From contig JAJYAG010000018.1 in NCBI GenBank assembly GCA_021779665.1, positions 1-60,598 of the forward strand: 60,598 nt of DNA, in the 5' to 3' direction. Positions 1-60,598 of this stretch are shown one piece after another; within the stretch, counting starts at the first letter, position 1, and each line of letters starts with the position of its first letter. The position numbers were made by a program, and so were the translations under genes. The notes beneath the pieces are model-generated. The model saw only the letters and a program-made list of their open reading frames with translations. It did not search any database and was not told where the DNA came from. This stretch comes from Bacteroidota bacterium (GTDB lineage: Bacteria; Bacteroidota; Bacteroidia; Bacteroidales; JAAUTT01).

Positions 1-1
1 T

Positions 2-1093
2 GGTGTAATTGGGAAACCTTCATCTGCCGGTTTTGATGCTCAAAAGCTTTATAAGATAAACAAAACCGACAATCTGGTTGAAATCAGGTATCTGAATGAT
101 GCTAAGAGTGAGGTGAAAATCAATTTCGTACCTCTCGCAATGTACGATCTCAATAAAACATATTTTATAATAACCTTCAGTAATATAAGTAAAACCGAAT
201 ATGAAAGCTATCTGATCCGCAGAATCGACGGGTTGGCTCAAAAGCTGGCCAAACCTGTTGTGGTTGAAAACGCAGGCGGGACTGACCTAAATATTCATGC
301 CATCAGGTCCGACAATAACTTTGGAAATTATTACCTTAATTCCCTTGGAAACTGGAAAGCGAATCTCCTCGACATCAATATTCCCAAACATAATGATTTT
401 TTGAAGGGCGAAAGTTTAGGAGAATATTTTACAGTGGATTATCTGGGAAATGTGATATCGCAGCAAAAGGTTTATTCCATCAATGGCAACTCAAAACCGC
501 TCGAATGGGCCGATCAAAATTATACTTATCCGCTCAGAAGCACCATTAACAGTATGTATTATGTTTTCCGCAAAGGCGATTCGGTTCAGTGTGCTAAAGT
601 TGATGTCAGCACAGGTAATCTCACTGAGAAAATGTTATATCCGTCATTCCTTTTAGACTCCAATGAATCTGAGTTTATCGGTTCACATGCATTTGCCGAT
701 TTTAACAAAACTGTTGTTATGATGGCTTCCGCTATTCTGCAAATTGAAGGAACTACAATTAAAAAGGTTGATTTAATAAAACTCAATCTTAAAAAAATAT
801 ATTCGTCAGAGTTTTCCGGAAAATACTGCTTTATTTTTGGAGAAGATCCTGTAAGCAATAAAGTTTTTGTAAGATTGGATATGAAAGGTTTAACGCCTGT
901 TTATACACAGATTATGGCTCCCGGAGATGTGGAAATAAAAAATTTCTCAGCTTCGGCTGATGATAACCTGGTTTTTTCGGGTAAAAGAATAAGCAATAAC
1001 AAACCCATCATTGGTTACATCCCTTTTACCGGTAGCAACTGGATTTACGATAACGACGAGCTGATTGAGGACCTTCAGGTGTTAGTGCGTTGA
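2..1093 (+). CDS. Unknown protein, 5'-truncated by window edge
   Basis: The reading frame is open from base 2 through the stop at 1091-1093, so the gene begins upstream of the window. A GTG at 113 is an internal codon rather than a convincing start, because codons before it read smoothly as protein. The visible 363 residues have no recognisable catalytic motif, no membrane segment and few cysteines. The composition (many Asn, Lys, Ile and aromatic residues) and the repeated phrases of the type 'Y..F..G.S' resemble beta-rich secreted or cell-surface proteins of Bacteroidota. The missing N-terminus prevents a check for a signal peptide. I do not recognise the family. The next gene starts 71 bases downstream behind its own putative promoter. 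Confidence 0.6.
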   Translation, partial: GVIGKPSSAGFDAQKLYKINKTDNLVEIRYLNDAKSEVKINFVPLAMYDLNKTYFIITFSNISKTEYESYLIRRIDGLAQKLAKPVVVENAGGTDLNIHAIRSDNNFGNYYLNSLGNWKANLLDINIPKHNDFLKGESLGEYFTVDYLGNVISQQKVYSINGNSKPLEWADQNYTYPLRSTINSMYYVFRKGDSVQCAKVDVSTGNLTEKMLYPSFLLDSNESEFIGSHAFADFNKTVVMMASAILQIEGTTIKKVDLIKLNLKKIYSSEFSGKYCFIFGEDPVSNKVFVRLDMKGLTPVYTQIMAPGDVEIKNFSASADDNLVFSGKRISNNKPIIGYIPFTGSNWIYDNDELIEDLQVLVR

Positions 1094-1134
1094 GAAAATA
1101 TATATTTCTTTAAATTCTACTGAAAATTTTGACG

Positions 1135-1160
1135 TAATTTTGGGTAATTCTAAAATTACC
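1135..1160 (+). promoter_or_regulatory. Putative -7 box and palindromic operator
   Basis: TAATTTTG at 1135-1142 matches the Bacteroidota -7 consensus TAnnTTTG. Directly after it, 1143-1160 is a perfect inverted repeat with 7-base arms (GGTAATT / AATTACC) and a 4-base loop, ending five bases before the ATG at 1165. No clear TTTG -33 box is seen, which would fit a regulated promoter. The operator role is inferred. Confidence 0.4.
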
Positions 1161-1164
1161 TGAT

Positions 1165-1473
1165 ATGATTATCACTTGTGTCCATGTTTTTGTTAAAAAA
1201 GAATTTGTTGAAGAATTCAAGGCTGCTACTGTCGAAAATCGCTCCAATACTGTAAAAGAACCCGGAAATGTAAGGTTCGACATATTACAGCTCGATCAGT
1301 TTTCGCAGAAGTTTCTCCTTTACGAAGTATTTGAGTCGGAGGAAGCGGCTGCTTTTCATAAAACTACAGCACATTATCTGAAATGGCGCGATACTGTTCA
1401 GGACTGGATGGAGCAACCCCGCCAGGGAATCCGTTACAGTCCGGTGGAACCTAAAACCCGCGAGCAGTGGTAA
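1165..1473 (+). CDS. ABM-domain (LsrG-like) quinol monooxygenase
   Basis: This 102-residue protein matches the antibiotic biosynthesis monooxygenase (ABM, dimeric ferredoxin-like) fold, LsrG/YgiN branch. It starts MIITCVHVFVKKE, has the E.R.N..KEPGN.RFD.L segment around residues 25-40, the central F.LYEVFESEEA stretch and the H...AHYLKW motif near 65-75. Members are small cofactor-free oxygenases or isomerases acting on quinols or phospho-AI-2. The actual substrate cannot be read from sequence. Its last seven bases overlap the start of the downstream alcohol dehydrogenase, so the pair is probably translationally coupled and acts in one small catabolic step series. The ATG at 1165 sits just behind a palindrome. 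Confidence 0.8.
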   Translation: MIITCVHVFVKKEFVEEFKAATVENRSNTVKEPGNVRFDILQLDQFSQKFLLYEVFESEEAAAFHKTTAHYLKWRDTVQDWMEQPRQGIRYSPVEPKTREQW

Positions 1474-2627
1474 AATCGTTTTCCATCAGTCCAACACCTT
1501 CAATAATATTTGGAGTTGGAAAGCGCCGGGAATTACACGGGCTACTTCAGAAATTCGGAAAAAAGGTCCTTATAATTACAGGTTCGGGCTCATTCAGCAA
1601 ATCGGAAGCCGGACGCCAATTATTGGATGATATTCAAAGTTTGAACACCTGCTATTTTGCCTCGGTACCAGGAGAACCGACACCCGAAATGGTTGACGAA
1701 ACAGTTTCAAAATATAAAACTGTCGCATTTGATGTGGTTGTCGCCATTGGTGGCGGTAGCGTATTGGATGCCGGTAAAGCTGTTTCGGCAATGCTTGGTA
1801 AAAATAACTCTGTGATTGAGTTCCTGGAAGGTGTAGGTACAAAACAGCCTGATGGAACCAAAGTGCCTTTTATTGCTGTGCCTACAACCTCGGGAACAGG
1901 AAGCGAAGCAACTAAAAATGCGGTTATTTCGAGGGTAGGAGAGAATGGATTTAAGAAATCGCTCCGCCACGATAATTACATACCAAATCTTGCATTGATT
2001 GACCCGGAGCTCACCATCAGCTGCAGTAAAGAAGTGACCGCAGCCAGCGGTCTTGATACTTTCACCCAGTTGCTTGAGGCTTATGTTTCCACAAAGTCAT
2101 CACCTTTTATCGATGCACTTGCATTTGATGGTCTGGAGCATGTTGTAAAATTTCTAAAGCCTGCCTGGGAAGATGGCAATAATACAGAAGCAAGAAGCGG
2201 AGTGTCGTATGCTGCCTTGCTGTCGGGCATTGCGCTGGCAAACGCAGGCTTGGGAACCGTCCACGGTTTTGCTTCTTCAGTAGGAGGCATGTTTCCAATT
2301 CCTCACGGGGTGGTTTGCGGAACCTTAATGGCCGAATGTGCAGCTTTCACCATTGAGAAACTTGAAAAATCGTCGGAAGCTTATATGAAATATGCAAAAG
2401 TGGGCAGGTTGGTCAGTTCCAAAGCTAACGAAATCGATGAGTATTACTGCAATGCATTAACTCACTATTTACATCGGCTTACGGAAGAAATGCAGATTCC
2501 GGCTCTTTCCTCATTCGGGGTTACCAGGGAGATTGTTCCTCAGTTAGCAGCAATAACCGAAAATAAAAATAACCCTGTAACTTTTAGTACTGAAGAACTG
2601 TCTTACATTCTCGAAAAGAGATTATAG
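1467..2627 (+). CDS. Iron-containing alcohol dehydrogenase
   Basis: At 386 residues this is a full-length group III (Fe-type) NAD(P)H alcohol dehydrogenase. The dinucleotide-binding GGGS is at residues 95-98, followed by VLDAGK, and the PTTSGTGSEAT motif lies around 134-144. Metal-ligand positions are Asp197, His266 and His280. At the fourth position, where the family usually has His (D-x3-H), this protein has Gln201 (DTFTQLLEAY). The GTG start at 1467 overlaps the stop of the ABM gene, implying coupling. It would reduce a short aldehyde or oxidise an alcohol, partner substrate unknown. The Gln substitution could alter metal choice (Fe/Zn) or activity. Confidence 0.88.
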   Translation: MVKSFSISPTPSIIFGVGKRRELHGLLQKFGKKVLIITGSGSFSKSEAGRQLLDDIQSLNTCYFASVPGEPTPEMVDETVSKYKTVAFDVVVAIGGGSVLDAGKAVSAMLGKNNSVIEFLEGVGTKQPDGTKVPFIAVPTTSGTGSEATKNAVISRVGENGFKKSLRHDNYIPNLALIDPELTISCSKEVTAASGLDTFTQLLEAYVSTKSSPFIDALAFDGLEHVVKFLKPAWEDGNNTEARSGVSYAALLSGIALANAGLGTVHGFASSVGGMFPIPHGVVCGTLMAECAAFTIEKLEKSSEAYMKYAKVGRLVSSKANEIDEYYCNALTHYLHRLTEEMQIPALSSFGVTREIVPQLAAITENKNNPVTFSTEELSYILEKRL

Positions 2628-2649
2628 TAAAAAGTAACAAGTTTCAAAA

Positions 2650-4179
2650 ATGAAAAATCTGTCTCGCAAAGAGTGGCTTGTAATAATTCTGTTTGTTGCA
2701 GCTAAACTGCTGATGCATTTTCTTACCAATACCAATTACGATCTTCACCGCGATACATTTCTGTATTATTCTTTAAGTGAGAACCTGGACTGGGGATATG
2801 CATCTGTTCCAGCTTTTATCGGCTTTCTCACAAAGGTGGCAACCACTCTTTTCGGTTATTCTGAGTTTTCGCTGAATCTTTTTCCCGTCATTGCAGGTGT
2901 GGTTTCAATATTTCTGATTGCCTTTATTATAAAGGAACTTGGCGGTAAAACATTTGCAATAATTGTTGCAGGCCTTTCATTTTTGCTATCTACAGCCTAT
3001 TTACGATCAAACTCATTAATGCAGCCGGTATCGTTCGATCAGTTATTCTGGTTATTATCGGCTTATTTTGTTATAAGGCTTATCAATACTCAGGATCCCA
3101 GGTTCTGGTACTGGATTATGGTTTCCTGGGCGGTTGGTTTTATGAATAAATATCTTATTGCCGGATATGCTTTTAGCTTTGCAGTCGCATTGCTTATTAC
3201 AAAGCACAGAAAGCTGTTGTTTTCGAAGCATTTTGTTTTTGGAGCCATTACTGCTTTTATAATTGTTCTGCCTAATCTTATATGGCAGTATATGCATAAC
3301 TGGCCTGTGGTGCATCATATGAGTGAGTTAAGCAAAAATCAGCTGGTGAATGTTTCCATGATTGGTTTTGCCATCGATCAGTTTATGATGAACTTGCAGG
3401 CGCTTATCGTGTGGATGACAGGTTTACTCATTTTCCTGTTTTACAAATCGGAAAAGAATTTCAGGATCTTGTCCTATGCGTCTCTGTTTGTGGTTTTTCT
3501 GCTGATGATCACTCACGGAAAATCGTATTACACCCTTGGAGCTTACACGCTTTTGATGGCTATGGGCGGCTATGCCATTGAAAAGTATTATAACAAAGCT
3601 TTTAAGATTGTCACTATTTGTTTGATTGTTCTATTGTCAATACCGGTGCTGCCTTTTAGTTTGCCAATTTTGAGTTTCCCGGCTATGGAAAAATATTCGG
3701 CACCCATGGCCGATGCCACTAACAGGTGGGAAGACGGGAAAATTTATCCTTTACCGCAGGATTATGCGGATATGACTGGCTGGAAGGAACTAAGCGATAT
3801 TGTTATCAGTACCTATAACTCTTTACCCCCGGAGGTCAAAGCAAATACCGGAATTTATGCTGAAAACTACGGTCAGGCCGGAGCAGTGTATTATTATGGA
3901 AGAAAAGACAGCCTTCCACGTCCCATATGTTTTAGTGATAACTTTTTAATATGGGCGCCCGACAGCATTACACAGGATAATCTGATTTATATCAATGATG
4001 AAATTGGAGACATAAAATTCCTTTACAAGAATTACGAATTAAAAGGTGAGGTAAAGAACCGGTATTTCAGGGAAAACGGGGTTAAGGTGTTTTTCTGTTC
4101 CCATCCTACCGATACTTTTCGCTCGTTTTATAAGGAAAAGGTTAAGGAACTGAAAAGTATTTACCGGAGAAGTCAGTAA
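2650..4179 (+). CDS. Membrane glycosyltransferase, GT39/ArnT-like
   Basis: This 509-residue polytopic protein belongs to the PMT_2/GT-C superfamily (dolichyl- or undecaprenyl-phosphate sugar-dependent transferases). After a first membrane helix (residues about 8-25) comes an acidic loop NYDLHRDTFLYYS, in the place of the catalytic Asp loop of GT39 enzymes. About ten hydrophobic helices follow up to residue about 345, then a soluble C-terminal domain of about 160 residues. It would transfer a lipid-linked sugar to an envelope acceptor on the outer face of the inner membrane; donor and acceptor are unknown. It begins 22 bases after the dehydrogenase and may share its transcript. The end is two bases from the convergent acetyltransferase. 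Confidence 0.8.
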   Translation: MKNLSRKEWLVIILFVAAKLLMHFLTNTNYDLHRDTFLYYSLSENLDWGYASVPAFIGFLTKVATTLFGYSEFSLNLFPVIAGVVSIFLIAFIIKELGGKTFAIIVAGLSFLLSTAYLRSNSLMQPVSFDQLFWLLSAYFVIRLINTQDPRFWYWIMVSWAVGFMNKYLIAGYAFSFAVALLITKHRKLLFSKHFVFGAITAFIIVLPNLIWQYMHNWPVVHHMSELSKNQLVNVSMIGFAIDQFMMNLQALIVWMTGLLIFLFYKSEKNFRILSYASLFVVFLLMITHGKSYYTLGAYTLLMAMGGYAIEKYYNKAFKIVTICLIVLLSIPVLPFSLPILSFPAMEKYSAPMADATNRWEDGKIYPLPQDYADMTGWKELSDIVISTYNSLPPEVKANTGIYAENYGQAGAVYYYGRKDSLPRPICFSDNFLIWAPDSITQDNLIYINDEIGDIKFLYKNYELKGEVKNRYFRENGVKVFFCSHPTDTFRSFYKEKVKELKSIYRRSQ

Positions 4180-4180
4180 A

Positions 4181-4690
4181 TTAAAAAGACCGGGCTATTT
4201 TCAGTTCCATCACATAGTCGTTCATAAAATATCCGTTTCCAATATCAATATCTTCGGTTTTGATAATCTCGAAGCCCTTTTTCTTATAAAAGCCCAACGC
4301 GGGATTTTCGCGGTTTACATTTAGCAACAGACTTTTGTTACCAGCCATGGCTGTGCGCTTAATAACCTCATCCATTAATATTTTCCCTGCTCCGGTACCC
4401 TGACATTCGGGTAAAACATAAATTTTATGAAGTTTCGTGTTTCCGGTTTGGTTGTAATTCACTTCATAAGAGGCATAGCCAACAAACTCATCATCTTTTT
4501 TAACAAGAATGAAGCTATGACCTTTTTTTTCGACCTGTTCCTTAATGGATGGAATGCTGTACATCCAACTGAGCATATAGGCAATTTGCTCTTTCGACAG
4601 GATATTTCCAAAAGTATGCGGCCAGGTGCGGTGAGCCAGTGAATTGATAACCGGAAACAGGTCCTCGCTGGCATTAATGATTGAAAACAT
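4181..4690 (-). CDS. GNAT family N-acetyltransferase
   Basis: 169 residues from the ATG at 4690; a GTG two codons upstream is possible but less likely. The acetyl-CoA binding core is visible as 'KIYVLPECQGTGAGKIL', the Q-x-x-G-x-G loop of GNAT motif A. It is followed by an LLLNV strand and NPALGFYKKKGFEI, the usual motif B, where the Tyr often acts as general acid. The substrate is not predictable. It is convergent with the glycosyltransferase and divergent from threonine aldolase, so it is probably a single-gene unit. Confidence 0.88.
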   Translation of the reverse strand: MFSIINASEDLFPVINSLAHRTWPHTFGNILSKEQIAYMLSWMYSIPSIKEQVEKKGHSFILVKKDDEFVGYASYEVNYNQTGNTKLHKIYVLPECQGTGAGKILMDEVIKRTAMAGNKSLLLNVNRENPALGFYKKKGFEIIKTEDIDIGNGYFMNDYVMELKIARSF

Positions 4691-4815
4691 AATCACATTT
4701 TTTTAAAACAAAGCAAAAATAGCTGAATTGCTTTCAATTTTTTAACAGAACCTGACAAAATACTTCTTTTTGGCACTTTTTATTTTGTAAAATTGGACTT
4801 TTTAATTTTATAACT

Positions 4816-5841
4816 ATGAAACGCGGATTTGCAAGTGATAATAACGCAGGTGTTCACCCGGACATTATGAAGGCTTTGGAGAATGCAAATGTAGGCCATT
4901 GTGTTGGTTACGGCGACGATCCTTTTACCCAGGAAGCCCGTGAAATTTTCAGAGATATTTTTGGAAATGAGTCAGAGGTTTTCTTTGTGTTTTTAGGTAC
5001 AGGCGCCAATGTGCTGGGATTAAAAGCCATGACACAGTCGTACAACTCAATTATTTGTGCTGAAACTGCTCATATTAATGTTGACGAATGTGGCGCTCCT
5101 GAAAAATTTACCGGTTGCAAACTACTCTCTATCGAAACCAAAGATGGAAAGCTCTCCGTTGCTGATATTCAGAAACATGTTCATGGAATTGGGTTTGAGC
5201 ATCATTCTCAGCCCGCGGTCATATCTATTACCCAGTCGACTGAAATGGGGACTGTGTATACTGTAAAAGAAATTGCCGGGATTTGCGATTATGCTCATAA
5301 AAACAATATGCTGGTACATGTAGACGGAGCACGTATTGCTAACGCCGCAGCTTCGCTTAATGTTGGTTTTACCGAAATGATTAAAGATACGGGTGTTGAT
5401 GTTCTATCGTTCGGAGGTACAAAAAATGGTATGATGTACGGAGAAGCTATCGTTTTTCTGAAACCGGAGCTGGCACGCGATTTTAAATATTACCGTAAAC
5501 AAGGCATGCAGCTGGCATCGAAAATGAGATTTATTTCAACCCAGTTCCTTGCTTATTTTAATAATAGTTTGTGGCTGAAAAATGCTACCCATGCAAACGA
5601 CATGGCCAAACTCCTTGAAACGCGTGTAAAGGAAATCCCTCAGGTAAAAATTACACAGGAAGTTCAGTCGAATGGAGTATTCGCCATTGTACCCAAAAAA
5701 ATAATTCCTGAACTTCAGGAGCACTACTTCTTTTACGAGTGGAACGAATTTACAGGCGAGGTCAGGTGGATGACTTCGTGGGATACCACTGCTGATGATA
5801 TTGAAGATTTTATCAGGATTCTTAAAGGATTGCTGAAATAA
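4816..5841 (+). CDS. ltaE: Low-specificity threonine aldolase
   Basis: 341 residues of the PLP-dependent beta-eliminating lyase/threonine aldolase family, which cleaves threonine or allo-threonine to glycine and acetaldehyde. The N-terminal MKRGFASDNNAGVHP corresponds to the conserved SDN.....P segment. HVDGARIANAA near residues 170-180 holds the PLP-contacting Asp. SFGGTKNG contains the Schiff-base lysine, Lys203. Length fits the family (330-350). It is a stand-alone gene, divergent from the GNAT gene. Which stereochemistry of threonine it prefers cannot be told here. Confidence 0.92.
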   Translation: MKRGFASDNNAGVHPDIMKALENANVGHCVGYGDDPFTQEAREIFRDIFGNESEVFFVFLGTGANVLGLKAMTQSYNSIICAETAHINVDECGAPEKFTGCKLLSIETKDGKLSVADIQKHVHGIGFEHHSQPAVISITQSTEMGTVYTVKEIAGICDYAHKNNMLVHVDGARIANAAASLNVGFTEMIKDTGVDVLSFGGTKNGMMYGEAIVFLKPELARDFKYYRKQGMQLASKMRFISTQFLAYFNNSLWLKNATHANDMAKLLETRVKEIPQVKITQEVQSNGVFAIVPKKIIPELQEHYFFYEWNEFTGEVRWMTSWDTTADDIEDFIRILKGLLK

Positions 5842-5954
5842 ATCCAGGCAGGTAAGGGGAAGTTAATTGCTACAGATCGTTGCATTGGAAAAGGTTTACA
5901 GAGTTTTGAACTATTGGCGGTAATACTTGTTTTAGACAGTATAAAACCGCTTTT

Positions 5955-6962
5955 ATGTTCAAATACGAGTCACTATTTCCGAAAGCAGTGATTTTACTGA
6001 TATCAGTTGCTTTCTTTTTGCAATCATGTTCTCACGATCCACAGGGTATTGCTGATCTCAACCCGGTTTGTTTTGAAACCCAGATTAAGCCATTGATTCA
6101 GAACAGCTGTGCTGTTTCAGGTTGTCACGACGCATCAACAGCTGAAGAAGGTTATAACTTTTCTTCATATGAAGGAATTGTAGCGGCTGTTAAACCGGGG
6201 AATGCCCGTCAAAGTGAGCTTTACCGAGTCCTAACAGCTGTTTATGGGGAGATGATGCCTCCTGAGCATCCATTATCAGAAAACGACAGGAATCTTATAA
6301 AAATCTGGATTGAGCAGGGGGCCAAGAATACTACCTGTGACAATCTTTCCGGCATTCCCGGGCAAACCAGGGATACCGTTTGTTTTAACCTCGATATTTT
6401 GCCGTTACTGAATTCCAGTTGTGCTACTGCCGGTTGTCATGATAATACTACCGCAAAAGAAGGTTATCGGATGACCAGTTATACCAACATCGCTCAAAAT
6501 ACAAGTCTTGTAAAAAAAGGTAATTATCTCGATAGTAAGTTGTACAAAGTTATTGTTGATAATGGAGAAGATCGTATGCCACCTGCACCTGCAAGTCGTT
6601 TGACCTTGGACCAGATTGAAAAAATAAAAATCTGGATTTCTCAGGGAGCTATAAACAGTAACTGCCTGGTAACTGCTTGCGATACATCAGGAACAATATC
6701 CTATGCTTCGCAGGTTTGGCCAATTATTCAGAACAACTGCCTGGGATGCCATCCGGCAACCGGTACAACCAATAATGTAAGTCTTGGTAATTATACTCAG
6801 GTTTCGGCTGCAGCACGATCGATGCGGAATGGAATTTCACTCCTGTCGGGAGTTGTTCATCAGCAGACTGGCTTTAAACCAATGCCTCAAAATGGCAAAC
6901 TGGATAAATGCAAAATAGCAACAATAGACAAATGGATTAGTCAGGGTATGGCAAATAATTGA
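5955..6962 (+). CDS. Lipoprotein with three c-type heme modules
   Basis: The 335-residue protein carries a lipoprotein signal (lipobox ending at Cys25) and three tandem modules of about 90-100 residues related to small planctomycete-type cytochrome c domains. Modules 1 and 2 have the rare CX4CH heme site (Cys52/Cys57-His58 and Cys156/Cys161-His162). Module 3 has a normal CXXCH (Cys262/Cys265-His266). Each module ends with a Met-Pro segment (MMPP, RMPP, PMP), a likely axial Met, and an IWI.QGA helix. Module 3 is clearly homologous to the whole next protein. It would be an envelope-anchored electron carrier. It leads cluster A and overlaps nothing upstream. Whether hemes attach at the CX4CH sites needs testing. 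Confidence 0.82.
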   Translation: MFKYESLFPKAVILLISVAFFLQSCSHDPQGIADLNPVCFETQIKPLIQNSCAVSGCHDASTAEEGYNFSSYEGIVAAVKPGNARQSELYRVLTAVYGEMMPPEHPLSENDRNLIKIWIEQGAKNTTCDNLSGIPGQTRDTVCFNLDILPLLNSSCATAGCHDNTTAKEGYRMTSYTNIAQNTSLVKKGNYLDSKLYKVIVDNGEDRMPPAPASRLTLDQIEKIKIWISQGAINSNCLVTACDTSGTISYASQVWPIIQNNCLGCHPATGTTNNVSLGNYTQVSAAARSMRNGISLLSGVVHQQTGFKPMPQNGKLDKCKIATIDKWISQGMANN

Positions 6963-6967
6963 TTCTT

Positions 6968-7351
6968 ATGAAAAACTTAATTTATATTACCTCAATCGTT
7001 TTACTCATAGTTATAAGTTCCTGTTATTACGACAGCGAAGAATACTTATATGGAACTCCGGGAGGAAATTGTGCCGATACCACAGTGATCACTTACGCTG
7101 CCGGGGTTCAACCTGTATTAAATCAAAACTGTTATTCGTGCCATAGTAACGGAAGTGCTGCCTCGATGGGCGGAAATGTAAAGTTGCAGGATTATGCCGA
7201 TGTGAAGACTGTTGCTTTAAATGAGAAACTGTCAGGAACTATTTCTCATGCATCTGGATTTTCTCCCATGCCTAAAGGTAGTAATAAATTGAACGATTGT
7301 TATATTACCGTAATAAAAAAATGGATTGCCGCCGGCGCACTCAATAATTAA
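6968..7351 (+). CDS. Small lipoprotein cytochrome c
   Basis: 127 residues from ATG 6968, which gives a clean signal MKNLIYITSIVLLIVISSC with lipobox VISSC. A TTG nine bases earlier is in frame but would spoil the signal. One CXXCH motif (CYSCH) and a distal FSPMP segment supply the expected His/Met heme ligands, and the KKWIAAGALNN C-terminus matches module 3 of the preceding gene. A conserved Cys on each side of the heme site could form a disulfide. It starts six bases after the upstream stop, so the two are co-transcribed and probably exchange electrons in the periplasm or at an outer-membrane face. Confidence 0.85.
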   Translation: MKNLIYITSIVLLIVISSCYYDSEEYLYGTPGGNCADTTVITYAAGVQPVLNQNCYSCHSNGSAASMGGNVKLQDYADVKTVALNEKLSGTISHASGFSPMPKGSNKLNDCYITVIKKWIAAGALNN

Positions 7352-7371
7352 GCAATTCTTTATATAGTTTC

Positions 7372-7401
7372 TTTGAAGGTCGGATATCTTTGTTAATTTT
7401 G
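7372..7401 (+). promoter_or_regulatory. Bacteroidota-type promoter (TTTG-N18-TAATTTTG)
   Basis: TTTG at 7372-7375 and TAATTTTG at 7394-7401 are separated by 18 bases, a close match to the -33 TTTG / -7 TAnnTTTG promoter of this phylum. Transcription would begin around 7406-7408 with a very short leader before the DUF4349 gene. Confidence 0.6.
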
Positions 7402-7420
7402 AAGATAATCAAATCTAACC

Positions 7421-8341
7421 ATGACCTTTATGAAGCTACCTAACCTCATTTTGACATTAATCTTTGTCTTGTTAATTCTCGGTTGTAAAAGTTCAAATTA
7501 CAAAATGGAGGGAGAGTCGTTGGCATTGGCAGACTCCACAGTATATACAGTCCCGTTTTCTGCAGCGCCTCCTGCTCCCAATACTCCTAAAAGTGTTATC
7601 CGCACTGCCGAACTTCGCCTCAAAGTTAAAGATGTTAAAAAATCGGTGGCACAACTTGAGTCAATGGCAAAATCAATAGGTGGTTTTGTTGAGTATTCGA
7701 ATATAGAATCGTCCGAACTTGGAACAACCACAAAGGTTATTTCAAAAGATTCTTTGCTTCAGGTAACGGAATACACCATCTTCGGAAATATTACCCTGAG
7801 GGTTCCTGTTGCATCTTTTGATTCGGTAGTTAATTCCATTCAAAACTCAGCCCTATTCCTGAATTACAGAAGAACATCAGCTGAGGATATAAGTCTTCAA
7901 TACCTCGAAAACACTTTAAAGGCGAATGTTTCGGAAAAATCGGGCAACCGTATTAAAAATGCCACTGAATCGAAAGGTAAAAAGCTGGATGATATTGTTG
8001 AAGCCGAAAGAACTGCTTCTTCCATGGAAGAGAGCGCCATCAGCAATAAAATTGCCAATTTTGCTTTGCAACGAAGGGTTAACTTCAGTTCGATTCAGGT
8101 AAATCTTCATCAGGCCAACCAGATTTACAAAGAGATCGTGACTAACATTAACATTTCCGATTATAGACCTTCTTTTAGCCGAAGATTTTTACACGCCATA
8201 GGAAACGGGTGGAACGGATTGGTTTCATTTTTTGTTTTTCTTGTTAATATCTGGCCGCTCCTGGCGTTTGTATTTGTGGTCTATATAATGGTCCGAACCA
8301 GAAAATTCATTTTCTTTAAGAAAAAAAATAATGATCAGTAA
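7421..8341 (+). CDS. DUF4349 lipoprotein with C-terminal membrane helix
   Basis: 306 residues (303 if the ATG at 7430 is used, which gives the more typical MKLPNLILTLIF signal). A lipobox LILGC is followed by an alanine/proline linker and then the DUF4349 domain: IRTAELRLKVKDVKKS...LE..A...GGFVEYSN, the later LRVPVASFDSVV, and a charged coiled-coil-like stretch (about 165-205). A hydrophobic helix near residues 268-292 and a basic tail end the protein. DUF4349 proteins are widespread envelope proteins of unknown function. The dual lipid/helix anchoring suggests a periplasm-facing role. It has its own good promoter and precedes the esterase by 12 bases. Confidence 0.8.
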   Translation: MTFMKLPNLILTLIFVLLILGCKSSNYKMEGESLALADSTVYTVPFSAAPPAPNTPKSVIRTAELRLKVKDVKKSVAQLESMAKSIGGFVEYSNIESSELGTTTKVISKDSLLQVTEYTIFGNITLRVPVASFDSVVNSIQNSALFLNYRRTSAEDISLQYLENTLKANVSEKSGNRIKNATESKGKKLDDIVEAERTASSMEESAISNKIANFALQRRVNFSSIQVNLHQANQIYKEIVTNINISDYRPSFSRRFLHAIGNGWNGLVSFFVFLVNIWPLLAFVFVVYIMVRTRKFIFFKKKNNDQ

Positions 8342-8353
8342 TTTTATGAAATT

Positions 8354-9235
8354 ATGAAAAGAAGTATTCTGTTTATCAGTTTGTTATTGATAGTTTCCGG
8401 CGCAATCTGCCAAAATTATTCAGGAGGGAAGTTGCAGGATAAGCTTACTCTCAAAAGCACAATTATGGGTAAGGATGTGAATTATGCCATTTACCTGCCT
8501 CCCGATTATGATGCTTCTAACAGAAGCTATCCGGTAGTTTATCTGCTGCATGGTTATTCCGACGACCAGACCGGATGGGTGCAGTTTGGCCAGATAGGTT
8601 CGTTATTGGACAAAGCAATAGCCGAACAAAAAATTTCTCCGATGATTATCGTTATGCCCGACGGTGGAGTCGCATGGTATATGAACGATTACCAGAACAA
8701 GGTTCGTTTTGAAGATATGTTCGTCCAGGAGTTTATACCAGCAATTGAAAAACAATACAGAATCAAGAGCAAAAAAGAATTCCGCGGAATTGCAGGTCTC
8801 TCGATGGGAGGCTTCGGTTCTCTTTACTTATCGTTAAAACATCCTGACATGTTTACCGCATGTGCTCCTTTGAGTGCCGGGATATTTACAGATGCCGAAA
8901 TTACCGCCATGTCCGAAAATCAATATAACCAGTATTTTGGTCCTGTATACGGCACAAACAAAGGCGAAGCCCGTTTAACTGACCATTGGAGAAAGACAAA
9001 TATTATTGATGTTGTCAAAACCATTCCTGAAGCCAATATAAAAAGTGTGAGAATTTATATGGATTGTGGCGACAAAGATTTTCTGATCCGTGGAAACTGC
9101 GAAACGCATCTGCTGATGAAAGATCTGGGAATTCCTCATGAATTCAGGGTACGTGAAGGCAGTCACACCTGGGGGTACTGGCGGACTGGTATTATCGATG
9201 CATTGGCTTTTATTTCGCAAAGTTTTACGAGATAA
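8354..9235 (+). CDS. Secreted esterase (PF00756-type alpha/beta hydrolase)
   Basis: The 293-residue protein has a signal peptide (MKRSILFISLLLIVSGAICQ) and the fold of the putative esterase/CE1-like family. VVYLLHGYSDD carries the oxyanion region, GLSMGG holds nucleophile Ser150, DCGDKDF the probable acidic residue, and REGSHTWGYW the catalytic His271. Related enzymes cleave acyl or feruloyl esters of polysaccharides, or formylglutathione-like thioesters; the exported location favours the former. It follows DUF4349 closely and is closed by a strong stem-loop. Substrate unknown. Confidence 0.87.
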   Translation: MKRSILFISLLLIVSGAICQNYSGGKLQDKLTLKSTIMGKDVNYAIYLPPDYDASNRSYPVVYLLHGYSDDQTGWVQFGQIGSLLDKAIAEQKISPMIIVMPDGGVAWYMNDYQNKVRFEDMFVQEFIPAIEKQYRIKSKKEFRGIAGLSMGGFGSLYLSLKHPDMFTACAPLSAGIFTDAEITAMSENQYNQYFGPVYGTNKGEARLTDHWRKTNIIDVVKTIPEANIKSVRIYMDCGDKDFLIRGNCETHLLMKDLGIPHEFRVREGSHTWGYWRTGIIDALAFISQSFTR

Positions 9236-9256
9236 ATCAGTATTAAAGATAATTAC

Positions 9257-9290
9257 GCTTCGACTTTATCTATCTGGTTAAAGTCGAAGC
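9257..9290 (+). terminator. Stem-loop after esterase gene
   Basis: A perfect inverted repeat with 12-base arms (GCTTCGACTTTA / TAAAGTCGAAGC) and a 10-base loop lies 21 bases after the esterase stop and is followed by CATTTTAGT. It probably ends the DUF4349-esterase transcript. Confidence 0.6.
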
Positions 9291-9303
9291 CATTTTAGTA
9301 AAG

Positions 9304-9393
9304 AATTGTCGATAGTCCATAGTCGATAGTCCATAGAGAACAGCCGAATATCCGGCAACTGGATAATCTAACCCGCAACCCATAACCCGTAAC
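9304..9393. repeat. Degenerate phrase-repeat spacer
   Basis: The phrase GTCGATAGTCCATA is repeated twice, and the other half reads CTAACCCGCAACCCATAACCCGTAACTC. It is one of several such low-complexity spacers in this window, each built of short near-repeats. No coding potential is seen. It lies between the esterase terminator and the end of the DUF454 gene. Confidence 0.5.
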
Positions 9394-9762
9394 TCATTCC
9401 TTCCTTAACGTTTTGACCATCAGAATAGCCACTGTTCCAATAACGCCCGAGAGAACAACTATAATTTTAACGGTTGTATTTTCAATAAAAAGTCCTGCCG
9501 ACAAACCAATCATTGTCCACATCATGGTTAAGGCAATTATTTTCGATTTCAGAGGCATTGCCCTGTATTTTCTGTAATTATGGATATACTTTCCAAAAAT
9601 GCGGTGGCGTAAAAGCCAATTATACATTTTATCCGAACTTTTGACATAACAGGCTGCGGCACCTAACAAAAAAACTGTTGTAGGAAGTCCGGGAACAAAA
9701 ATTCCCACAACTCCCAGGCTAAGAGAAATGGATCCGGCTACAACCAACAGTGCTTTGATCAT
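9394..9762 (-). CDS. DUF454/YbaN-like inner membrane protein
   Basis: 122 residues matching the YbaN (DUF454) family. An N-terminal helix contains LGVVGIFVPGLPTT, the family signature VGI.GP.LPTTPF-like segment. ACYVKSSDKMYNWLLRHRIFGKYI then corresponds to the conserved cytoplasmic loop (RHR.FG), and two more helices (residues about 75-117) close the protein. Function is unknown; these are small inner-membrane proteins. It is the only minus-strand gene inside cluster A, so it is probably unrelated to the cytochrome genes around it. The start ATG at 9762 is well supported because the signature begins soon after. Confidence 0.87.
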   Translation of the reverse strand: MIKALLVVAGSISLSLGVVGIFVPGLPTTVFLLGAAACYVKSSDKMYNWLLRHRIFGKYIHNYRKYRAMPLKSKIIALTMMWTMIGLSAGLFIENTTVKIIVVLSGVIGTVAILMVKTLRKE

Positions 9763-9916
9763 TTTTAAATTTTATCTTAACAAACATCAGAAAATAAAAT
9801 TGGTTAAAAGAAATGTAAAAAATAACCATGTATAGTTATTCTCATCAATTGATTGAACAATTTTCAATTTATTTCCTTTATATACAAACCTTTCTTCTAA
9901 TCATAATATCTGAAAA

Positions 9917-10798
9917 ATGACCAGGTTATATTTGCTTGTCGCTGCCTCATTGTTAACCCTATTAACAGCCAAAGGACAGGACCTTGAAAAGCTTCTTGAT
10001 GAATCCACCGGAAATGGTGTAAATTATGTTTCAGCAACTTTTAAATCAACGCGTATTGTGAATGGCCACTCTGTGGAACGAATGTCCGAAGGGCAGCTCG
10101 ATTTCAGAATATCGCACCGTTTCGGGCAATTGAACACTGGCGCGTATAACCTCTGGGGTTTGGATCAGGCGAATATACATTTCAGCCTCGAATACGGAAT
10201 TACCAACTGGGTTATGGTGGGTGTCGGGAGGGGAACATACGAAAAAACTTTCGATGGTTTTACAAAGTTCTCGATCCTGCGGCAAAGTACCGGCGAAAGG
10301 AAGATGCCCATTAGTGTTTCTTATTTCACCAGCATGGCCGTGAATACTTTAAAGTGGGAAGTGCCCAATACAACGCTTCCTTTCTGGGATCGCACCAGCT
10401 TTGTGCATCAGCTGCTGATTGGACGTAAATTTAATGAAAGGTTTTCTTTCGAACTGAATCCTACTTTTGTTCACCGGAACATGGTAGCCACAGAACTCGA
10501 TCCAAACGATCTTTTTTCAATGGGTGCAGGTGCACGCTTGAAACTATCGAAAAGAGTATCCATCAATGTAGAATATTATTATGTTTTGCCTCCGATGAAC
10601 GATTACCGTAGCCAGAAGACTTACGATCCTCTGTCGGTTGGTTTCGATATAGAGACAGGTGGACACGTTTTCCAGCTTTTTTTGTCTAATTCGCTGGCTA
10701 TGATTGAAAAAGGGTTTATTGGCGAAACTACAGGTAATTGGGCCGATAGCGGTATTCATTTTGGCTTTAATGTTTCCCGCGTTTTTGCTCTAAAATAG
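9917..10798 (+). CDS. DUF5777 outer-membrane beta-barrel protein (copy A)
   Basis: 293 residues with a signal peptide (cleavage near LTAKGQ) and alternating amphipathic strands, including ISHRFG, INVEYYYVLPP and a C-terminal IHFGFNVSRVF. It matches the DUF5777 family of predicted barrels. A second copy of identical length lies at 53552-54433. Both share an HRFG motif near residue 85-90, a LEYGIT/FNYGVT turn, a RKF.E..SF..(N/A)P.F core and a G.HVFQLF/ATHAFQVF strand. In both places the gene sits among cytochrome and OB-fold genes, so a role alongside envelope electron transfer is inferred. No enzymatic residues are evident. Confidence 0.78.
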   Translation: MTRLYLLVAASLLTLLTAKGQDLEKLLDESTGNGVNYVSATFKSTRIVNGHSVERMSEGQLDFRISHRFGQLNTGAYNLWGLDQANIHFSLEYGITNWVMVGVGRGTYEKTFDGFTKFSILRQSTGERKMPISVSYFTSMAVNTLKWEVPNTTLPFWDRTSFVHQLLIGRKFNERFSFELNPTFVHRNMVATELDPNDLFSMGAGARLKLSKRVSINVEYYYVLPPMNDYRSQKTYDPLSVGFDIETGGHVFQLFLSNSLAMIEKGFIGETTGNWADSGIHFGFNVSRVFALK

Positions 10799-10838
10799 AA
10801 ATGTTCAGAGTTTTTTAGTCTAACAAAAAAATCAAAAT

Positions 10839-11384
10839 ATGAAGAAAATTTTTGTCCTCTTGCTTTCCGTTTTAAGTGTTTATGCAGCAAATGCGCAAAA
10901 GTATATCTCGAAGAACGGACATGTTTCATTTTACTCGAGTACACCAATTGAGAATATTGAGGCTAATAACAATCAGGCTGCAAGCATTCTAGATGCGTCC
11001 ACGGGCGAACTTGTGTTTAATGTTCTCATTAAATCGTTTGAATTTAAAAATGCCCTGATGCAGGAGCATTTTAACGAAAATTACATGGAATCGGATAAGT
11101 TTCCCAAAGCTTCCTTTAAAGGAAAAATAACCAATATATCAGCTGTCAGTTTTTCAAAAGATGGCTGTTATAATGTTGATGTAACCGGTGATTTGACTAT
11201 ACATGGAGTAACAAAACCTGTAACGGCTAAAGGATCCATTTCAGTAAAGGGCGAAACAGTCTCAGCTGAATCAAAATTTTTGGTTCAACCTTCGGATTAC
11301 AATATTCAAATTCCTAAATTGGTCGAAGGAAAAATTGCCAAACAGATTGAAGTGAGAATTGATCTCACCTATTCCAAAATGTAA
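10839..11384 (+). CDS. YceI-family periplasmic protein
   Basis: 181 residues with a signal peptide (MKKIFVLLLSVLSVYAANAQ) followed by a YceI lipocalin-like domain: GHVSFYSSTPIENIEANN at the N-terminus, the F.F.NALMQEHFNENYMES.KFP.ASFKG core, and VTGDLTIHGVTKPVT, a signature stretch of the family. YceI proteins bind polyprenyl or isoprenoid quinone-like lipids, and some accompany cytochrome b561 genes. That fits a quinone-linked electron-transfer setting, but the ligand here is inferred only. It follows the DUF5777 gene by 40 bases and precedes the OB-fold gene by 5, so the three look like an operon. Confidence 0.9.
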   Translation: MKKIFVLLLSVLSVYAANAQKYISKNGHVSFYSSTPIENIEANNNQAASILDASTGELVFNVLIKSFEFKNALMQEHFNENYMESDKFPKASFKGKITNISAVSFSKDGCYNVDVTGDLTIHGVTKPVTAKGSISVKGETVSAESKFLVQPSDYNIQIPKLVEGKIAKQIEVRIDLTYSKM

Positions 11385-11389
11385 GATTT

Positions 11390-11812
11390 ATGAAAAAGTG
11401 GATTTTAATTTTAGTGTTCATTTTTGTTGCTGGAGCCATTGCTTTGTATTTTTATGCCTTTAAAAAGCCACAACGTACCGCAGCTTCCGAAAAAGCAGTT
11501 TATACCATTTCGGCTAAAGACCTGACAACTGAATTTGAAACAGATGAAAATGCCGCCAATACCAGGTATCTCAACAAAGTTATAAAGGTCTACGGCATTG
11601 TTGCCGGAGTTTCTGAAAGTGAAGAAGAAGTGTCGGTTACATTAAAGGATGGAGGCAGCAGCGCAGGTGTAACCTGCAGTTTCGAAAAAGAATCGGTTGA
11701 TAAAAGCAAACTGCAACCAGGTCAGAAACTCTTTATCAAAGGTATCTGTTCAGGTTTTTTATTGGATGTGGTGCTCAATAAGTGTGCGCTGGATATAGAA
11801 GCTGAAAAATGA
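11390..11812 (+). CDS. Membrane-anchored OB-fold protein (tRNA_anti-like, copy A)
   Basis: 140 residues: an uncleaved N-terminal helix (about 4-24) then an OB-fold domain of the 'tRNA_anti-like' type. It shows AKDLTTEFETDENAANTRYLNKVIKVYGIV, strands carrying VSVTLKDGG and VTCSF, then LQPGQKLFIKGICSGF.LDV.L..C. It would hang in the periplasm. A paralogue with the same plan lies at 55727-56173, where the KY.NKVIEVSG..A.I and VKIGSSVRIKGVLIGFD segments align. Such OB-fold proteins recur beside YceI and cytochrome genes in Bacteroidota; their ligand is unknown. It is the last gene of the DUF5777-YceI unit. Confidence 0.75.
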   Translation: MKKWILILVFIFVAGAIALYFYAFKKPQRTAASEKAVYTISAKDLTTEFETDENAANTRYLNKVIKVYGIVAGVSESEEEVSVTLKDGGSSAGVTCSFEKESVDKSKLQPGQKLFIKGICSGFLLDVVLNKCALDIEAEK

Positions 11813-11827
11813 AAGTTTCCAGATATT

Positions 11828-12793
11828 TTAACGCTTCAGGAAACCAGGGCTGATTATTAGGTCAATTTCCCTGAAGGTTTTAATTTGCAGCGCTTTGTCC
11901 TTTGCCGAATATGCTTTTCTTCCCTGAAGGTTTGTAAATACATGCAGATCAGAATCAACCATCCTGATATCCGGTTTCTCTCCGCCTGATGTACTTATTC
12001 CCTTATAAAGAAGAACTGCACTGTAAGGATCGGCCGAAGGATCTTTTAACGATTTATATACCGTAAGATTTAACCCTGTTGGTAATTGAATACCGTCTTC
12101 AAGTTTTTTGCGCGTAATATTAAGCAAATCCTGTAATTCGTTCAGACTTTCCTGAGGGCGGTATTGATAATAATGTCCCATCTCCTTCGGATCCAGGCTG
12201 GTCTCGGTATAACTGATAACCGGTCCTACAATATTTACAAGGGAAAGCAATTTGGAGGATGCTATAATAATTGGATCCACAAAAATTACCTGGTTAGGCA
12301 TGTTGCCTGTTGAAAAGGCTCCGGTATAAATCAGGTTAAGAATTAATGGTCCGGCAGTAGATGAGCCTATCACGCTTATATTTTTATATCCCAGGTTTTT
12401 TAAGCGGTTAAATTCATCCAGAATAGGTTTTTGCCAATCGTGCCAGTTTGCTTTTTTAAATTCTTCGTAACTTCTCCCATGACCGCCCAATAATACCTGT
12501 GAAGTCATGAAATGCCCCACCGAGTCGGACCAATGCCTGAACTCATCCCACTCCCAGGTTGTTGCGCTATATCCATGAACTGCAATAACCACCGGGGATA
12601 GAAGTTGTAGCTGAGTGGGGGTGGGATATGCATACGAAACCAGGTATTTTTCGGGATGTGCAATAGAAGGATCAGGAAGAGCACCACCATCGATCATGGT
12701 GCTTTTATCAATATCAGGTTCTTTGTTGCACGATTGAAGCAAAATTGCAAATACTCCAATCACTATGATAAAAAATGAAAAGATTTTTTTCAT
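11828..12793 (-). CDS. Alpha/beta hydrolase lipoprotein
   Basis: 321 residues starting at ATG 12793. The frame is open further upstream, but only the MKKIFSFFIIVIGVFAILLQSC start gives a lipoprotein signal, and it begins two bases after the upstream gene's stop. VIAVHGYSATTWEWDEF is the oxyanion-hole strand, VIGSSTAGPLILNLIY contains the nucleophile in a G-x-S-x-x-G-like elbow, and SDLHVFTNL near the C-terminus offers the catalytic His. It is probably a serine hydrolase tethered in the envelope. It is co-transcribed with the small barrel-like protein upstream. Substrate unknown. Confidence 0.75.
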   Translation of the reverse strand: MKKIFSFFIIVIGVFAILLQSCNKEPDIDKSTMIDGGALPDPSIAHPEKYLVSYAYPTPTQLQLLSPVVIAVHGYSATTWEWDEFRHWSDSVGHFMTSQVLLGGHGRSYEEFKKANWHDWQKPILDEFNRLKNLGYKNISVIGSSTAGPLILNLIYTGAFSTGNMPNQVIFVDPIIIASSKLLSLVNIVGPVISYTETSLDPKEMGHYYQYRPQESLNELQDLLNITRKKLEDGIQLPTGLNLTVYKSLKDPSADPYSAVLLYKGISTSGGEKPDIRMVDSDLHVFTNLQGRKAYSAKDKALQIKTFREIDLIISPGFLKR

Positions 12794-12795
12794 GG

Positions 12796-13338
12796 CTATA
12801 ATATTTTGTAGCTGATACTCAACTGGTAAAACAAAGGAAACAAAGTACCCGGCCCCGAAAGTCCGTCGCCTGTTATAAGGTTGTACCCAAATGATAGTGA
12901 TGGCCTCACAGGAACTTTCAGATTGAGAGTTATACCTCCTTCCAGAGAGCATAGCGCTGAGTTATTGGGCAAATCGTCAAATAAAGGACTTTCGAGATTT
13001 GCATGAAAAAATCCTCCGTTCAACCGGACAATCGGATTAATTATTTTAGTGCGGCGGAAGTTATACTGTATTGTGGCCAGATAATTATCCTGTTTTATAG
13101 CGTTTGAACCCAGAGCTGTTCCCAGGCGACTGGTGACATAACTTACTCCTAAATGAAGTCTTTGGTCCCAAAGTTTTGAGCTTGTGAAGTCAGCAGTTAT
13201 GCCATTTTCAAAATAAAGATTATGGGTTTTCTGCAACCTTATTCCGGCGGTAATTTCCTTTTCCTGTCCTTCAACTCTCTGAATGAATGAAAAAATCAAA
13301 ATCAGGCAAGGCATCCCTAATTTAAGCAGGTTTTTCAT
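12796..13338 (-). CDS. Small secreted outer-membrane beta-barrel-like protein
   Basis: 180 residues with a signal peptide (cleavage near RVEGQ) and about eight amphipathic strands (GIRLQKTHNLYFENGI, LHLGVSYVTSRLG, NYLATIQYNFRR, PSLSFGYNLITG, FYQLSISYKIL), which is a pattern of small outer-membrane barrels. The family is not recognised. The stop is two bases before the hydrolase start, so the two proteins probably act together in the outer membrane. Confidence 0.6.
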   Translation of the reverse strand: MKNLLKLGMPCLILIFSFIQRVEGQEKEITAGIRLQKTHNLYFENGITADFTSSKLWDQRLHLGVSYVTSRLGTALGSNAIKQDNYLATIQYNFRRTKIINPIVRLNGGFFHANLESPLFDDLPNNSALCSLEGGITLNLKVPVRPSLSFGYNLITGDGLSGPGTLFPLFYQLSISYKIL

Positions 13339-13423
13339 TGGTATAGGGTAATAGTGAAACTTAGAAAGCTTCTTAGTGTTTCAAATTTAAGAAATAAGAA
13401 GGTTAAAAGAAAGTGCCCTGATT

Positions 13424-14650
13424 TTATTTTTTTCTGAATAACAGCGAGCTGTCGCCGTAACTTAAAAACCTGAAATCGTTAGCAAGTGCATAGCTGTAAA
13501 TCTGTTTCCAGTCACTTCCCACGAAAGCACTTACAAGCAGCAATAAAGTGCTTTTAGGCTGATGGAAGTTGGTGACCAGGGCCTTGGCACTTCGGATCTC
13601 ATAACCCGGAACAATCATAATTTTTGTTTTTGCATGGAAAGTATCCATTTTGTTCTTTGCCATATGTTTCAGTAATATTTCCATGGCATCCGGGTAACTT
13701 ATATTGCCGGTTAAAGAATAGGGTTCCCACTGCCCAAGCTCGGAATGGGTAATGTCAGGATTGGTCCAGATTTTTAAAGCAAGCCAGTATAGGCTTTCAA
13801 GTGTGCGCAACGAAGTGGTTCCAACTGAAACAACTTCGCTGTTATTTTTCAATAATTCCAGAGTTTTTGCCGAAACCGAAAAGAATTCGCTGTGCATTTC
13901 GTGCTCACTAACACTCTCGGTTTGAACCGGCTTAAAGGTCCCCGCACCAACATGCAGGGTTACTTCTGTTGTTGAAATATCTTTCTGCCGAAGCCTTTCA
14001 AACACTTCTCCTGTAAAATGAAGGCCGGCTGTAGGAGCTGCAACCGATCCTTCGCGAAGGGAATACACCGTTTGATATCGCTCTTTGTCAATATCTTCGG
14101 AGTTCCGGTTGAGATAAGGTGGGATAGGAGTCTCACCCGTAAGTTCCAGAATCTGAGCAAATGTAATTTCCTTATCCCAACGGAATTCAATAATAAGCTG
14201 GTTGACTGATTGTTCTTTTTTGATGGCTTCCAGTAATATTTTTCCCTGGGGCGTTTCTATTTCCTTTTTTAAAGTACCCTCTTTCCATTTTTTCAGGTTA
14301 CCAGCAAAACAAACCCAGGTACACGACCGGGTCGACTGAAGTGCAAAAAGGTAATCAGAAGGAAGGTATGGTTCAAGACAAAAAATTTCTATAATAGCTC
14401 CTGTTGGTTTCTGAAAAAAGAGTCTTGAGTGAATTACCCTGGTATTGTTCACCACCAACAGATCGTTAGCGAACAGGTGTTTCGGAAGATTGAGGAATAT
14501 ATCTTCGGCAATAACTCCTTCTCTGTAGATGAGTAATTTAGAATTATCTCTTTCTTCCAGCGGATATTTTGCTATCCTACTGTCGGGCAGATCGTAATCG
14601 TACTCACTAATGCTTATTTTTGACTGAAGTGGCGATGTATTTTGAATCAT
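13424..14650 (-). CDS. queA: S-adenosylmethionine:tRNA ribosyltransferase-isomerase
   Basis: 408 residues of the QueA family, which transfers the ribosyl part of SAM to preQ1 in tRNA to make epoxyqueuosine. Family hallmarks seen: SEYDYDLPDSRIAKYPLEERDNSKLL at the N-terminus, NNTRVIHSRL, AAPTAGLHFT in the middle (the strongest signature), LHVGAGTFKPV, and NFHQPKSTLLLLVSAF near the C-terminus. Length is slightly above the usual 340-360. It stands alone, divergent from the DUF2027-Smr gene. Other queuosine genes are not in the window. Confidence 0.95.
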   Translation of the reverse strand: MIQNTSPLQSKISISEYDYDLPDSRIAKYPLEERDNSKLLIYREGVIAEDIFLNLPKHLFANDLLVVNNTRVIHSRLFFQKPTGAIIEIFCLEPYLPSDYLFALQSTRSCTWVCFAGNLKKWKEGTLKKEIETPQGKILLEAIKKEQSVNQLIIEFRWDKEITFAQILELTGETPIPPYLNRNSEDIDKERYQTVYSLREGSVAAPTAGLHFTGEVFERLRQKDISTTEVTLHVGAGTFKPVQTESVSEHEMHSEFFSVSAKTLELLKNNSEVVSVGTTSLRTLESLYWLALKIWTNPDITHSELGQWEPYSLTGNISYPDAMEILLKHMAKNKMDTFHAKTKIMIVPGYEIRSAKALVTNFHQPKSTLLLLVSAFVGSDWKQIYSYALANDFRFLSYGDSSLLFRKK

Positions 14651-14703
14651 ATTTCTTTTAAACCCGCAAAAATATCTAAATTTATCCCCTTAAAATTATA
14701 ATA

Positions 14704-15786
14704 ATGACATTTAAAGCAGGCGACAAAGTAAAATTTTTGAACGATGTAGGTGGCGGTACTATTACCAAAGTCGTTAAAGAACAGGCATACGTAATGATAG
14801 ACGATGGTTTCGATATTCCGGTGCCCTTATCGCAACTTGTTAAAATAGGCTCTGAACTCCCCGTTGAAAAGGACGACAAACCTGTGATGACCAAGACAGA
14901 GCAGAAAAAAGTCAAACAGGAAGAAAAGAAAGTTCCTGTACCGGTTTCTGTTCCTGAAGACGACTTTGAAGAAGATTTCTCCCAACAGGATGAACCTGGT
15001 TCTTTAGGCGATTTTGGTACTTTGAATATGTTGCTGGGCTTTGTTTCCGAAGATTCAAAAAAGGATGGCAGGCTTTACCATGCTTTCCTGATTAACGACT
15101 GCCTGTACCGCTCGCTTTATACATTCTCGGTTACCGAACAGGGACACTATCGGACCATTAACGCCGGAATGCTGGAAAACGAAACCAAAGTTTTTCTTCA
15201 AACTTTCAAAGCCAAAGATTTTTCGCAGATTCAATCCATCCATATTGAAGGCATTTTCTACAAGAAAACTTCTTATATCCCACACGAACCGCTTGTTTAT
15301 AAATTGGCAGTCGATACCTTCAAATTTTCCGACCCTGATAATTATACCGATAACGACTATTTCGACGAAAAGGCTTACGTGATCAATATTACCGAAATGG
15401 ATTTGCTTGCCGAAATTGAAAAAGCCTCCCAACATGAGCAGGCACTTCTCAAAGGGAAGGAATTTAAGGATGTTGCCCGTGTTAAGCAGATAAAAGTGGC
15501 CGCTGAAAGCGAAGAGGTGGATTTGCATATTGAAGAACTCACCGACGATCATAAGTCGCTAGAACCCTCAGAAATAATCGATATTCAAATGAGCAAATTC
15601 CATATTGCTCTGGAAGGTGCCATCAGGAACAATACCAAAAGGATTATTTTTATTCATGGCGTTGGAAACGGTAAGTTAAAATTTGAAATCCGCAAAGCCC
15701 TCGATACCCAATATAAAAAATACCGCTATCAGGATGCCTCCTTCAAAGAATATGGCTACGGGGCAACCATGGTGATGCTGAAATAG
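14704..15786 (+). CDS. DUF2027 domain protein with C-terminal Smr domain
   Basis: 360 residues. The N-terminal DUF2027-type beta domain begins FKAGDKVKFLNDVGGGTITKVV and runs into a charged linker (about 60-95, Lys/Glu rich). A central domain follows, and then a C-terminal Smr domain (about 275-360): EVDLHIEELTDDH, KFHIALEGAI and RIIFIHGVGNGKLKFEIRKAL, with the conserved HGxGxG. Smr domains are nucleases or nucleic-acid binders found at the MutS2 C-terminus. This Bacteroidota arrangement is common, but its cellular role is not established. The ATG is 53 bases from the divergent queA start. Confidence 0.88.
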   Translation: MTFKAGDKVKFLNDVGGGTITKVVKEQAYVMIDDGFDIPVPLSQLVKIGSELPVEKDDKPVMTKTEQKKVKQEEKKVPVPVSVPEDDFEEDFSQQDEPGSLGDFGTLNMLLGFVSEDSKKDGRLYHAFLINDCLYRSLYTFSVTEQGHYRTINAGMLENETKVFLQTFKAKDFSQIQSIHIEGIFYKKTSYIPHEPLVYKLAVDTFKFSDPDNYTDNDYFDEKAYVINITEMDLLAEIEKASQHEQALLKGKEFKDVARVKQIKVAAESEEVDLHIEELTDDHKSLEPSEIIDIQMSKFHIALEGAIRNNTKRIIFIHGVGNGKLKFEIRKALDTQYKKYRYQDASFKEYGYGATMVMLK

Positions 15787-15874
15787 TGGTTAGTGCTTAG
15801 GTAATAGGCATTAGGAGAGAAAATAAATTTCTGTATTCCCTAAAGCCTAGACTCTAACAGCTAAATCCCTCTTC
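15786..15874. repeat. Degenerate inverted phrase-repeat spacer
   Basis: The left half is rich in TTAGG-type phrases (GTGCTTAGGTAATAGGCATTAGG) and the right half in CCTAA-type phrases (CCCTAAAGCCTAGACTCTAACAGC), making a long imperfect inverted repeat between two converging genes. It could also act as a bidirectional terminator. Confidence 0.45.
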
Positions 15875-17131
15875 TTAAAACATCCAACCCAGATAAACCT
15901 GTGCATTAAACCGGTGTCTGTATTCGCTTGCCCTGTATTGATCGTAAGCGTACCCGGTTAAGGTGCGGAGCAATAAATGAGAGGCGATACGATGCTGAAA
16001 ATCTATCCTGACCTGATAACTATTCAGATTATATAGCTCGTAAATGCCGGCATTGTTAGGGAAATAATCAGGTGAAATACCGTACCCCAACATTCCTCCA
16101 AGATAATTATATTGTGAACTGTATTTTCGTGCAAATCCAAAGTAGGAATGATAAATATCGCCACCAATAACCGATAAATAGGGTCTGAAAGAAAACCACC
16201 AAGACTGGTGATATTTACTCAAAGATCCGGTATATACCCAGATATCCACAAACTCGTTATAGTAAAGATAACGGGCACCCAATGATGTTTCCCAGCCCTT
16301 GGGAAATGTTTTGAATAATTCCAGTCCTCCACGATGCCTTGGAAAAAGCTCTCCATCGGAAAAACCGTAGTTTACATAGGCATAATAACCTTTTCCCAGG
16401 AATGGATAAGCATCCAGCTCATATTGAACAGCACCCGGGTCGAAAAGCTTTCCGTTGCCGGGTATTAATTGTCCGGCATTGACTTTGGCAATTGCCGTTC
16501 CCCATTTACCATCGCGTTGATACTGCAGCGAAGTAACATGCCACCGGCGGGTATAAGGCTTACGGTAAAACTCAAAGCTATGTTCTACAATTAACCTGTT
16601 ACGATAAGTGCCCTGGCGCGTTTGTTTCAGTAAATCCTGCACTTCAACATTCATTGGGTGAACTTTTAACAGGGAATCAAGGGTAGATTTAGCGCAGGGT
16701 ATATCAACCGCGCACAGGCAGGCTTTGGTTTTTTTAACGAAGAGTTCGTAATTATTTGGAATTTTCGACAGCGCGGTATCGCAAACAGCTACAGCTTTAT
16801 CGCAATTATTGCTCCAGGTTTCCACATCTGCCAGGGCAAGATAGGCATCGGTATTGAAGGCATCTTGCTTTAAGACTACTCTGAGATGATACCGGGCCGA
16901 ATCGAATTTATGTTCCCAGGAGAAAGTACGGGCCAGCAGAATTCTTGCATCGTGGTAATTGTTGTTTTTGGCAAGTACCTGGTGACAAAGCTTTCGGGCA
17001 ATGTTATAGTTACCTGCAAAAGCTTCATTACGGGCTAGCTCGAAAAGCTTGTCGGGATCGGTCTCCTGCGAAAACAACAGATTCGTATTCAGAAATAAAA
17101 GTATAGCAATAATGCTGGCTGTTAGCTTCAT
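15875..17131 (-). CDS. TPR-containing YaiO-family outer membrane beta-barrel protein
   Basis: 418 residues: signal peptide (cleavage near LLFSQ), TPR-like helical repeats at about residues 25-165 (ARNEAFAGNYNIARKLCHQVL, ARILLARTFSWEHKFDSARYHL, AYLALADVETWSNNCDKAVAVC), then a YaiO-type beta-barrel from about 185. Barrel landmarks are EHSFEFYRKPYTRRWHVTSLQYQRDGKWGT and a C-terminal strand ending GWMF, with the terminal Phe typical of barrels assembled by Bam. YaiO proteins are outer-membrane proteins of uncertain function, often linked with surface polysaccharide or glycosyltransferase genes. No such neighbour exists here. It is divergent from the thioesterase. Confidence 0.85.
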   Translation of the reverse strand: MKLTASIIAILLFLNTNLLFSQETDPDKLFELARNEAFAGNYNIARKLCHQVLAKNNNYHDARILLARTFSWEHKFDSARYHLRVVLKQDAFNTDAYLALADVETWSNNCDKAVAVCDTALSKIPNNYELFVKKTKACLCAVDIPCAKSTLDSLLKVHPMNVEVQDLLKQTRQGTYRNRLIVEHSFEFYRKPYTRRWHVTSLQYQRDGKWGTAIAKVNAGQLIPGNGKLFDPGAVQYELDAYPFLGKGYYAYVNYGFSDGELFPRHRGGLELFKTFPKGWETSLGARYLYYNEFVDIWVYTGSLSKYHQSWWFSFRPYLSVIGGDIYHSYFGFARKYSSQYNYLGGMLGYGISPDYFPNNAGIYELYNLNSYQVRIDFQHRIASHLLLRTLTGYAYDQYRASEYRHRFNAQVYLGWMF

Positions 17132-17149
17132 TTGATATTTTGTTTAAAA

Positions 17150-17198
17150 CAAAAATACAAGAATTATATCAAAGAAAGTGTCAGCACTTCTATATTTG
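17150..17198. promoter_or_regulatory. Divergent -7 boxes between YaiO and thioesterase genes
   Basis: On the plus strand, TATATTTG at 17191-17198 fits TAnnTTTG and lies 25 bases before the thioesterase ATG. On the minus strand, TATTTTTG (complement of 17150-17157) fits the same box for the YaiO gene. Neither has a TTTG at the ideal -33 spacing, so both calls are tentative. Confidence 0.4.
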
Positions 17199-17223
17199 CA
17201 AATTGTATTCAAATTAAAAAGTT

Positions 17224-17631
17224 ATGTATATCAACGAAACCCATGTGAGGGTACGTTATGGAGAAAGCGACCGCATGGGTTATGCTTATTATGGCAATTA
17301 TCCTTTGTATTATGAAGTGGGTCGCACCGAGATGCTCCGCACACTTGGGTTATCATATAAGGAGATGGAAGATAGCGGTATTATCCTGCCTGTAATTAAC
17401 CTTCAGTCCAATTATCTTGCTCCGGCCTTTTATGACGATCTTTTAACCGTTAAAACCTACCTTAGAGAGCTTCCGGCAGTGCGCATCCGTTTTGAATATG
17501 AAATTTACAATTCAAAAGGCGAGAAGCTGAATTATGGCGAAACCACCCTTGTTTTTACCAATGCCGTAAGTCGCAAACCTTGTCGCCCACCGGAATATTT
17601 TATGCAAAGAGTAAGAGCGTTTTTTAAGTAA
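17224..17631 (+). CDS. Hotdog-fold acyl-CoA thioesterase (YbgC/4HBT type)
   Basis: 135 residues of the 4-hydroxybenzoyl-CoA thioesterase family. The signature VRYGESDRMGYAYYGNYPLYYEVGR contains the active-site Asp within SDRMGYAYYGNY (family D-x-x-G-x-x-x-x-x-x-Y). The central YLAPAFYDDLLTVKTYL and RIRFEYEIYN strands complete the hotdog. It would hydrolyse acyl-CoA thioesters in the cytoplasm. Length is typical. It is a single gene, divergent from the YaiO gene and followed by a 281-base gap before the giant surface protein. Confidence 0.92.
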   Translation: MYINETHVRVRYGESDRMGYAYYGNYPLYYEVGRTEMLRTLGLSYKEMEDSGIILPVINLQSNYLAPAFYDDLLTVKTYLRELPAVRIRFEYEIYNSKGEKLNYGETTLVFTNAVSRKPCRPPEYFMQRVRAFFK

Positions 17632-17756
17632 CTTGCTAACATCCTGTTAAAAATCAATTAAATTTTGAAGGTATTGTCATGCATTTTAAAAATATATTGC
17701 TTCATTTGGCAATAAATTTTTAAGTGTATTTTATTCATTTATTAATAACCAAATCT

Positions 17757-17774
17757 CCTTATACCCGTATAAGG
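17757..17774. promoter_or_regulatory. 18-base palindrome upstream of giant surface protein
   Basis: CCTTATAC-CC-GTATAAGG is a perfect inverted repeat with 8-base arms, 139 bases before the ATG of the giant gene. The surrounding 281-base gap (17632-17912) is AT-rich with no coding potential. An operator role is possible but unproven. Confidence 0.35.
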
Positions 17775-17912
17775 TTGCATTGAATGCTAACCGTTTATAG
17801 CGCAATAGCCCATAAAATAAACCATAGCCTGATTTTACTTACATGCCGGTCAATGATAACAATCTCCCTTCATAAATCTTTATGTTAATGCTAATCACAA
17901 AAACAACACTGA

Positions 17913-20900
17913 ATGAAAAATCTTTACCGAAATTTTAGCCTGACTAAGTTTATTATGCTCTGCTTATGCATTCAAATTGCAGGGTATTCAAGTCTGAAAT
18001 CGCAAACTTATTCCTTTACTGCAGTTCAGGGAACATTTACGCCTTTGTCCGGGGGTACACGTTTAACATCTGTTGAATCAGGTGCATGCAACACTTCATT
18101 CTCAGTCAATCCCGGGTTTACCTTCAGGTATAATGGAGTTAACTATACTAATATTTATGTATCTCAGGGTTTTCTTGCTTTCTCAGGTGTTACATTCTGC
18201 GGATTTAATTTAAGTAATGTTCCTGCACCCATCATTGCACCTTTTTATCAGTATATGTCAGGTGCAAATGGCGGCCTATGTTCTCATAAAACAGAAGGGA
18301 CAACCCCTAATCGAACATTTACCGTTGAATGGCTTAATTGGGGTTTTTCTAGCGGTACTGCAAAATTCTCAATGCAGATAAAAATTTATGAAACATCAAA
18401 CAAAATCGAATTCATTTACAGGCCCGAGACAGCTTCTTTTTCGAGTTATGCCTCCATTGGACTTGCCTTTCAGAAAACTGGCGAGTTTATTTCCTTAAAT
18501 AACTCAGGAGCAAGTCCCACGGCAAGTTCCGAGGTATCCACCTCTAACATTTCCTCATTTCCGGTTTCAGGACAGGTTTACAGGTTTACGCCAGTTATAA
18601 ATCCGGAACCATCCAACCACGCCACCGGATTCGAAACATTTTATCCTGGCAGTGTTTCAGTAAAATGGATTGATGCAGTTGGTACAACAATTCCCGACAG
18701 ATATTTAATTAAAACATCCAACGTTAGTTTTGCAGCCATTACAAATCCTGCCGATGGTGTGGAACTAACTCAGGATTTGGATCTGAAGGACGGAACAGGT
18801 GCTGTTTATGTAAAAAAAGGAGTTCAGCAATTTAAAGGTTGGTCTGATTCAGCCGGCAATCAAACCATATACATGAAGATTTTTCCGCTCACAAATCCGA
18901 ATACCCTTACAAATTATAAGATTGACGGTACAATTCCCCAGCTTCAGATAAGCGTGCCTGTTTACGAAGCCCGTAATTTAGAATGTTCAGATTTTACAGC
19001 CAACTCCATTAACCTGAAGTGGGTGAGAGGCTCGAGGAGCAATTGTATTGTTTTTGTAAAGGAAAATACCTCTGGAAGATCAACTCCGGTGAATAATACA
19101 ACATACACTGCAAATGCAGCTTATGGCTCCGGAACTCAGATTGGCAGTACAGGATGGTATTGTGTTTATAAAGGAACAGCAAATTCTGTAAATGTTACCG
19201 GTTTAAAACCTTATACCTCTTACGCTGTGCATGTGCTCGAGTATAACGGAGGTGCCGGTGCCGAGCAATATTCAACGGTAGACGAACTAACATCCTATAA
19301 AACTTATAAAACCAACCTGTTTAACGATATTGGCACGGCCTTTACCGGTGTAAAAAATAGTTCAGTTGCCTGGTGCGATTATGATAATGACGGTGATCTG
19401 GATTTTATAGCTGCAGGCACAACTGCCTCTGGCCGTTCAACAATTCTTTACCGGAATAACGGCGGAGGTGCTTTTGTAAATTCAGGTGTAGTTTTTCCTG
19501 AGGTAAATTATTCTTCGGTGAGCTGGGGCGATTATGATAATGATGGATTTGCTGATCTGGTCATTGCCGGCACAAGTACATCATCGGTGCGAATTTCGAA
19601 AGTCTATCATAATAATGGAAATGGTACTTTCAGCGAACTGGCAACAGCCGGTTTAACTGGCATCAATGCTGGTAATGTGATTTGGGGCGACTACAACAGC
19701 GACGGATATGCTGATATATTCCTTTGTGGTTCCACCGGATCGGGTATTATATCAAAAATTTACATGAATTTGAAGAATAGTACTTTTGCTGAGCAGGAAG
19801 TGATTAAACTTCCGGGCATTGATTATTCATCATGCTTATGGGGTGATTTTGACAACGACGAGGATCTCGACTTGTTAATCTCCGGATACACCGGGTCTTC
19901 TTATATTACTTCCTTATATCGCAATGATGGTAAAAACAGCTTTGTTGCTCAAACCGGCTTAAGTTTTCCTCAAATATCCAACTCATCTCTGGATGCTGGT
20001 GACTATGATAACGATGGCGATCTGGATATTTTATTTACCGGAAATTTATATTACAGTTCCAATGTAGCTAAAATCTTCAAAAACAATGGGAATTTATCCT
20101 TTCAGGAGCAGTCAACTATAAACCTTTTCGAGTTAAATAACAGTTCAGCCAGGTGGGGTGATATGGATAATGACGGTGATTTGGACATTCTGATAACCGG
20201 TACAAAAAACTATATTCCATATTCGAAAGTATACCTGAATAATGGAGATAATACATTTACTGAAGATGAATCTCTCGCCTTTCCGGCTGTTGACTATAGC
20301 TCAGTTGCATGGGCCGATTTTGATAATGACAAAGATCTGGATTTGCTCCTTTCGGGACAAACAGCAACGGGTATAATTACAAAGGTTTTTCGAAACGAAA
20401 TATCTCTGAAAAATCAGGTCCCATCTGCGCCTACCGGATTAACTTCTGTTCTTTCGGATAAGGTTGTTCTAAAATGGCGTAATATCAATAGTGCTGCAAC
20501 TCCAACCAAAGCATTAACTTATAATGTCCGTTTAGGGAAAACCCCGGGAGCATATGATATTGTTTCTCCTTTAAGTTCTGCGGACGGTTTCAGACGAATT
20601 GCCTCTTTGGGAAATGCGCAGCAGGATACAATTTTTGCCCTTGAAAACATCAAAAAAGGTACCTACTACTGGACTGTTCAGGCTGTGGATAACAACTTTG
20701 CCGGAGGACCTTTGGCTGAGGAGCAATCCTTCACTTTCAATACGGACATTCCTGCAAATTCTTTGGTCTTTAGGAATATAATGGCTAAGTCGGTCAAATG
20801 TTTGTGGAACCGAGGGAATGGTGATAAATGTGTTCTGTTTGCCAAAGAAAACGGGAGTAATTCATCAGTTCCTGTAAATAACACCACATATACTGCTGAT

Positions 20901-23900
20901 GCGTCTTTTGGTTCAGGAAGCCAGATTGGCACATCCGGATGGTATTGCGTTTACAATGGCGATAAGGATAGTATAACTGTTGGTAATTTGAAACCCAACA
21001 CGCAGTACCAGTTTCATGTTGTTGAATATTCAGGAACTGCTGGTAACGAAGTTTATTATACTGTAAAAGGTTCTGGCGACAATGCTTCGCATACCACAAG
21101 TCTGTTCTCGGATCAAAATTCTATTTCTATGCCAGGTGTTAGTTTTGGAAACGCCGATTGGGGTGATTACGATAATGACGGGTTCCTCGATCTGATTTAT
21201 TGTGGAGAGAATGGCTCAACAGGCATCACCAAAATTTATCATAACAATGGCAACAATACATTTACCGAGCTTGCCCAGTCAATAGCCGGAGTATCTTCGG
21301 GAAATGTGGCCTGGGGAGATTATGATAACGATGGCGATCTGGATTTTCTACTTACAGGATATTATTCATCCAAAGGTATTGCAAAAATATACAGAAATAA
21401 TAATGGCATTTTTGAAGATCAGACACAAATAACTCTTACAGGTGTTACCCAGGGTTCTATGGACTGGGGCGATTACGATAACGACGGCTACCTGGATATT
21501 ATTATTTCGGGATCTGCTGGCAGCACACCGGTGACAAAGATTTACAGAAATACAGGAACTAATAATTTTGTTGAACAGACAAACATCAGTTTACGGGGCC
21601 TTGATACTGGTTCTGTAGCCTGGGGTGATTACGATAATGATGGTCTTCTGGATATATTACTTACCGGAGGTGGATCAGGCTACTATACTGAAATTTACCG
21701 GAATAACGGTAATAATACCTTTTCAAATGTTGACAACTCCATTGAAGAGGTTTGGAGAAGTTGCGGTGTTTGGGGCGATTATGACAATGATGGTGACCTC
21801 GATATCCTTGTTGCGGGGGCTCCGAATTCAGTTGCAAAAATCTATACCAATAATGGTAATGGCACTTTCACTTACGATGCGGGTACCGGACTTGCCGGAT
21901 TTTCCCTGGGAACAGTAGCCTGGGGAGATTACGATAACGATGGTGATCTCGATATACTCGAATCGGGTTATGATCAGACCTTTAAAATAATGCAATATGC
22001 CAAAGTCTTCAGGAACAATGGTGATAAAACCTTTACGGAACTAACAAATATGGCCATTGCAGGAGTAAGTGAGGGCGAAGTAATGTGGGGCGATTACGAT
22101 AATGATAAAGATCTCGATATCTTTGTTTGTGGTTATATAGGTAACGGGGGAGTAGCAAAAATATACAAAAACGAAACAGTAACTCCTGATAATCTTCCTG
22201 CTGCTCCTGTTGGACTTACAAGTTCTCTGGAAGGCGAAAAATTGCTTTTAAAATGGAAGTCAGTTCGCACTGACGAAACTCTTTATACCGCATTAAGCTA
22301 TAATGTGAGGGTTGGTTCCGGACCAGGTAAATCGGACTTTACCTCAGTTATGGCCAACGATACCATTACCAAACCCAATGCTGGTTACCGGCGAGTAGCC
22401 CGGATGGGTAACGCGCAGTTGGACACCACGTTTATCCTGAAAAATCTTAAAAAAGGCACTTATTACTGGAGTGTACAGGCTGTGGATAACAGTTTTGCCG
22501 GAGGTTTATTTGCTCCCGAGCAGTCTTTTGTTTATAATGTTGATGTACAAGCTTCAAATGTTGGCACTCTGTTTAAGAACCTGACTTCGGCCAAGTCGTC
22601 CTGGGTGAGAGGAAATGGTGAAAAATGTGTTGTTTTTGTTAAGGAGAACGGCACCGGATTGGCATCTCCCGAAAATAATATAACCTACTCAGGAAATAAA
22701 GAGTTTGGGACAGGAACTCAAATTGGCACTTCAGGCTGGTATTGTGTTTATAATGGCGATTTGGATACAGCTACCATATCACGTCTGAAATCTGGTATAG
22801 AATACAGGTTTCACGTAATTGAATATTCGGGTGCTGCTGGAGCGGAAGTTTATTATACCGCCGCAGGAATGAATAATCCAACACAGTATTTGCCTCCATT
22901 TTCGGAACAGACTCAAATCTCGCTAACCGGCCTTTCAGGTAACACCAATGCCTGGGGTGATTACGACAATGATGGTGATCTCGACCTGATTATTGGCGGA
23001 TATACCGGTTCTCAGAATGTTGCAGAGCTACATCAGAATAATGGTGACAATACTTTTACAAAAACATCACTTAACTTAGGTCTCAATTCTTACGACGATC
23101 TGCAATGGGGTGATTTTGATAATGATAATGACCTTGATTTGCTTGTTTTAAGTTCCTGGGGATCCAAAGTGTTTGAGAATACAGGTAATGGTTCTTTTGC
23201 CGCTGTAGCTTCTCTGGCTATAATGTCTGGCGGAAAGGGTGAATGGGCCGATCTGAATAACGACGGTTATAAGGACATTATTTTCACTACAATGAGCGAA
23301 ACTAAAGTTTACAAAAATAATAAGGACAAAACTTTTACACAGCAAACAACCACCATGCCCGGATTATCTAATCATAGCTCCATAGCATGCGGCGATTATG
23401 ACAATGATGGCGATTTGGACGTTCTTCTTGCTGGTCTGAACAGTTCTGCAGCTATAACCAAAGTTTTCCGAAACGATGGCAATTTTGCTTTCGCTGAACA
23501 AACAGGGATCGTATTGCCCGGAATTTCCAACTGCTCCGTAGATTGGGCCGATATGGACAATGATGGTGATCTTGACATTATCATATCGGGAGCCGACTAT
23601 GATTTTGCTACCAAAATTTACGATAATGGCGGAAATAATACTTTCACCGAAATTGCCGGTACTCCCTTTAAGGAACTATACAGATCGTCCCTGGCTATTG
23701 GCGATTATGACAATGATGGCTATCGCGATTTACTGGTTTCTGGATCTTACGATGGAAGCGATTATTATACAATTCTTTACAAAAATAATGGGAATAAAAC
23801 CTATACAGAAGTTAAAACGGTAAGCTTTCCAGGAATTCAGTATGGATCGCTGAATTGGGGCGACTACGACAATGATAATGATCTCGATTTCTTTATGTGC

Positions 23901-25904
23901 GGAATGACCGCTAATGGGAGAATATCTAAAGTATTCAGGAATAACGGCGCTAATTTAAATTCGAGACCTGGTACTATATATCCTTCCTATACGCTTGATG
24001 GAAGCGATGTAAAAATTACATGGTATAAACCAGGAGGAGATAAAACTGCTGCTGCCGGAATGTCTTACAATCTTTATGTTTACGAAACTTCCAAAACTAT
24101 TTTCACCAGATCGGGCGAAGCTTTTACATACAGCCATGCATTGAACGGACGTAAGTTAGTGGCATCTTTTGGTGATCTTCAATACAATTCAAATGGTTAT
24201 ACCATTAAAGGTTTACCCGCAGGGGATTATAAGATTTCCATGCAGGCGGTGGATGCTGGTATGCTGGGTGGAAGCTTTTCATCCGAAAATTCATACAGCA
24301 TTTTCGATTTATCCGCGGTAAGTCTGGATTTTGCAACATCGTACATCATTAATACGAAATCGGGAATGCAGTACAGCATTAACAGTACTGATGGAGTTAA
24401 TGGTACATGGACTAATTGCTATGGTAATCAGAATTATGTAAACTTAAGTACAGGAGGATGCGACTTATGGATCCGTCAAAGCTATAACACAAAAAATAAC
24501 AGGAAAGTGGCGACCATTGCTCCACAGGCTGCGGCACCTGCTTATACCATTAACTTTGTAGCTGAAACAACCGTCGAAAACATTCCTGCAACAGTTGAAT
24601 ATTCTACCTCATCCAATTTCTGGAATAGTTCAACAGGTACTGATATTCCGGTAAATCTTTCATTAGGCAGTACCCTTTATCTAAGAACAAAAGCAACCGC
24701 ATCAACTATGGCATCGGCTGTTCAAAATCTGGTTGTTCCAGCACGCCCTTCCGCTCCGGCTTTTACAATTGATTTTGCGACTGAAAAAACAGCCCAGGTA
24801 ATTCCATCTAATGTTGAGTATTCGGCAAGTTATGACATGAGCAATGCAACCAGCGGTACAGGCGAACCCTTGGGAGTAGTTGCCCAACAGTCATTGTATT
24901 TTAGGACAAAAGGCACTTCCTCTACCTTTAAATCAGCTGTTCAGACTTTAACTGTTCCTGCAAGAGCTTATGCTCCTTCTTTTACAATTGACTATTCAAA
25001 TGAAACAACCAGCCAGATAATCTCATCTGCATACGAGTATTCTGCAAGCTCCGACATGAGCGGCTCAATTACAGGGAATGGAACCAAAATCGCCGTCACT
25101 CCCGGAGAAAGTTTATACTTAAGAACGAAATCAACATCCTCAGCCTTTAGTTCAGCTGTGCAAAAACTGACCTCACCAGTTCGACCTGCTACGCCTTCTT
25201 ATGGAATTGATTTTACCAATGAAACCACATCGACCTATGTGTCAGGTTCCTTTGAATACTCGCGTAATCAGGATATGAGCAATTCAACTACAGGAAACAA
25301 TACAAAAATTCAGGTTGTTCCCGGCGAAAAAATTTACATTCAGGTAAAAGCGACATCAAGTGCCTTTAAATCTCTGATCCAGACTTTGGAGGTACCCGCG
25401 CGGCCAGCTGCTCCAACCAATCTGATTACTGATGATGGTTCAAATACATTCGATTGGGACATTGTTCCAGGTTTTACAGAAGTTTCCGATTATGAGTATT
25501 CCACAAATGGTGGTAACAGCTGGATTGCAGTGAATGCTAAACCCATGAGTATTTCAAATTTGAATGTTAGTGCAGGCAATTTCAAACTTAGAATTAAGGC
25601 AACATCCTCCAGATTCAAAGGATCGGAAACTGCTTCAACACTTGCATTTACAACGGGAATAATTAAACTTGAGGAAATTGGTGTACGCATGTACCCCAAT
25701 CCGGCTTCGGATATTCTTTACCTTGAAAACTTACCGGAAGAAAGTGTGATTTACATTTTCAACCTGAATGGAAAACTTTTGGTTCAGAAGTCAGTTGAAG
25801 GAAAGGACATGAAGATTCCGTTAACAGATTTACCTCAGGGTTTATATCTCTTGAAGATACAAACTTTGCAAAAGGAATATCAGTCGAAATTTACCAAACA
25901 ATGA
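17913..25904 (+). CDS. Giant T9SS-secreted FG-GAP/VCBS repeat protein
   Basis: 2663 residues. In order: signal peptide (1-31, cleaved near LKSQ); an N-terminal beta domain (about 32-215) shared with the next gene; an Fn3-like segment; and three blocks of FG-GAP/VCBS repeats at about 468-829, 1064-1423 and 1662-2016. Each block has exactly seven repeats of about 50 residues with the Ca-binding type motif WGDYDNDGDLD. Fn3-like modules (RGNG.KCV.F.KENG...GWYCVYNGD) precede each block. Four tandem repeats of about 73 residues (2207-2499) and a T9SS sorting domain (from about 2585; MYPNPASDILYLEN, ending YQSKFTKQ) follow. Seven repeats suggest three seven-bladed propellers. It is probably a cell-surface or released adhesion or binding protein. 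Confidence 0.92.
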   Translation: MKNLYRNFSLTKFIMLCLCIQIAGYSSLKSQTYSFTAVQGTFTPLSGGTRLTSVESGACNTSFSVNPGFTFRYNGVNYTNIYVSQGFLAFSGVTFCGFNLSNVPAPIIAPFYQYMSGANGGLCSHKTEGTTPNRTFTVEWLNWGFSSGTAKFSMQIKIYETSNKIEFIYRPETASFSSYASIGLAFQKTGEFISLNNSGASPTASSEVSTSNISSFPVSGQVYRFTPVINPEPSNHATGFETFYPGSVSVKWIDAVGTTIPDRYLIKTSNVSFAAITNPADGVELTQDLDLKDGTGAVYVKKGVQQFKGWSDSAGNQTIYMKIFPLTNPNTLTNYKIDGTIPQLQISVPVYEARNLECSDFTANSINLKWVRGSRSNCIVFVKENTSGRSTPVNNTTYTANAAYGSGTQIGSTGWYCVYKGTANSVNVTGLKPYTSYAVHVLEYNGGAGAEQYSTVDELTSYKTYKTNLFNDIGTAFTGVKNSSVAWCDYDNDGDLDFIAAGTTASGRSTILYRNNGGGAFVNSGVVFPEVNYSSVSWGDYDNDGFADLVIAGTSTSSVRISKVYHNNGNGTFSELATAGLTGINAGNVIWGDYNSDGYADIFLCGSTGSGIISKIYMNLKNSTFAEQEVIKLPGIDYSSCLWGDFDNDEDLDLLISGYTGSSYITSLYRNDGKNSFVAQTGLSFPQISNSSLDAGDYDNDGDLDILFTGNLYYSSNVAKIFKNNGNLSFQEQSTINLFELNNSSARWGDMDNDGDLDILITGTKNYIPYSKVYLNNGDNTFTEDESLAFPAVDYSSVAWADFDNDKDLDLLLSGQTATGIITKVFRNEISLKNQVPSAPTGLTSVLSDKVVLKWRNINSAATPTKALTYNVRLGKTPGAYDIVSPLSSADGFRRIASLGNAQQDTIFALENIKKGTYYWTVQAVDNNFAGGPLAEEQSFTFNTDIPANSLVFRNIMAKSVKCLWNRGNGDKCVLFAKENGSNSSVPVNNTTYTADASFGSGSQIGTSGWYCVYNGDKDSITVGNLKPNTQYQFHVVEYSGTAGNEVYYTVKGSGDNASHTTSLFSDQNSISMPGVSFGNADWGDYDNDGFLDLIYCGENGSTGITKIYHNNGNNTFTELAQSIAGVSSGNVAWGDYDNDGDLDFLLTGYYSSKGIAKIYRNNNGIFEDQTQITLTGVTQGSMDWGDYDNDGYLDIIISGSAGSTPVTKIYRNTGTNNFVEQTNISLRGLDTGSVAWGDYDNDGLLDILLTGGGSGYYTEIYRNNGNNTFSNVDNSIEEVWRSCGVWGDYDNDGDLDILVAGAPNSVAKIYTNNGNGTFTYDAGTGLAGFSLGTVAWGDYDNDGDLDILESGYDQTFKIMQYAKVFRNNGDKTFTELTNMAIAGVSEGEVMWGDYDNDKDLDIFVCGYIGNGGVAKIYKNETVTPDNLPAAPVGLTSSLEGEKLLLKWKSVRTDETLYTALSYNVRVGSGPGKSDFTSVMANDTITKPNAGYRRVARMGNAQLDTTFILKNLKKGTYYWSVQAVDNSFAGGLFAPEQSFVYNVDVQASNVGTLFKNLTSAKSSWVRGNGEKCVVFVKENGTGLASPENNITYSGNKEFGTGTQIGTSGWYCVYNGDLDTATISRLKSGIEYRFHVIEYSGAAGAEVYYTAAGMNNPTQYLPPFSEQTQISLTGLSGNTNAWGDYDNDGDLDLIIGGYTGSQNVAELHQNNGDNTFTKTSLNLGLNSYDDLQWGDFDNDNDLDLLVLSSWGSKVFENTGNGSFAAVASLAIMSGGKGEWADLNNDGYKDIIFTTMSETKVYKNNKDKTFTQQTTTMPGLSNHSSIACGDYDNDGDLDVLLAGLNSSAAITKVFRNDGNFAFAEQTGIVLPGISNCSVDWADMDNDGDLDIIISGADYDFATKIYDNGGNNTFTEIAGTPFKELYRSSLAIGDYDNDGYRDLLVSGSYDGSDYYTILYKNNGNKTYTEVKTVSFPGIQYGSLNWGDYDNDNDLDFFMCGMTANGRISKVFRNNGANLNSRPGTIYPSYTLDGSDVKITWYKPGGDKTAAAGMSYNLYVYETSKTIFTRSGEAFTYSHALNGRKLVASFGDLQYNSNGYTIKGLPAGDYKISMQAVDAGMLGGSFSSENSYSIFDLSAVSLDFATSYIINTKSGMQYSINSTDGVNGTWTNCYGNQNYVNLSTGGCDLWIRQSYNTKNNRKVATIAPQAAAPAYTINFVAETTVENIPATVEYSTSSNFWNSSTGTDIPVNLSLGSTLYLRTKATASTMASAVQNLVVPARPSAPAFTIDFATEKTAQVIPSNVEYSASYDMSNATSGTGEPLGVVAQQSLYFRTKGTSSTFKSAVQTLTVPARAYAPSFTIDYSNETTSQIISSAYEYSASSDMSGSITGNGTKIAVTPGESLYLRTKSTSSAFSSAVQKLTSPVRPATPSYGIDFTNETTSTYVSGSFEYSRNQDMSNSTTGNNTKIQVVPGEKIYIQVKATSSAFKSLIQTLEVPARPAAPTNLITDDGSNTFDWDIVPGFTEVSDYEYSTNGGNSWIAVNAKPMSISNLNVSAGNFKLRIKATSSRFKGSETASTLAFTTGIIKLEEIGVRMYPNPASDILYLENLPEESVIYIFNLNGKLLVQKSVEGKDMKIPLTDLPQGLYLLKIQTLQKEYQSKFTKQ

Positions 25905-25910
25905 TAAGAG

Positions 25911-25936
25911 CCCGGGAAAAATCTCCCGGGTTTTTT
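25911..25936 (+). terminator. Rho-independent terminator of giant gene
   Basis: CCCGGGA / TCCCGGG arms (25911-25917 and 25924-25930) with a 6-base loop are followed by six T residues, just after the stop codon. It separates the two surface-protein genes into different transcripts. Confidence 0.88.
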
Positions 25937-26153
25937 ATTTCAATCAATTACTGTGATTGAGATAACTGATGCTTACTCCCGGAAGCCACATGATCAATAT
26001 GTTAGAAAATTTGACGAAATCTAACAAATTGTTGGTGTAAAAATAAACTATTCGGATTTTCAGCTCGTATAATCCTCTGTTTGAAATTGTGTGGTTTTAT
26101 TCCACGGTTATTGGATATATTGTTTAACTGCTTCGCTTACTAATACTAGTAAA

Positions 26154-28364
26154 ATGAGAAATTTTGTGGACTTTAGGTCAGAAAGATCCATATGGAAAAT
26201 TTTCCTCTTCTTGATTGTTTGTCTTCTTTTTCCCAATCCTGGTAAGGCTCAATATTCTTTTTCTGCCGTAAAAGGTATTTTTACCCCGTTGACTAATGGT
26301 ACACCGGTTAACAGCATTCAAAGATACAGCTCTTTAAGCGGAACTATCGATATCGGATTTACTTTTAAATTCAACGGCCACCCTTACGATCGGCTCAAAG
26401 CATCGGCCAGTGGTTTCATTACCTTCAAAAAATTCCCAACGTGGGATGGAATGGACTCATCAGTTATCGCTCCCTTAGGTTTTAATGCTTTGTCGGGCGA
26501 AAAGGGCACTGCTTCCTATAAAACAGAAGGAGATACTCCGAATCGTGTTTTTACTTTCGAATGGCTTAACTGGAAATGGGACTGGGATGCTGCTCAGCCA
26601 GGTATCTCGTTTCAGGTGAAGCTTTACGAAACCACCAACCGCATCGAATTCATTTACAGGCAGGAGGCAGGAGAATTAAATAAGCCTTTCGCTCGCATAG
26701 GATTAATGTTTCAGCAAACAGGAAAAAGTATGTTTTTGTCGGATGCCGGCGAAAATCCCAAAGCTTACAGCAATGTAGCCTACTATGTTTATCAAAAGCC
26801 TGCCACTGGTCAGATTTACCGTTTCGACGAATTAATCCTTCCTGAACCAGCCAACCATGTAACGAATTTTGTTAACGATAAATCCGGGGTTGTATCTCTG
26901 AAATGGACCGATTCGCGTGGAGAAACGCTTCCCGACAGGTATCTTATACTTGTATCCGACAAAAGTTTTGAGGATATAAATGAACCTGTGGATGGAACAG
27001 AAATTGGCAAGGATTTGAATTTGATGGATGGAAAGGGCGCAGCTTATGTGGATTACGGGATACAAAAATTTTCAGGCTTTTCGGAGTTAAAGGTGAACTC
27101 CACCTACTATTTTAAAATCTATCCTGTAAGCAATTATTTTTTCTATACCAATTATAAAACAGAAGGTAATGTTGCCCAGCTGAAAATAAACACATCAATT
27201 GATTTAGCAACTGTAACAGTCAATATTTCCGAATCGGTTATTCAAAATACCAGCACTGATATTCAGTACAGTTTAAATTCAACAGATGGTAAAAATGGCA
27301 ATTGGACTGATTGTGATCCTGTTAAAACCCTGGTTGATTTTAAGACCGGGGGCTACGACCTGTGGGTGAGACAAAAAAGTGATGTTTCCAATAAATTGTT
27401 ATTGATGACGGTGGCTCCCCAGTTAGCTGCACCTCTTTTTAGTATCAATTTTATGGAAGAAACCACGGTTGAAAATATTCCTGGTAATGTCGAATATTCA
27501 TTCAACTTGGAAATGAATCCTGGAAATAAAGGTAAGGACTCGCCTGTAGCTCTTTTCCCGGGAAATGCAATTTACTTCAGAACGGCTGCTACTAGTATTG
27601 CTGTTGCTTCTGCAGTCCAAACTCTTTTAGTTCCGTCACGGCCAAATATTCCGGCTATTACCGTTGATTTTGCTTCTGAAAAAACCCGGCAACCCATTCC
27701 TGCCAGCATAGAATATGCATCAGCTATTGATATGAAAAATCCGGAGAATGGTTCTGGAGATTTTATCAAAATTACACCTGATGCAACAGTTTTTTTCAGG
27801 TATAAAGCAAGTCCTGCCTCATTTAAATCGGAGATTCAGACTTTAATAATCCCCCCACGTCCGGATTCTCCCAAAAACATTGTTGTGAACGATTCGTCGG
27901 ATTTATTCAACTGGGATCTGGTTAATGGTTATCCAAATGCGGGCGATTACGAATATTCGACCGATAATGGCATAACATGGAGTGTCTGTTCATCAAGGCC
28001 TTTTTCAGTAGGAAATATATCAATAGGAGAGGGAAACCTGCATCTTAGGGTAAAATTTTCATCATCTAATTTTACCGGGAATTCAGTAAAATCGAAAGAG
28101 CCTTTCACCGTTCGTACCGGGGTTTTAAATCTGGATGCTTCCAATATAAAGCTTTACCCAAATCCTGCAACCGAAAATATTTATCTGGAGAATTTACCGC
28201 AGGGCTCTATTATTTCTGTTTTGAATAGTAGCGGTAAAGTAGTGATTCAGATTAAAGCTGATTCAGAAAAGGTTATTATCCCATTTAATCTTTTGAGTGG
28301 ACTATGGGTTATTAAAGTAAAAACTCCTAAGCAGGAATATCAGTCCAAGCTGCTAAAGCTTTAA
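26154..28364 (+). CDS. T9SS-secreted paralogue of the giant protein, without propellers
   Basis: 736 residues from ATG 26154, chosen because it gives a signal peptide ending near NPGKAQ; the frame is open to 26091. The N-terminal domain (QYSFSAVKGIFTPL, ...FEWLNWKWDWDAAQPGISFQVKLYETTNRIEFIYR) aligns with that of the giant protein. The same Fn3-like segment follows (PDRYLILVSDKSF), then two copies of the ~73-residue repeat (APLFSINFMEETTVENIP..., IPAITVDFASEKTRQPIP...), a YEYSTDNG module, and a T9SS sorting domain (LYPNPATENIYLENLP, ending YQSKLLKL). There are no FG-GAP repeats. It looks like the same scaffold with the propeller section absent. Confidence 0.88.
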   Translation: MRNFVDFRSERSIWKIFLFLIVCLLFPNPGKAQYSFSAVKGIFTPLTNGTPVNSIQRYSSLSGTIDIGFTFKFNGHPYDRLKASASGFITFKKFPTWDGMDSSVIAPLGFNALSGEKGTASYKTEGDTPNRVFTFEWLNWKWDWDAAQPGISFQVKLYETTNRIEFIYRQEAGELNKPFARIGLMFQQTGKSMFLSDAGENPKAYSNVAYYVYQKPATGQIYRFDELILPEPANHVTNFVNDKSGVVSLKWTDSRGETLPDRYLILVSDKSFEDINEPVDGTEIGKDLNLMDGKGAAYVDYGIQKFSGFSELKVNSTYYFKIYPVSNYFFYTNYKTEGNVAQLKINTSIDLATVTVNISESVIQNTSTDIQYSLNSTDGKNGNWTDCDPVKTLVDFKTGGYDLWVRQKSDVSNKLLLMTVAPQLAAPLFSINFMEETTVENIPGNVEYSFNLEMNPGNKGKDSPVALFPGNAIYFRTAATSIAVASAVQTLLVPSRPNIPAITVDFASEKTRQPIPASIEYASAIDMKNPENGSGDFIKITPDATVFFRYKASPASFKSEIQTLIIPPRPDSPKNIVVNDSSDLFNWDLVNGYPNAGDYEYSTDNGITWSVCSSRPFSVGNISIGEGNLHLRVKFSSSNFTGNSVKSKEPFTVRTGVLNLDASNIKLYPNPATENIYLENLPQGSIISVLNSSGKVVIQIKADSEKVIIPFNLLSGLWVIKVKTPKQEYQSKLLKL

Positions 28365-28418
28365 AATTTCTTCATTCAGTTTATCTTTATAGTTACTATC
28401 TTATTGATATTCAAATAT

Positions 28419-28465
28419 AAAAGTTATTTAGTTTTTGTATTCTAAACAAAATCTAAATAACTTTT
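28419..28465 (+). terminator. Long AT-rich stem-loop
   Basis: Perfect 13-base arms (AAAAGTTATTTAG / CTAAATAACTTTT) enclose a 21-base loop and are followed by GTTTG. It lies 54 bases after the stop of the secreted paralogue and before the nuo promoter. A terminator is likely; the low GC makes it less certain. Confidence 0.5.
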
Positions 28466-28577
28466 GTTTGATTATGAGCATTAAACACCTGTTCAACAGT
28501 AAGGTTTAAGAAAATAGCCTTTTAAAATTCGATTTTAATTTTTAAATTTAGGAAATGGTTTAAAAAAAATAGTGTTA

Positions 28578-28611
28578 TTTGAATAACAATAGGTTTTTTA
28601 AAGTAAATTTG
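28578..28611 (+). promoter_or_regulatory. nuo operon promoter (TTTG-N22-TAAATTTG)
   Basis: TTTG at 28578-28581 and TAAATTTG at 28604-28611, 22 bases apart, match the phylum's -33/-7 consensus. The box ends 20 bases before the nuoA ATG (28632). The TTTG lies in a small inverted repeat, TTATTTGAATAA. This is the best promoter match in the window and the only one found for the 14-gene operon. Confidence 0.72.
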
Positions 28612-28631
28612 CGCCTTTATTTTTATTGCAT

Positions 28632-29015
28632 ATGGAAAATCAAATATCTCCTGTCGACTTTCTTCCGGTAATATTGCAGTTCGGTGTTGCTTTGGCTTTT
28701 GTAGTTGTTGTAATGGCTGTAACTCATATGATTGGATGGAAACGTCGCCGAATCCGCTCTATCCGTAAGGAAGATAATTTTGAATGTGGAATCGAAATAA
28801 AAGGTAATGCCCGTTTCCCTTTTTCAGTAAAATACTTTCTTATTGCAATTTTGTTTGTGCTTTTCGATGTTGAAGTAATTTTCTTTTATCCCTGGGCTGC
28901 CAACTTTAAAAACTTAGGTTGGAACGGTTTTTGGGAGATGATGATTTTCATTGGATTTTTCATGTCGGGGTTTTATTATATCTATAAAAAAGGTGCCCTC
29001 GATTGGAACAAATAA
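28632..29015 (+). CDS. nuoA: NADH-quinone oxidoreductase subunit A
   Basis: 127 residues from ATG 28632 (a TTG two codons earlier is less likely). NuoA/ND3 has three membrane helices: residues about 9-31, 66-86 and 92-115. The conserved loop [40 protein letters not shown] is clear in the translation (key Cys within ECGI, and the acidic FDVEV). It forms part of the quinone-site junction of complex I in the inner membrane. It is the first gene of nuoA-N. The stop is followed by two palindromes before nuoB. Confidence 0.96.
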
Positions 29016-29024
29016 TGCAGCGGT

Positions 29025-29106
29025 ATTGTTATTGCAATAACAATGAAATGGGGTGGAGTGGAATGAATGGAAGAGACGCAATGCATTGCGTCCCCACAGT
29101 AAAACC
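29025..29106. repeat. Palindromic repeats in nuoA-nuoB spacer
   Basis: 29025-29044 is a perfect 20-base palindrome (ATTGTTATTG and its complement). 29075-29092 is a perfect 18-base palindrome with GACGCA...TGCGTC ends, followed by CCCCAC. The second is the same family as the element at 36759-36806 in the nuoI-nuoJ spacer. Confidence 0.75.
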
Positions 29107-29140
29107 CTCCACAATAACAGGAATGAATAAATTTAATATT

Positions 29141-29707
29141 ATGGAAAAACCAAAATATAATATAGCAGAACCACCGGAAGGATACGCCCAACCGGGGTTA
29201 TTTGCCACCACACTCGATAAGGTGATTGGGTTGGCAAGAGCAAATTCATTATGGCCATTGCCTTTTGCCACTTCTTGTTGTGGCATTGAGTTTATGGCTA
29301 CCATGGGCGCTCATTACGATTTAGGCCGGTTTGGATCCGAGCGTATGAGCTTTTCTCCCCGTCAGGCGGACATGCTCATGGTAATGGGAACTATTGCCAA
29401 AAAAATGGCTCCTGTGGTACAACAGGTTTACGAACAAATGGCAGAGCCACGCTGGGTCCTGGCTGTAGGAGCCTGTGCTACCAGTGGAGGTATTTTCGAT
29501 ACCTACAGCGTTTTACAGGGTATCGACCGGATTGTTCCGGTTGATGTTTATGTACCGGGATGTCCGCCGCGTCCGGAGCAAATCCTCGATGGTGTGCTGA
29601 AACTCCAGGAACTGGTTAAAAACGAACCGCTCCGCAGGAGATATTCGCCCGAGTACAGACAATTACTCGAAAGATACGGAATTGAAACAGTAAAAGTAGG
29701 GGATTAG
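29141..29707 (+). CDS. nuoB: NADH-quinone oxidoreductase subunit B
   Basis: 188 residues from ATG 29141 (ATG 29123 also possible). The open frame extends upstream to 29003, but that part translates palindromic repeat DNA and is not protein. NuoB carries cluster N2, which passes electrons to quinone. Its ligands are seen as the vicinal pair in [11 protein letters not shown], the Cys in [10 protein letters not shown] and the one in [15 protein letters not shown] soluble subunit at the base of the peripheral arm. The [17 protein letters not shown] segment is also typical. Confidence 0.96.
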
Positions 29708-29855
29708 TAATTAGGGGTTTAAGCTTTAGGAAATACAGAAAGATTGGCCGTAAAACTAAAGCCTAATTCCCTAAACCCTAAAAACCTAAAGAATAAATAG
29801 GCGGTTTTATGTATTTAGCTAAACCCTAAATACCTAAAACCTAAAAACCTAAATA
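29708..29855. repeat. Degenerate CCTAAA phrase spacer, nuoB-nuoC
   Basis: 148 bases built from variants of CCTAAA/CCCTAAA (right part) and their complement TTTAGG (left part), so the spacer is a long imperfect inverted repeat. No reading frame of note. It lies inside the operon. Confidence 0.55.
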
Positions 29856-30344
29856 ATGACAAACGAAGAGGTACTCAAAAAATTCCAGGAAAGGTTTGCC
29901 ACTGTTGAAACTACGGCAGGCGAGCCTTATGGTATGCTGACGCTTGAAGTTGATTCGGCATACATTCACGATGCAATTGCCTGGTTCAGGGATACGATGA
30001 ATTTTAATTTTTTGACCGATTTATGCGGTATTCATTATCCCGATAAAGGAAAAGCTTTAGGGGTAATTTACCACATGCACAATCTGCAGGATAATTTCAG
30101 AATAAGGTTAAAAACCTTTGTGCCTGTTGAAAATCCTCATGTTCCCACGGTAACCGATCTTTTTTCGTCGGCTAATTGGATGGAGCGGGAGACATACGAT
30201 TTCTTCGGGATTATATTCGACAGTCATCCAAATCTGAAACGCATTTTGAATGTGGACTACCTCGATTATTACCCCATGCGCAAAGAATATCCGCTGGAGG
30301 ATCCTACCAGGGAAGATAAGGTGGACAGCTATTTTGGGAGATAA
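29856..30344 (+). CDS. nuoC: NADH-quinone oxidoreductase subunit C
   Basis: 162 residues, NuoC/30-kDa subunit family, here a separate gene rather than fused to NuoD. FLTDLCGIHYPDKG, the hydrophobic FRIRLKTFVP strand and the signature NWMERETYDFFGIIFDSHPNLKRIL are all present, with the C-terminal MRKEYPLEDPTREDK. It helps build the quinone-reducing module of the peripheral arm together with NuoB and NuoD. It lies between two repeat-filled spacers. Confidence 0.96.
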   Translation: MTNEEVLKKFQERFATVETTAGEPYGMLTLEVDSAYIHDAIAWFRDTMNFNFLTDLCGIHYPDKGKALGVIYHMHNLQDNFRIRLKTFVPVENPHVPTVTDLFSSANWMERETYDFFGIIFDSHPNLKRILNVDYLDYYPMRKEYPLEDPTREDKVDSYFGR

Positions 30345-30476
30345 TTCAAGTATCTAGTAGCTAGACGCTAGTAACTAGACAATATAATTAAGATAAAAGT
30401 TCTTTTGAAAAATAAATGAAAAGTCGCCTGGCTGTTAGTCTAAATACTAACTACTAGGTACTTGATACTTAAAACA
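30345..30476. repeat. Degenerate inverted phrase spacer, nuoC-nuoD
   Basis: The left end reads AAGTATCTAGTAGCTAGACG and the right end the near complement (CTACTAGGTACTTGATACTT), with short near-copies of CTAGTAGCTAG in between. It forms a long imperfect inverted repeat ending at the nuoD start codon. Confidence 0.55.
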
Positions 30477-31682
30477 ATGAACGAAAACTATACAGTAATA
30501 CATCCTGAGGATATTGATAAGCAATATACCACGCTGAACCTGGGGCCTACGCACCCGGCAACGCATGGTATCTTTCAGAATGTGCTTACCATGGATGGTG
30601 AAAAGGTGATCGACTCGGAGCAAACCATCGGTTACATTCACCGGGCATTTGAAAAGATAGCCGAGCACCGGCCTTATTATCAGATCACTCCGTTGACCGA
30701 CCGTTTGAACTATTGTTCGTCGCCGATCAACAACATTGGCTACCAGCTTACGGTTGAAAAACTGTTGGGTATCAAAACCAATAAGCGCATTGACTACATG
30801 CGGGTGATTATTATGGAATTGGCGCGTATTGCCGACCACTTGGTTTGCAACAGTGTAATTGGAGTGGATACCGGAGCTTTAACAGGCTTTGTATACATTT
30901 TCCAGGAACGCGAGTTTATCTATGAAATATACGAGGAAATGTGCGGAGCACGCTTAACGACCAATATTGGGCGTATCGGCGGTTTCGAACGCGATTTCTC
31001 TCCAAAGGTGATCGAAAAGATCCGCGAATTTATAAAACGCTTCGAAAAAGCATTGATCGAATTCGAGAACCTGCTTTTGCGGAACCGCATTTTTATGGAT
31101 CGTACCATCAAAGTTGGCCCGATAAGTGCAGAAAGGGCAATTTCTTATGGATTCACAGGCCCAAATCTGCGTGCTGCAGGAGTCGACTACGATGTGCGGG
31201 TTTTCTCGCCATATTGTTCTTACGAAGACTTCGATTTCATCATTCCTGTTGGAACGCATGGCGATACTTACGACCGTTTCTGCGTGCGTCAGACCGAGAT
31301 GTGGGAGTCGCTCAAGATCATCAAAGCTGCGCTAGAAAACCTTCCGGAAGGAAAACATCTGGTAGACGATCCGTATGTGGTACTTCCCGAAAAGGAAAAG
31401 GTTTACAGCAAAATGGAAGCGCTTATTTACCACTTTAAAATAGTAATGGGCGAAATTGACGCTCCCAAAGGAGAAGTATATCACTCGGTAGAAGGTGGAA
31501 ATGGCGAACTGGGCTTTTACCTGGTGAGCGAAGGGGAAAGATCTCCTTTCCGGTTGCACTTCCGCAGACCTTGTTTTATTTATTATCAGGCATATCCTGA
31601 GATGATCCGCGGCGGAATGCTTTCCGATGCCATCATTACCATGAGTAGCATGAATGTGATTGCCGGGGAGCTGGATTGTTGA
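30477..31682 (+). CDS. nuoD: NADH-quinone oxidoreductase subunit D
   Basis: 401 residues from ATG 30477; a TTG five codons upstream belongs to the repeat. This is the 49-kDa subunit family. LNLGPTHPATHGIFQN near the N-terminus holds the quinone-cavity His residues. Further family marks are IGYIHRAFEKIAEHRPYYQITPLTDRLNY, IGRIGGFERDF, and the C-terminal RPCFIYYQAYPEMIRGGMLSDAIITMSSMNVIAGELDC, in which the family usually ends D-R. Here the last two residues are Asp-Cys. It forms the quinone site with NuoB. Confidence 0.96.
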   Translation: MNENYTVIHPEDIDKQYTTLNLGPTHPATHGIFQNVLTMDGEKVIDSEQTIGYIHRAFEKIAEHRPYYQITPLTDRLNYCSSPINNIGYQLTVEKLLGIKTNKRIDYMRVIIMELARIADHLVCNSVIGVDTGALTGFVYIFQEREFIYEIYEEMCGARLTTNIGRIGGFERDFSPKVIEKIREFIKRFEKALIEFENLLLRNRIFMDRTIKVGPISAERAISYGFTGPNLRAAGVDYDVRVFSPYCSYEDFDFIIPVGTHGDTYDRFCVRQTEMWESLKIIKAALENLPEGKHLVDDPYVVLPEKEKVYSKMEALIYHFKIVMGEIDAPKGEVYHSVEGGNGELGFYLVSEGERSPFRLHFRRPCFIYYQAYPEMIRGGMLSDAIITMSSMNVIAGELDC

Positions 31683-31722
31683 AAAGTATGAAATATGGGT
31701 TCTTGGCTCTTTTAAGAAAGCA

Positions 31723-31814
31723 CCTCACCCCCAACCCCTCTCCTGGAGGCGAGGGGAGTAGTGAAGTGCCTGTATTAAAGTCCTTCTCCTTGAGGAGAAG
31801 GATTTAGGATGAGG
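31723..31814 (+). repeat. Dispersed 92-bp element, copy 1 (nuoD-nuoE)
   Basis: It begins CCTCACCCCCAACCCCTCTCC and ends TCCTTCTCCTTGAGGAGAAGG plus ATTTAGGATGAGG. The two ends are complementary-like (CCTCA...TGAGG) and an internal hairpin CTTCTCCT-TGAGGAGAAG is present. Four copies occur in this window, all inside the nuo operon. Confidence 0.85.
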
Positions 31815-31892
31815 CTTTTAATGCAAGTGTTTCATAGTTTATAATTACGATAAACCGTAGATGTCACTTTTTTTATATACTTAATTTTAAAA

Positions 31893-32471
31893 ATGTCACA
31901 AAATATTATACCGCATCATCTATTTGGCAAAGAGGGCAAAGAAGTCCGTTTTTCGGCTGAAACACTCGAAAAGGTTAATAAAATCATTTCGAGGTATCCC
32001 GAAGGACAGAAAAAGTCGGCTCTTCTGCCTGTTCTGCACATTGCCCAGGAAGAATTGGGTGGTCATTTAAGTGTGGATGTGCAGGATTATGTTGCATCGC
32101 TGCTCGGAATTCAGCCTATTGAAGTTTACGAGGTGGCAACATTCTATACACAATATTATCTGGAGAAAGTAGGGAAGTACGTGATCGAAGTTTGTCGCAC
32201 CGGCCCGTGTGCCATTTGCGGCGGCGAGGACATTACCGACTATTTGTCCGAAAAATTAAATATAAAGGACGGAGAAACTACCGCCGACGGACTATTCACT
32301 TTACGTACCGTGGAATGTCTCGGCGCCTGTGGTTATGCTCCTGTAATGCAAATAAATACTGAGTTTTACGAATTTCTTACCAAAGAAAAAATTGATAAGG
32401 CCATCGAAGAACTGCGGCAAAAAGCTAACTTAGATAAACCGAAAGAATCGAAATGGGTAGAAAAATTCTAA
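31893..32471 (+). CDS. nuoE: NADH-quinone oxidoreductase subunit E
   Basis: 192 residues of the 24-kDa thioredoxin-like [2Fe-2S] subunit (cluster N1a). KSALLPVLHIAQEELGGHLS and YEVATFYTQYYLEKVGKY precede the ligand pairs: CRTGPC (C-x4-C) and CLGAC (C-x3-C) in VECLGACGYAPVMQI. There is an extra short Lys-rich C-terminus. Its 3' end overlaps nuoF by 19 bases, the only true overlap in the operon. Part of the NADH-oxidising module. Confidence 0.96.
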   Translation: MSQNIIPHHLFGKEGKEVRFSAETLEKVNKIISRYPEGQKKSALLPVLHIAQEELGGHLSVDVQDYVASLLGIQPIEVYEVATFYTQYYLEKVGKYVIEVCRTGPCAICGGEDITDYLSEKLNIKDGETTADGLFTLRTVECLGACGYAPVMQINTEFYEFLTKEKIDKAIEELRQKANLDKPKESKWVEKF

Positions 32472-33799
32472 CAGATAAAATCGTTATACCGGGCATCAAC
32501 ACCTTTGAGGTTTACAAGAACAACGGAGGTTATGCTGCTGCCACCAAAGCCCTGAAACAAATGACTCCTTCGGAAGTTACCGAAGAGGTTAAGAAATCGG
32601 GCTTGCGGGGAAGGGGAGGAGCCGGCTTCCCGACAGGAATGAAATGGTCGTTTCTCGACCGTACCACTCCCGGCCCGCGCTACCTCGTTTGCAATGCCGA
32701 CGAGAGCGAACCCGGCACATTCAAGGACAGGTACCTCATCGAAAAGATACCGCACCTGCTCGTCGAAGGGCTCATTATTTCAAGTTTTGCCCTGGGGGCT
32801 GAGACCACTTATGTGTATGTTCGTGGCGAATTCAAAACACAAATAGGAATCCTCAGCAAAGCCATCCGCGAAGCCTACGAAAACGGCTTTCTTGGCAAAA
32901 ACATACTAGGAACATCTTATAATTTAGATATATACGTTCACTCCGGCGCAGGTGCTTACATCTGTGGCGAAGAAACAGCCTTGCTCGAGTCGCTCGAAGG
33001 AAAGCGCGGCAATCCCAGGTTAAAACCACCATTTCCGGCGGTGAAAGGTCTTTATGGCCGTCCAACCGTGGTAAACAATGTGGAAACCCTGGCTGCCGTT
33101 GTACCTATAATTAACATAGGGGGCGACGAATATGCAAAAATTGGTATAGGAAAAAGTACAGGCACAAAACTGATTTCGGCCTGCGGAAATATTAACAATC
33201 CGGGGGTTTACGAAATCGAACTTGGTTTGCCTGTCGAAACATTCCTCAACAGCCCCGAATATTGCGGTGGTGTTAAGGGAGGAAAATCTTTGAAGGCCAT
33301 TGTTCCTGGAGGATCTTCTGTACCCATTCTGCCAGCTAATCTTATTTTGAAGACTGCTGCTGGTGAGAACCGTTTAATCACTTACGAATCACTTTCAGAT
33401 GGAGGCTTTGTTTCAGGCAGTATGCTGGGTTCGGGTGGTTTTATTGTGTACGACGAAAATCAGTGCATTGTGCGCAACACCTGGAATTTCACCCGCTTTT
33501 ACCATCACGAAAGTTGCGGACAGTGTTCGCCTTGCCGCGAAGGAACAGGCTGGATGGAGAAGGTGCTTCATCGCCTCGAACATGGAGAGGGTCGCCATAA
33601 GGATATCGACCTGCTTGTAAGTGTAGCCAAACGCATCGAAGGCAATACCATCTGTCCTCTTGGCGACGCTGCTGCATGGCCTGTAGCTGCTGCTATCCGT
33701 CACTTTCGCCACGAGTTTGAATATCATGTGGAAAACCCGGAAATTGTGAAGAATCACAAACATGCTCCGGTGCCTTTGAAGGAAATGGAAAAGGTTTGA
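32453..33799 (+). CDS. nuoF: NADH-quinone oxidoreductase subunit F
   Basis: 448 residues, the NADH- and FMN-binding 51-kDa subunit. GLRGRGGAGFPTGMKWSF is the FMN/NADH glycine-rich loop, CNADESEPGTFKDR and GAGAYICGEETALLESLEGKRG follow as expected, and ESCGQCSPCREGT with a later Cys (NTICPLGDAAAWP) ligates [4Fe-4S] cluster N3. It receives hydride from NADH. Start ATG 32453 lies inside the nuoE end, giving translational coupling. Confidence 0.97.
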   Translation: MGRKILTDKIVIPGINTFEVYKNNGGYAAATKALKQMTPSEVTEEVKKSGLRGRGGAGFPTGMKWSFLDRTTPGPRYLVCNADESEPGTFKDRYLIEKIPHLLVEGLIISSFALGAETTYVYVRGEFKTQIGILSKAIREAYENGFLGKNILGTSYNLDIYVHSGAGAYICGEETALLESLEGKRGNPRLKPPFPAVKGLYGRPTVVNNVETLAAVVPIINIGGDEYAKIGIGKSTGTKLISACGNINNPGVYEIELGLPVETFLNSPEYCGGVKGGKSLKAIVPGGSSVPILPANLILKTAAGENRLITYESLSDGGFVSGSMLGSGGFIVYDENQCIVRNTWNFTRFYHHESCGQCSPCREGTGWMEKVLHRLEHGEGRHKDIDLLVSVAKRIEGNTICPLGDAAAWPVAAAIRHFRHEFEYHVENPEIVKNHKHAPVPLKEMEKV

Positions 33800-33872
33800 T
33801 AGAAGTAAAGTAGTTAATAAGTTAACGAATAAAATATAGAATGGACGAAGTTGTCAGGGATGAAGAATAAGG

Positions 33873-33961
33873 CCTCACCCCAGCCCTCTCCTCAAGGAGA
33901 GGGAGCAGGACAGAGCCTGTATTGAAGTCCTTCTCCTTGAGGAGAAGGATTTAGGATGAGG
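33873..33961 (+). repeat. Dispersed 92-bp element, copy 2 (nuoF-nuoG)
   Basis: Same plan as copy 1: CCTCACCCC...CTCTCCT start, GAGGGAGCAGGA centre, and TCCTTCTCCTTGAGGAGAAG followed by GATTTAGGATGAG. It is flanked on the right (33978-34001) by a CTTACGACTTTCGACTTACGAC phrase repeat just before nuoG. Confidence 0.85.
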
Positions 33962-34010
33962 TGGTGAATTTTTCTTAAGACTTACGACTTTCGACTTACG
34001 ACAAAAAAAC

Positions 34011-34982
34011 ATGCAAGTAACAATAGATAACATAACCATAGAAGTACCCGAGGGTACAACCATATTGCAGGCTGCAAGGATGATTGGCGGTGACGTTGTT
34101 CCTCCTGCAATGTGTTATTTTTCAAAACTGAAAGGATCGGGAGGAAAGTGCCGCACTTGTTTGGTGCGTGTTGCCAAATCTTCGGAGAAAGATCCACGAC
34201 CCATGCCAAAGCTTGTTGCTTCGTGCAGCACGCCTGTTCAACATGGCATGGTGGTCGAAAACTCTACTTCGCAGGAAGTACTTGATACCCGAAAGTCGAT
34301 TGTGGAATTTCTGCTGATCAATCACCCGCTCGATTGTCCTGTTTGTGACCAGGCTGGTGAGTGCGACCTTCAGAACCTGAGCTACGAGCATGGAATTGAA
34401 GCTACCCGTTACGAAGAAGGTCGGCGCGAATTTCCGCAGATTGATATTGGCGAGAATATTAAATTACACATGAACCGTTGCATCCTTTGCTACCGCTGTG
34501 TTTACGCCATCAATCAATTAACAGATGGCCGTGTTCACGGGGTGTTATATCGTGGCGATGCTTCCGAAATATCGACTTTCATTAAAAATTCGGTTGATAA
34601 CGAATTCTCAGGCAACGTGATAGATGTTTGTCCGGTTGGCGCTTTAACCGACCGCACCTTCCGCTTCAAGAGCAGGGTTTGGTTTTTGAAACCGATGGAT
34701 GCCCATAGGGATTGTCCAACCTGCAGCGGCAAAACAGTGCTTTGGATGCATGGAAACGAAATTTACCGTGTTACTTCACGCAAGGATCAATATGCTGAAG
34801 TGGAAGAGTTTATCTGCAACGAATGCCGTTTTGAGAAGAAGGACGTGAACGACTGGGTAGTTGAAGGCCCGAGAAAAATAGACAAAAAATCGGTGATCTC
34901 GGCCAATCATTACGAAATGCTGAAAAAAGCAGCGGTTATCAATCCGGTCAAAAAGGTGATTGTTAAGGAATCGGAAAAGTGA
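34011..34982 (+). CDS. nuoG: NADH-quinone oxidoreductase subunit G, short form
   Basis: 323 residues, versus 700-900 in most NuoG. The N-terminal [2Fe-2S] ferredoxin domain has Cys in AMCYFS, GKCRTC and ASCST (cluster N1b). HPLDCPVCDQAGECD is the H-x3-C-x2-C-x5-C site of N5. CILCYRCVYA with VCPVGAL forms N4. A last segment has two CxxC pairs (DCPTC and CNEC), then the protein ends after about 70 residues, without the molybdopterin-like domain. The stop is followed directly by a repeat and nuoH, with no downstream remnant, so this is a short form and not a frameshift. Confidence 0.92.
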   Translation: MQVTIDNITIEVPEGTTILQAARMIGGDVVPPAMCYFSKLKGSGGKCRTCLVRVAKSSEKDPRPMPKLVASCSTPVQHGMVVENSTSQEVLDTRKSIVEFLLINHPLDCPVCDQAGECDLQNLSYEHGIEATRYEEGRREFPQIDIGENIKLHMNRCILCYRCVYAINQLTDGRVHGVLYRGDASEISTFIKNSVDNEFSGNVIDVCPVGALTDRTFRFKSRVWFLKPMDAHRDCPTCSGKTVLWMHGNEIYRVTSRKDQYAEVEEFICNECRFEKKDVNDWVVEGPRKIDKKSVISANHYEMLKKAAVINPVKKVIVKESEK

Positions 34983-35025
34983 AAATAGTTAATTAGGTGC
35001 TTAGAAGATGAAATGCTTTTCAATA

Positions 35026-35118
35026 CCTCATCCTAAATCCTTCTCCTTAAGGAGAAGGACTTCAAATACAGGGCTGTATTACTCCCCTCTACTTTTAGGA
35101 GAGGGGTTGGGGGTGAGG
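35026..35118 (-). repeat. Dispersed 92-bp element, copy 3, inverted (nuoG-nuoH)
   Basis: The same element in reverse orientation: CCTCATCCTAAATCCTTCTC at the left and GAGAGGGGTTGGGGGTGAGG at the right. Being inverted relative to the other three copies, it cannot be explained by tandem duplication of the operon. Confidence 0.85.
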
Positions 35119-35167
35119 TCTTCTTAAGTCTAAAACCCTATAATAGAAATTCTTAAACTAAAATATA

Positions 35168-36187
35168 ATGTTGTTTTTAGTATATAAGCTCACTTTAATA
35201 ACAGTAATTCTGTTGGTTAGTCTTGGAATTGCGATGTATGCCACGCTGCTCGAGCGTAAGTTCGCTGGTTTCCTGCAGGATCGTTACGGCCCCGACAGGG
35301 CAGGGAAATGGGGATTGCTCCAGCCTCTTGCCGATGGCGGAAAACTGTTCTTTAAAGAAGAATACATGCCCAATACGGCCGATAAATTTCTGTATATCCT
35401 GGGGCCATGTTTAACCATGTTGGTGGCATTACTAACAAGTGCAGTGATTCCCTGGGGACCGCCTCTGGTAATTGGTGGTGTTGAATACACCTTGCAGGTG
35501 GCCAATCTGAATGTTGGCGTGCTGTATGTGTTTGCGATTGCCTCCATGGGTGTTTGGGGTATTATGATTGGCGGCTGGGCTTCTAATAATAAGTATTCCC
35601 TGATGGGCGCTATCCGGGCTTCGTCGCAGATGATCAGCTATGAGCTGGCGATGGGTCTTTCGATTGCTGCCCTGATTATGATGATGGGTTCGGTAAGTTT
35701 GAACGAAATAGTGGCACAACAGCAAGGTTGGCATTGGAATGTAATTTACCAGCCAATCGGGTTTTTGATCTTTTTTATATGTGCTCTGGCCGAAACAAAC
35801 CGTCACCCTTTCGATCTTCCTGAATGTGAGACAGAACTGATAGGTGGATACCACACCGAATACAGCAGTATGAAACTCGGATTCTACCTCTTCGCAGAAT
35901 ATATTAACATGTTTGTGTCGTCGGCGGTACTTGCCACCCTTTATTTTGGCGGGTATCATTTTCCGTTTATCGGAAGGTTGGGATTATCGCCCAATGTGGC
36001 TGCCATTTTAGGTATGGTGATATTGTTTGCCAAGATTATCGGGTTTATCCTGCTGTTTATGTGGATACGGTGGACATTGCCACGTTTCCGCTACGACCAG
36101 TTGATGCGCCTCGGATGGAAGATATTGTTGCCTCTGGCTTTGTTAAATTTAGCGGTTACCGGCATCTTTATCCTATTAAAAGGTTAA
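35168..36187 (+). CDS. nuoH: NADH-quinone oxidoreductase subunit H
   Basis: 339 residues, ND1 family, with about eight helices. ATLLERKFAGFLQDRYGPDRAGKWGLLQPLADGGKLF is the conserved first loop near the quinone cavity. GGWASNNKYSLMGAIRASSQMISYEL and ETNRHPFDLPECETELIGGYHTEYSSMKLGFYLFAEY (the acidic E-channel loop) are also complete. It joins the membrane arm to the Q module. The 18-base gap to nuoI has no repeat. Confidence 0.97.
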   Translation: MLFLVYKLTLITVILLVSLGIAMYATLLERKFAGFLQDRYGPDRAGKWGLLQPLADGGKLFFKEEYMPNTADKFLYILGPCLTMLVALLTSAVIPWGPPLVIGGVEYTLQVANLNVGVLYVFAIASMGVWGIMIGGWASNNKYSLMGAIRASSQMISYELAMGLSIAALIMMMGSVSLNEIVAQQQGWHWNVIYQPIGFLIFFICALAETNRHPFDLPECETELIGGYHTEYSSMKLGFYLFAEYINMFVSSAVLATLYFGGYHFPFIGRLGLSPNVAAILGMVILFAKIIGFILLFMWIRWTLPRFRYDQLMRLGWKILLPLALLNLAVTGIFILLKG

Positions 36188-36205
36188 CCCCAAAAAGTTG
36201 AAAAA

Positions 36206-36772
36206 ATGAGTTTGACAAATAGATCAAAAGTAGTATCCAATAAAAAGTTCAGTTTTCTGGAAAGCTTATACCTGCCTGCCATATTTCACGGCATGTTTAT
36301 AACGCTTTCGCACTTGTTCAAAAAGAAAACTACTGTTCGTTACCCCGAAGTAAAGCGTCCGTTTTCGCCTGTGTATCGTGGTTTGCACGTATTGAAGCGC
36401 GACGATGAAGGTCGGGAACGCTGCACAGCCTGCGGGTTGTGTGCGGTAGCTTGTCCTGCTGAGGCAATCACTATGGTTGCCGGAGAACGTCAACCTGGAG
36501 AAGAAAAACTTTACAGAGAAGAGAAATATGCCAAGGTGTATGAAATAAACATGTTAAGGTGTATTTTCTGCGGCTTTTGTGAAGAAGCATGCCCCAAGGA
36601 AGCGATTTTCCTTACGGACAGGCTTGTTCCGTCTCAGACAGAGCGGGAAGATTTCATTTTCGGAAAAGATAAACTGGTTGAACCTGTCGATCAGCGGGTG
36701 GATGTTTCCAAACGGCAGTCGCAAAAGGTTCTGGATTTCAAAAAAGATAAAAATCAACGGCATAATTCGTAA
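36206..36772 (+). CDS. nuoI: NADH-quinone oxidoreductase subunit I
   Basis: 188 residues, the TYKY-type ferredoxin subunit with two [4Fe-4S] clusters (N6a, N6b): CTACGLCAVACPAEA and CIFCGFCEEACPKEA. The preceding FSPVYRGLHVLKRDDEGRERC is usual for the family. The C-terminal tail is Lys/Gln rich. The last codons (Arg-His-Asn-Ser) overlap the left arm of a palindromic repeat (36759-36767), so the repeat has been absorbed into the coding end. Confidence 0.96.
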   Translation: MSLTNRSKVVSNKKFSFLESLYLPAIFHGMFITLSHLFKKKTTVRYPEVKRPFSPVYRGLHVLKRDDEGRERCTACGLCAVACPAEAITMVAGERQPGEEKLYREEKYAKVYEINMLRCIFCGFCEEACPKEAIFLTDRLVPSQTEREDFIFGKDKLVEPVDQRVDVSKRQSQKVLDFKKDKNQRHNS

Positions 36773-36806
36773 AGACGCACAACTTGTGCGTCCCCACAAT
36801 TATGCC
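36759..36806. repeat. Nested palindromic element overlapping nuoI end
   Basis: Outer arms GGCATAATT / AATTATGCC (36759-36767 and 36798-36806) surround inner arms GACGCACAA / TTGTGCGTC (36774-36782 and 36784-36792) and CCCCAC. The inner part matches the nuoA-nuoB palindrome in its GACGCA...TGCGTCCCCAC layout. Confidence 0.8.
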
Positions 36807-36821
36807 ATTATATAAAAATAA

Positions 36822-37331
36822 ATGGAACAATATTTATTCTACGGTCTTTCAACAATAGCGGTGTTTTCAGCATTAATGATGGTGATTTCCAAAAAGCCCA
36901 TCCACTCTTTGCTTTATCTGCTGTTATGTTTTTTCACGCTGGCAGGACATTATGTGCTGCTCAATGCCCAGTTTCTGGCAATAGTTCACATCATTGTTTA
37001 TGCCGGGGCCATCATGGTATTATTCTTATTTACAGTGATGCTGCTCAATCTGAACATCAAAGGTGAACAGAGCAAGCCTGTCGTGGCGAGGATTGTAGCC
37101 GTTGTGGCTGGTGGTTTGTTACTGGTTGCTTTGGTTGGCGTTCTCCGGGGAATTGATAATAATCCGACTTTGATGCAGCCCAACAATCAGGTAGGAATGA
37201 TGAAGAATATCAGCGATTTATTGTTTAATGAATACGTGCTTCCGTTTGAGGTAGCTTCCATTCTGTTCCTTACAGCTATGGTAGGTGCTGTTATGCTGGG
37301 CAAGTCCGAGAGTAAAGTTTTGAATAATTAG
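36822..37331 (+). CDS. nuoJ: NADH-quinone oxidoreductase subunit J
   Basis: 169 residues, ND6 family, with five predicted helices: KKPIHSLLYLLLCFFTLAGHYVLLNAQFLA, VHIIVYAGAIMVLFLFTVMLLNL (including the pi-bulge TM3 motif IVYAGAIMVLFLF), and so on. It is a proton-channel linker in the membrane arm. The end is seven bases before nuoK, typical tight spacing. Confidence 0.95.
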   Translation: MEQYLFYGLSTIAVFSALMMVISKKPIHSLLYLLLCFFTLAGHYVLLNAQFLAIVHIIVYAGAIMVLFLFTVMLLNLNIKGEQSKPVVARIVAVVAGGLLLVALVGVLRGIDNNPTLMQPNNQVGMMKNISDLLFNEYVLPFEVASILFLTAMVGAVMLGKSESKVLNN

Positions 37332-37338
37332 TATATAT

Positions 37339-37668
37339 ATGGATACAGTTGTAGAAGGTTTAAAGTTAATGCCCATCAATAATTACATTATTCTGAGCTC
37401 ATTGCTCTTTGTAATCGGGTTGGTTGGGGTATTGACAAAACGTAATGCATTGGTGGTTTTTATGTCGGTTGAGCTGATGTTAAACGCTATTAACCTGTTG
37501 TTTGCCGCTTTTTCGGTTTATCACAACAATTCGGCAGGACAGGTGATGGTAATTTTTATTATGGTGGTGGCGGCCGCAGAAGTTGCTGCTGGTTTGGCAA
37601 TACTTGTGCTTACTTACCGCACCAATCACAGCATTGATATCAATTTGCTTAATTCACTAAAGCACTAA
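37339..37668 (+). CDS. nuoK: NADH-quinone oxidoreductase subunit K
   Basis: 109 residues, ND4L family, with three helices. VFMSVELMLNAINLLFAAFS contains the conserved membrane Glu (SVELMLNA), and FIMVVAAAEVAAGLAILVL has the second Glu (AAEVAAGLA). Both are needed for proton transfer in the family. It lies 21 bases before nuoL with no repeat. Confidence 0.96.
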   Translation: MDTVVEGLKLMPINNYIILSSLLFVIGLVGVLTKRNALVVFMSVELMLNAINLLFAAFSVYHNNSAGQVMVIFIMVVAAAEVAAGLAILVLTYRTNHSIDINLLNSLKH

Positions 37669-37689
37669 AAAAATAACTTTATTCCATTC

Positions 37690-39600
37690 ATGGAAAAACA
37701 AATAGCTATGAGTAATTTTCTGGTCGCATTGATTCCTTTACTGCCGTTACTTTCGTTCCTAATCATAGGTCTCAATTATAAGAAGTTAAACAAAACCATC
37801 ACTGGCGTTCTGGCCAGTGGATCGGTGTTTATATCCTTTATACTTTCGGTTGTTGCTTACTTCCAGGTAAAAGCAGGAGCAACTTTCGAGGTGAACCTTT
37901 TTGAGTGGATTGCCACCGAAAAATTCGTAATTAACTTTTCGTTCCTGATAGATCCGCTTTCATCCTTAATGCTTTTAGTTGTTACAGGAGTAGGGTTTCT
38001 GATCCATGTTTATTCGATTGGTTATATGAAGCACGATGAAGGCTTCAACCGCTTTTTTGCGTATATGAACCTATTCGTATTCTCCATGCTGATCCTGGTG
38101 CTTGGCTCCAACTATGTGATGATGTTTATCGGTTGGGAAGGGGTTGGGCTCTGTTCGTATCTGCTGATCGGTTTCTGGTTTAAAAACACCGAATATAACA
38201 ATGCCGCCAAAAAGGCTTTCATTATGAACCGCATAGGCGACCTTGGCTTTTTGCTTGGAATGTTCCTGTTGTATGTGACCTTCGGAAGCCTCGATTTCAA
38301 AACTGTATTTTCGCTGGCAGCAAGTTATCCTGTTGGCAGCACCATTATAGTTACAGCCACATTGCTTTTGTTTGTGGGAGCCATTGGTAAAAGTGCGCAG
38401 ATACCGCTTTTCACTTGGTTACCCGACGCTATGGCAGGTCCGACTCCTGTGTCAGCATTAATCCATGCTGCTACCATGGTGACTGCCGGGGTGTATATGG
38501 TTGCCCGTTCACAGGCCATTTATGTGCTGGCTCCTTTAACCATGGATGTGATTGCTATTACAGGTATTGTTACAGCTTTGTTAGCTGCAACTATCGCTAT
38601 TTATCAGAATGACATTAAAAAAGTACTAGCTTATTCAACTGTAAGCCAGTTGGGATATATGTTTGTTGGTTTGGGTGTCGGCGCTTTTACCGGGGCCATG
38701 TTCCACCTTACAACCCACGCTTTTTTCAAGGCATTGTTATTCCTTGGCGCGGGAAGTGTTATCCACGCTTTAAGTGGCGAACAGGATATCCGCAACATGG
38801 GCGGTTTAAGAAAAGCCCTTCCGGTAACCTTTATGGTTTTTCTGATAGCAACCATTGCCATTTCAGGGATTCCGCCATTCGCTGGGTTTTTCTCGAAAGA
38901 TGAAATACTGGTTCATGCCTTTGCACACAACAAAATTATCTGGGGATTGGGTTTCTTTACTTCCCTACTTACCGCTTTTTATATGTTCCGTTTGCTGTTC
39001 CTAACTTTCAGCAACAGTTTCCGGGGAACAGCGGAGCAAAAACATCACCTGCACGAATCGCCCAAAGTAATGACTATCCCTTTAATGATACTTGCGCTGC
39101 TTTCTGTAATCGGCGGTTTTATAGGTATTCCCGAAGTAATGGGAGGACACCATGCCTTGAATCAATTTTTAGGTCGCGTATTTACAGCACCTGCTGAAGA
39201 ACTTGGATTGTCGCATTCCATGGAATGGATATTAATCGCCATTACCGTGATAGGTGCCGTATTGATGATTGTTTTTGCCTGGCTTCGTTTTGGGAAGAAA
39301 AACCTTGTACCCGCTGGCGACGAAGCAGCAAGACCTGCCCTTGCTAAACTTTTTATGCACAAATGGTATTTCGACGAAATATATAACACCATCATCGTGA
39401 AACCTTTATTCTGGCTTTCGGAGTTTTTCCATAAGATTTTCGATGTTAAGATTATCGATGGAATAGTAAATGGCTTTGGAAGTCTGGCGGTATGGGCCGG
39501 TGGTCGGTTAAGGTATATCCAGACCGGGAATATCGGTTTTTACCTTACAGCCATGGTTTTAGCAGTGGTGGTGATATTGTTTTTTATGTTAGCGATTTAG
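37690..39600 (+). CDS. nuoL: NADH-quinone oxidoreductase subunit L
   Basis: 636 residues, antiporter-like ND5 subunit with about 15 helices and a long lateral C-terminal helix. FIGWEGVGLCSYLLIGFW carries the TM5 Glu, IGDLGFLLG follows, LPDAMAGPTPVSALIHAATMVTAGVYM is the TM7-8 segment, and HLTTHAFFKALLFLGAGSVIHALSGEQDIRNMGGL is the strongly conserved core with the channel Lys. Proton pump at the distal membrane arm. The ATG at 37690 and one six codons later are both possible starts. Confidence 0.97.
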   Translation: MEKQIAMSNFLVALIPLLPLLSFLIIGLNYKKLNKTITGVLASGSVFISFILSVVAYFQVKAGATFEVNLFEWIATEKFVINFSFLIDPLSSLMLLVVTGVGFLIHVYSIGYMKHDEGFNRFFAYMNLFVFSMLILVLGSNYVMMFIGWEGVGLCSYLLIGFWFKNTEYNNAAKKAFIMNRIGDLGFLLGMFLLYVTFGSLDFKTVFSLAASYPVGSTIIVTATLLLFVGAIGKSAQIPLFTWLPDAMAGPTPVSALIHAATMVTAGVYMVARSQAIYVLAPLTMDVIAITGIVTALLAATIAIYQNDIKKVLAYSTVSQLGYMFVGLGVGAFTGAMFHLTTHAFFKALLFLGAGSVIHALSGEQDIRNMGGLRKALPVTFMVFLIATIAISGIPPFAGFFSKDEILVHAFAHNKIIWGLGFFTSLLTAFYMFRLLFLTFSNSFRGTAEQKHHLHESPKVMTIPLMILALLSVIGGFIGIPEVMGGHHALNQFLGRVFTAPAEELGLSHSMEWILIAITVIGAVLMIVFAWLRFGKKNLVPAGDEAARPALAKLFMHKWYFDEIYNTIIVKPLFWLSEFFHKIFDVKIIDGIVNGFGSLAVWAGGRLRYIQTGNIGFYLTAMVLAVVVILFFMLAI

Positions 39601-39610
39601 GAAAAAATCA

Positions 39611-39702
39611 CCTCACCCCCAACCCCTCTCCTAAAGGATGAGGGGAGCAGGATAGGGCGTGTATTTAAGTCCTTCTCCTTGAGGAGAAGGATTAGGATGA
39701 GG
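39611..39702 (+). repeat. Dispersed 92-bp element, copy 4 (nuoL-nuoM)
   Basis: CCTCACCCCCAACCCCTCTCC start and TCCTTCTCCTTGAGGAGAAG end, then GATTAGGATGAGG. It begins 10 bases after the nuoL stop. A phrase repeat with TTGATACTTG units (39748-39777) follows before nuoM. Confidence 0.85.
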
Positions 39703-39794
39703 TGAAAAAATTAGAAACAAGAACCAATATTAAGAATGTGAAACTTCTTGATACTTGTGTCTTGATACTTGATACTGTTTTTAAAAATTTTGAA

Positions 39795-41201
39795 ATGATC
39801 ACATTAGCGATTATTGTAATTCCCTTGCTGGTAGCTGCAGGGTTGTTTTTTGTAAAAGATTCGAAAGCGGCCAGAAGCATTGCCCTGGTAAGTTCCCTTG
39901 TTACCTTGATACTGGCCGGAGTCGCCTGGTGCAGATACCTTGGAGGGAATACAGAGAGTCTGCAGTTCAGCTTTACCTGGATCGCTTCGTTGGGGGTTAA
40001 TTTTGCGGCGGCCATTGATGGTTTAAGCCTTGTGGTAGTGTTGCTTACAGCAGTGCTATTCCCGCTTATACTGCTCATTTCATTCAAAAGTGAATATAAG
40101 TCGAGCTTCTATGCTTTGGCCATGTTGATGCAATCGGCTTTGTTCGGCGTTTTTACGGCAACCGACGGACTTATCTTTTACATTTTTTGGGAAATGGCGC
40201 TGATCCCCATATATTTCATTTGCGCTTTATGGGGTGGCGAAAACAAAATCAGAATTACCCTTAAGTTTTTTATTTATACCACTGTGGGTAGTTTGCTGAT
40301 GTTGGTAGGTTTGATATACATGTACCTGCAAACACCGGCTCCACATAGTTTCAGCCTTGCTGCGCTCAGCGCTGTGCATATTTGTCCTTGTTACCAGGTT
40401 TGGGTTTTCTGGGCATTGTTTCTGGCTTTTGCCGTTAAAATACCAGTATTCCCGTTTCATACCTGGCAACCCGATACATACACAACAGCTCCCAATGCAG
40501 GAAGTATGCTGCTGGCAGGTATTATGTTGAAAATGGGGATCTATGGTATTCTCCGCTGGCTGATCCCTTTAACACCTGATGTATTAGCAGTTCACGGAAG
40601 CATTGCCATGATTCTTGGGGTAATCGGCTTGCTTTATGGATCCATCATCGCCATTATGCAGCAGGAAGTGAAGCGATTAATCGCTTATTCGTCCATGGCC
40701 CACGTGGGATTGATGGCTGCTGCCGCTTTTGCCATGAATACAGATGCATTTAAAGGTGTTTCCATTCAGATGATTTCGCACGGGGTTGTCGTAGTGGGAT
40801 TATTCTTCGTTGCCGATATTATTTCCCGCCGTACCGGGACTTTACAGATCAGTTCATTGGGAGGAATAGCCAAAGTAGCACCCCGGTTTGCCATCTTTTT
40901 TATGGTGGTAATGCTCGGAGCGGTTGCCCTGCCACTTACAAGCGGTTTTGTTGGCGAATTCCTGATGCTGGTGGGTTTATACCAGTTTAATGCCTGGATA
41001 GCAGCTTTCGCAGGGATAAGCATTATTTTGGGTGCTGTGTATATGTTCAGGTTATACCAGCGGGCGATGTACGGCGAAACCACAGCTTTTACCAAAAACT
41101 TTGAAGATATAAAGGGTTTGGAGTTGTTTGTGGCTGTTGTGCTGGTGATTATGATCCTTGTACTTGGCATCTATCCAAAAATTATTCTGGATATTTTATA
41201 A
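39795..41201 (+). CDS. nuoM: NADH-quinone oxidoreductase subunit M
   Basis: 468 residues from ATG 39795. The open frame reaches a GTG at 39702, but those 31 codons translate repeat DNA. ND4 antiporter family: FYIFWEMALIPIYFICALWGG (TM5 Glu), FPFHTWQPDTYTTAPNAGSMLLAGIMLKMGIYG (TM7-8 core with Lys) and KRLIAYSSMAHVGLMAAAAFA. A second proton-pumping module of the membrane arm. The chosen start places the first helix at the N-terminus, as in other NuoM. Confidence 0.95.
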   Translation: MITLAIIVIPLLVAAGLFFVKDSKAARSIALVSSLVTLILAGVAWCRYLGGNTESLQFSFTWIASLGVNFAAAIDGLSLVVVLLTAVLFPLILLISFKSEYKSSFYALAMLMQSALFGVFTATDGLIFYIFWEMALIPIYFICALWGGENKIRITLKFFIYTTVGSLLMLVGLIYMYLQTPAPHSFSLAALSAVHICPCYQVWVFWALFLAFAVKIPVFPFHTWQPDTYTTAPNAGSMLLAGIMLKMGIYGILRWLIPLTPDVLAVHGSIAMILGVIGLLYGSIIAIMQQEVKRLIAYSSMAHVGLMAAAAFAMNTDAFKGVSIQMISHGVVVVGLFFVADIISRRTGTLQISSLGGIAKVAPRFAIFFMVVMLGAVALPLTSGFVGEFLMLVGLYQFNAWIAAFAGISIILGAVYMFRLYQRAMYGETTAFTKNFEDIKGLELFVAVVLVIMILVLGIYPKIILDIL

Positions 41202-41218
41202 TTGATGTTTGGCGAAGG

Positions 41219-41325
41219 CAGAGCCTCAGCCGAACAAAGGCTAAACCTAAACCGCTATAGCCTAAAAGCTAAAAATGATTTAACATGGCTAAAGCCTAAA
41301 CCGCTGTGGCCTAAAAGCTAAATAG
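41219..41325. repeat. Degenerate phrase spacer, nuoM-nuoN
   Basis: Two near-copies of GCTAAACCTAAACCGCTATAG / GCTAAAGCCTAAACCGCTGTG plus GCCTAAAAGCTAAA twice. The whole 128-base nuoM-nuoN spacer is made of such units. Confidence 0.6.
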
Positions 41326-41329
41326 AAAA

Positions 41330-42712
41330 ATGAATACAATTGTCACATTATCTGTTATTGCCATTTTGACCTTGTTTTTGGGTGCTTTTAATAAGAAAAA
41401 GATTCTTATTCCGGTTGTTCTGGTTGGTTTACTTGCATCAGCCGGGTTTATTATCAGCGACTGGGGAAATGAATCATCTTATTTCGGAGACATGATGATC
41501 ACGGATAATTTCACCAATGCTTTCAGTATGGTGATGATTTTTTCCACCGTCCTTGTATTTCTTTTAGGCTATCAATATTACCGCACCAGCGAACGTACGC
41601 TGGAAGATGTTTTCGGAATAACATTGTTCTCATTGATCGGGGCAATTGTTATGGTGACTGCGGGCAACCTGGCCATGTTCTTTATCGGACTTGAGATTAT
41701 GTCCATTGCCTTGTATGTGTTGGCTGGAAGCAATAAAATAAGCAAAGCCGGAAACGAAGCAGCCATGAAATATTTTCTGATGGGTTCTTTTGCCTCAGCT
41801 TTCCTATTATTTGGAATAGCCTTGCTTTATGGTGCTTCAGGCTCATTATTCCATAAGGATATTTATGATTATGCTTTAAATGCAGGAGAAACACTTCCGC
41901 TAATGTATAAAGCCGGGGTAATTTTGATGGTGATTGGCATGGCCTTTAAAATTGCCGTTGCTCCATTTCATTTCTGGGCTCCCGATGTTTACGAAGGTTC
42001 TCCAACATTCATTACAACTTTCATGGTTTCTGTGGTTAAAGTGGCGGGTTTTGCAGCTTTCTTCCGGTTGGCACAAACAGTTTTTCCATCGGCAGTGGAT
42101 GTATGGGTAAACACGATCGCCATTCTTGCAGCAGCGTCAATTATCATTGGTAATTTCACGGCTGTTTACCAGAAGGATATGAAACGGATGCTCGCCTACT
42201 CAAGCATTTCGCATACCGGATATGTATTGCTGGCTATTGTTGCTTTTAACGAATACTCTGCCAAAGCTTTACTGTTGTATTCCATTGCTTATGTTTTGGC
42301 TAATATCGCCGCCTTTGCAGTTCTGATTGTGTTACGCCAGAATGGTGGCAACTCGGAATATGAATCATTAAACGGTTTCTGGACAAAAAGCAAAGTTTTA
42401 TCAGTCGGTATGACCCTGGCTATGCTTTCGCTTACCGGTATTCCTCCTCTGGTGGGTTTTATTGCAAAATATACAGTCTTTGTCTCGGCCATTGAAAGCG
42501 GCTGGTTGTGGTTGGTTTTAATTGCTGTTTTAGGTTCAATGGTAAGTATATTTTACTACTTCAGGCCCTTTATCAATATATGGTTTAAAAGTTGTGAAAA
42601 TGAAGGTAAAATTGTGGTTTTGCCTTCGTTGGTGATTGTTGTTGTAATTGCTGTCTTATTATTGATTGTTATACCTGTTTTTACCAATTTTTTTGTAAGT
42701 TACAGTATCTAA
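41330..42712 (+). CDS. nuoN: NADH-quinone oxidoreductase subunit N
   Basis: 460 residues, ND2 antiporter family. FFIGLEIMSIALYVLAGSNK (TM5 Glu), AAMKYFLMGSFASAFLLFGIALLYGASG, FKIAVAPFHFWAPDVYEGSPTFITTFMVSVVKVAGFAAFFR and KRMLAYSSISHTGYVLLAIVA are all in place. Third pumping module and last gene of the operon. No hairpin terminator is seen before the peptidase gene 28 bases downstream, so read-through is possible. Confidence 0.96.
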   Translation: MNTIVTLSVIAILTLFLGAFNKKKILIPVVLVGLLASAGFIISDWGNESSYFGDMMITDNFTNAFSMVMIFSTVLVFLLGYQYYRTSERTLEDVFGITLFSLIGAIVMVTAGNLAMFFIGLEIMSIALYVLAGSNKISKAGNEAAMKYFLMGSFASAFLLFGIALLYGASGSLFHKDIYDYALNAGETLPLMYKAGVILMVIGMAFKIAVAPFHFWAPDVYEGSPTFITTFMVSVVKVAGFAAFFRLAQTVFPSAVDVWVNTIAILAAASIIIGNFTAVYQKDMKRMLAYSSISHTGYVLLAIVAFNEYSAKALLLYSIAYVLANIAAFAVLIVLRQNGGNSEYESLNGFWTKSKVLSVGMTLAMLSLTGIPPLVGFIAKYTVFVSAIESGWLWLVLIAVLGSMVSIFYYFRPFINIWFKSCENEGKIVVLPSLVIVVVIAVLLLIVIPVFTNFFVSYSI

Positions 42713-42740
42713 ACATATAACATAATCTACAAACTGTTTT

Positions 42741-44840
42741 ATGAAGCCTTTTTTGCCTGCAATCACTTGCATTGTATTGGTTGTTGCTTGTCAGCAGCCC
42801 GAAAAACTGCAATATCCTGTTACGAAAAAAGTCGACACCGTTGATACCTATTTCGGTGTTAAAGTTCCCGATCCTTACCGTTGGCTCGAGGACGATAATT
42901 CCGAAGAAACAAAAGCCTGGGTAAAAGCCCAGAATGAAGTTACTTTCGGGTATCTTGAGAAAATTCCCTACAGAAATAAAATTCAGGAGCGTTTTACTGA
43001 GATGTGGAATTTTGAACGCCGCATGTTGCTGAATAAAGAAGCGGATGTTTATTACTACGAAGGTAATAATGGCCTTCAGAACCAGAATGTTTTGTACTAC
43101 AAGAAATCGCTTTCCGATGAACCTAAGGTTTTGCTTGATCCGAATACCCTGTCGGAGAAAGGTACCATGGCTTTAAATACTTATGCTGTTTCTTCGGATG
43201 GAAAATACCTGGGTTATGCTGTTTCGAACAGTGGTTCGGACTGGGCCGAAATTTTTGTTAAAGAGATTGAATCCGGTAAATTATTGGACGATCATATCAA
43301 ATGGGTAAAATTCTCTGGAATTGCCTGGGATAAGGGTGGCTTTTACTATACGCGCTACGATGAACCTAAAGGCAAGGAATTAACGGGCCGGAATGACTTC
43401 CACAAGTTATATTATCATAAACTGGGAACTTCTCAGGACAAAGATATCCTGGTGATGCAGCACAGCGATCCCCGTGTTAGTTTCGGCGCTCAGGTTACTG
43501 AAGATAGAAATTATCTGGTGATTTACGAGAGCAAAGGTTTTGATGGCAATAAGATCACCATCAGGGATATTGTTTCCAAAAAAGATCTTAAAACTTTTGG
43601 AACGGATTACTCCGTTAAGTATTCCGTTGTTGGAAATTTTGGAACGACTTTCTATGTTATTACTAATGAAGGAGCTCCAAACAATAAACTATGGGCGGTA
43701 GATGTTAAAACCGGGAAAGAGAATATTACTGTTATTCCCGAAAAGGATTTTGTGTTAGAAGGTGCTTACCTGAACGGAAAAGATAAGATTATCGCTCATT
43801 ATCTTAAAGATGCTCAGGCCAAAATTGAATTTTACGATGTCAATGGAAAATACCTTAAGGATATTAAGCTTCCCGCCCCGGGAACCGTTACAGATATATA
43901 TTCCAAAGCCGGGAATGATGAGATATTTTACACCTTCACTGCTTTTACTTATCCAACATCGAGTTTTGTTTACAACCAGAATAACGATGAACTGAAACCA
44001 TTCTTTACTTCAAAACTTGATTTCAATCCCGAAGAATACGAAACCAAACAGATTTTTTACACAAGCAAGGATGGAACCAAAGTGCCTATGTTTGTAGTTC
44101 ATAAGAAGGGAATTGAGTTGAACGGAAAAAATCCAACCCTGCTTTATGGCTACGGTGGTTTTGATGTGAATATTACCCCAGGTTTCAGCGTTTCCCGTTT
44201 GTTATGGCTGCAGAGTGGAGGAATTTATGTTTCGGCAAATATCAGAGGAGGAGGGGAGTATGGCAAAAAATGGCACGAAGGCGGTACCAAACTGAATAAG
44301 CAGAATGTTTTCGACGACTTTATAGCTGCTGCCGAATACCTGATTCAGAACAAATATACATCTCCCGAGAAGTTGGCTGTTATGGGCGGTTCAAATGGAG
44401 GTTTGCTCATCGGAGCCGTTGTAAATCAGCGTCCTGAATTGTTTGGAGCTGCCATTCCTGCAGTAGGAGTAATGGATATGCTTCGTTTCCATAAGTTTAC
44501 CATAGGCGCTGCCTGGAGTTCCGATTATGGTTCGAGTGAAGACTCTTCCCAGTTCAATTACATCTATAAATATTCGCCGCTTCATAATATCAGCGATTCT
44601 AAGAATTATCCTGCTATAATGGTTACCACTGCCGATCACGATGACCGGGTGGTTCCGGCTCACTCTTTCAAGTATATTGCCACGCTGCAGGAGAAGTATA
44701 AAGGTGAAAACCCGGTTTTAATCCGTATCCAGACTAATGCCGGTCATGGTGCCGGTAAACCAACTGCAGTTATCATCGCAGAACAGGCGGATATCTATTC
44801 GTTCCTGTTTAAAAATCTGAAGGTAGATCCTAAGCTTTAG
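42741..44840 (+). CDS. Prolyl oligopeptidase family serine peptidase (S9A)
   Basis: 699 residues with a short lipoprotein signal (VVACQQ). The N-terminal arm VKVPDPYRWLEDDNSEETKAWVKAQN is the standard S9A opening. A seven-bladed propeller fills residues about 80-430, and the catalytic domain follows with GGSNGG nucleophile Ser551, DHDDRVVP Asp635 and NAGHGAG His669. It cleaves short peptides after proline. The lipid anchor implies an envelope location, common for the Bacteroidota version. It starts 28 bases after nuoN and may be co-transcribed by read-through, without evident functional link. Confidence 0.94.
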   Translation: MKPFLPAITCIVLVVACQQPEKLQYPVTKKVDTVDTYFGVKVPDPYRWLEDDNSEETKAWVKAQNEVTFGYLEKIPYRNKIQERFTEMWNFERRMLLNKEADVYYYEGNNGLQNQNVLYYKKSLSDEPKVLLDPNTLSEKGTMALNTYAVSSDGKYLGYAVSNSGSDWAEIFVKEIESGKLLDDHIKWVKFSGIAWDKGGFYYTRYDEPKGKELTGRNDFHKLYYHKLGTSQDKDILVMQHSDPRVSFGAQVTEDRNYLVIYESKGFDGNKITIRDIVSKKDLKTFGTDYSVKYSVVGNFGTTFYVITNEGAPNNKLWAVDVKTGKENITVIPEKDFVLEGAYLNGKDKIIAHYLKDAQAKIEFYDVNGKYLKDIKLPAPGTVTDIYSKAGNDEIFYTFTAFTYPTSSFVYNQNNDELKPFFTSKLDFNPEEYETKQIFYTSKDGTKVPMFVVHKKGIELNGKNPTLLYGYGGFDVNITPGFSVSRLLWLQSGGIYVSANIRGGGEYGKKWHEGGTKLNKQNVFDDFIAAAEYLIQNKYTSPEKLAVMGGSNGGLLIGAVVNQRPELFGAAIPAVGVMDMLRFHKFTIGAAWSSDYGSSEDSSQFNYIYKYSPLHNISDSKNYPAIMVTTADHDDRVVPAHSFKYIATLQEKYKGENPVLIRIQTNAGHGAGKPTAVIIAEQADIYSFLFKNLKVDPKL

Positions 44841-44880
44841 TACCATTGGCCAGTAATGATTTGTAAAAGAGTAAAATAAA

Positions 44881-45020
44881 TAGATTTCTCATTACACTCG
44901 AAATGACAATGAGGTAGTTAGATTTAGGAGGTGGGTAAGTTGGCGGCGAAGCCGCCAACTTACCCACCTCCATTTTAATCCAATAATAGCCTTGTCATTT
45001 CGACCGCAGGGAGAAATCTA
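44881..45020. mobile_element. MITE-like element with a 21-bp perfect hairpin
   Basis: Outer imperfect inverted repeats (TAGATTTCTC + CGAAATGACAA at 44881-44909; complement at 44992-45020, with an 8-base unpaired patch) enclose a perfect hairpin at 44927-44971: 21-base arms and a GAA loop, whose tip reads GCGAAGC. No coding sequence. The AGATTTCTC...GTCGAAATGACA type ends recall dispersed non-coding repeats of Bacteroidota genomes. It lies in the 313-base gap between two converging genes. Confidence 0.75.
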
Positions 45021-45071
45021 TTAATTTTTACAGGACAACATTGAAGCTTTAATATATTTTGAAGCCTATCC

Positions 45072-45100
45072 GGAACATCGCTCGCTAAGATCGATGTTCC
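45072..45100. terminator. Stem-loop between convergent genes
   Basis: GGAACATCG / CGATGTTCC arms with an 11-base loop, just downstream of the MITE-like element and about 55 bases from the 3' end of the minus-strand gene. A CCTAAC/CCTAAA phrase repeat (about 45118-45148) lies between. It could terminate transcription from either side. Confidence 0.4.
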
Positions 45101-45153
45101 AGATTTTTGGCTTTTTACCTAACGCCTAAACCCCTAACACCTAAGTCCCTCAC

Positions 45154-45507
45154 TCAAAACCACCGGTTTATTAAAATACGCGGCACATTTATTCCGTACC
45201 ATTGATTGGCATAAACGCAATAAAGCACAAAAATAAGAATCGCAAAGACCAGGATTGTTCCCAACACCTTTCCAAACATATTATGTCCCTTGCTCATCGC
45301 TTTTTTAGCAAATGTGGTGACCATCTCATCCAGAAACTTAAAAGCAGGATATAAAATGATTACAAGAACAGCCATTCCTATTGCTGTAAATTTCATCGGA
45401 TTTGTAATGCCCCTGTAATTCATCAGATAATCAGTAATATAACCTGTAAGTAAATTAACCACTAAAACAGTCACAACCAATACGCAAAAACTGAAAAGAT
45501 TTTTCAT
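45154..45507 (-). CDS. Small three-helix membrane protein, unknown
   Basis: 117 residues with hydrophobic helices at about 5-25, 40-60 and 84-104, and a basic middle loop (KFLDEMVTTFAKKAMSKGHN). There are no recognised motifs. The length and codon use look like a real gene, and the ATG at 45507 faces the divergent SDR gene across an 87-base gap. Function unknown. Confidence 0.6.
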   Translation of the reverse strand: MKNLFSFCVLVVTVLVVNLLTGYITDYLMNYRGITNPMKFTAIGMAVLVIILYPAFKFLDEMVTTFAKKAMSKGHNMFGKVLGTILVFAILIFVLYCVYANQWYGINVPRILINRWF

Positions 45508-45571
45508 AAACTATATTTCCTCTGATAATTGAATTTTGCCATAAAGTTTGTAATTTAATTGAGAAATAAAA

Positions 45572-45585
45572 TTACTGATCAGTAA
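45572..45585. promoter_or_regulatory. 14-base palindrome before NmrA-type gene
   Basis: TTACTGATCAGTAA is a perfect palindrome ending nine bases before the ATG at 45595, within the divergent gap. It could be a repressor operator controlling one or both genes. Inference only. Confidence 0.35.
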
Positions 45586-45594
45586 AATCGAGTT

Positions 45595-46452
45595 ATGGAA
45601 AGAGTGTTAATAACAGGAGCCACCGGAAATGTTGGAAGTTACGTATTGGAATTTTTAAAGAGAGATAATAACATTGAAGTAATTGTAGCGATAAGCCGTC
45701 CTGAAAGTGCGAAAAAGTTTTCACCCGATATAAAAACAACAGTTCTGGATTTCGAAAATCCGGCAACGTTTGAAACATCATTGGACCAAGTAGATCGTAT
45801 TTTTCTGATGCGCCCACCTCATATTTCAAAAACGAAAACTACTTTTCAGCCTTTTATTGAAACTGCGAAAAAGAAGGGAGTCAGGCATATCGTATTTCTT
45901 TCCCTTATTGGCGTTGAAAGCAATAAGATAGTTCCTCATTATAAAATAGAGCAATATATTCTGTCTTCAGGTATTCCGTATACCTTTCTGAGTGCCGGTT
46001 TCTTTATGCAAAATCTTAATACGACTCACCTGGACGATATTAGAGATCTTCATAAAATAATTCTTCCGGCCGGAAATGGTAAAACAAGTTTTGTTGATAC
46101 CCGTGACGTTGCAGAGGTTGGTGCTCTTGCGCTTTCTACCGGTGACCATTTTAATAAAAGATACAATCTGACAGGCAACGTTGCTTTAACTTATTATGAA
46201 GTGGCTTATGTTTTAAGCACTGTGCTCGGAACAGAAATAATTTACCAACCTGTTTCTGTAATTAGGTTTTTTAGGCACATGAAAAGGCAGGGACATAAAA
46301 CTGCATATGTGATGGTTGTTACAGTGCTCTACCTTGTAACAAAGTTTGGCAAAGCAGGAAGTATTTATCCGGATATTCAACAACTACTTAACAGATTGCC
46401 AATTCCATTCGAAAAGTACACACGCGATCATGTTAAATATTTTAAAAAATAG
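45595..46452 (+). CDS. NmrA/SDR-type NAD(P)-binding protein
   Basis: 285 residues of the atypical SDR (NmrA/QOR2-like) family. The N-terminal VLITGATGNVGSYVLEFL is the G-x-x-G-x-x-G nucleotide-binding loop. VDRIFLMRPPHISK, RHIVFLSLIGVESNK and PYTFLSAGFFMQNL fit the family, while the Tyr-x-x-x-Lys catalytic pair of classical SDRs is not clear. Related proteins are quinone reductases or redox sensors. Single gene behind a palindrome; substrate unknown. Confidence 0.85.
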   Translation: MERVLITGATGNVGSYVLEFLKRDNNIEVIVAISRPESAKKFSPDIKTTVLDFENPATFETSLDQVDRIFLMRPPHISKTKTTFQPFIETAKKKGVRHIVFLSLIGVESNKIVPHYKIEQYILSSGIPYTFLSAGFFMQNLNTTHLDDIRDLHKIILPAGNGKTSFVDTRDVAEVGALALSTGDHFNKRYNLTGNVALTYYEVAYVLSTVLGTEIIYQPVSVIRFFRHMKRQGHKTAYVMVVTVLYLVTKFGKAGSIYPDIQQLLNRLPIPFEKYTRDHVKYFKK

Positions 46453-46584
46453 GATTTCCCGGTATTTAAATCGATATATCTCGATAATGTCAGATGAAAA
46501 AGTCTGCATATAATGATGAGCATATCTGTTGAATCACTAAAAAAGTCTACCGCTTTTATTAGAAGGCAGCTGGTTTTAAACATC

Positions 46585-46598
46585 TATATTAGTATAAA
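46585..46598 (+). promoter_or_regulatory. TATATTAGTATAAA motif upstream of hexaheme cytochrome
   Basis: This 14-base sequence is identical to one upstream of the Crp/Fnr gene (54993-55006). It ends 34 bases before the ATG at 46633. Taken from one base earlier it reads CTATA-N4-TATAA, nearly the TTATA-N4-TATAA palindrome; its first eight bases TATATTAG also differ from the -7 consensus by one base. Either an operator or a -7 box, or both. Confidence 0.45.
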
Positions 46599-46632
46599 AT
46601 AAAAAAGACCAATAGGACTAAAAAACTCAGTT

Positions 46633-47766
46633 ATGAAAAAATTTTTAAGAATCAATTTGTTTTTAGCCACTGTTTGTATTCTTGCAATGGCTGCATTTAC
46701 CGCTTGTGAAGGCCCTGCTGGTGTTCCGGGAGAAGATGGTCAGGCCGGTGTTGATGCTAACGAAACCTGTAAAAAATGTCACAATTCAACTTCTGGAATG
46801 GTAGCAAAGAGCAAACAATTAAATCATTCTTTGCATGCTTCAGGAGAAGCCTGGCTTGAAGGAACAAGAAATAGTTGTGCTCCTTGTCACTCAAATGAAG
46901 GTTTTCTTGATGTAATAGCTAAAAAGCCTGCTAAGAATAAGTATAATGCTTCAGCAGCAGCTTTAACTGATCCTACATCGTTTAGTTGCCGTACCTGTCA
47001 TAAGATCCACACAGCTTATGATTCGACTGACTATGCATTTACAACCACAGCCCCGATCGATATGCTTATTGATACCACCAAAACTTTAACTCTCGATTTT
47101 GGAACGGGCTCAAGCAGCAATCTCTGTGCTAAATGCCACCAGCCACGTATTGTTAAGCAAATGGACTTCAATGGAGCTCCTACGACAGCTTATACTGCTA
47201 TAACAAGTTACAGATGGGGTACTCACTATGGTACTCAGGGTGCGATTGCAGGTGGTAAAGGTGCAATGGAATTTACCGGAGCAGAAACTTATGCCAACTC
47301 AGCTCACAAAGCGGGTGCTACTTGTGCTTCCTGCCATGGCGCTGCTGCTTCAGGTATTTCGGGAGGACACACCTTCAGCGTTGTGAACGAAGAAACCGGC
47401 GCCATCAATACCAATGGTTGTGTTAAATGTCACACTACAGGAACGTCAGCTTTGACTACTAAAATTAATAACACTAAAACTGAAATTGATAATTTGCTTA
47501 ATCAATTAGGTGCAAAACTGGATGCTTTTCTTGAAAAGGAAGATGGCGCTTACACAGGTTATATTGATCTTTACGATGCAAGTGCCAATAGTAATGCAAG
47601 GTATAAAAACCCAAACAGTGGCAATGTTGCTTTGCCGACTGTAGACAACCGCACTGCTGCAGCATTGGTTAACTTCATGCTTGTCTTCAGAGACAAAAGC
47701 CATGGTATTCACAATTATCCTTATACAAGGGCATTGTTGAAAAATTCAATTGCTGCATTACCTTAG
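46633..47766 (+). CDS. Hexaheme cytochrome c lipoprotein with collagen-like stretch
   Basis: 377 residues. The lipobox FTAC ends at Cys25. Directly after come five Gly-X-Y triplets (GPAGVPGEDGQAGVD, residues 27-41). Six CXXCH heme sites follow: Cys46-His50, Cys82-His86, Cys119-His123, Cys165-His169, Cys231-His235 and Cys263-His267, with additional His residues (for example HSLH, THYG, SAHK, GGHTF) able to act as distal ligands. The last 100 residues have no heme motif. It is probably a surface- or periplasm-exposed electron carrier. It is transcribed alone, closed by a terminator, next to the minus-strand quinol:cytochrome operon and sharing a promoter motif with its regulator. Confidence 0.88.
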   Translation: MKKFLRINLFLATVCILAMAAFTACEGPAGVPGEDGQAGVDANETCKKCHNSTSGMVAKSKQLNHSLHASGEAWLEGTRNSCAPCHSNEGFLDVIAKKPAKNKYNASAAALTDPTSFSCRTCHKIHTAYDSTDYAFTTTAPIDMLIDTTKTLTLDFGTGSSSNLCAKCHQPRIVKQMDFNGAPTTAYTAITSYRWGTHYGTQGAIAGGKGAMEFTGAETYANSAHKAGATCASCHGAAASGISGGHTFSVVNEETGAINTNGCVKCHTTGTSALTTKINNTKTEIDNLLNQLGAKLDAFLEKEDGAYTGYIDLYDASANSNARYKNPNSGNVALPTVDNRTAAALVNFMLVFRDKSHGIHNYPYTRALLKNSIAALP

Positions 47767-47801
47767 TGATTTTTCTGACTCTTACCAATAGAACTAACTT
47801 A

Positions 47802-47829
47802 AAAGCCGCCCGATGGGGTGGCTTTTTTT
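47802..47829 (+). terminator. Rho-independent terminator of hexaheme gene
   Basis: A 10-bp stem (AAAGCCGCCC / GGGTGGCTTT with one G-T pair) and a 4-base loop are followed by TTTT, 36 bases after the stop. Confidence 0.85.
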
Positions 47830-48241
47830 GTTTTATCATGAATCTCATGTAATCTGGTTATCTCACATTTTTCCTTCAATACATGTATAGTTGCATTTTC
47901 TCATCAGTTACAATGTTACCTGGAGTCCAGATGTCTGTAAAAAATGATGTATGAAATTGTTGGGAAGACTTCTACTACTCTTGTCTGACGCTTAACTCAA
48001 TTATTTGTGTATTAGAGTCATCCAAAACGAAGCGGTCTCACAGTAGGTAATCTAATCTTTTTTATAGGACACTAATTAAGGCGTGTTCGACCTTGGATTA
48101 ACTTAGCAGAGAAAGCACAAGAAGCTTGTTTTACCTTATTTCTGGCGCTTCAAAGCTATTTAAATTCTACTTAAATATATTTACCAGCACTTGTTACTAA
48201 ATTTCTGGTTTATTGAAAATTTAACTTTTTTTTAAGGAAAC
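47830..48241. other. Non-coding gap between convergent units
   Basis: About 410 bases between two facing terminators. I see no reading frame longer than a few dozen codons, no repeat shared with the other spacers, and no RNA-gene signature. It may hold decayed sequence. Confidence 0.4.
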
Positions 48242-48271
48242 AAAAAAGGCGGAAAACTAAGTTCCCGCCTT
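48242..48271 (-). terminator. Rho-independent terminator of cluster B operon
   Basis: On the minus strand, AAGGCGG / CCGCCTT arms (48265-48271 and 48246-48252) with a 12-base loop are followed by a T run (complement of 48242-48247), 21 bases after the stop of the monoheme cytochrome gene. Confidence 0.85.
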
Positions 48272-48292
48272 GCTTTAATGCTCTAATTCAAA

Positions 48293-48703
48293 CTATTGTT
48301 TAAAAGTTCTCATGTAGTTAACAATAGCCCAAATATCATTGTCGTCAATTTTCTTGTCGTATTTTGGCATCTCACCTCTGCCAAATTTAGTTTTGTAGAA
48401 ATGTTCACCGTCAGTTTGGTTCTGATAGACTGGTTTCGACATGTCTCCTGCAGGAGTGTCCAAAGTACGGGCTTTAGGTCCGTCTCCAAGGCCTTTCTTA
48501 CCATGACATGAAGCACAATTCTGGTTGTACAATGCTTTACCATTAGCTATGGATTCCGGTGATGATTTAACCGGGTTTTTCATAGATTTGTAGTTAGCAG
48601 GTACATCCCATGGCTTTGGCTGAGCTGCAACAAACGACATTAAAAAAACTACTGCCAATGCAACACCAGCAATAGATGATAACATTTTAACTGCTTTTTT
48701 CAT
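48293..48703 (-). CDS. Monoheme class I cytochrome c
   Basis: 136 residues with a signal peptide (cleavage near SFVAAQ). The heme site is Cys63-Ala-Ser-Cys66-His67 (NCASCHGKKGLGDGPKA), and GRGEMPKYD supplies the axial Met. DNDIWAIVNYMRTF is the usual C-terminal helix of class I cytochromes. It is a small periplasmic carrier, last gene of the cluster B operon, probably taking electrons from the membrane complex. It has a perfect AGGAGG Shine-Dalgarno sequence (complement of 48708-48713), rare in this phylum, just upstream of the ATG. Confidence 0.92.
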   Translation of the reverse strand: MKKAVKMLSSIAGVALAVVFLMSFVAAQPKPWDVPANYKSMKNPVKSSPESIANGKALYNQNCASCHGKKGLGDGPKARTLDTPAGDMSKPVYQNQTDGEHFYKTKFGRGEMPKYDKKIDDNDIWAIVNYMRTFKQ

Positions 48704-48741
48704 ATTACCTCCTTGTTTAAAATTATTCTACTTCTATTTTG

Positions 48742-49590
48742 CTAAACTCTGTTTTTTATACGTCTTAATTGAAAAATTACATAAGCATAGTGTGCCCAAA
48801 CTCCTACCAATAGGATGGTTAAACTTACAATCATCCATAAAGGAGCAATCTGGGTCCATAAAGCACGGTGTGTAACCAGAACTTTCTGCTTAGGTATACC
48901 CCATTGTACTGTTGCTGCAGACTCAAGATTTCCATAGGTCTCATGCTCTGCTATAAATGCCACAACATGAAGATTTCCGATTGAATCGCCCGGTAAGTTT
49001 ACAGGAAATTCCAATGAGCCGGTACCTGATTCATCAAGGGTGACTTCACCAACGGGCAAACGGCTAAACATCCGCTGAACCGAAACTACAACCGTTTCTT
49101 CAGCGAGTGGACTTTCACTTCCGTCAGGGTTAATTTTAAAGCCTTCAACCTTTACAGTTTGAATGGTATCAACCATTTCGCAGGTTACTTTTATTCTGGC
49201 TTCGTTGAATAAAGCTTCACCTGAGGCAGATTCATAAAGTTCATTTCCGGAGTAAGTTGCATTAATGGTTATAACACCTTCTTTGCTCCGGGGCAGAATT
49301 ACTCCGGGTTTAATATAAGCATAAGCATACCCGTTTTTATCGGTAACGTTTCCTTCTATATTTAGAGGAGATTCAGAATCTACTGAATAATTTATTGCAG
49401 CACCTGCAATAGGAAAATCAATCTTCCTGTCCATATAAGTTAACCGGGATTTAAGCTCGTAGCTTCCATCGGTCAGCTTTTTAACAGTAAATGTTAAATC
49501 AGGAGTCTTTTTTTCTGTTTCCTGCGAGGTAGCCTTGAATGTAAAGGCTACTATGAATAAAGATGTTAATAAGATATAGAGAGGTCTCAT
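48742..49590 (-). CDS. Unknown Ig-like periplasmic protein with C-terminal membrane helix
   Basis: 282 residues from ATG 49590, two bases after the nrfD-like gene. It has a signal peptide (MRPLYILLTSLFIVAFTFKATSQ), then about 215 residues of beta-rich sequence with Ig-like strand pairs (ELKSRLTYMDRKIDFPIAGAAINYSV, GYAYAYIKPGVIL, GVITINATYSGNELYESASGEA, ITVEGF-like repeats). A single helix follows near 248-268 (WMIVSLTILLVGVWAHYAYVIF), then a basic tail. No Cys-His heme sites. I do not recognise the family. Its fixed place between NrfD and the monoheme cytochrome makes it a candidate accessory subunit of the complex. Confidence 0.7.
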   Translation of the reverse strand: MRPLYILLTSLFIVAFTFKATSQETEKKTPDLTFTVKKLTDGSYELKSRLTYMDRKIDFPIAGAAINYSVDSESPLNIEGNVTDKNGYAYAYIKPGVILPRSKEGVITINATYSGNELYESASGEALFNEARIKVTCEMVDTIQTVKVEGFKINPDGSESPLAEETVVVSVQRMFSRLPVGEVTLDESGTGSLEFPVNLPGDSIGNLHVVAFIAEHETYGNLESAATVQWGIPKQKVLVTHRALWTQIAPLWMIVSLTILLVGVWAHYAYVIFQLRRIKNRV

Positions 49591-49592
49591 GG

Positions 49593-50924
49593 TTAAACAG
49601 TTTTTGGAGCACAATTAACATTTTCTGTTTCCTCTTCTTTTTCAGTTAATTCCGAAACAGAGATGATAGGAATAAATTTCGCAGCAATCATCATGAGCAT
49701 TACAAATACAGCAATACCTGCGGTAAATAATGAGAATTCCACCCATGTTGGCGTATATTTAATCCAGGCTAACCTGTTGTCCTGTATCGGGAGAAAAGGA
49801 GTCTCCAGGGTAGGAACAACTATCAGATAACGGTTAAACCAGAGAGAGATAAGGGTTACCACAGCTCCAAATGTAATGAGGTTAACAGTACGGAATTTTT
49901 TGAATGCCAGTATCACCATTGGAACAATAACACCAACATAGTTGGCTACCACGAACTCCCAAAAATACTGCTTAAAAAGATGATCTATCAGTACTTTATC
50001 CATTTTTACCGAACCATACCATTTTGTAAGATAGTCGCTGAAAGTAAAATATCCATAGAATGCTCCAAGAATAAGAAGCATAATTCCAACATTTACGAAA
50101 TGCTGACAGGTAATATATTCTTCAAGTTTAAAGATTTTGCGGTAAAACCACATAAGCACAATGAGTAAACCTGTTCCTGAATATACAGCAGCAATAACAA
50201 AATATGGTCCAAAAATGGTACTGTGCCAGCCCGGCTGAAGCGTAACGCCAAAGATCCATGCCAAAACTGAATATACGATGATTGCAATAGAAATAACCAT
50301 TGCAGCCATGATATTTTTGCTTCGCTTTATAAGTTTAACCTGCATAGGCGTTCCCGTGTAGTTCATTGCCAAAATTTTATAAAGTTTTTTCTTCCAGGCA
50401 GGTACATTTAACCCCTTGAAATCCCTGAGTTTGGCAAAATCTTCAATAAACGAAAGATACAAATAAAGTAAACAACCTACAATATCCGTGCTGATAGCAA
50501 TTACGTCCCAGGTGATTGGAGACTGGATACGCGGATACAATATCAGATAGTGAAGACGGTCGAAACGGCCCACACAGAACAAAATAAAACAAGGACCTAT
50601 TAACAGGGAAATTACGGTAATTAATTCTCCCATACGCATAATTGGTTTTCTCCATGGAGTCTTCATAAGGTGCAATGCGCCTGAAAGGATGGCGCCTGCA
50701 TAACTCAACCCCATAAAAAATATGAAATTTACAATGTAAACTCCCCAAACAACATGGTCGCGCATACCAGTTACATCATGACCGTAAGAAATCTGATATG
50801 TAAGGCCATAAATCCCGATTATAAACAGCATCAACATTACTCCGAACACCAGCCACCATTTTCTGGATGGATTTTCAAGCTGCGGAGCAAATTCCTTTAA
50901 TATTACATCTGAGGTCTTTTCCAT
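49593..50924 (-). CDS. NrfD/PsrC-type membrane quinol-interacting subunit
   Basis: 443 residues with about ten hydrophobic helices, matching the NrfD/polysulfide reductase membrane-subunit family. GLTYQISYGHDVTGMRDHVVWGVYIVNFIFFMGLSYAGAILSGALHL is the first-helix region, and GMRD...WG.YI..F.F..G...G is the family pattern. This subunit binds menaquinol at the inner membrane and passes electrons to the ferredoxin-like partner encoded three bases upstream. Unlike Act/Hmc systems there is one NrfD gene and no molybdopterin subunit. It uses no heme itself. Confidence 0.9.
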   Translation of the reverse strand: MEKTSDVILKEFAPQLENPSRKWWLVFGVMLMLFIIGIYGLTYQISYGHDVTGMRDHVVWGVYIVNFIFFMGLSYAGAILSGALHLMKTPWRKPIMRMGELITVISLLIGPCFILFCVGRFDRLHYLILYPRIQSPITWDVIAISTDIVGCLLYLYLSFIEDFAKLRDFKGLNVPAWKKKLYKILAMNYTGTPMQVKLIKRSKNIMAAMVISIAIIVYSVLAWIFGVTLQPGWHSTIFGPYFVIAAVYSGTGLLIVLMWFYRKIFKLEEYITCQHFVNVGIMLLILGAFYGYFTFSDYLTKWYGSVKMDKVLIDHLFKQYFWEFVVANYVGVIVPMVILAFKKFRTVNLITFGAVVTLISLWFNRYLIVVPTLETPFLPIQDNRLAWIKYTPTWVEFSLFTAGIAVFVMLMMIAAKFIPIISVSELTEKEEETENVNCAPKTV

Positions 50925-50927
50925 AGG

Positions 50928-51917
50928 TTATTTGGGATTTGAATCTTTGTGGAATGTTTCCTTAATGACATCTAAATTGTCGTATCTTGATTTTATCGAG
51001 TCCGGTATTCCTTCATAGCCACGTTCCCATGGGAATTGACGTTCAGTTGGAGGAAGGTAATACACGGATGGCTCTGTACCAAGGTGTTCCATATATCTGT
51101 AACCACCCTTGGAAGCAATAAGCTCACTGAAACGTACAGTTTCTGTTCCATTTGTTACGGTATCTTCCAGAATATCACCAAAATAAATAACGCCCATAGG
51201 ACAGGCTGTGGCACATCTTGGAAGTTCGTTATTCCTTAATTTATCAGGACAGAAAATGCACTTACCAACCGTTCCTTCTTTGGGAGGAATATTTACTTCG
51301 GGAGAATAAGGGGTATTTTCGTCTACTTTTACATCTGGTTTTTTCCAGTGAAATACACGTGCTGAATAGGGGCATCCTGTCATACAGAATTTGCAGCCTA
51401 TACATCTTTCGGTATCAACCAAAACAATACCATCAGTACGTTTATAAGTGGCACCAACAGGACAAACACTCACACAAAGAGGATTGTCGCAGTGGAAACA
51501 TGGTTTGGGAAACCAGTATGGAGCTGAATTGTCCGAATCTTTAAGCAGATACAGCTTCATCCATTCATGGTCGTGTGGTAATTTATGTCCTTCCTGACAT
51601 GCTTCAACACACTTGCGGGCATTTTTACATTTCGCCAGATCGATTACCATGACAAACTTTCTTCCGGGTATTCCCTGATGCGCTTGTTTTCTATCTATAA
51701 ACACATCCTTTGGAGGCATAATTGATGATTTCTCAACTTCAACAACTTTGCCATCAGGAGTTAATACTTTAATAGTCTCCGTTAACTCTTTTTTGTCAGC
51801 CGGCTCTCCACCCTTTGCGATTTTGACTCCCGCCAAACCCGCAATAGTTGCCGCTCCTGCTCCAAGTCCAAGCCTCAGGAAGTTTCTTCTTGATTTCCTT
51901 GCTTCACTTTTTTCCAT
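50928..51917 (-). CDS. Tat-exported [4Fe-4S] ferredoxin subunit (NrfC/HmcB-like)
   Basis: 329 residues with a Tat signal (KSRRNFLRLGLGAG). Four Cys motifs: C97-x5-C103-x3-C107; C140-x2-C143-x4-C148-x3-C152; C172-x2-C175-x2-C178-x3-C182; and C220-x2-C223-x11-C235-x3-C239. The last three are complete four-Cys sets. The first has Ala100 where a fourth ligand would sit, so it may hold a [3Fe-4S] or an altered cluster. It pairs with the NrfD protein in the periplasm and relays electrons from quinol towards the cytochromes. Confidence 0.93.
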   Translation of the reverse strand: MEKSEARKSRRNFLRLGLGAGAATIAGLAGVKIAKGGEPADKKELTETIKVLTPDGKVVEVEKSSIMPPKDVFIDRKQAHQGIPGRKFVMVIDLAKCKNARKCVEACQEGHKLPHDHEWMKLYLLKDSDNSAPYWFPKPCFHCDNPLCVSVCPVGATYKRTDGIVLVDTERCIGCKFCMTGCPYSARVFHWKKPDVKVDENTPYSPEVNIPPKEGTVGKCIFCPDKLRNNELPRCATACPMGVIYFGDILEDTVTNGTETVRFSELIASKGGYRYMEHLGTEPSVYYLPPTERQFPWERGYEGIPDSIKSRYDNLDVIKETFHKDSNPK

Positions 51918-51940
51918 AATATTTTTTTCAAGAGTAATTT

Positions 51941-52558
51941 TTATTCGTGTACCTCGTGATAACCAGAGGCCATTGCTTTAAAATGACTACCAGGTTTATG
52001 TCCTATAGTGCAGAAATAAATGTGAACTATCATAAACAGTGAAACTACAAACCCTGCAATCACGTGAATTAAATCTGTAATAAACAGACCTATATTACCA
52101 AAAACATCGTTTACAACCAATTCAGGAAAGAGTAAAGCCCAACCTGTAACAACCATTACTGGCACAAACCCATACATTATAAACAGATATGAAAGCTGCT
52201 GTAAAGGATTGAATTTCTTCGTTTTGTTAATAGGAAAAGGGGGCTTCTGATTTTTGAAAATACCAAAAGCATAGTATTGAAACTGTTTGATAATACTGGG
52301 CCAGAATCCCTTCCAGAGTATTTTATAATGTACTCCGTTCCCTTTTAATATGTTTCCAATGTAAAAGATAAAGTAGTTAAAAGTCAGGATTATTCCGCTT
52401 ACATTATGCCAGGCTACTGCGTGATCGAACCGGATAATCGGATTTTCGATGCTTGAATATTGCATGCTTACTCCGGTAATTATCAAAGCCAGGCACATGA
52501 GTGCATTTATGGTATGCCAAACCCTTATCCAAACCGGATAAAAATAAACCTTGTCCAT
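51941..52558 (-). CDS. Diheme cytochrome b (HydC/FdnI-like) subunit
   Basis: 205 residues with four or five helices. VWIRVWHTINALMCLALIITG opens like hydrogenase/formate dehydrogenase cytochrome b subunits. His15, His51 (or His46), His165 and His179 are placed to ligate two b hemes: HTINAL, AWHNVSG, LIHVIAGF, IVHIYF. It oxidises menaquinol in the inner membrane. It sits between the heptaheme cytochrome and the Fe-S gene, so the complex may have two quinol-contacting subunits (this and NrfD). Confidence 0.88.
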   Translation of the reverse strand: MDKVYFYPVWIRVWHTINALMCLALIITGVSMQYSSIENPIIRFDHAVAWHNVSGIILTFNYFIFYIGNILKGNGVHYKILWKGFWPSIIKQFQYYAFGIFKNQKPPFPINKTKKFNPLQQLSYLFIMYGFVPVMVVTGWALLFPELVVNDVFGNIGLFITDLIHVIAGFVVSLFMIVHIYFCTIGHKPGSHFKAMASGYHEVHE

Positions 52559-52564
52559 GAATAG

Positions 52565-53542
52565 CTAACGTTTAAAAATCCTTAATAACAGGTGTATGAT
52601 AATACCCGATAATGTAATTATAGCCAGGGTAATACTAATCACATTCAGGTAATAATTACGGTTTGCACCAATAACAAACGATTCGTTTAGAATAACACTA
52701 TTGATAAAGCCAAACTGTTGCCGGTTTTGTTTCACTTTGTATTTATATAAAGAGGCCATCAACAAAGAGTTTTGCGAATGGCATTCAGCACAAAGGTGAA
52801 CTGCCTTGGATTTGGGAAGTATTTTGTGCGATACAAGCAATGTATCATTTTGCCGGGCATGACATTCAACACAGCGTACATTTTTAAAGTGCAATTCCTG
52901 ATTGGGAAGCCAGTCGTGCTTTTCTACGATGTTAGTTTTATCTTTGGTTGTAAGAACTTCCATGCGGTTAATGTTTGCATGGCAACCAAGACATATGTTA
53001 TTGTCGTATAAAACGGTTTTAGTTACGTTGTGGCTTACCCGAGCATTGGTTTTATAGGTATGCGGGTCGTGACACTGCCAGCAGGTAAATGCATCTTTAT
53101 CGGCTTTGTAATGAATACTATTTTCGAAGTGAGTACTTATTTCTTCGAAATGGTATTTGGAATAAGCCTCATCGCCCGCATGGCAATCCATGCAGGCGTA
53201 GTTTTGTTCGGCTTTCAGAGCAGCATTATGAGGATATGTGCTGAATTCTTCAGAATGACAATCAGTACATTTAAAGGTCTTGTGATTCGAACTGTAAAAC
53301 AGAGTTGTATCAATTACATAATTCGAACAAAGCTCCTTGCGGATTATACGACTGCTGTCAGAGTTCGGAAACTCGTAATGGTAATTTGCATGGCATCTGA
53401 GACAAGTGTTATTTTCATTTCTGAAAAAAACTGGTTTTTTGTTCTCAGGAGCTGTTTGTGATACTTCCTGAGCATTCAAAAGCGTTGCAAATAACAAACC
53501 AAAAAGAAGACAGCTTGCTGAAAAAAAGAATCGCCTTACCAT
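52565..53542 (-). CDS. Heptaheme cytochrome c, membrane-anchored
   Basis: 325 residues: signal peptide (to about LLNAQ), seven CXXCH sites (Cys47-His51, Cys92-His96, Cys117-His121, Cys154-His158, Cys184-His188, Cys224-His228, Cys251-His255) and a C-terminal helix at about 299-321 with a basic end. Many extra His residues (HYEFP, SNHKTF, KYHFEE, SIHYK, VSHN, VEKHDW, ELHF, VSHK) suit bis-His ligation. It would be the periplasmic electron exit of the complex. It starts nine bases after the DUF5777 gene and ends six bases before the cytochrome b gene. Confidence 0.93.
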   Translation of the reverse strand: MVRRFFFSASCLLFGLLFATLLNAQEVSQTAPENKKPVFFRNENNTCLRCHANYHYEFPNSDSSRIIRKELCSNYVIDTTLFYSSNHKTFKCTDCHSEEFSTYPHNAALKAEQNYACMDCHAGDEAYSKYHFEEISTHFENSIHYKADKDAFTCWQCHDPHTYKTNARVSHNVTKTVLYDNNICLGCHANINRMEVLTTKDKTNIVEKHDWLPNQELHFKNVRCVECHARQNDTLLVSHKILPKSKAVHLCAECHSQNSLLMASLYKYKVKQNRQQFGFINSVILNESFVIGANRNYYLNVISITLAIITLSGIIIHLLLRIFKR

Positions 53543-53551
53543 TTAATATTA

Positions 53552-54433
53552 TTAAAACCTTACAGTAATGTTAAAACCTAATGACAAGCCACCTGCGAAA
53601 AAGTCGGCTTCGTTCATGGCCATATTATACTGAGGAATGATGCTTCTATAGCTGGCTACAAAAACCTGGAAAGCATGTGTTGCAGTTCCTTTCTCGAAAC
53701 CAAGGGCAAAGTTAGGCTTTGGAGTAAATGCGTTGTCGCCTTTTCCGGTAAGGTAAGCCTGGTCGTATTCGAAAGTAGCACCCCAGCCCGGAGCAAATTT
53801 AACTTTACCGCCAGCAGAAGCACCTACATTATAATTACTGTATTTACGATCTACAGCATTGAAATACATAAACGACGGAGCAACCTGAAACGATAAGACT
53901 TCGCTGAATTTGCGGGCTACAATAAATTGTGAAAAATACGAGAAACGGTGGATATATTTATATTGAGACTCAGGCCCAAAAAATTCTTCACCACGGGCGT
54001 CGAGGGCAACGTTACCATAATAACTTAAAGAAAATGGCATACTGCCGGAGCGGGTTTGCTGCAGAATAGCATATTTCCAGTGAAGGTCCTGGAGCTTACG
54101 GTCTTTTTCAGTACCTATACCAATCATAATTTTGTCGGTAACACCGTAATTGAAACCCATGCGAATATTGGATGCAGCGTAAAGCCCAAAAATGTCGTCG
54201 AGTTTATTTTCTTTTACGTTACCGAAACGGTGATGAATTACCAGCTCTAACGAACCTTTAGCCGGAGTTACCGGAGTTTGCATATCAATAAGCTGGGCGG
54301 CATCAAACCATCCTTTTACCGGCCTGTTGTCCGGTTGGTCCTGACCAGATTGCCCCTCTTCCTGAGCCTTCAATAAGTTACCGGTAAATAATGCAAAAAT
54401 CAAAACACATGCAATCGAAATCAACCTTTTCAT
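53552..54433 (-). CDS. DUF5777 outer-membrane beta-barrel protein (copy B)
   Basis: 293 residues, the same length as copy A at 9917-10798. Signal peptide (cleavage near LLKAQ) and barrel-like strands follow; shared motifs are HHRFGNV, FNYGVTDKIMIGIG, SLSYYGNVALD, RKFSEVLSFQVAPSF and ATHAFQVF. It ends in GLSLGFNITVRF. It lies inside the cytochrome operon between a lipoprotein cytochrome and the heptaheme protein, nine bases from the latter. An outer-membrane pore or sheath for the cytochromes is a reasonable guess, not shown. Confidence 0.82.
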   Translation of the reverse strand: MKRLISIACVLIFALFTGNLLKAQEEGQSGQDQPDNRPVKGWFDAAQLIDMQTPVTPAKGSLELVIHHRFGNVKENKLDDIFGLYAASNIRMGFNYGVTDKIMIGIGTEKDRKLQDLHWKYAILQQTRSGSMPFSLSYYGNVALDARGEEFFGPESQYKYIHRFSYFSQFIVARKFSEVLSFQVAPSFMYFNAVDRKYSNYNVGASAGGKVKFAPGWGATFEYDQAYLTGKGDNAFTPKPNFALGFEKGTATHAFQVFVASYRSIIPQYNMAMNEADFFAGGLSLGFNITVRF

Positions 54434-54458
54434 ATTTCAAAAATTAGTTAGTTTTAAA

Positions 54459-54803
54459 TTAGTTATTTTTTGCGCCCTGGTCAAACCACAGCAGAATCTT
54501 AGCAAGATTATCGGGCGAGATGTATCCCTGATGTGCCTGATTATTACTAAGTTTTACATAAATTTTACTTGATTTTGCGTTTACCGTATCGATAAAAGCA
54601 GCTGTTGCCAGATTTTTGTAGAAGTTAGTCTGGGCCTTAAACGCAACGTGACATCTGCTGCAATCGTTGTTTAAGGGAGGAGTTACATCGGTTTTAAATG
54701 AAACCTGCCCTTCAATTTTTGGAGGATCAAATGCGACCTTTTCGCACGAGCTAAAAAACAGAAACCCACCAAACACAATTAGATAACTTAAAAAATTACG
54801 CAT
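54459..54803 (-). CDS. Small lipoprotein cytochrome c, first gene of cluster B operon
   Basis: 114 residues: lipoprotein signal MRNFLSYLIVFGGFLFFSSC, then a short module with one CXXCH (CSRCH in NNDCSRCHVAF) and a C-terminal LLWFDQGAKNN helix. This is the same module as in the cluster A lipoproteins (compare IWI.QGA.N). The axial ligand is less clear, as the Met-Pro segment is replaced by NNQAHQGYISP. It heads an eight-gene minus-strand operon, 25 bases before the DUF5777 gene, and faces the Crp/Fnr gene across a 229-base regulatory gap. Confidence 0.85.
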   Translation of the reverse strand: MRNFLSYLIVFGGFLFFSSCEKVAFDPPKIEGQVSFKTDVTPPLNNDCSRCHVAFKAQTNFYKNLATAAFIDTVNAKSSKIYVKLSNNQAHQGYISPDNLAKILLWFDQGAKNN

Positions 54804-54991
54804 TTTTTCACTTTTAAATTGTTATGTTAAGCTCTTAAAATAAGGTTAGTATTCAACTTTTCTCAAAGTTAATGGTTTAGAATGATCCGCTAAATCAATC
54901 ACTGAATGAATATCCATTAATTAGCATCGATTTATGTCAAAATAAAAGCGATTTTTTCCAATAAAAAAAGATATTTTTATCGTTTTATTTT

Positions 54992-55006
54992 TTATATTAG
55001 TATAAA
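54992..55006 (+). promoter_or_regulatory. TTATA-N4-TATAA palindrome upstream of Crp/Fnr gene
   Basis: 54992-55005 is a perfect 5+4+5 inverted repeat, the same geometry as FNR/CRP-family operators. 54993-55006 is identical to the motif before the hexaheme cytochrome gene. It ends 26 bases before the regulator's ATG and lies in the gap shared with the cluster B operon. Autoregulation is inferred; the overlap with a -7-like box (TATATTAG) is the alternative. Confidence 0.5.
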
Positions 55007-55032
55007 GTTAAGTAAAACAAGTTTTTTACCAT

Positions 55033-55737
55033 ATGACAACATTTCATCGATCAACGAATTGCCATAACTGTGATGTTTGTAATCAGAAGTCACCTTTCTT
55101 TAAAAGTCTTTCGGAAGAGCAAATAAAGATTCTTAATGAAAATCGCTATGAAATAACCTTTCGGGAAGGAGAGAACATTATTAAACAGGGTACAGCCTCG
55201 TCGCATGTGATAATGCTTACTTCAGGTATGGCAAAAATGTATATCGAAGGCATTGATAACCGCAACCTTATATTAGAACTCGTAAAACCCTGGGTACTTA
55301 TAGGCGGGCCAGGAATATATATTGACAACCGCTACCATTATTCTGTAACCGCTCTCGAGACCTGCACTGCCTGTTTTATTGAGACTGCAAACCTGAAGAA
55401 AGTTGTGCGTCAGAATCCCGATTTTGCTGAAACAATGTTATCACATTGCAGTTTTAATGGTTCTAAAAACTTTGAAAGACTGGTCAGTATTGTACAAAAA
55501 CAAATGCACGGACGTATTGCGGATGTACTCCTTTATTTAATGAAAGAAGTTTACGCCTCCGGTACATTCGAACTAAACATCTCCCGCCAGGATATCGGTG
55601 ACTTGTCAGGATTATCAAAGGACAGTGCCATCCGTATTCTGAAAGAACTCGAAAATGAAGGTGTTATTCAGCTGGATGGCAGGAAAATCAGCATACTGAA
55701 GGAGGATATGCTTAAGATGATATCTTTTAAAGGCTAG
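55033..55737 (+). CDS. Crp/Fnr-family transcriptional regulator
   Basis: 234 residues: cyclic-nucleotide-binding-type beta-roll (about 25-120), dimer helix (about 140-172) and a winged helix-turn-helix (ISRQDIGDLSGLSKDSAIRILKELENEG, about 184-211). The N-terminus carries Cys10, Cys13 and Cys16, and the roll has Cys111 and Cys114. In FNR an N-terminal Cys group plus one roll Cys bind an O2-sensing [4Fe-4S] cluster, so redox or NO sensing is plausible, though the spacing (C-x2-C-x2-C) is not that of E. coli FNR. Divergent from the cytochrome operon it probably controls. Its 3' end overlaps the OB-fold gene by 11 bases. Confidence 0.9.
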   Translation: MTTFHRSTNCHNCDVCNQKSPFFKSLSEEQIKILNENRYEITFREGENIIKQGTASSHVIMLTSGMAKMYIEGIDNRNLILELVKPWVLIGGPGIYIDNRYHYSVTALETCTACFIETANLKKVVRQNPDFAETMLSHCSFNGSKNFERLVSIVQKQMHGRIADVLLYLMKEVYASGTFELNISRQDIGDLSGLSKDSAIRILKELENEGVIQLDGRKISILKEDMLKMISFKG

Positions 55738-56173
55738 GAGCAGGAGCTTTGCTCTCCAGAATAATGCTTTGATTCATCATCAGGCCTATCATTGGATCAA
55801 AGCCAATTAAAACACCTTTAATGCGAACCGAACTTCCTATTTTCACTTCTTCGGGAAGGGTTTTAATAGTGGTATCCATTACACATCTCATTCCCATCAT
55901 GGCATCGTCCATTGTAATTATAATGCCATGCATATCACTGTTTTTGATATTGGCCACGGAGCCTGAAACTTCTATTACTTTATTCCCATATTTAATGTTG
56001 GCAATGCTGTCGTTAACCAAAAATTCCTTATTCAGGGCCATGGATGAAGTTTTAAAATCCGCTTTTTTCGAATTTACATTATTTGGCTGGCGTAAATAAT
56101 AGATTACAATAATAACTCCTAAGATTACAAGAGGAAGAAGAACTGTAAAAATGGTTTTTGTCTTTGATTTCAT
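55727..56173 (-). CDS. Membrane-anchored OB-fold protein (tRNA_anti-like, copy B)
   Basis: 148 residues: N-terminal helix (about 8-27), linker, then an OB-fold matching the cluster A protein at 11390: LNKEFLVNDSIANIKYGNKVIEVSGSVANIK, IITMDDAMMGMRCVMD, and LPEEVKIGSSVRIKGVLIGFD. Met-rich stretches (DDAMMGMRCVMD, DPMIGLMMNQS) are notable and absent from copy A. Periplasm-facing. It is convergent with the Crp/Fnr gene, overlapping its 3' end. Confidence 0.75.
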   Translation of the reverse strand: MKSKTKTIFTVLLPLVILGVIIVIYYLRQPNNVNSKKADFKTSSMALNKEFLVNDSIANIKYGNKVIEVSGSVANIKNSDMHGIIITMDDAMMGMRCVMDTTIKTLPEEVKIGSSVRIKGVLIGFDPMIGLMMNQSIILESKAPAPSL

Positions 56174-56331
56174 ATAAGTCTGTTTTAAGTTTAAAGGTAA
56201 TAAAAGATTTCAGAATCTGAAATGTTCTTTACAAAGAGAAGAGCAATACGTTGTGTGTCAGATAATTTTTAAACAGATCTGCGACTATGAAAAAAAATCC
56301 TTAATTTCAACCTCTTTTTTAAACGTTAAAT

Positions 56332-57360
56332 ATGTTTAACTTACAGGATATACAAATCGACAGCATTATTGCTCATTACATAGGTTCAAAAACCGAAGAT
56401 GAAGGAACCCGGAACTCCGATACCGAAATTGACGGTGACGACAGCACTTTTGAAACACTTAAGCAATATTTTCTTAATCCTTTTAAGCCTGAGGAATATT
56501 TCCATCTGGACAAGGAGGAAGCGATGTTTGGCTTCATTTCCGAACTGTTCGGAGACAGGAATATCTTTATGGAGCAATCGGTTAAGCTGGCGCATTACCT
56601 TTACGATCAGTCGGAACATCCCAAGATTAAGCCTGGCGAATTTTATGTGGTTTATTTCAGCAACTGCATCATAGAAGATGAAGTTGTGGATGCTATCGGA
56701 CTTTTTAAAAGTGAATCAAAAGATACCTTCCTTAAAATCAAGCAATATTCAGGCGGCTTCGACATAGCTGCTGAAACAGGTGTAAATGTAAATAAGCTGG
56801 ATAAAGGCTGCCTTATATTTAATACGGAAGCCGAACAAGGTTATCTGGTTTCGGTGGTGGATGCTTCTGGCAAAGGTGCCGACGCCCAGTACTGGCGTAA
56901 CAGTTTTCTGCATCTGAAACCTCGTCGCGACGATTATTATCAGACACGCAGTTACCTGGATATGTGCAAGACCTTTGTTGTGGAGCAGGCCCCCAAAGAA
57001 TTTCAGGTTACGAAGGCCGATCAGGCTGATTTTCTGAACAAGTCAGCCAACTTTTTTAAGAGTAACCAGGAATTCGACATGAACAGTTTTACCCAGGAGG
57101 TTATCCCTCAGCCGGATATTGCAGAGTCGTTTAAGGAATACAAAAAACAATACGAAGCAGAAAAGGAAGTAAAACTTGATGAAGAGTTTTCAATTTCTTT
57201 GCCTGCTGTAAAAAAGCAATCGAAGGTTTTTAAGAATGTAATCAAGCTTGATAAGAATTTTCATATCTATGTTCATGGTAATAAAGAATATATTGTAAAA
57301 GGTTTCGACGAACAAACCGGCATGCATTATTATCAGTTGTATTTTAAAGAAGAGGAATAA
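56332..57360 (+). CDS. Nucleoid-associated protein, NdpA/YejK-like
   Basis: 342 residues of the 37-kDa nucleoid-associated protein family. It shows the N-terminal IQIDSIIAHYIGSK, the FGFISELFGDRNIFMEQSVKLAHYLYDQS helix, PGEFYVVYFSNCIIEDEVVDAIGLFKSESKDTFLKI and GFDIAAETGVNVNKLDKGCLIFN. The basic C-terminal strand block IKLDKNFHIYVHGNKEYIVKGFDE completes the family. It binds DNA in the cytoplasm. Single gene, unrelated to the flanking operons. A 254-base AT-rich gap (57361-57614) follows, with no gene. Confidence 0.88.
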   Translation: MFNLQDIQIDSIIAHYIGSKTEDEGTRNSDTEIDGDDSTFETLKQYFLNPFKPEEYFHLDKEEAMFGFISELFGDRNIFMEQSVKLAHYLYDQSEHPKIKPGEFYVVYFSNCIIEDEVVDAIGLFKSESKDTFLKIKQYSGGFDIAAETGVNVNKLDKGCLIFNTEAEQGYLVSVVDASGKGADAQYWRNSFLHLKPRRDDYYQTRSYLDMCKTFVVEQAPKEFQVTKADQADFLNKSANFFKSNQEFDMNSFTQEVIPQPDIAESFKEYKKQYEAEKEVKLDEEFSISLPAVKKQSKVFKNVIKLDKNFHIYVHGNKEYIVKGFDEQTGMHYYQLYFKEEE

Positions 57361-57570
57361 TCCCCGAAAAAATCAGTCGGCCATTATTATTTTTCACTGA
57401 TAATTCATAACTTACCCCTAATGATGGTTAGTAGCCTGAAGTTGGTATAATTTAAAATCTGACAGTCGATTAATATTCTTTATTACAGAACTTTACAGCT
57501 TAGGATAAAAATACTTGCGCGTTCATTTTTCGGGAAAACGGCAACAATCGTCCATAAATAGTGTTATTGA

Positions 57571-57594
57571 TGTGAAAAATACAGTTATTTCACA
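57571..57594. promoter_or_regulatory. Inverted repeat before hmuY
   Basis: TGTGAAA and TTTCACA form perfect 7-base arms around a 10-base centre, ending 20 bases before the ATG at 57615. It is a candidate operator for iron or heme control of the uptake genes. The long centre rules out a normal CRP box. Confidence 0.4.
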
Positions 57595-57614
57595 AATTTT
57601 TAAATATAAGTTAT

Positions 57615-58613
57615 ATGAGAATTTTATTAATTGCTTTAGTTGTTTTAGGTTTTATTTCCTGTAATAAGTCGGAAGATGAAACCGTTGTAACTTCAAATGA
57701 TTCCATAGCCATGGGTTCAGCCTATGCTAACGATATTTATTATAGTTTCTCTAAAGGAATAGTTGGTACCGCTCCACGAATCAACTGGGATATAGCTTTT
57801 AAAACAAGCCCGCGCAGTTCTTCCATTCTTATAAACAGTACCATGGGAGTTAAATTATGGCAGTATAACGGTGATACCACTAAATGGACCACTACCTTTG
57901 ACACTACCGGGATTAAGAAAAGCTGGGTTTCTTTACTCGATTCGGATACAACCTGGTCGCTCAGCGCATTTGAAGCCAACCAGACCGGTCATCCTGATTA
58001 TGGATGGGGTGAATATAATTCAATCAATCACGACGTTATCGGAACGGCATTGTTTGTGATTCAGCTTCAGGATAAATCCTTTAAAAAGATATGGATTAAA
58101 AAAAGGATCGCTTCAAGCAATACTTATATTTTTACCTACGCTGATCTCAACGGAAGTAACGCTGTAACAAAAACCCTTGTTACAGGTAATTATCTGTCGA
58201 AAAATTACGTTTATTTCAAGTTGTCGACAGGTGAAGTTGTGGACAGAGAACCTGCACAGAACGATTGGGATGTTGTGCTTACAAAGTATTATGAAATGGT
58301 TTATAACAATTCCACTCAGAAATATGAGCCTTACAGTGTAACCGGATTTCTTCAGAATGAAGGGGTAACAGTAGCTGAAGTAAGTGAAGATCTTGCCTCG
58401 AATAATTATTCAGGTCAGAAATTTGCAACATCAATTTCGACGATTGGCAGTGATTGGAAAACGCTCGATATGCAAACATTTGCCTATACAATCAAGCCTG
58501 ATGTTAAATATTTCGTTCAAACAAAATCAAAGAATATTTATAAACTTGTATTCAAAAAGTTTGAAGGAAGTTCAACCGGAAAAGTAGTTTTTGAAAAGAC
58601 AAAATTAAAGTGA
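57615..58613 (+). CDS. hmuY: HmuY-family heme-binding lipoprotein
   Basis: 332 residues; the lipobox FISC ends at Cys16. The HmuY family pattern is seen in NDIYYSFSKGIVGTAPRINWDIAFKTSPRSSSILINS, WSLSAFEANQTGHPDYGWGEYNSINHDVIGTALFVIQLQDKSFKKIWIKK, and DREPAQNDWDVVLTKYYEMV. P. gingivalis HmuY takes heme from host proteins and passes it to HmuR; this one is longer and may hold two HmuY-like domains. Its stop overlaps the GTG start of the receptor gene by four bases. Confidence 0.85.
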   Translation: MRILLIALVVLGFISCNKSEDETVVTSNDSIAMGSAYANDIYYSFSKGIVGTAPRINWDIAFKTSPRSSSILINSTMGVKLWQYNGDTTKWTTTFDTTGIKKSWVSLLDSDTTWSLSAFEANQTGHPDYGWGEYNSINHDVIGTALFVIQLQDKSFKKIWIKKRIASSNTYIFTYADLNGSNAVTKTLVTGNYLSKNYVYFKLSTGEVVDREPAQNDWDVVLTKYYEMVYNNSTQKYEPYSVTGFLQNEGVTVAEVSEDLASNNYSGQKFATSISTIGSDWKTLDMQTFAYTIKPDVKYFVQTKSKNIYKLVFKKFEGSSTGKVVFEKTKLK

Positions 58614-60598
58614 GGTTTTTAAAATATTTAACAGGCTGGTGCATCGTTTTTTTATGGGTGTGTCAGCCTGCTATTTCTCAGTTACGCGATACAGTAGACC
58701 TTGACGAAGTGGTGGTTACAGGTGAAATGAAACCTGTAGTTACCGATCGTTCTCTATACCAGATTAAATCCATTTCGGCACGCGAAATAAGAGGCAGGGG
58801 AGCTACAAACCTTTCGGAGCTCCTGTCGAACGAACTTTCTTTTCGTATTTCCCAGGATGCAGCATTGGGATCTTCACTCCGGTTAAATGGTTTATCGGGC
58901 GAGCATGTTAAAATTCTGATGGATGGTGTTCCTGTTGTTGGCCGTCAGGCAGGTATTCTCGATTTAAGTCAGATCAATCTCTTTAAAGTTGATCATATTG
59001 AAGTTGTTGAAGGACCCATGTCGGTTATTTATGGTAGCAATGCTCTCGGAGGTGTTATCAATATTATTACGCAGCGTCCGGTTTATGGCGACCGTGGAAT
59101 ATATAAACTGCGAACCTATTACGAAACTGCCGGTGTTTACAACGTAGATCTGGATGGAGTTATTTCACGCAACAAGCATACATTTAATCTTAGCGGCGGA
59201 AGACATTTCTTTGGAGGATATTCAGCGCCCAATGACTATTTCCGCTATCAGACCTGGAAACCAAAGCTTCAGTGGAATGGTAACGCCGATTATTCCTTCC
59301 GCACTGATAAGTATAAATTAAACATTGGTTCGTCCATTTTTTCCGAAGAGTTGCGTAATAAGGGCAATCCTGTTGATAATCCAGAAAGGGCTAAAGACGA
59401 ATATCATTATACTGCCCGAAGCCTGAATAAAATTGATTTTACAGCGCCAATTTCCGACAAGTTTACCACAACTGTGCTTGCATCCTATTCTTATTATAAA
59501 AAGCGTAAAATTACCCGTGTAAAGGACCTTGTAACCCTGGAAGAATTTCCGTTTGATAACCCGACTGCACAGGACACGACAACATTTAACAATATCATGG
59601 GAAGGTGGATGCTGGGAGGGAAGTTTTCATCAAAATCCGAACTTCAATCGGGTGTGGAATATAATCAGGAAAACGGTTCGGGTAAAAGGATAGGAGGGGA
59701 CCAGTCGTTAAGTGAAACATCTGCTTTTGCCAGCTTCAAATATAAAATTTTTAACCCCTTCGATTTACAGGCTGGCCTGCGATATATTTATAATTCCCAG
59801 TTCGATGCTCCGTTGGTATATAATTTTAATGCTTTGTGGGACATCCATTCTAAAGTAAAACTGAGATTTTCGTACGGAAAAGGATTTCGTGCACCATCAT
59901 TGAAAGAGCTTTATTTCGAATTTATCGATATCAATCATAATGTACTCGGTAACGACAGCCTTCAGGCCGAAGAATCGGTTTACACCGGCTTAAATGCCGA
60001 TTATAGCATTAACAATAATCTTAACACAAGTTTGAATATTTTTCAGAATGTAATTGACAACAAAATAGATCTGCTTTACAATTCAACTGATGCCAGCAAG
60101 GCGCAGTATTACAATTTATCAGGTAAGAAAACAACAATCAGGGGTTTGAAACTCCTTGTAAACTATAGTTTTGATAATAAGTTAAAGATTCAGGCCGGGG
60201 GCCAGGTTAACGGACAATCGAAACTTGCATCCGAGTCCTATAATTGGTCAACAGATGCATCATTAAACACTTCCTACAATTTTCAGAAGCTTAAATCGAA
60301 GGTTTCGCTTTATTACAAGTACAATGGAAAATTTGTGTTTTATACAGCAAATTACGATGAGACAGGAAGTTTGGAAGCTGTAAACGAAAATTTTCTCAAT
60401 AAGTATCATTCTCTTGACTTTATCGTTACAAAATGGTTTTTGGACGATAAGATTGAGTTTTCAACAGGCGTAAAAAACGCGTTTAACAACACCAATATCC
60501 TTGGAAGAGGCTCTTCGGGTCCTCATAGCGGAGGCGGTGGTAATGACAATCCTGTTGGATGGGGGCGGAGCTTCTTTATTCAACTGCAATTCAACCTG
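58610..60598 (+). CDS. hmuR: TonB-dependent receptor, HmuR-like, cut by window end
   Basis: 663 residues visible with no stop; few are likely missing. GTG start at 58610 within GTGA of the upstream stop. Signal peptide, then the plug: VDLDEVVVTGEMKPV (TonB-box-like), SARE.RGRGATNLSELLSNELSF, VKILMDGVPVVGR, IEVVEGPMSVIYGSNALGGVINIIT. The barrel contains YGKGFRAPSLKELYF (FRAP motif). A late loop HSGGGGNDNPVGWGRSFFIQLQF is like the end of HmuR receptors. It imports heme across the outer membrane with HmuY. Confidence 0.9.
   Translation, partial: MRFLKYLTGWCIVFLWVCQPAISQLRDTVDLDEVVVTGEMKPVVTDRSLYQIKSISAREIRGRGATNLSELLSNELSFRISQDAALGSSLRLNGLSGEHVKILMDGVPVVGRQAGILDLSQINLFKVDHIEVVEGPMSVIYGSNALGGVINIITQRPVYGDRGIYKLRTYYETAGVYNVDLDGVISRNKHTFNLSGGRHFFGGYSAPNDYFRYQTWKPKLQWNGNADYSFRTDKYKLNIGSSIFSEELRNKGNPVDNPERAKDEYHYTARSLNKIDFTAPISDKFTTTVLASYSYYKKRKITRVKDLVTLEEFPFDNPTAQDTTTFNNIMGRWMLGGKFSSKSELQSGVEYNQENGSGKRIGGDQSLSETSAFASFKYKIFNPFDLQAGLRYIYNSQFDAPLVYNFNALWDIHSKVKLRFSYGKGFRAPSLKELYFEFIDINHNVLGNDSLQAEESVYTGLNADYSINNNLNTSLNIFQNVIDNKIDLLYNSTDASKAQYYNLSGKKTTIRGLKLLVNYSFDNKLKIQAGGQVNGQSKLASESYNWSTDASLNTSYNFQKLKSKVSLYYKYNGKFVFYTANYDETGSLEAVNENFLNKYHSLDFIVTKWFLDDKIEFSTGVKNAFNNTNILGRGSSGPHSGGGGNDNPVGWGRSFFIQLQFNL

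Follow-up and report, generated by a model that had tools for sequence, protein, structure and literature searches.

Introduction

The MtrCAB-type porin-cytochrome conduit is a large barrel around a multiheme cytochrome. In alternative complex III (ACIII), the residues His139, Asp169, and Asp253 of the ActC subunit belong to the quinone site (excerpt of PMC8076601). Quinol dehydrogenases of the ImcH family are 495-519 amino acids (aa) long and have three N-terminal transmembrane (TM) segments, one CX3CH motif, and six CX2CH motifs (excerpt of PMC6295460), and the cytochrome OcwA carries nine hemes, two of them with open coordination (excerpt of PMC6703420). Among Bacteroidota, Fe(III) reduction is described for Labilibaculum strains, one of which also reduces Mn(IV); the excerpted species description leaves the genes still to be specified and names a predicted ferric reductase and a cytochrome annotated as NrfHA as candidates (PMC5760507). 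An uncharacterised seven-gene cluster with six multiheme cytochromes and a barrel was reported from an anode-enriched metagenome-assembled genome, Bacteroidetes_1 (BioProject PRJNA573876; excerpt of PMC8258643).

Here, we analyzed a 60,598-nucleotide stretch of DNA (hereafter, the window) from a Bacteroidota bacterium. The locus in it shares with the Bacteroidetes_1 cluster the phylum, multiheme cytochromes, a single barrel, and a proposed role in extracellular electron transfer (EET), whereas the excerpt on that cluster, which we compared by description only, mentions no NrfD, Fe-S, or Ig gene (PMC8258643).

Results

An initial annotation had proposed one eight-gene operon on the minus strand, and an ORF check of the window confirmed that all eight exist as open frames spanning 54803-48293, separated by gaps of 25, 9, 6, 23, 3, 11, and 38 bases. 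The first four genes would form an export module. They encode a 114-aa monoheme c-type cytochrome lipoprotein (54459..54803, minus strand; lipobox FSSC, CSRCH) with sub-threshold profile matches only, a 293-aa DUF5777 outer-membrane beta-barrel (53552..54433, minus; PF19089, 227.6 bits), a 325-aa heptaheme cytochrome c (52565..53542, minus), and a four-helix cytochrome b, probably diheme (51941..52558, minus; Ni_hydr_CYTB, 85.5 bits; PhsC-like below the cut-off). The heptaheme cytochrome has a signal peptide, exactly seven CXXCH motifs, seven further conserved His residues in its periplasmic part, and a hydrophobic C-terminal helix as membrane anchor. The following genes encode a Tat-exported, DsrO/PsrB-like Fe-S protein of 329 aa with 15 Cys (50928..51917, minus), an NrfD/ActC-like membrane protein and probable quinol oxidase (49593..50924, minus; NrfD, 109 bits), a membrane-anchored protein with two Ig-like domains that is cognate to this NrfD clade (48742..49581, minus), and a 136-aa monoheme cytochrome c of the cbb3-III type with a signal peptide, cytC1 (48293..48703, minus). 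The Ig protein shows only sub-threshold Big_1 similarity; for its gene, ATG 49581 is the most likely start, as opposed to the mechanically called TTG at 49614, which overlaps NrfD. While these eight genes stood, the annotated locus stopped too early and missed two plus-strand genes: one for a 377-aa hexaheme c-type lipoprotein (46633..47766; lipobox FTAC, Gly-rich linker, six CXXCH), a candidate surface terminal reductase, and one for a Crp/Fnr-family protein with an N-terminal CxxCxxC (55033..55737), divergent from the operon and its likely regulator.

To compare relatives, loci were fetched by name for the best 80 of 197 heptaheme matches, and neighborhoods were labeled by our own ORF picking and profile matches with no curated annotation. 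All loci taken together contained 121 heptaheme ORFs, 117 of them distinct, four pairs having arrived by both routes. Among the best 80 of the 197, every heptaheme has seven CXXCH motifs (80/80), the cytochrome b gene comes next after it in all 76 loci with room, the barrel lies ahead of it in 69/72 and the monoheme lipoprotein upstream of it in 65/68 loci with room, and an Ig protein follows NrfD in 33/34. Conservation of the gene order, the check suggested with the initial annotation, was found: of 55 loci with room, 21 have all eight genes side by side, 6 of them in the order of the window and 15 with the soluble cytochrome c placed after the barrel and before the heptaheme. A hexaheme lipoprotein lies within 10 kb in 32 of the 40 loci with full flanks (absent there in the other 8), as does a Crp/Fnr relative in 35 of the 40. 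The recurrence of neighbors around the heptaheme gene is well beyond chance. The gene cluster recurs in anaerobic sediment Bacteroidota, and the window holds one version of it.

The operon, conserved in Bacteroidales, falls into separable modules. An Fe-S/NrfD set is not part of every heptaheme locus; it lies downstream on the same strand in 34 of 73 loci with room and is absent in 39, and two loci (L034 and L041) have the lipoprotein, barrel, Fe-S, NrfD, and Ig genes without a heptaheme. Since the Fe-S/NrfD/Ig set and the pair of heptaheme and cytochrome b occur apart from each other, the single eight-gene complex first suggested is not supported, and we abandoned the model of one obligate eight-subunit assembly; the eight genes probably do not encode one fixed complex. 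One of two other genomes called same-genus (G064) has no heptaheme, hexaheme, or ImcH gene.

The Fe-S, NrfD, and Ig proteins may form a quinol module. As in ACIII, its NrfD subunit is nearest to ActC among solved structures, the four best PDB relatives all being ActC-type chains (6f0k_C, E 1.3e-56); the Fe-S protein has its homologue in the Fe-S portion of ActB, and the module would pass electrons from quinol to cytochrome c. Unlike ACIII, the operon lacks ActA, ActF (a second NrfD), and the molybdopterin-like ActB1 domain, and it adds an Ig membrane subunit. The equivalog models for QrcD (35 of 570 bits), QrcC (124 of 400), DsrO (170 of 200), and DsrP (64 of 350), as well as the HmcB model, all scored below their cut-offs. 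Membership in Qrc, Dsr, or ACIII was dropped, as scores fell short of the cut-offs or defining subunits were missing. Large ORFs of ~900-1030 aa beside some loci were also rejected as ActB, the three that were read (L046, L082, and L170) resembling, by eye, CcsBA proteins of cytochrome c maturation. Elsewhere in the same genome there is an ACIII-like set (L097) with a 392-aa hexaheme, a 996-aa Fe-S protein, and two NrfD proteins.

In a tree of fetched sequences, the NrfD grouped with the cytochrome c-Ig type in a supported clade, apart from the two ActC sequences included. At the positions of ActC His139, Asp169, and Asp253 it has Cys117, Asp140, and Ile224, so that Asp169 is kept, as is Ser164. 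The changes of His139 to Cys and of Asp253 to Ile are found in the same 38 of 38 heptaheme-linked Ig-type NrfD sequences, a count that, like the tree, may include up to four genomes twice through duplicate heptaheme loci. With two of these three quinone-site positions changed, it is not certain that this NrfD oxidises quinol. In 47 of 49 Fe-S protein sequences, that of the window included, Ala takes the place of the second Cys in the first cluster, which suggests that the protein probably binds one [3Fe-4S] beside three [4Fe-4S] clusters. The Ig subunit belongs to a family that recurs behind NrfD proteins of this kind (full-length set: 17 genomes at E <=1e-30, narrower than the 50-genome Ig match set). 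In its sister family a cytochrome c is fused in place of the first Ig domain, and cytC1 is homologous to that fused cytochrome domain.

Related clusters carry a quinol dehydrogenase of the ImcH type or a CbcL-like one, either in place of the quinol module or in addition to it. No dehydrogenase of any of the three kinds lies within 10 kb in 13 of the 40 loci with full flanks. Of the 25 heptaheme/ImcH-like pairs that share a genome, only 12 are within 15 kb of each other. The genome of the window has its ImcH-like gene on another contig, and no CbcL-like gene was found in it. The encoded ImcH-like protein (512 aa as an open frame, three TM segments by hydropathy, one CX3CH and six CX2CH motifs) agrees with the published family description, and the copy used as the query (L036) shows two TM segments at the same hydropathy threshold. 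The linked CbcL-like protein, encoded outside the window, has 19 CXXCH motifs followed by a C-terminal membrane part with four hydrophobic segments, where the CbcL family joins a multiheme c domain to a diheme b domain of six helices; one of the two copies read (L164) shows weak similarity (20 bits) to the operon cytochrome b. This arrangement resembles the ImcH, CbcL, and Cbc systems of Geobacter in the pairing of cytochrome b with multiheme cytochrome c and in the several inner-membrane routes, with like genes linked to, or in place of, the NrfD set. It differs in phylum and in its ActC-like NrfD set with an Ig subunit, and the likeness is drawn without direct comparison with Geobacter sequences.

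The model of the barrel (pLDDT 89.4) has 12 predicted strands and a fold resembling FapF, KdgM, and NanC, and MtrB was not among the 50 matches listed. Instead of a large barrel around a multiheme cytochrome, we found a 12-strand model adjoined by a lipoprotein cytochrome with one heme. Such a barrel would probably be too narrow for a multiheme wire like that of MtrAB, and an MtrAB-like conduit was dropped on the 12-strand model; barrel model and fold comparison identified no outer-membrane electron conduit in the locus.

A 12-strand porin-like barrel would also fit a small-solute pore, and the genes could then encode a periplasmic quinol:cytochrome c reductase feeding oxidases or soluble reductases, with barrel and lipoproteins serving uptake or envelope maintenance. 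The homology of cytC1 to the Ig-fused cytochrome domain fits such a reductase. Moreover, the sister set of FeS, NrfD, and cytochrome c-Ig genes lies, by ORF size and heme pattern, beside oxidase-like genes (L054, L055, L060, L062, L063, and L071); in L062, the only one read as sequence, Pfam confirms COX2 fused to cytochrome c. We nevertheless consider this explanation unlikely: no oxidase-like set was seen among the labeled neighbors of window-type clusters, which are linked with strong co-occurrence to outer-membrane lipoprotein cytochromes, the barrel, and ImcH-like and CbcL-like genes.

The hexaheme and heptaheme co-occur in 34 of 198 genomes versus 9.3 expected, by genome lists compiled by hand and with Fisher p-values that ignore shared ancestry. 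The operon-barrel set comprised 47 genomes at at least 240 bits, leaving out DUF5777 matches of 51-199 bits; one partial barrel (G136) is outside the Fisher tests but inside the barrel proximity count (36/37). The hexaheme combines an NrfA-like heme domain with a C-terminal helix bundle, as in OcwA-type proteins, and the fold scores of OcwA (Z 14.1) and NrfA (Z 13.7) are about tied. Besides the six CXXCH motifs, the protein has six additional His, each kept in 42-43 of the 43 relatives on a genome list compiled by hand, and these would fit six bis-His hemes without an open catalytic site. The nine hemes and two open sites of OcwA were not found here. OcwA of Thermincola and the undecaheme S-layer cytochrome of Carboxydothermus carry nine and eleven hemes, respectively, whereas the protein here has six, probably all bis-His, together with a lipoprotein anchor, a Gly-rich linker, and a Gram-negative host.

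The tie with NrfA counts against a surface reductase. A rival reading is respiration of nitrite, hydroxylamine, or another oxyanion with the hexaheme as an NrfA-type reductase. This is improbable, since the genome encodes a separate full NrfA (614 bits), the predicted ligation leaves no open site to be expected, and nitrite reduction was not seen in Labilibaculum, which reduced Fe(III) (excerpt of PMC5760507). That the same machinery works inward, taking electrons from Fe(II), metallic iron, or partner cells, is very improbable: although CbcL, MtrH, and MtoC homologues are noted among Fe(II) oxidisers as well as Fe(III) reducers, ImcH homologues are reported only from Fe(III) reducers (excerpt of PMC6295460), and the Labilibaculum isolates are fermenting heterotrophs (excerpt of PMC5760507).

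Discussion

On balance, we regard the locus as probably a modular, outward-directed anaerobic respiratory chain of the EET type that acts through a surface hexaheme. At the inner membrane, the NrfD/Fe-S/Ig unit, a pared-down relative of ACIII, would oxidise menaquinol, with the cytochrome b/heptaheme pair as a second possible route of menaquinol oxidation. Electrons would enter the periplasmic monoheme cytochrome c and the heptaheme, and would then pass via the outer-membrane lipoprotein cytochrome and the DUF5777 barrel to the surface hexaheme lipoprotein, which may reduce an extracellular acceptor such as Fe(III), Mn(IV), humics, or an electrode. Gene content, conservation, exchange of modules, co-occurrence, and predicted folds are results of the analysis; direction of flow, quinone use, surface position, and acceptor are inferred. 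Several observations weigh against this reading: the 12-strand barrel model, the tie of the hexaheme with NrfA, the replaced quinone-site residues, the loci with no nearby dehydrogenase or hexaheme, the heptaheme and ImcH-like genes that lie apart (in the genome of the window on different contigs), the CbcL-like gene not found in that genome, the absence of three of the genes from G064, and the different candidates named for Labilibaculum. The initial annotation is upheld in part: its quinol:cytochrome module without a molybdenum subunit, but with a barrel and a lipoprotein cytochrome, is supported and probably moves electrons outward; the single complex is not retained.

More tentatively, and with some doubt, we suggest that Bacteroidota possess a widespread EET pathway of their own. 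It would comprise a new NrfD-type quinol oxidase, with Cys instead of the proton-accepting His of ActC and with an Ig membrane scaffold, exchangeable with ImcH and CbcL types, an acceptor cytochrome freed from that scaffold as soluble shuttle, a crossing by a small 12-strand barrel and a monoheme lipoprotein unlike MtrAB, and an OcwA-like surface hexaheme, and it would account for the reduction of Fe(III) and Mn(IV) by Labilibaculum and relatives.

In the open-licence literature, we found no paper on DUF5777, and no description of the operon appeared among the matches listed there, supplements aside (including excerpts of PMC9765461, PMC12545173, PMC9129911, and PMC11748539). The heptaheme gene is present in 7 of 9 Labilibaculum genomes, relatives of Labilibaculum or Marinifilum laboratory strains carry the cluster (L120 and L114), and the operon genes are candidates for Fe(III)/Mn(IV) reduction in some Bacteroidota. 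The analysis names a conserved Bacteroidales gene set as a candidate for a metal reduction whose genes the describers left unspecified. An ActC-like kind of candidate quinol dehydrogenase now joins ImcH and CbcL, and a structural question arises: with just 12 strands predicted for the linked barrel, how would electrons cross the outer membrane?

Gene organization and conservation of the export module

As the initial annotation had claimed, the eight genes form a minus-strand operon, all of them open, running from 54803 to 48293 with intergenic gaps of 3 to 38 bases. The assignments of the cytochrome c, DUF5777 barrel, cytochrome b, Fe-S protein, and NrfD were backed by Pfam and NCBIfam, and the heptaheme protein carries seven CXXCH motifs and a hydrophobic helix at its C-terminal end. 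Its profile matched 40/198 genomes of the order, and 197 relatives were found among named species genomes, the best 80 of which were used for the locus counts. Of these 80 named records, 79 bear titles of Bacteroidota or its subgroups, the remaining one (locus L186) being titled Chlorobiota. Across these best 80 of 197, every heptaheme protein has seven CXXCH motifs (80/80) and cytochrome b is the next gene at all 76 loci with room, while the barrel lies at most two genes upstream of the heptaheme gene in 69/72 loci and the monoheme lipoprotein at most three genes upstream in 65/68. The proposed search for the same gene order in other genomes recovered all eight genes in the order of the window at 6 of the 55 loci that have room on either side; at 15 of these, all eight were present with the soluble cytochrome c (cytC1) shifted between the barrel and heptaheme genes. 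A phylum-wide sample of 345 genomes gave six matches: besides the genome of the window itself, there was one strong match and four partial ones.

Exchange of putative quinol dehydrogenases

Fe-S/NrfD genes lie downstream on the same strand in 34/73 heptaheme loci with room (best 80 of 197), and an Ig protein follows this NrfD in 33 of the 34. Two loci (L034 and L041) combine the lipoprotein and barrel with Fe-S/NrfD/Ig without the heptaheme gene. In five others (L074, L075, L076, L089, and L090), a gene similar to the Geobacter quinol dehydrogenase ImcH immediately follows cytochrome b, the position of Fe-S/NrfD in the window; the order there is hexaheme lipoprotein, monoheme lipoprotein (in L076, an unlabelled one-heme ORF), barrel, cytC1 in some, heptaheme, cytochrome b, and ImcH-like. 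A CbcL-like protein (920-935 aa, 19 CXXCH), whose C-terminal membrane part was inspected in the L164 and L186 sequences, occurs in 11 of the compared loci, each with a barrel or heptaheme gene, and in 16/198 genomes of the order, all 16 of which also have the heptaheme protein or an operon-type barrel. Within 10 kb at the 40 loci with full flanks, we found Fe-S/NrfD at 14, Fe-S/NrfD plus ImcH at four, ImcH at five, NrfD at another place plus ImcH at two, ImcH plus CbcL-like at two, and none at 13. Because the modules separate and the dehydrogenases are exchanged among loci, the single complex of all eight genes proposed initially is unlikely to be obligate.

An unlabelled ORF of 585-600 aa was also seen near the export module in 15/55 loci; the one inspected (L170:5570-7348) resembles acyl-CoA dehydrogenase by eye, possibly tying fatty-acid oxidation to the respiration of the operon.

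The quinol module

Among solved structures, the nearest relative of the window NrfD is ActC, the NrfD subunit of alternative complex III (ACIII) (6f0k_C, E 1.3e-56; 6btm_C, 2.9e-56). Among the ActC residues compared (His139, Ser164, Asp169, and Asp253; PMC8076601), Ser164 and Asp169 are retained, whereas His139 and Asp253 are replaced with Cys117 and Ile224, respectively. The position of His139, which is His in both ActC sequences included, is Cys in 38/38 heptaheme-linked Ig-type NrfD proteins and in 12/15 other Ig-type ones (Asp in the remaining three), and Asp in 16/16 of the cytochrome c-Ig type. The Fe-S protein has 15 Cys; the absent first-cluster Cys is Ala in 47/49 cases, window included, and this replacement suggests a [3Fe-4S] cluster.

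All 24 Ig-labelled ORFs of one locus set have NrfD directly upstream, and four of them bear a heme motif. In a sister family, the second Ig domain and the membrane helix are fused to a cytochrome c domain that is a homologue of cytC1. NrfD precedes this fusion in 12 of the 16 loci having it, and the resulting FeS-NrfD-[cytochrome c-Ig-TM] trio, in which one Fe-S Cys is Ser in 14/14, adjoins oxidase-like genes at six loci (L054, L055, L060, L062, L063, and L071; L062 confirmed by sequence). The trio looks like a compact module supplying electrons from quinol to an oxidase. In the simplest reading, the Ig protein would be a membrane scaffold that keeps the acceptor cytochrome in place at the Fe-S protein; in modules of the window type, this acceptor would be a separate soluble protein instead of an Ig fusion. 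At 13860-19899 of L046, near an FeS-NrfD-Ig set, multiheme cytochromes (16 and 6 CXXCH) were seen by eye beside a CcsBA-like gene, the six-CXXCH one apparently fused to an OmpA-like domain.

The outer-membrane barrel

The model of the operon barrel has 12 strands (pLDDT 89.4); its best VIA-align matches were FapF, KdgM, COG4313, and NanC, and its first Foldseek matches were OmpG and general porins. Judged from this model, it is an ordinary small barrel, apparently too small to surround a multiheme wire, and so it offers no explanation for the outer-membrane electron step.

Elsewhere in the window, a second DUF5777 barrel (333 bits) stands in a different context, where the genes after it encode a YceI protein and then a tRNA_anti-like OB-fold protein (9917-11812, plus strand). 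The latter (11390-11812) shares its Pfam family with a tRNA_anti-like (PF12869) protein at 55727-56173 (minus strand), convergent with the Crp/Fnr regulator gene. One open reading frame of 2663 aa occupies 17913-25904 (plus strand).

Distribution and probable physiological role

Among the isolates carrying the export module are Labilibaculum sp. K2S (L120) and Marinifilum sp. N1E240 (L114). In both, a hexaheme homologue lies close by, and Fe-S/NrfD genes are absent from the locus. All five tested genomes whose export-module loci are without Fe-S/NrfD also have an ImcH-like gene. The heptaheme protein occurs in 7/9 Labilibaculum genomes. The description of this genus reports Fe(III) reduction by its strains, and also Mn(IV) reduction by strain 59.10-2M; it names two possible agents, a predicted ferric reductase and a cytochrome with the annotation NrfHA, and calls for further study (PMC5760507). 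The link between the cluster and metal reduction is no more than a genus-level correlation, based on the export module and not on the NrfD set.

The 6.9-Mb genome of the window (305 contigs) has the ActC-like dehydrogenase inside the operon, while its ImcH-like gene is on another contig (C114). It also has a separate NrfA and an ACIII-like set (L097), so the operon is needed for neither job. The locus most likely serves a respiration of the extracellular-electron-transfer type with interchangeable quinol dehydrogenases.
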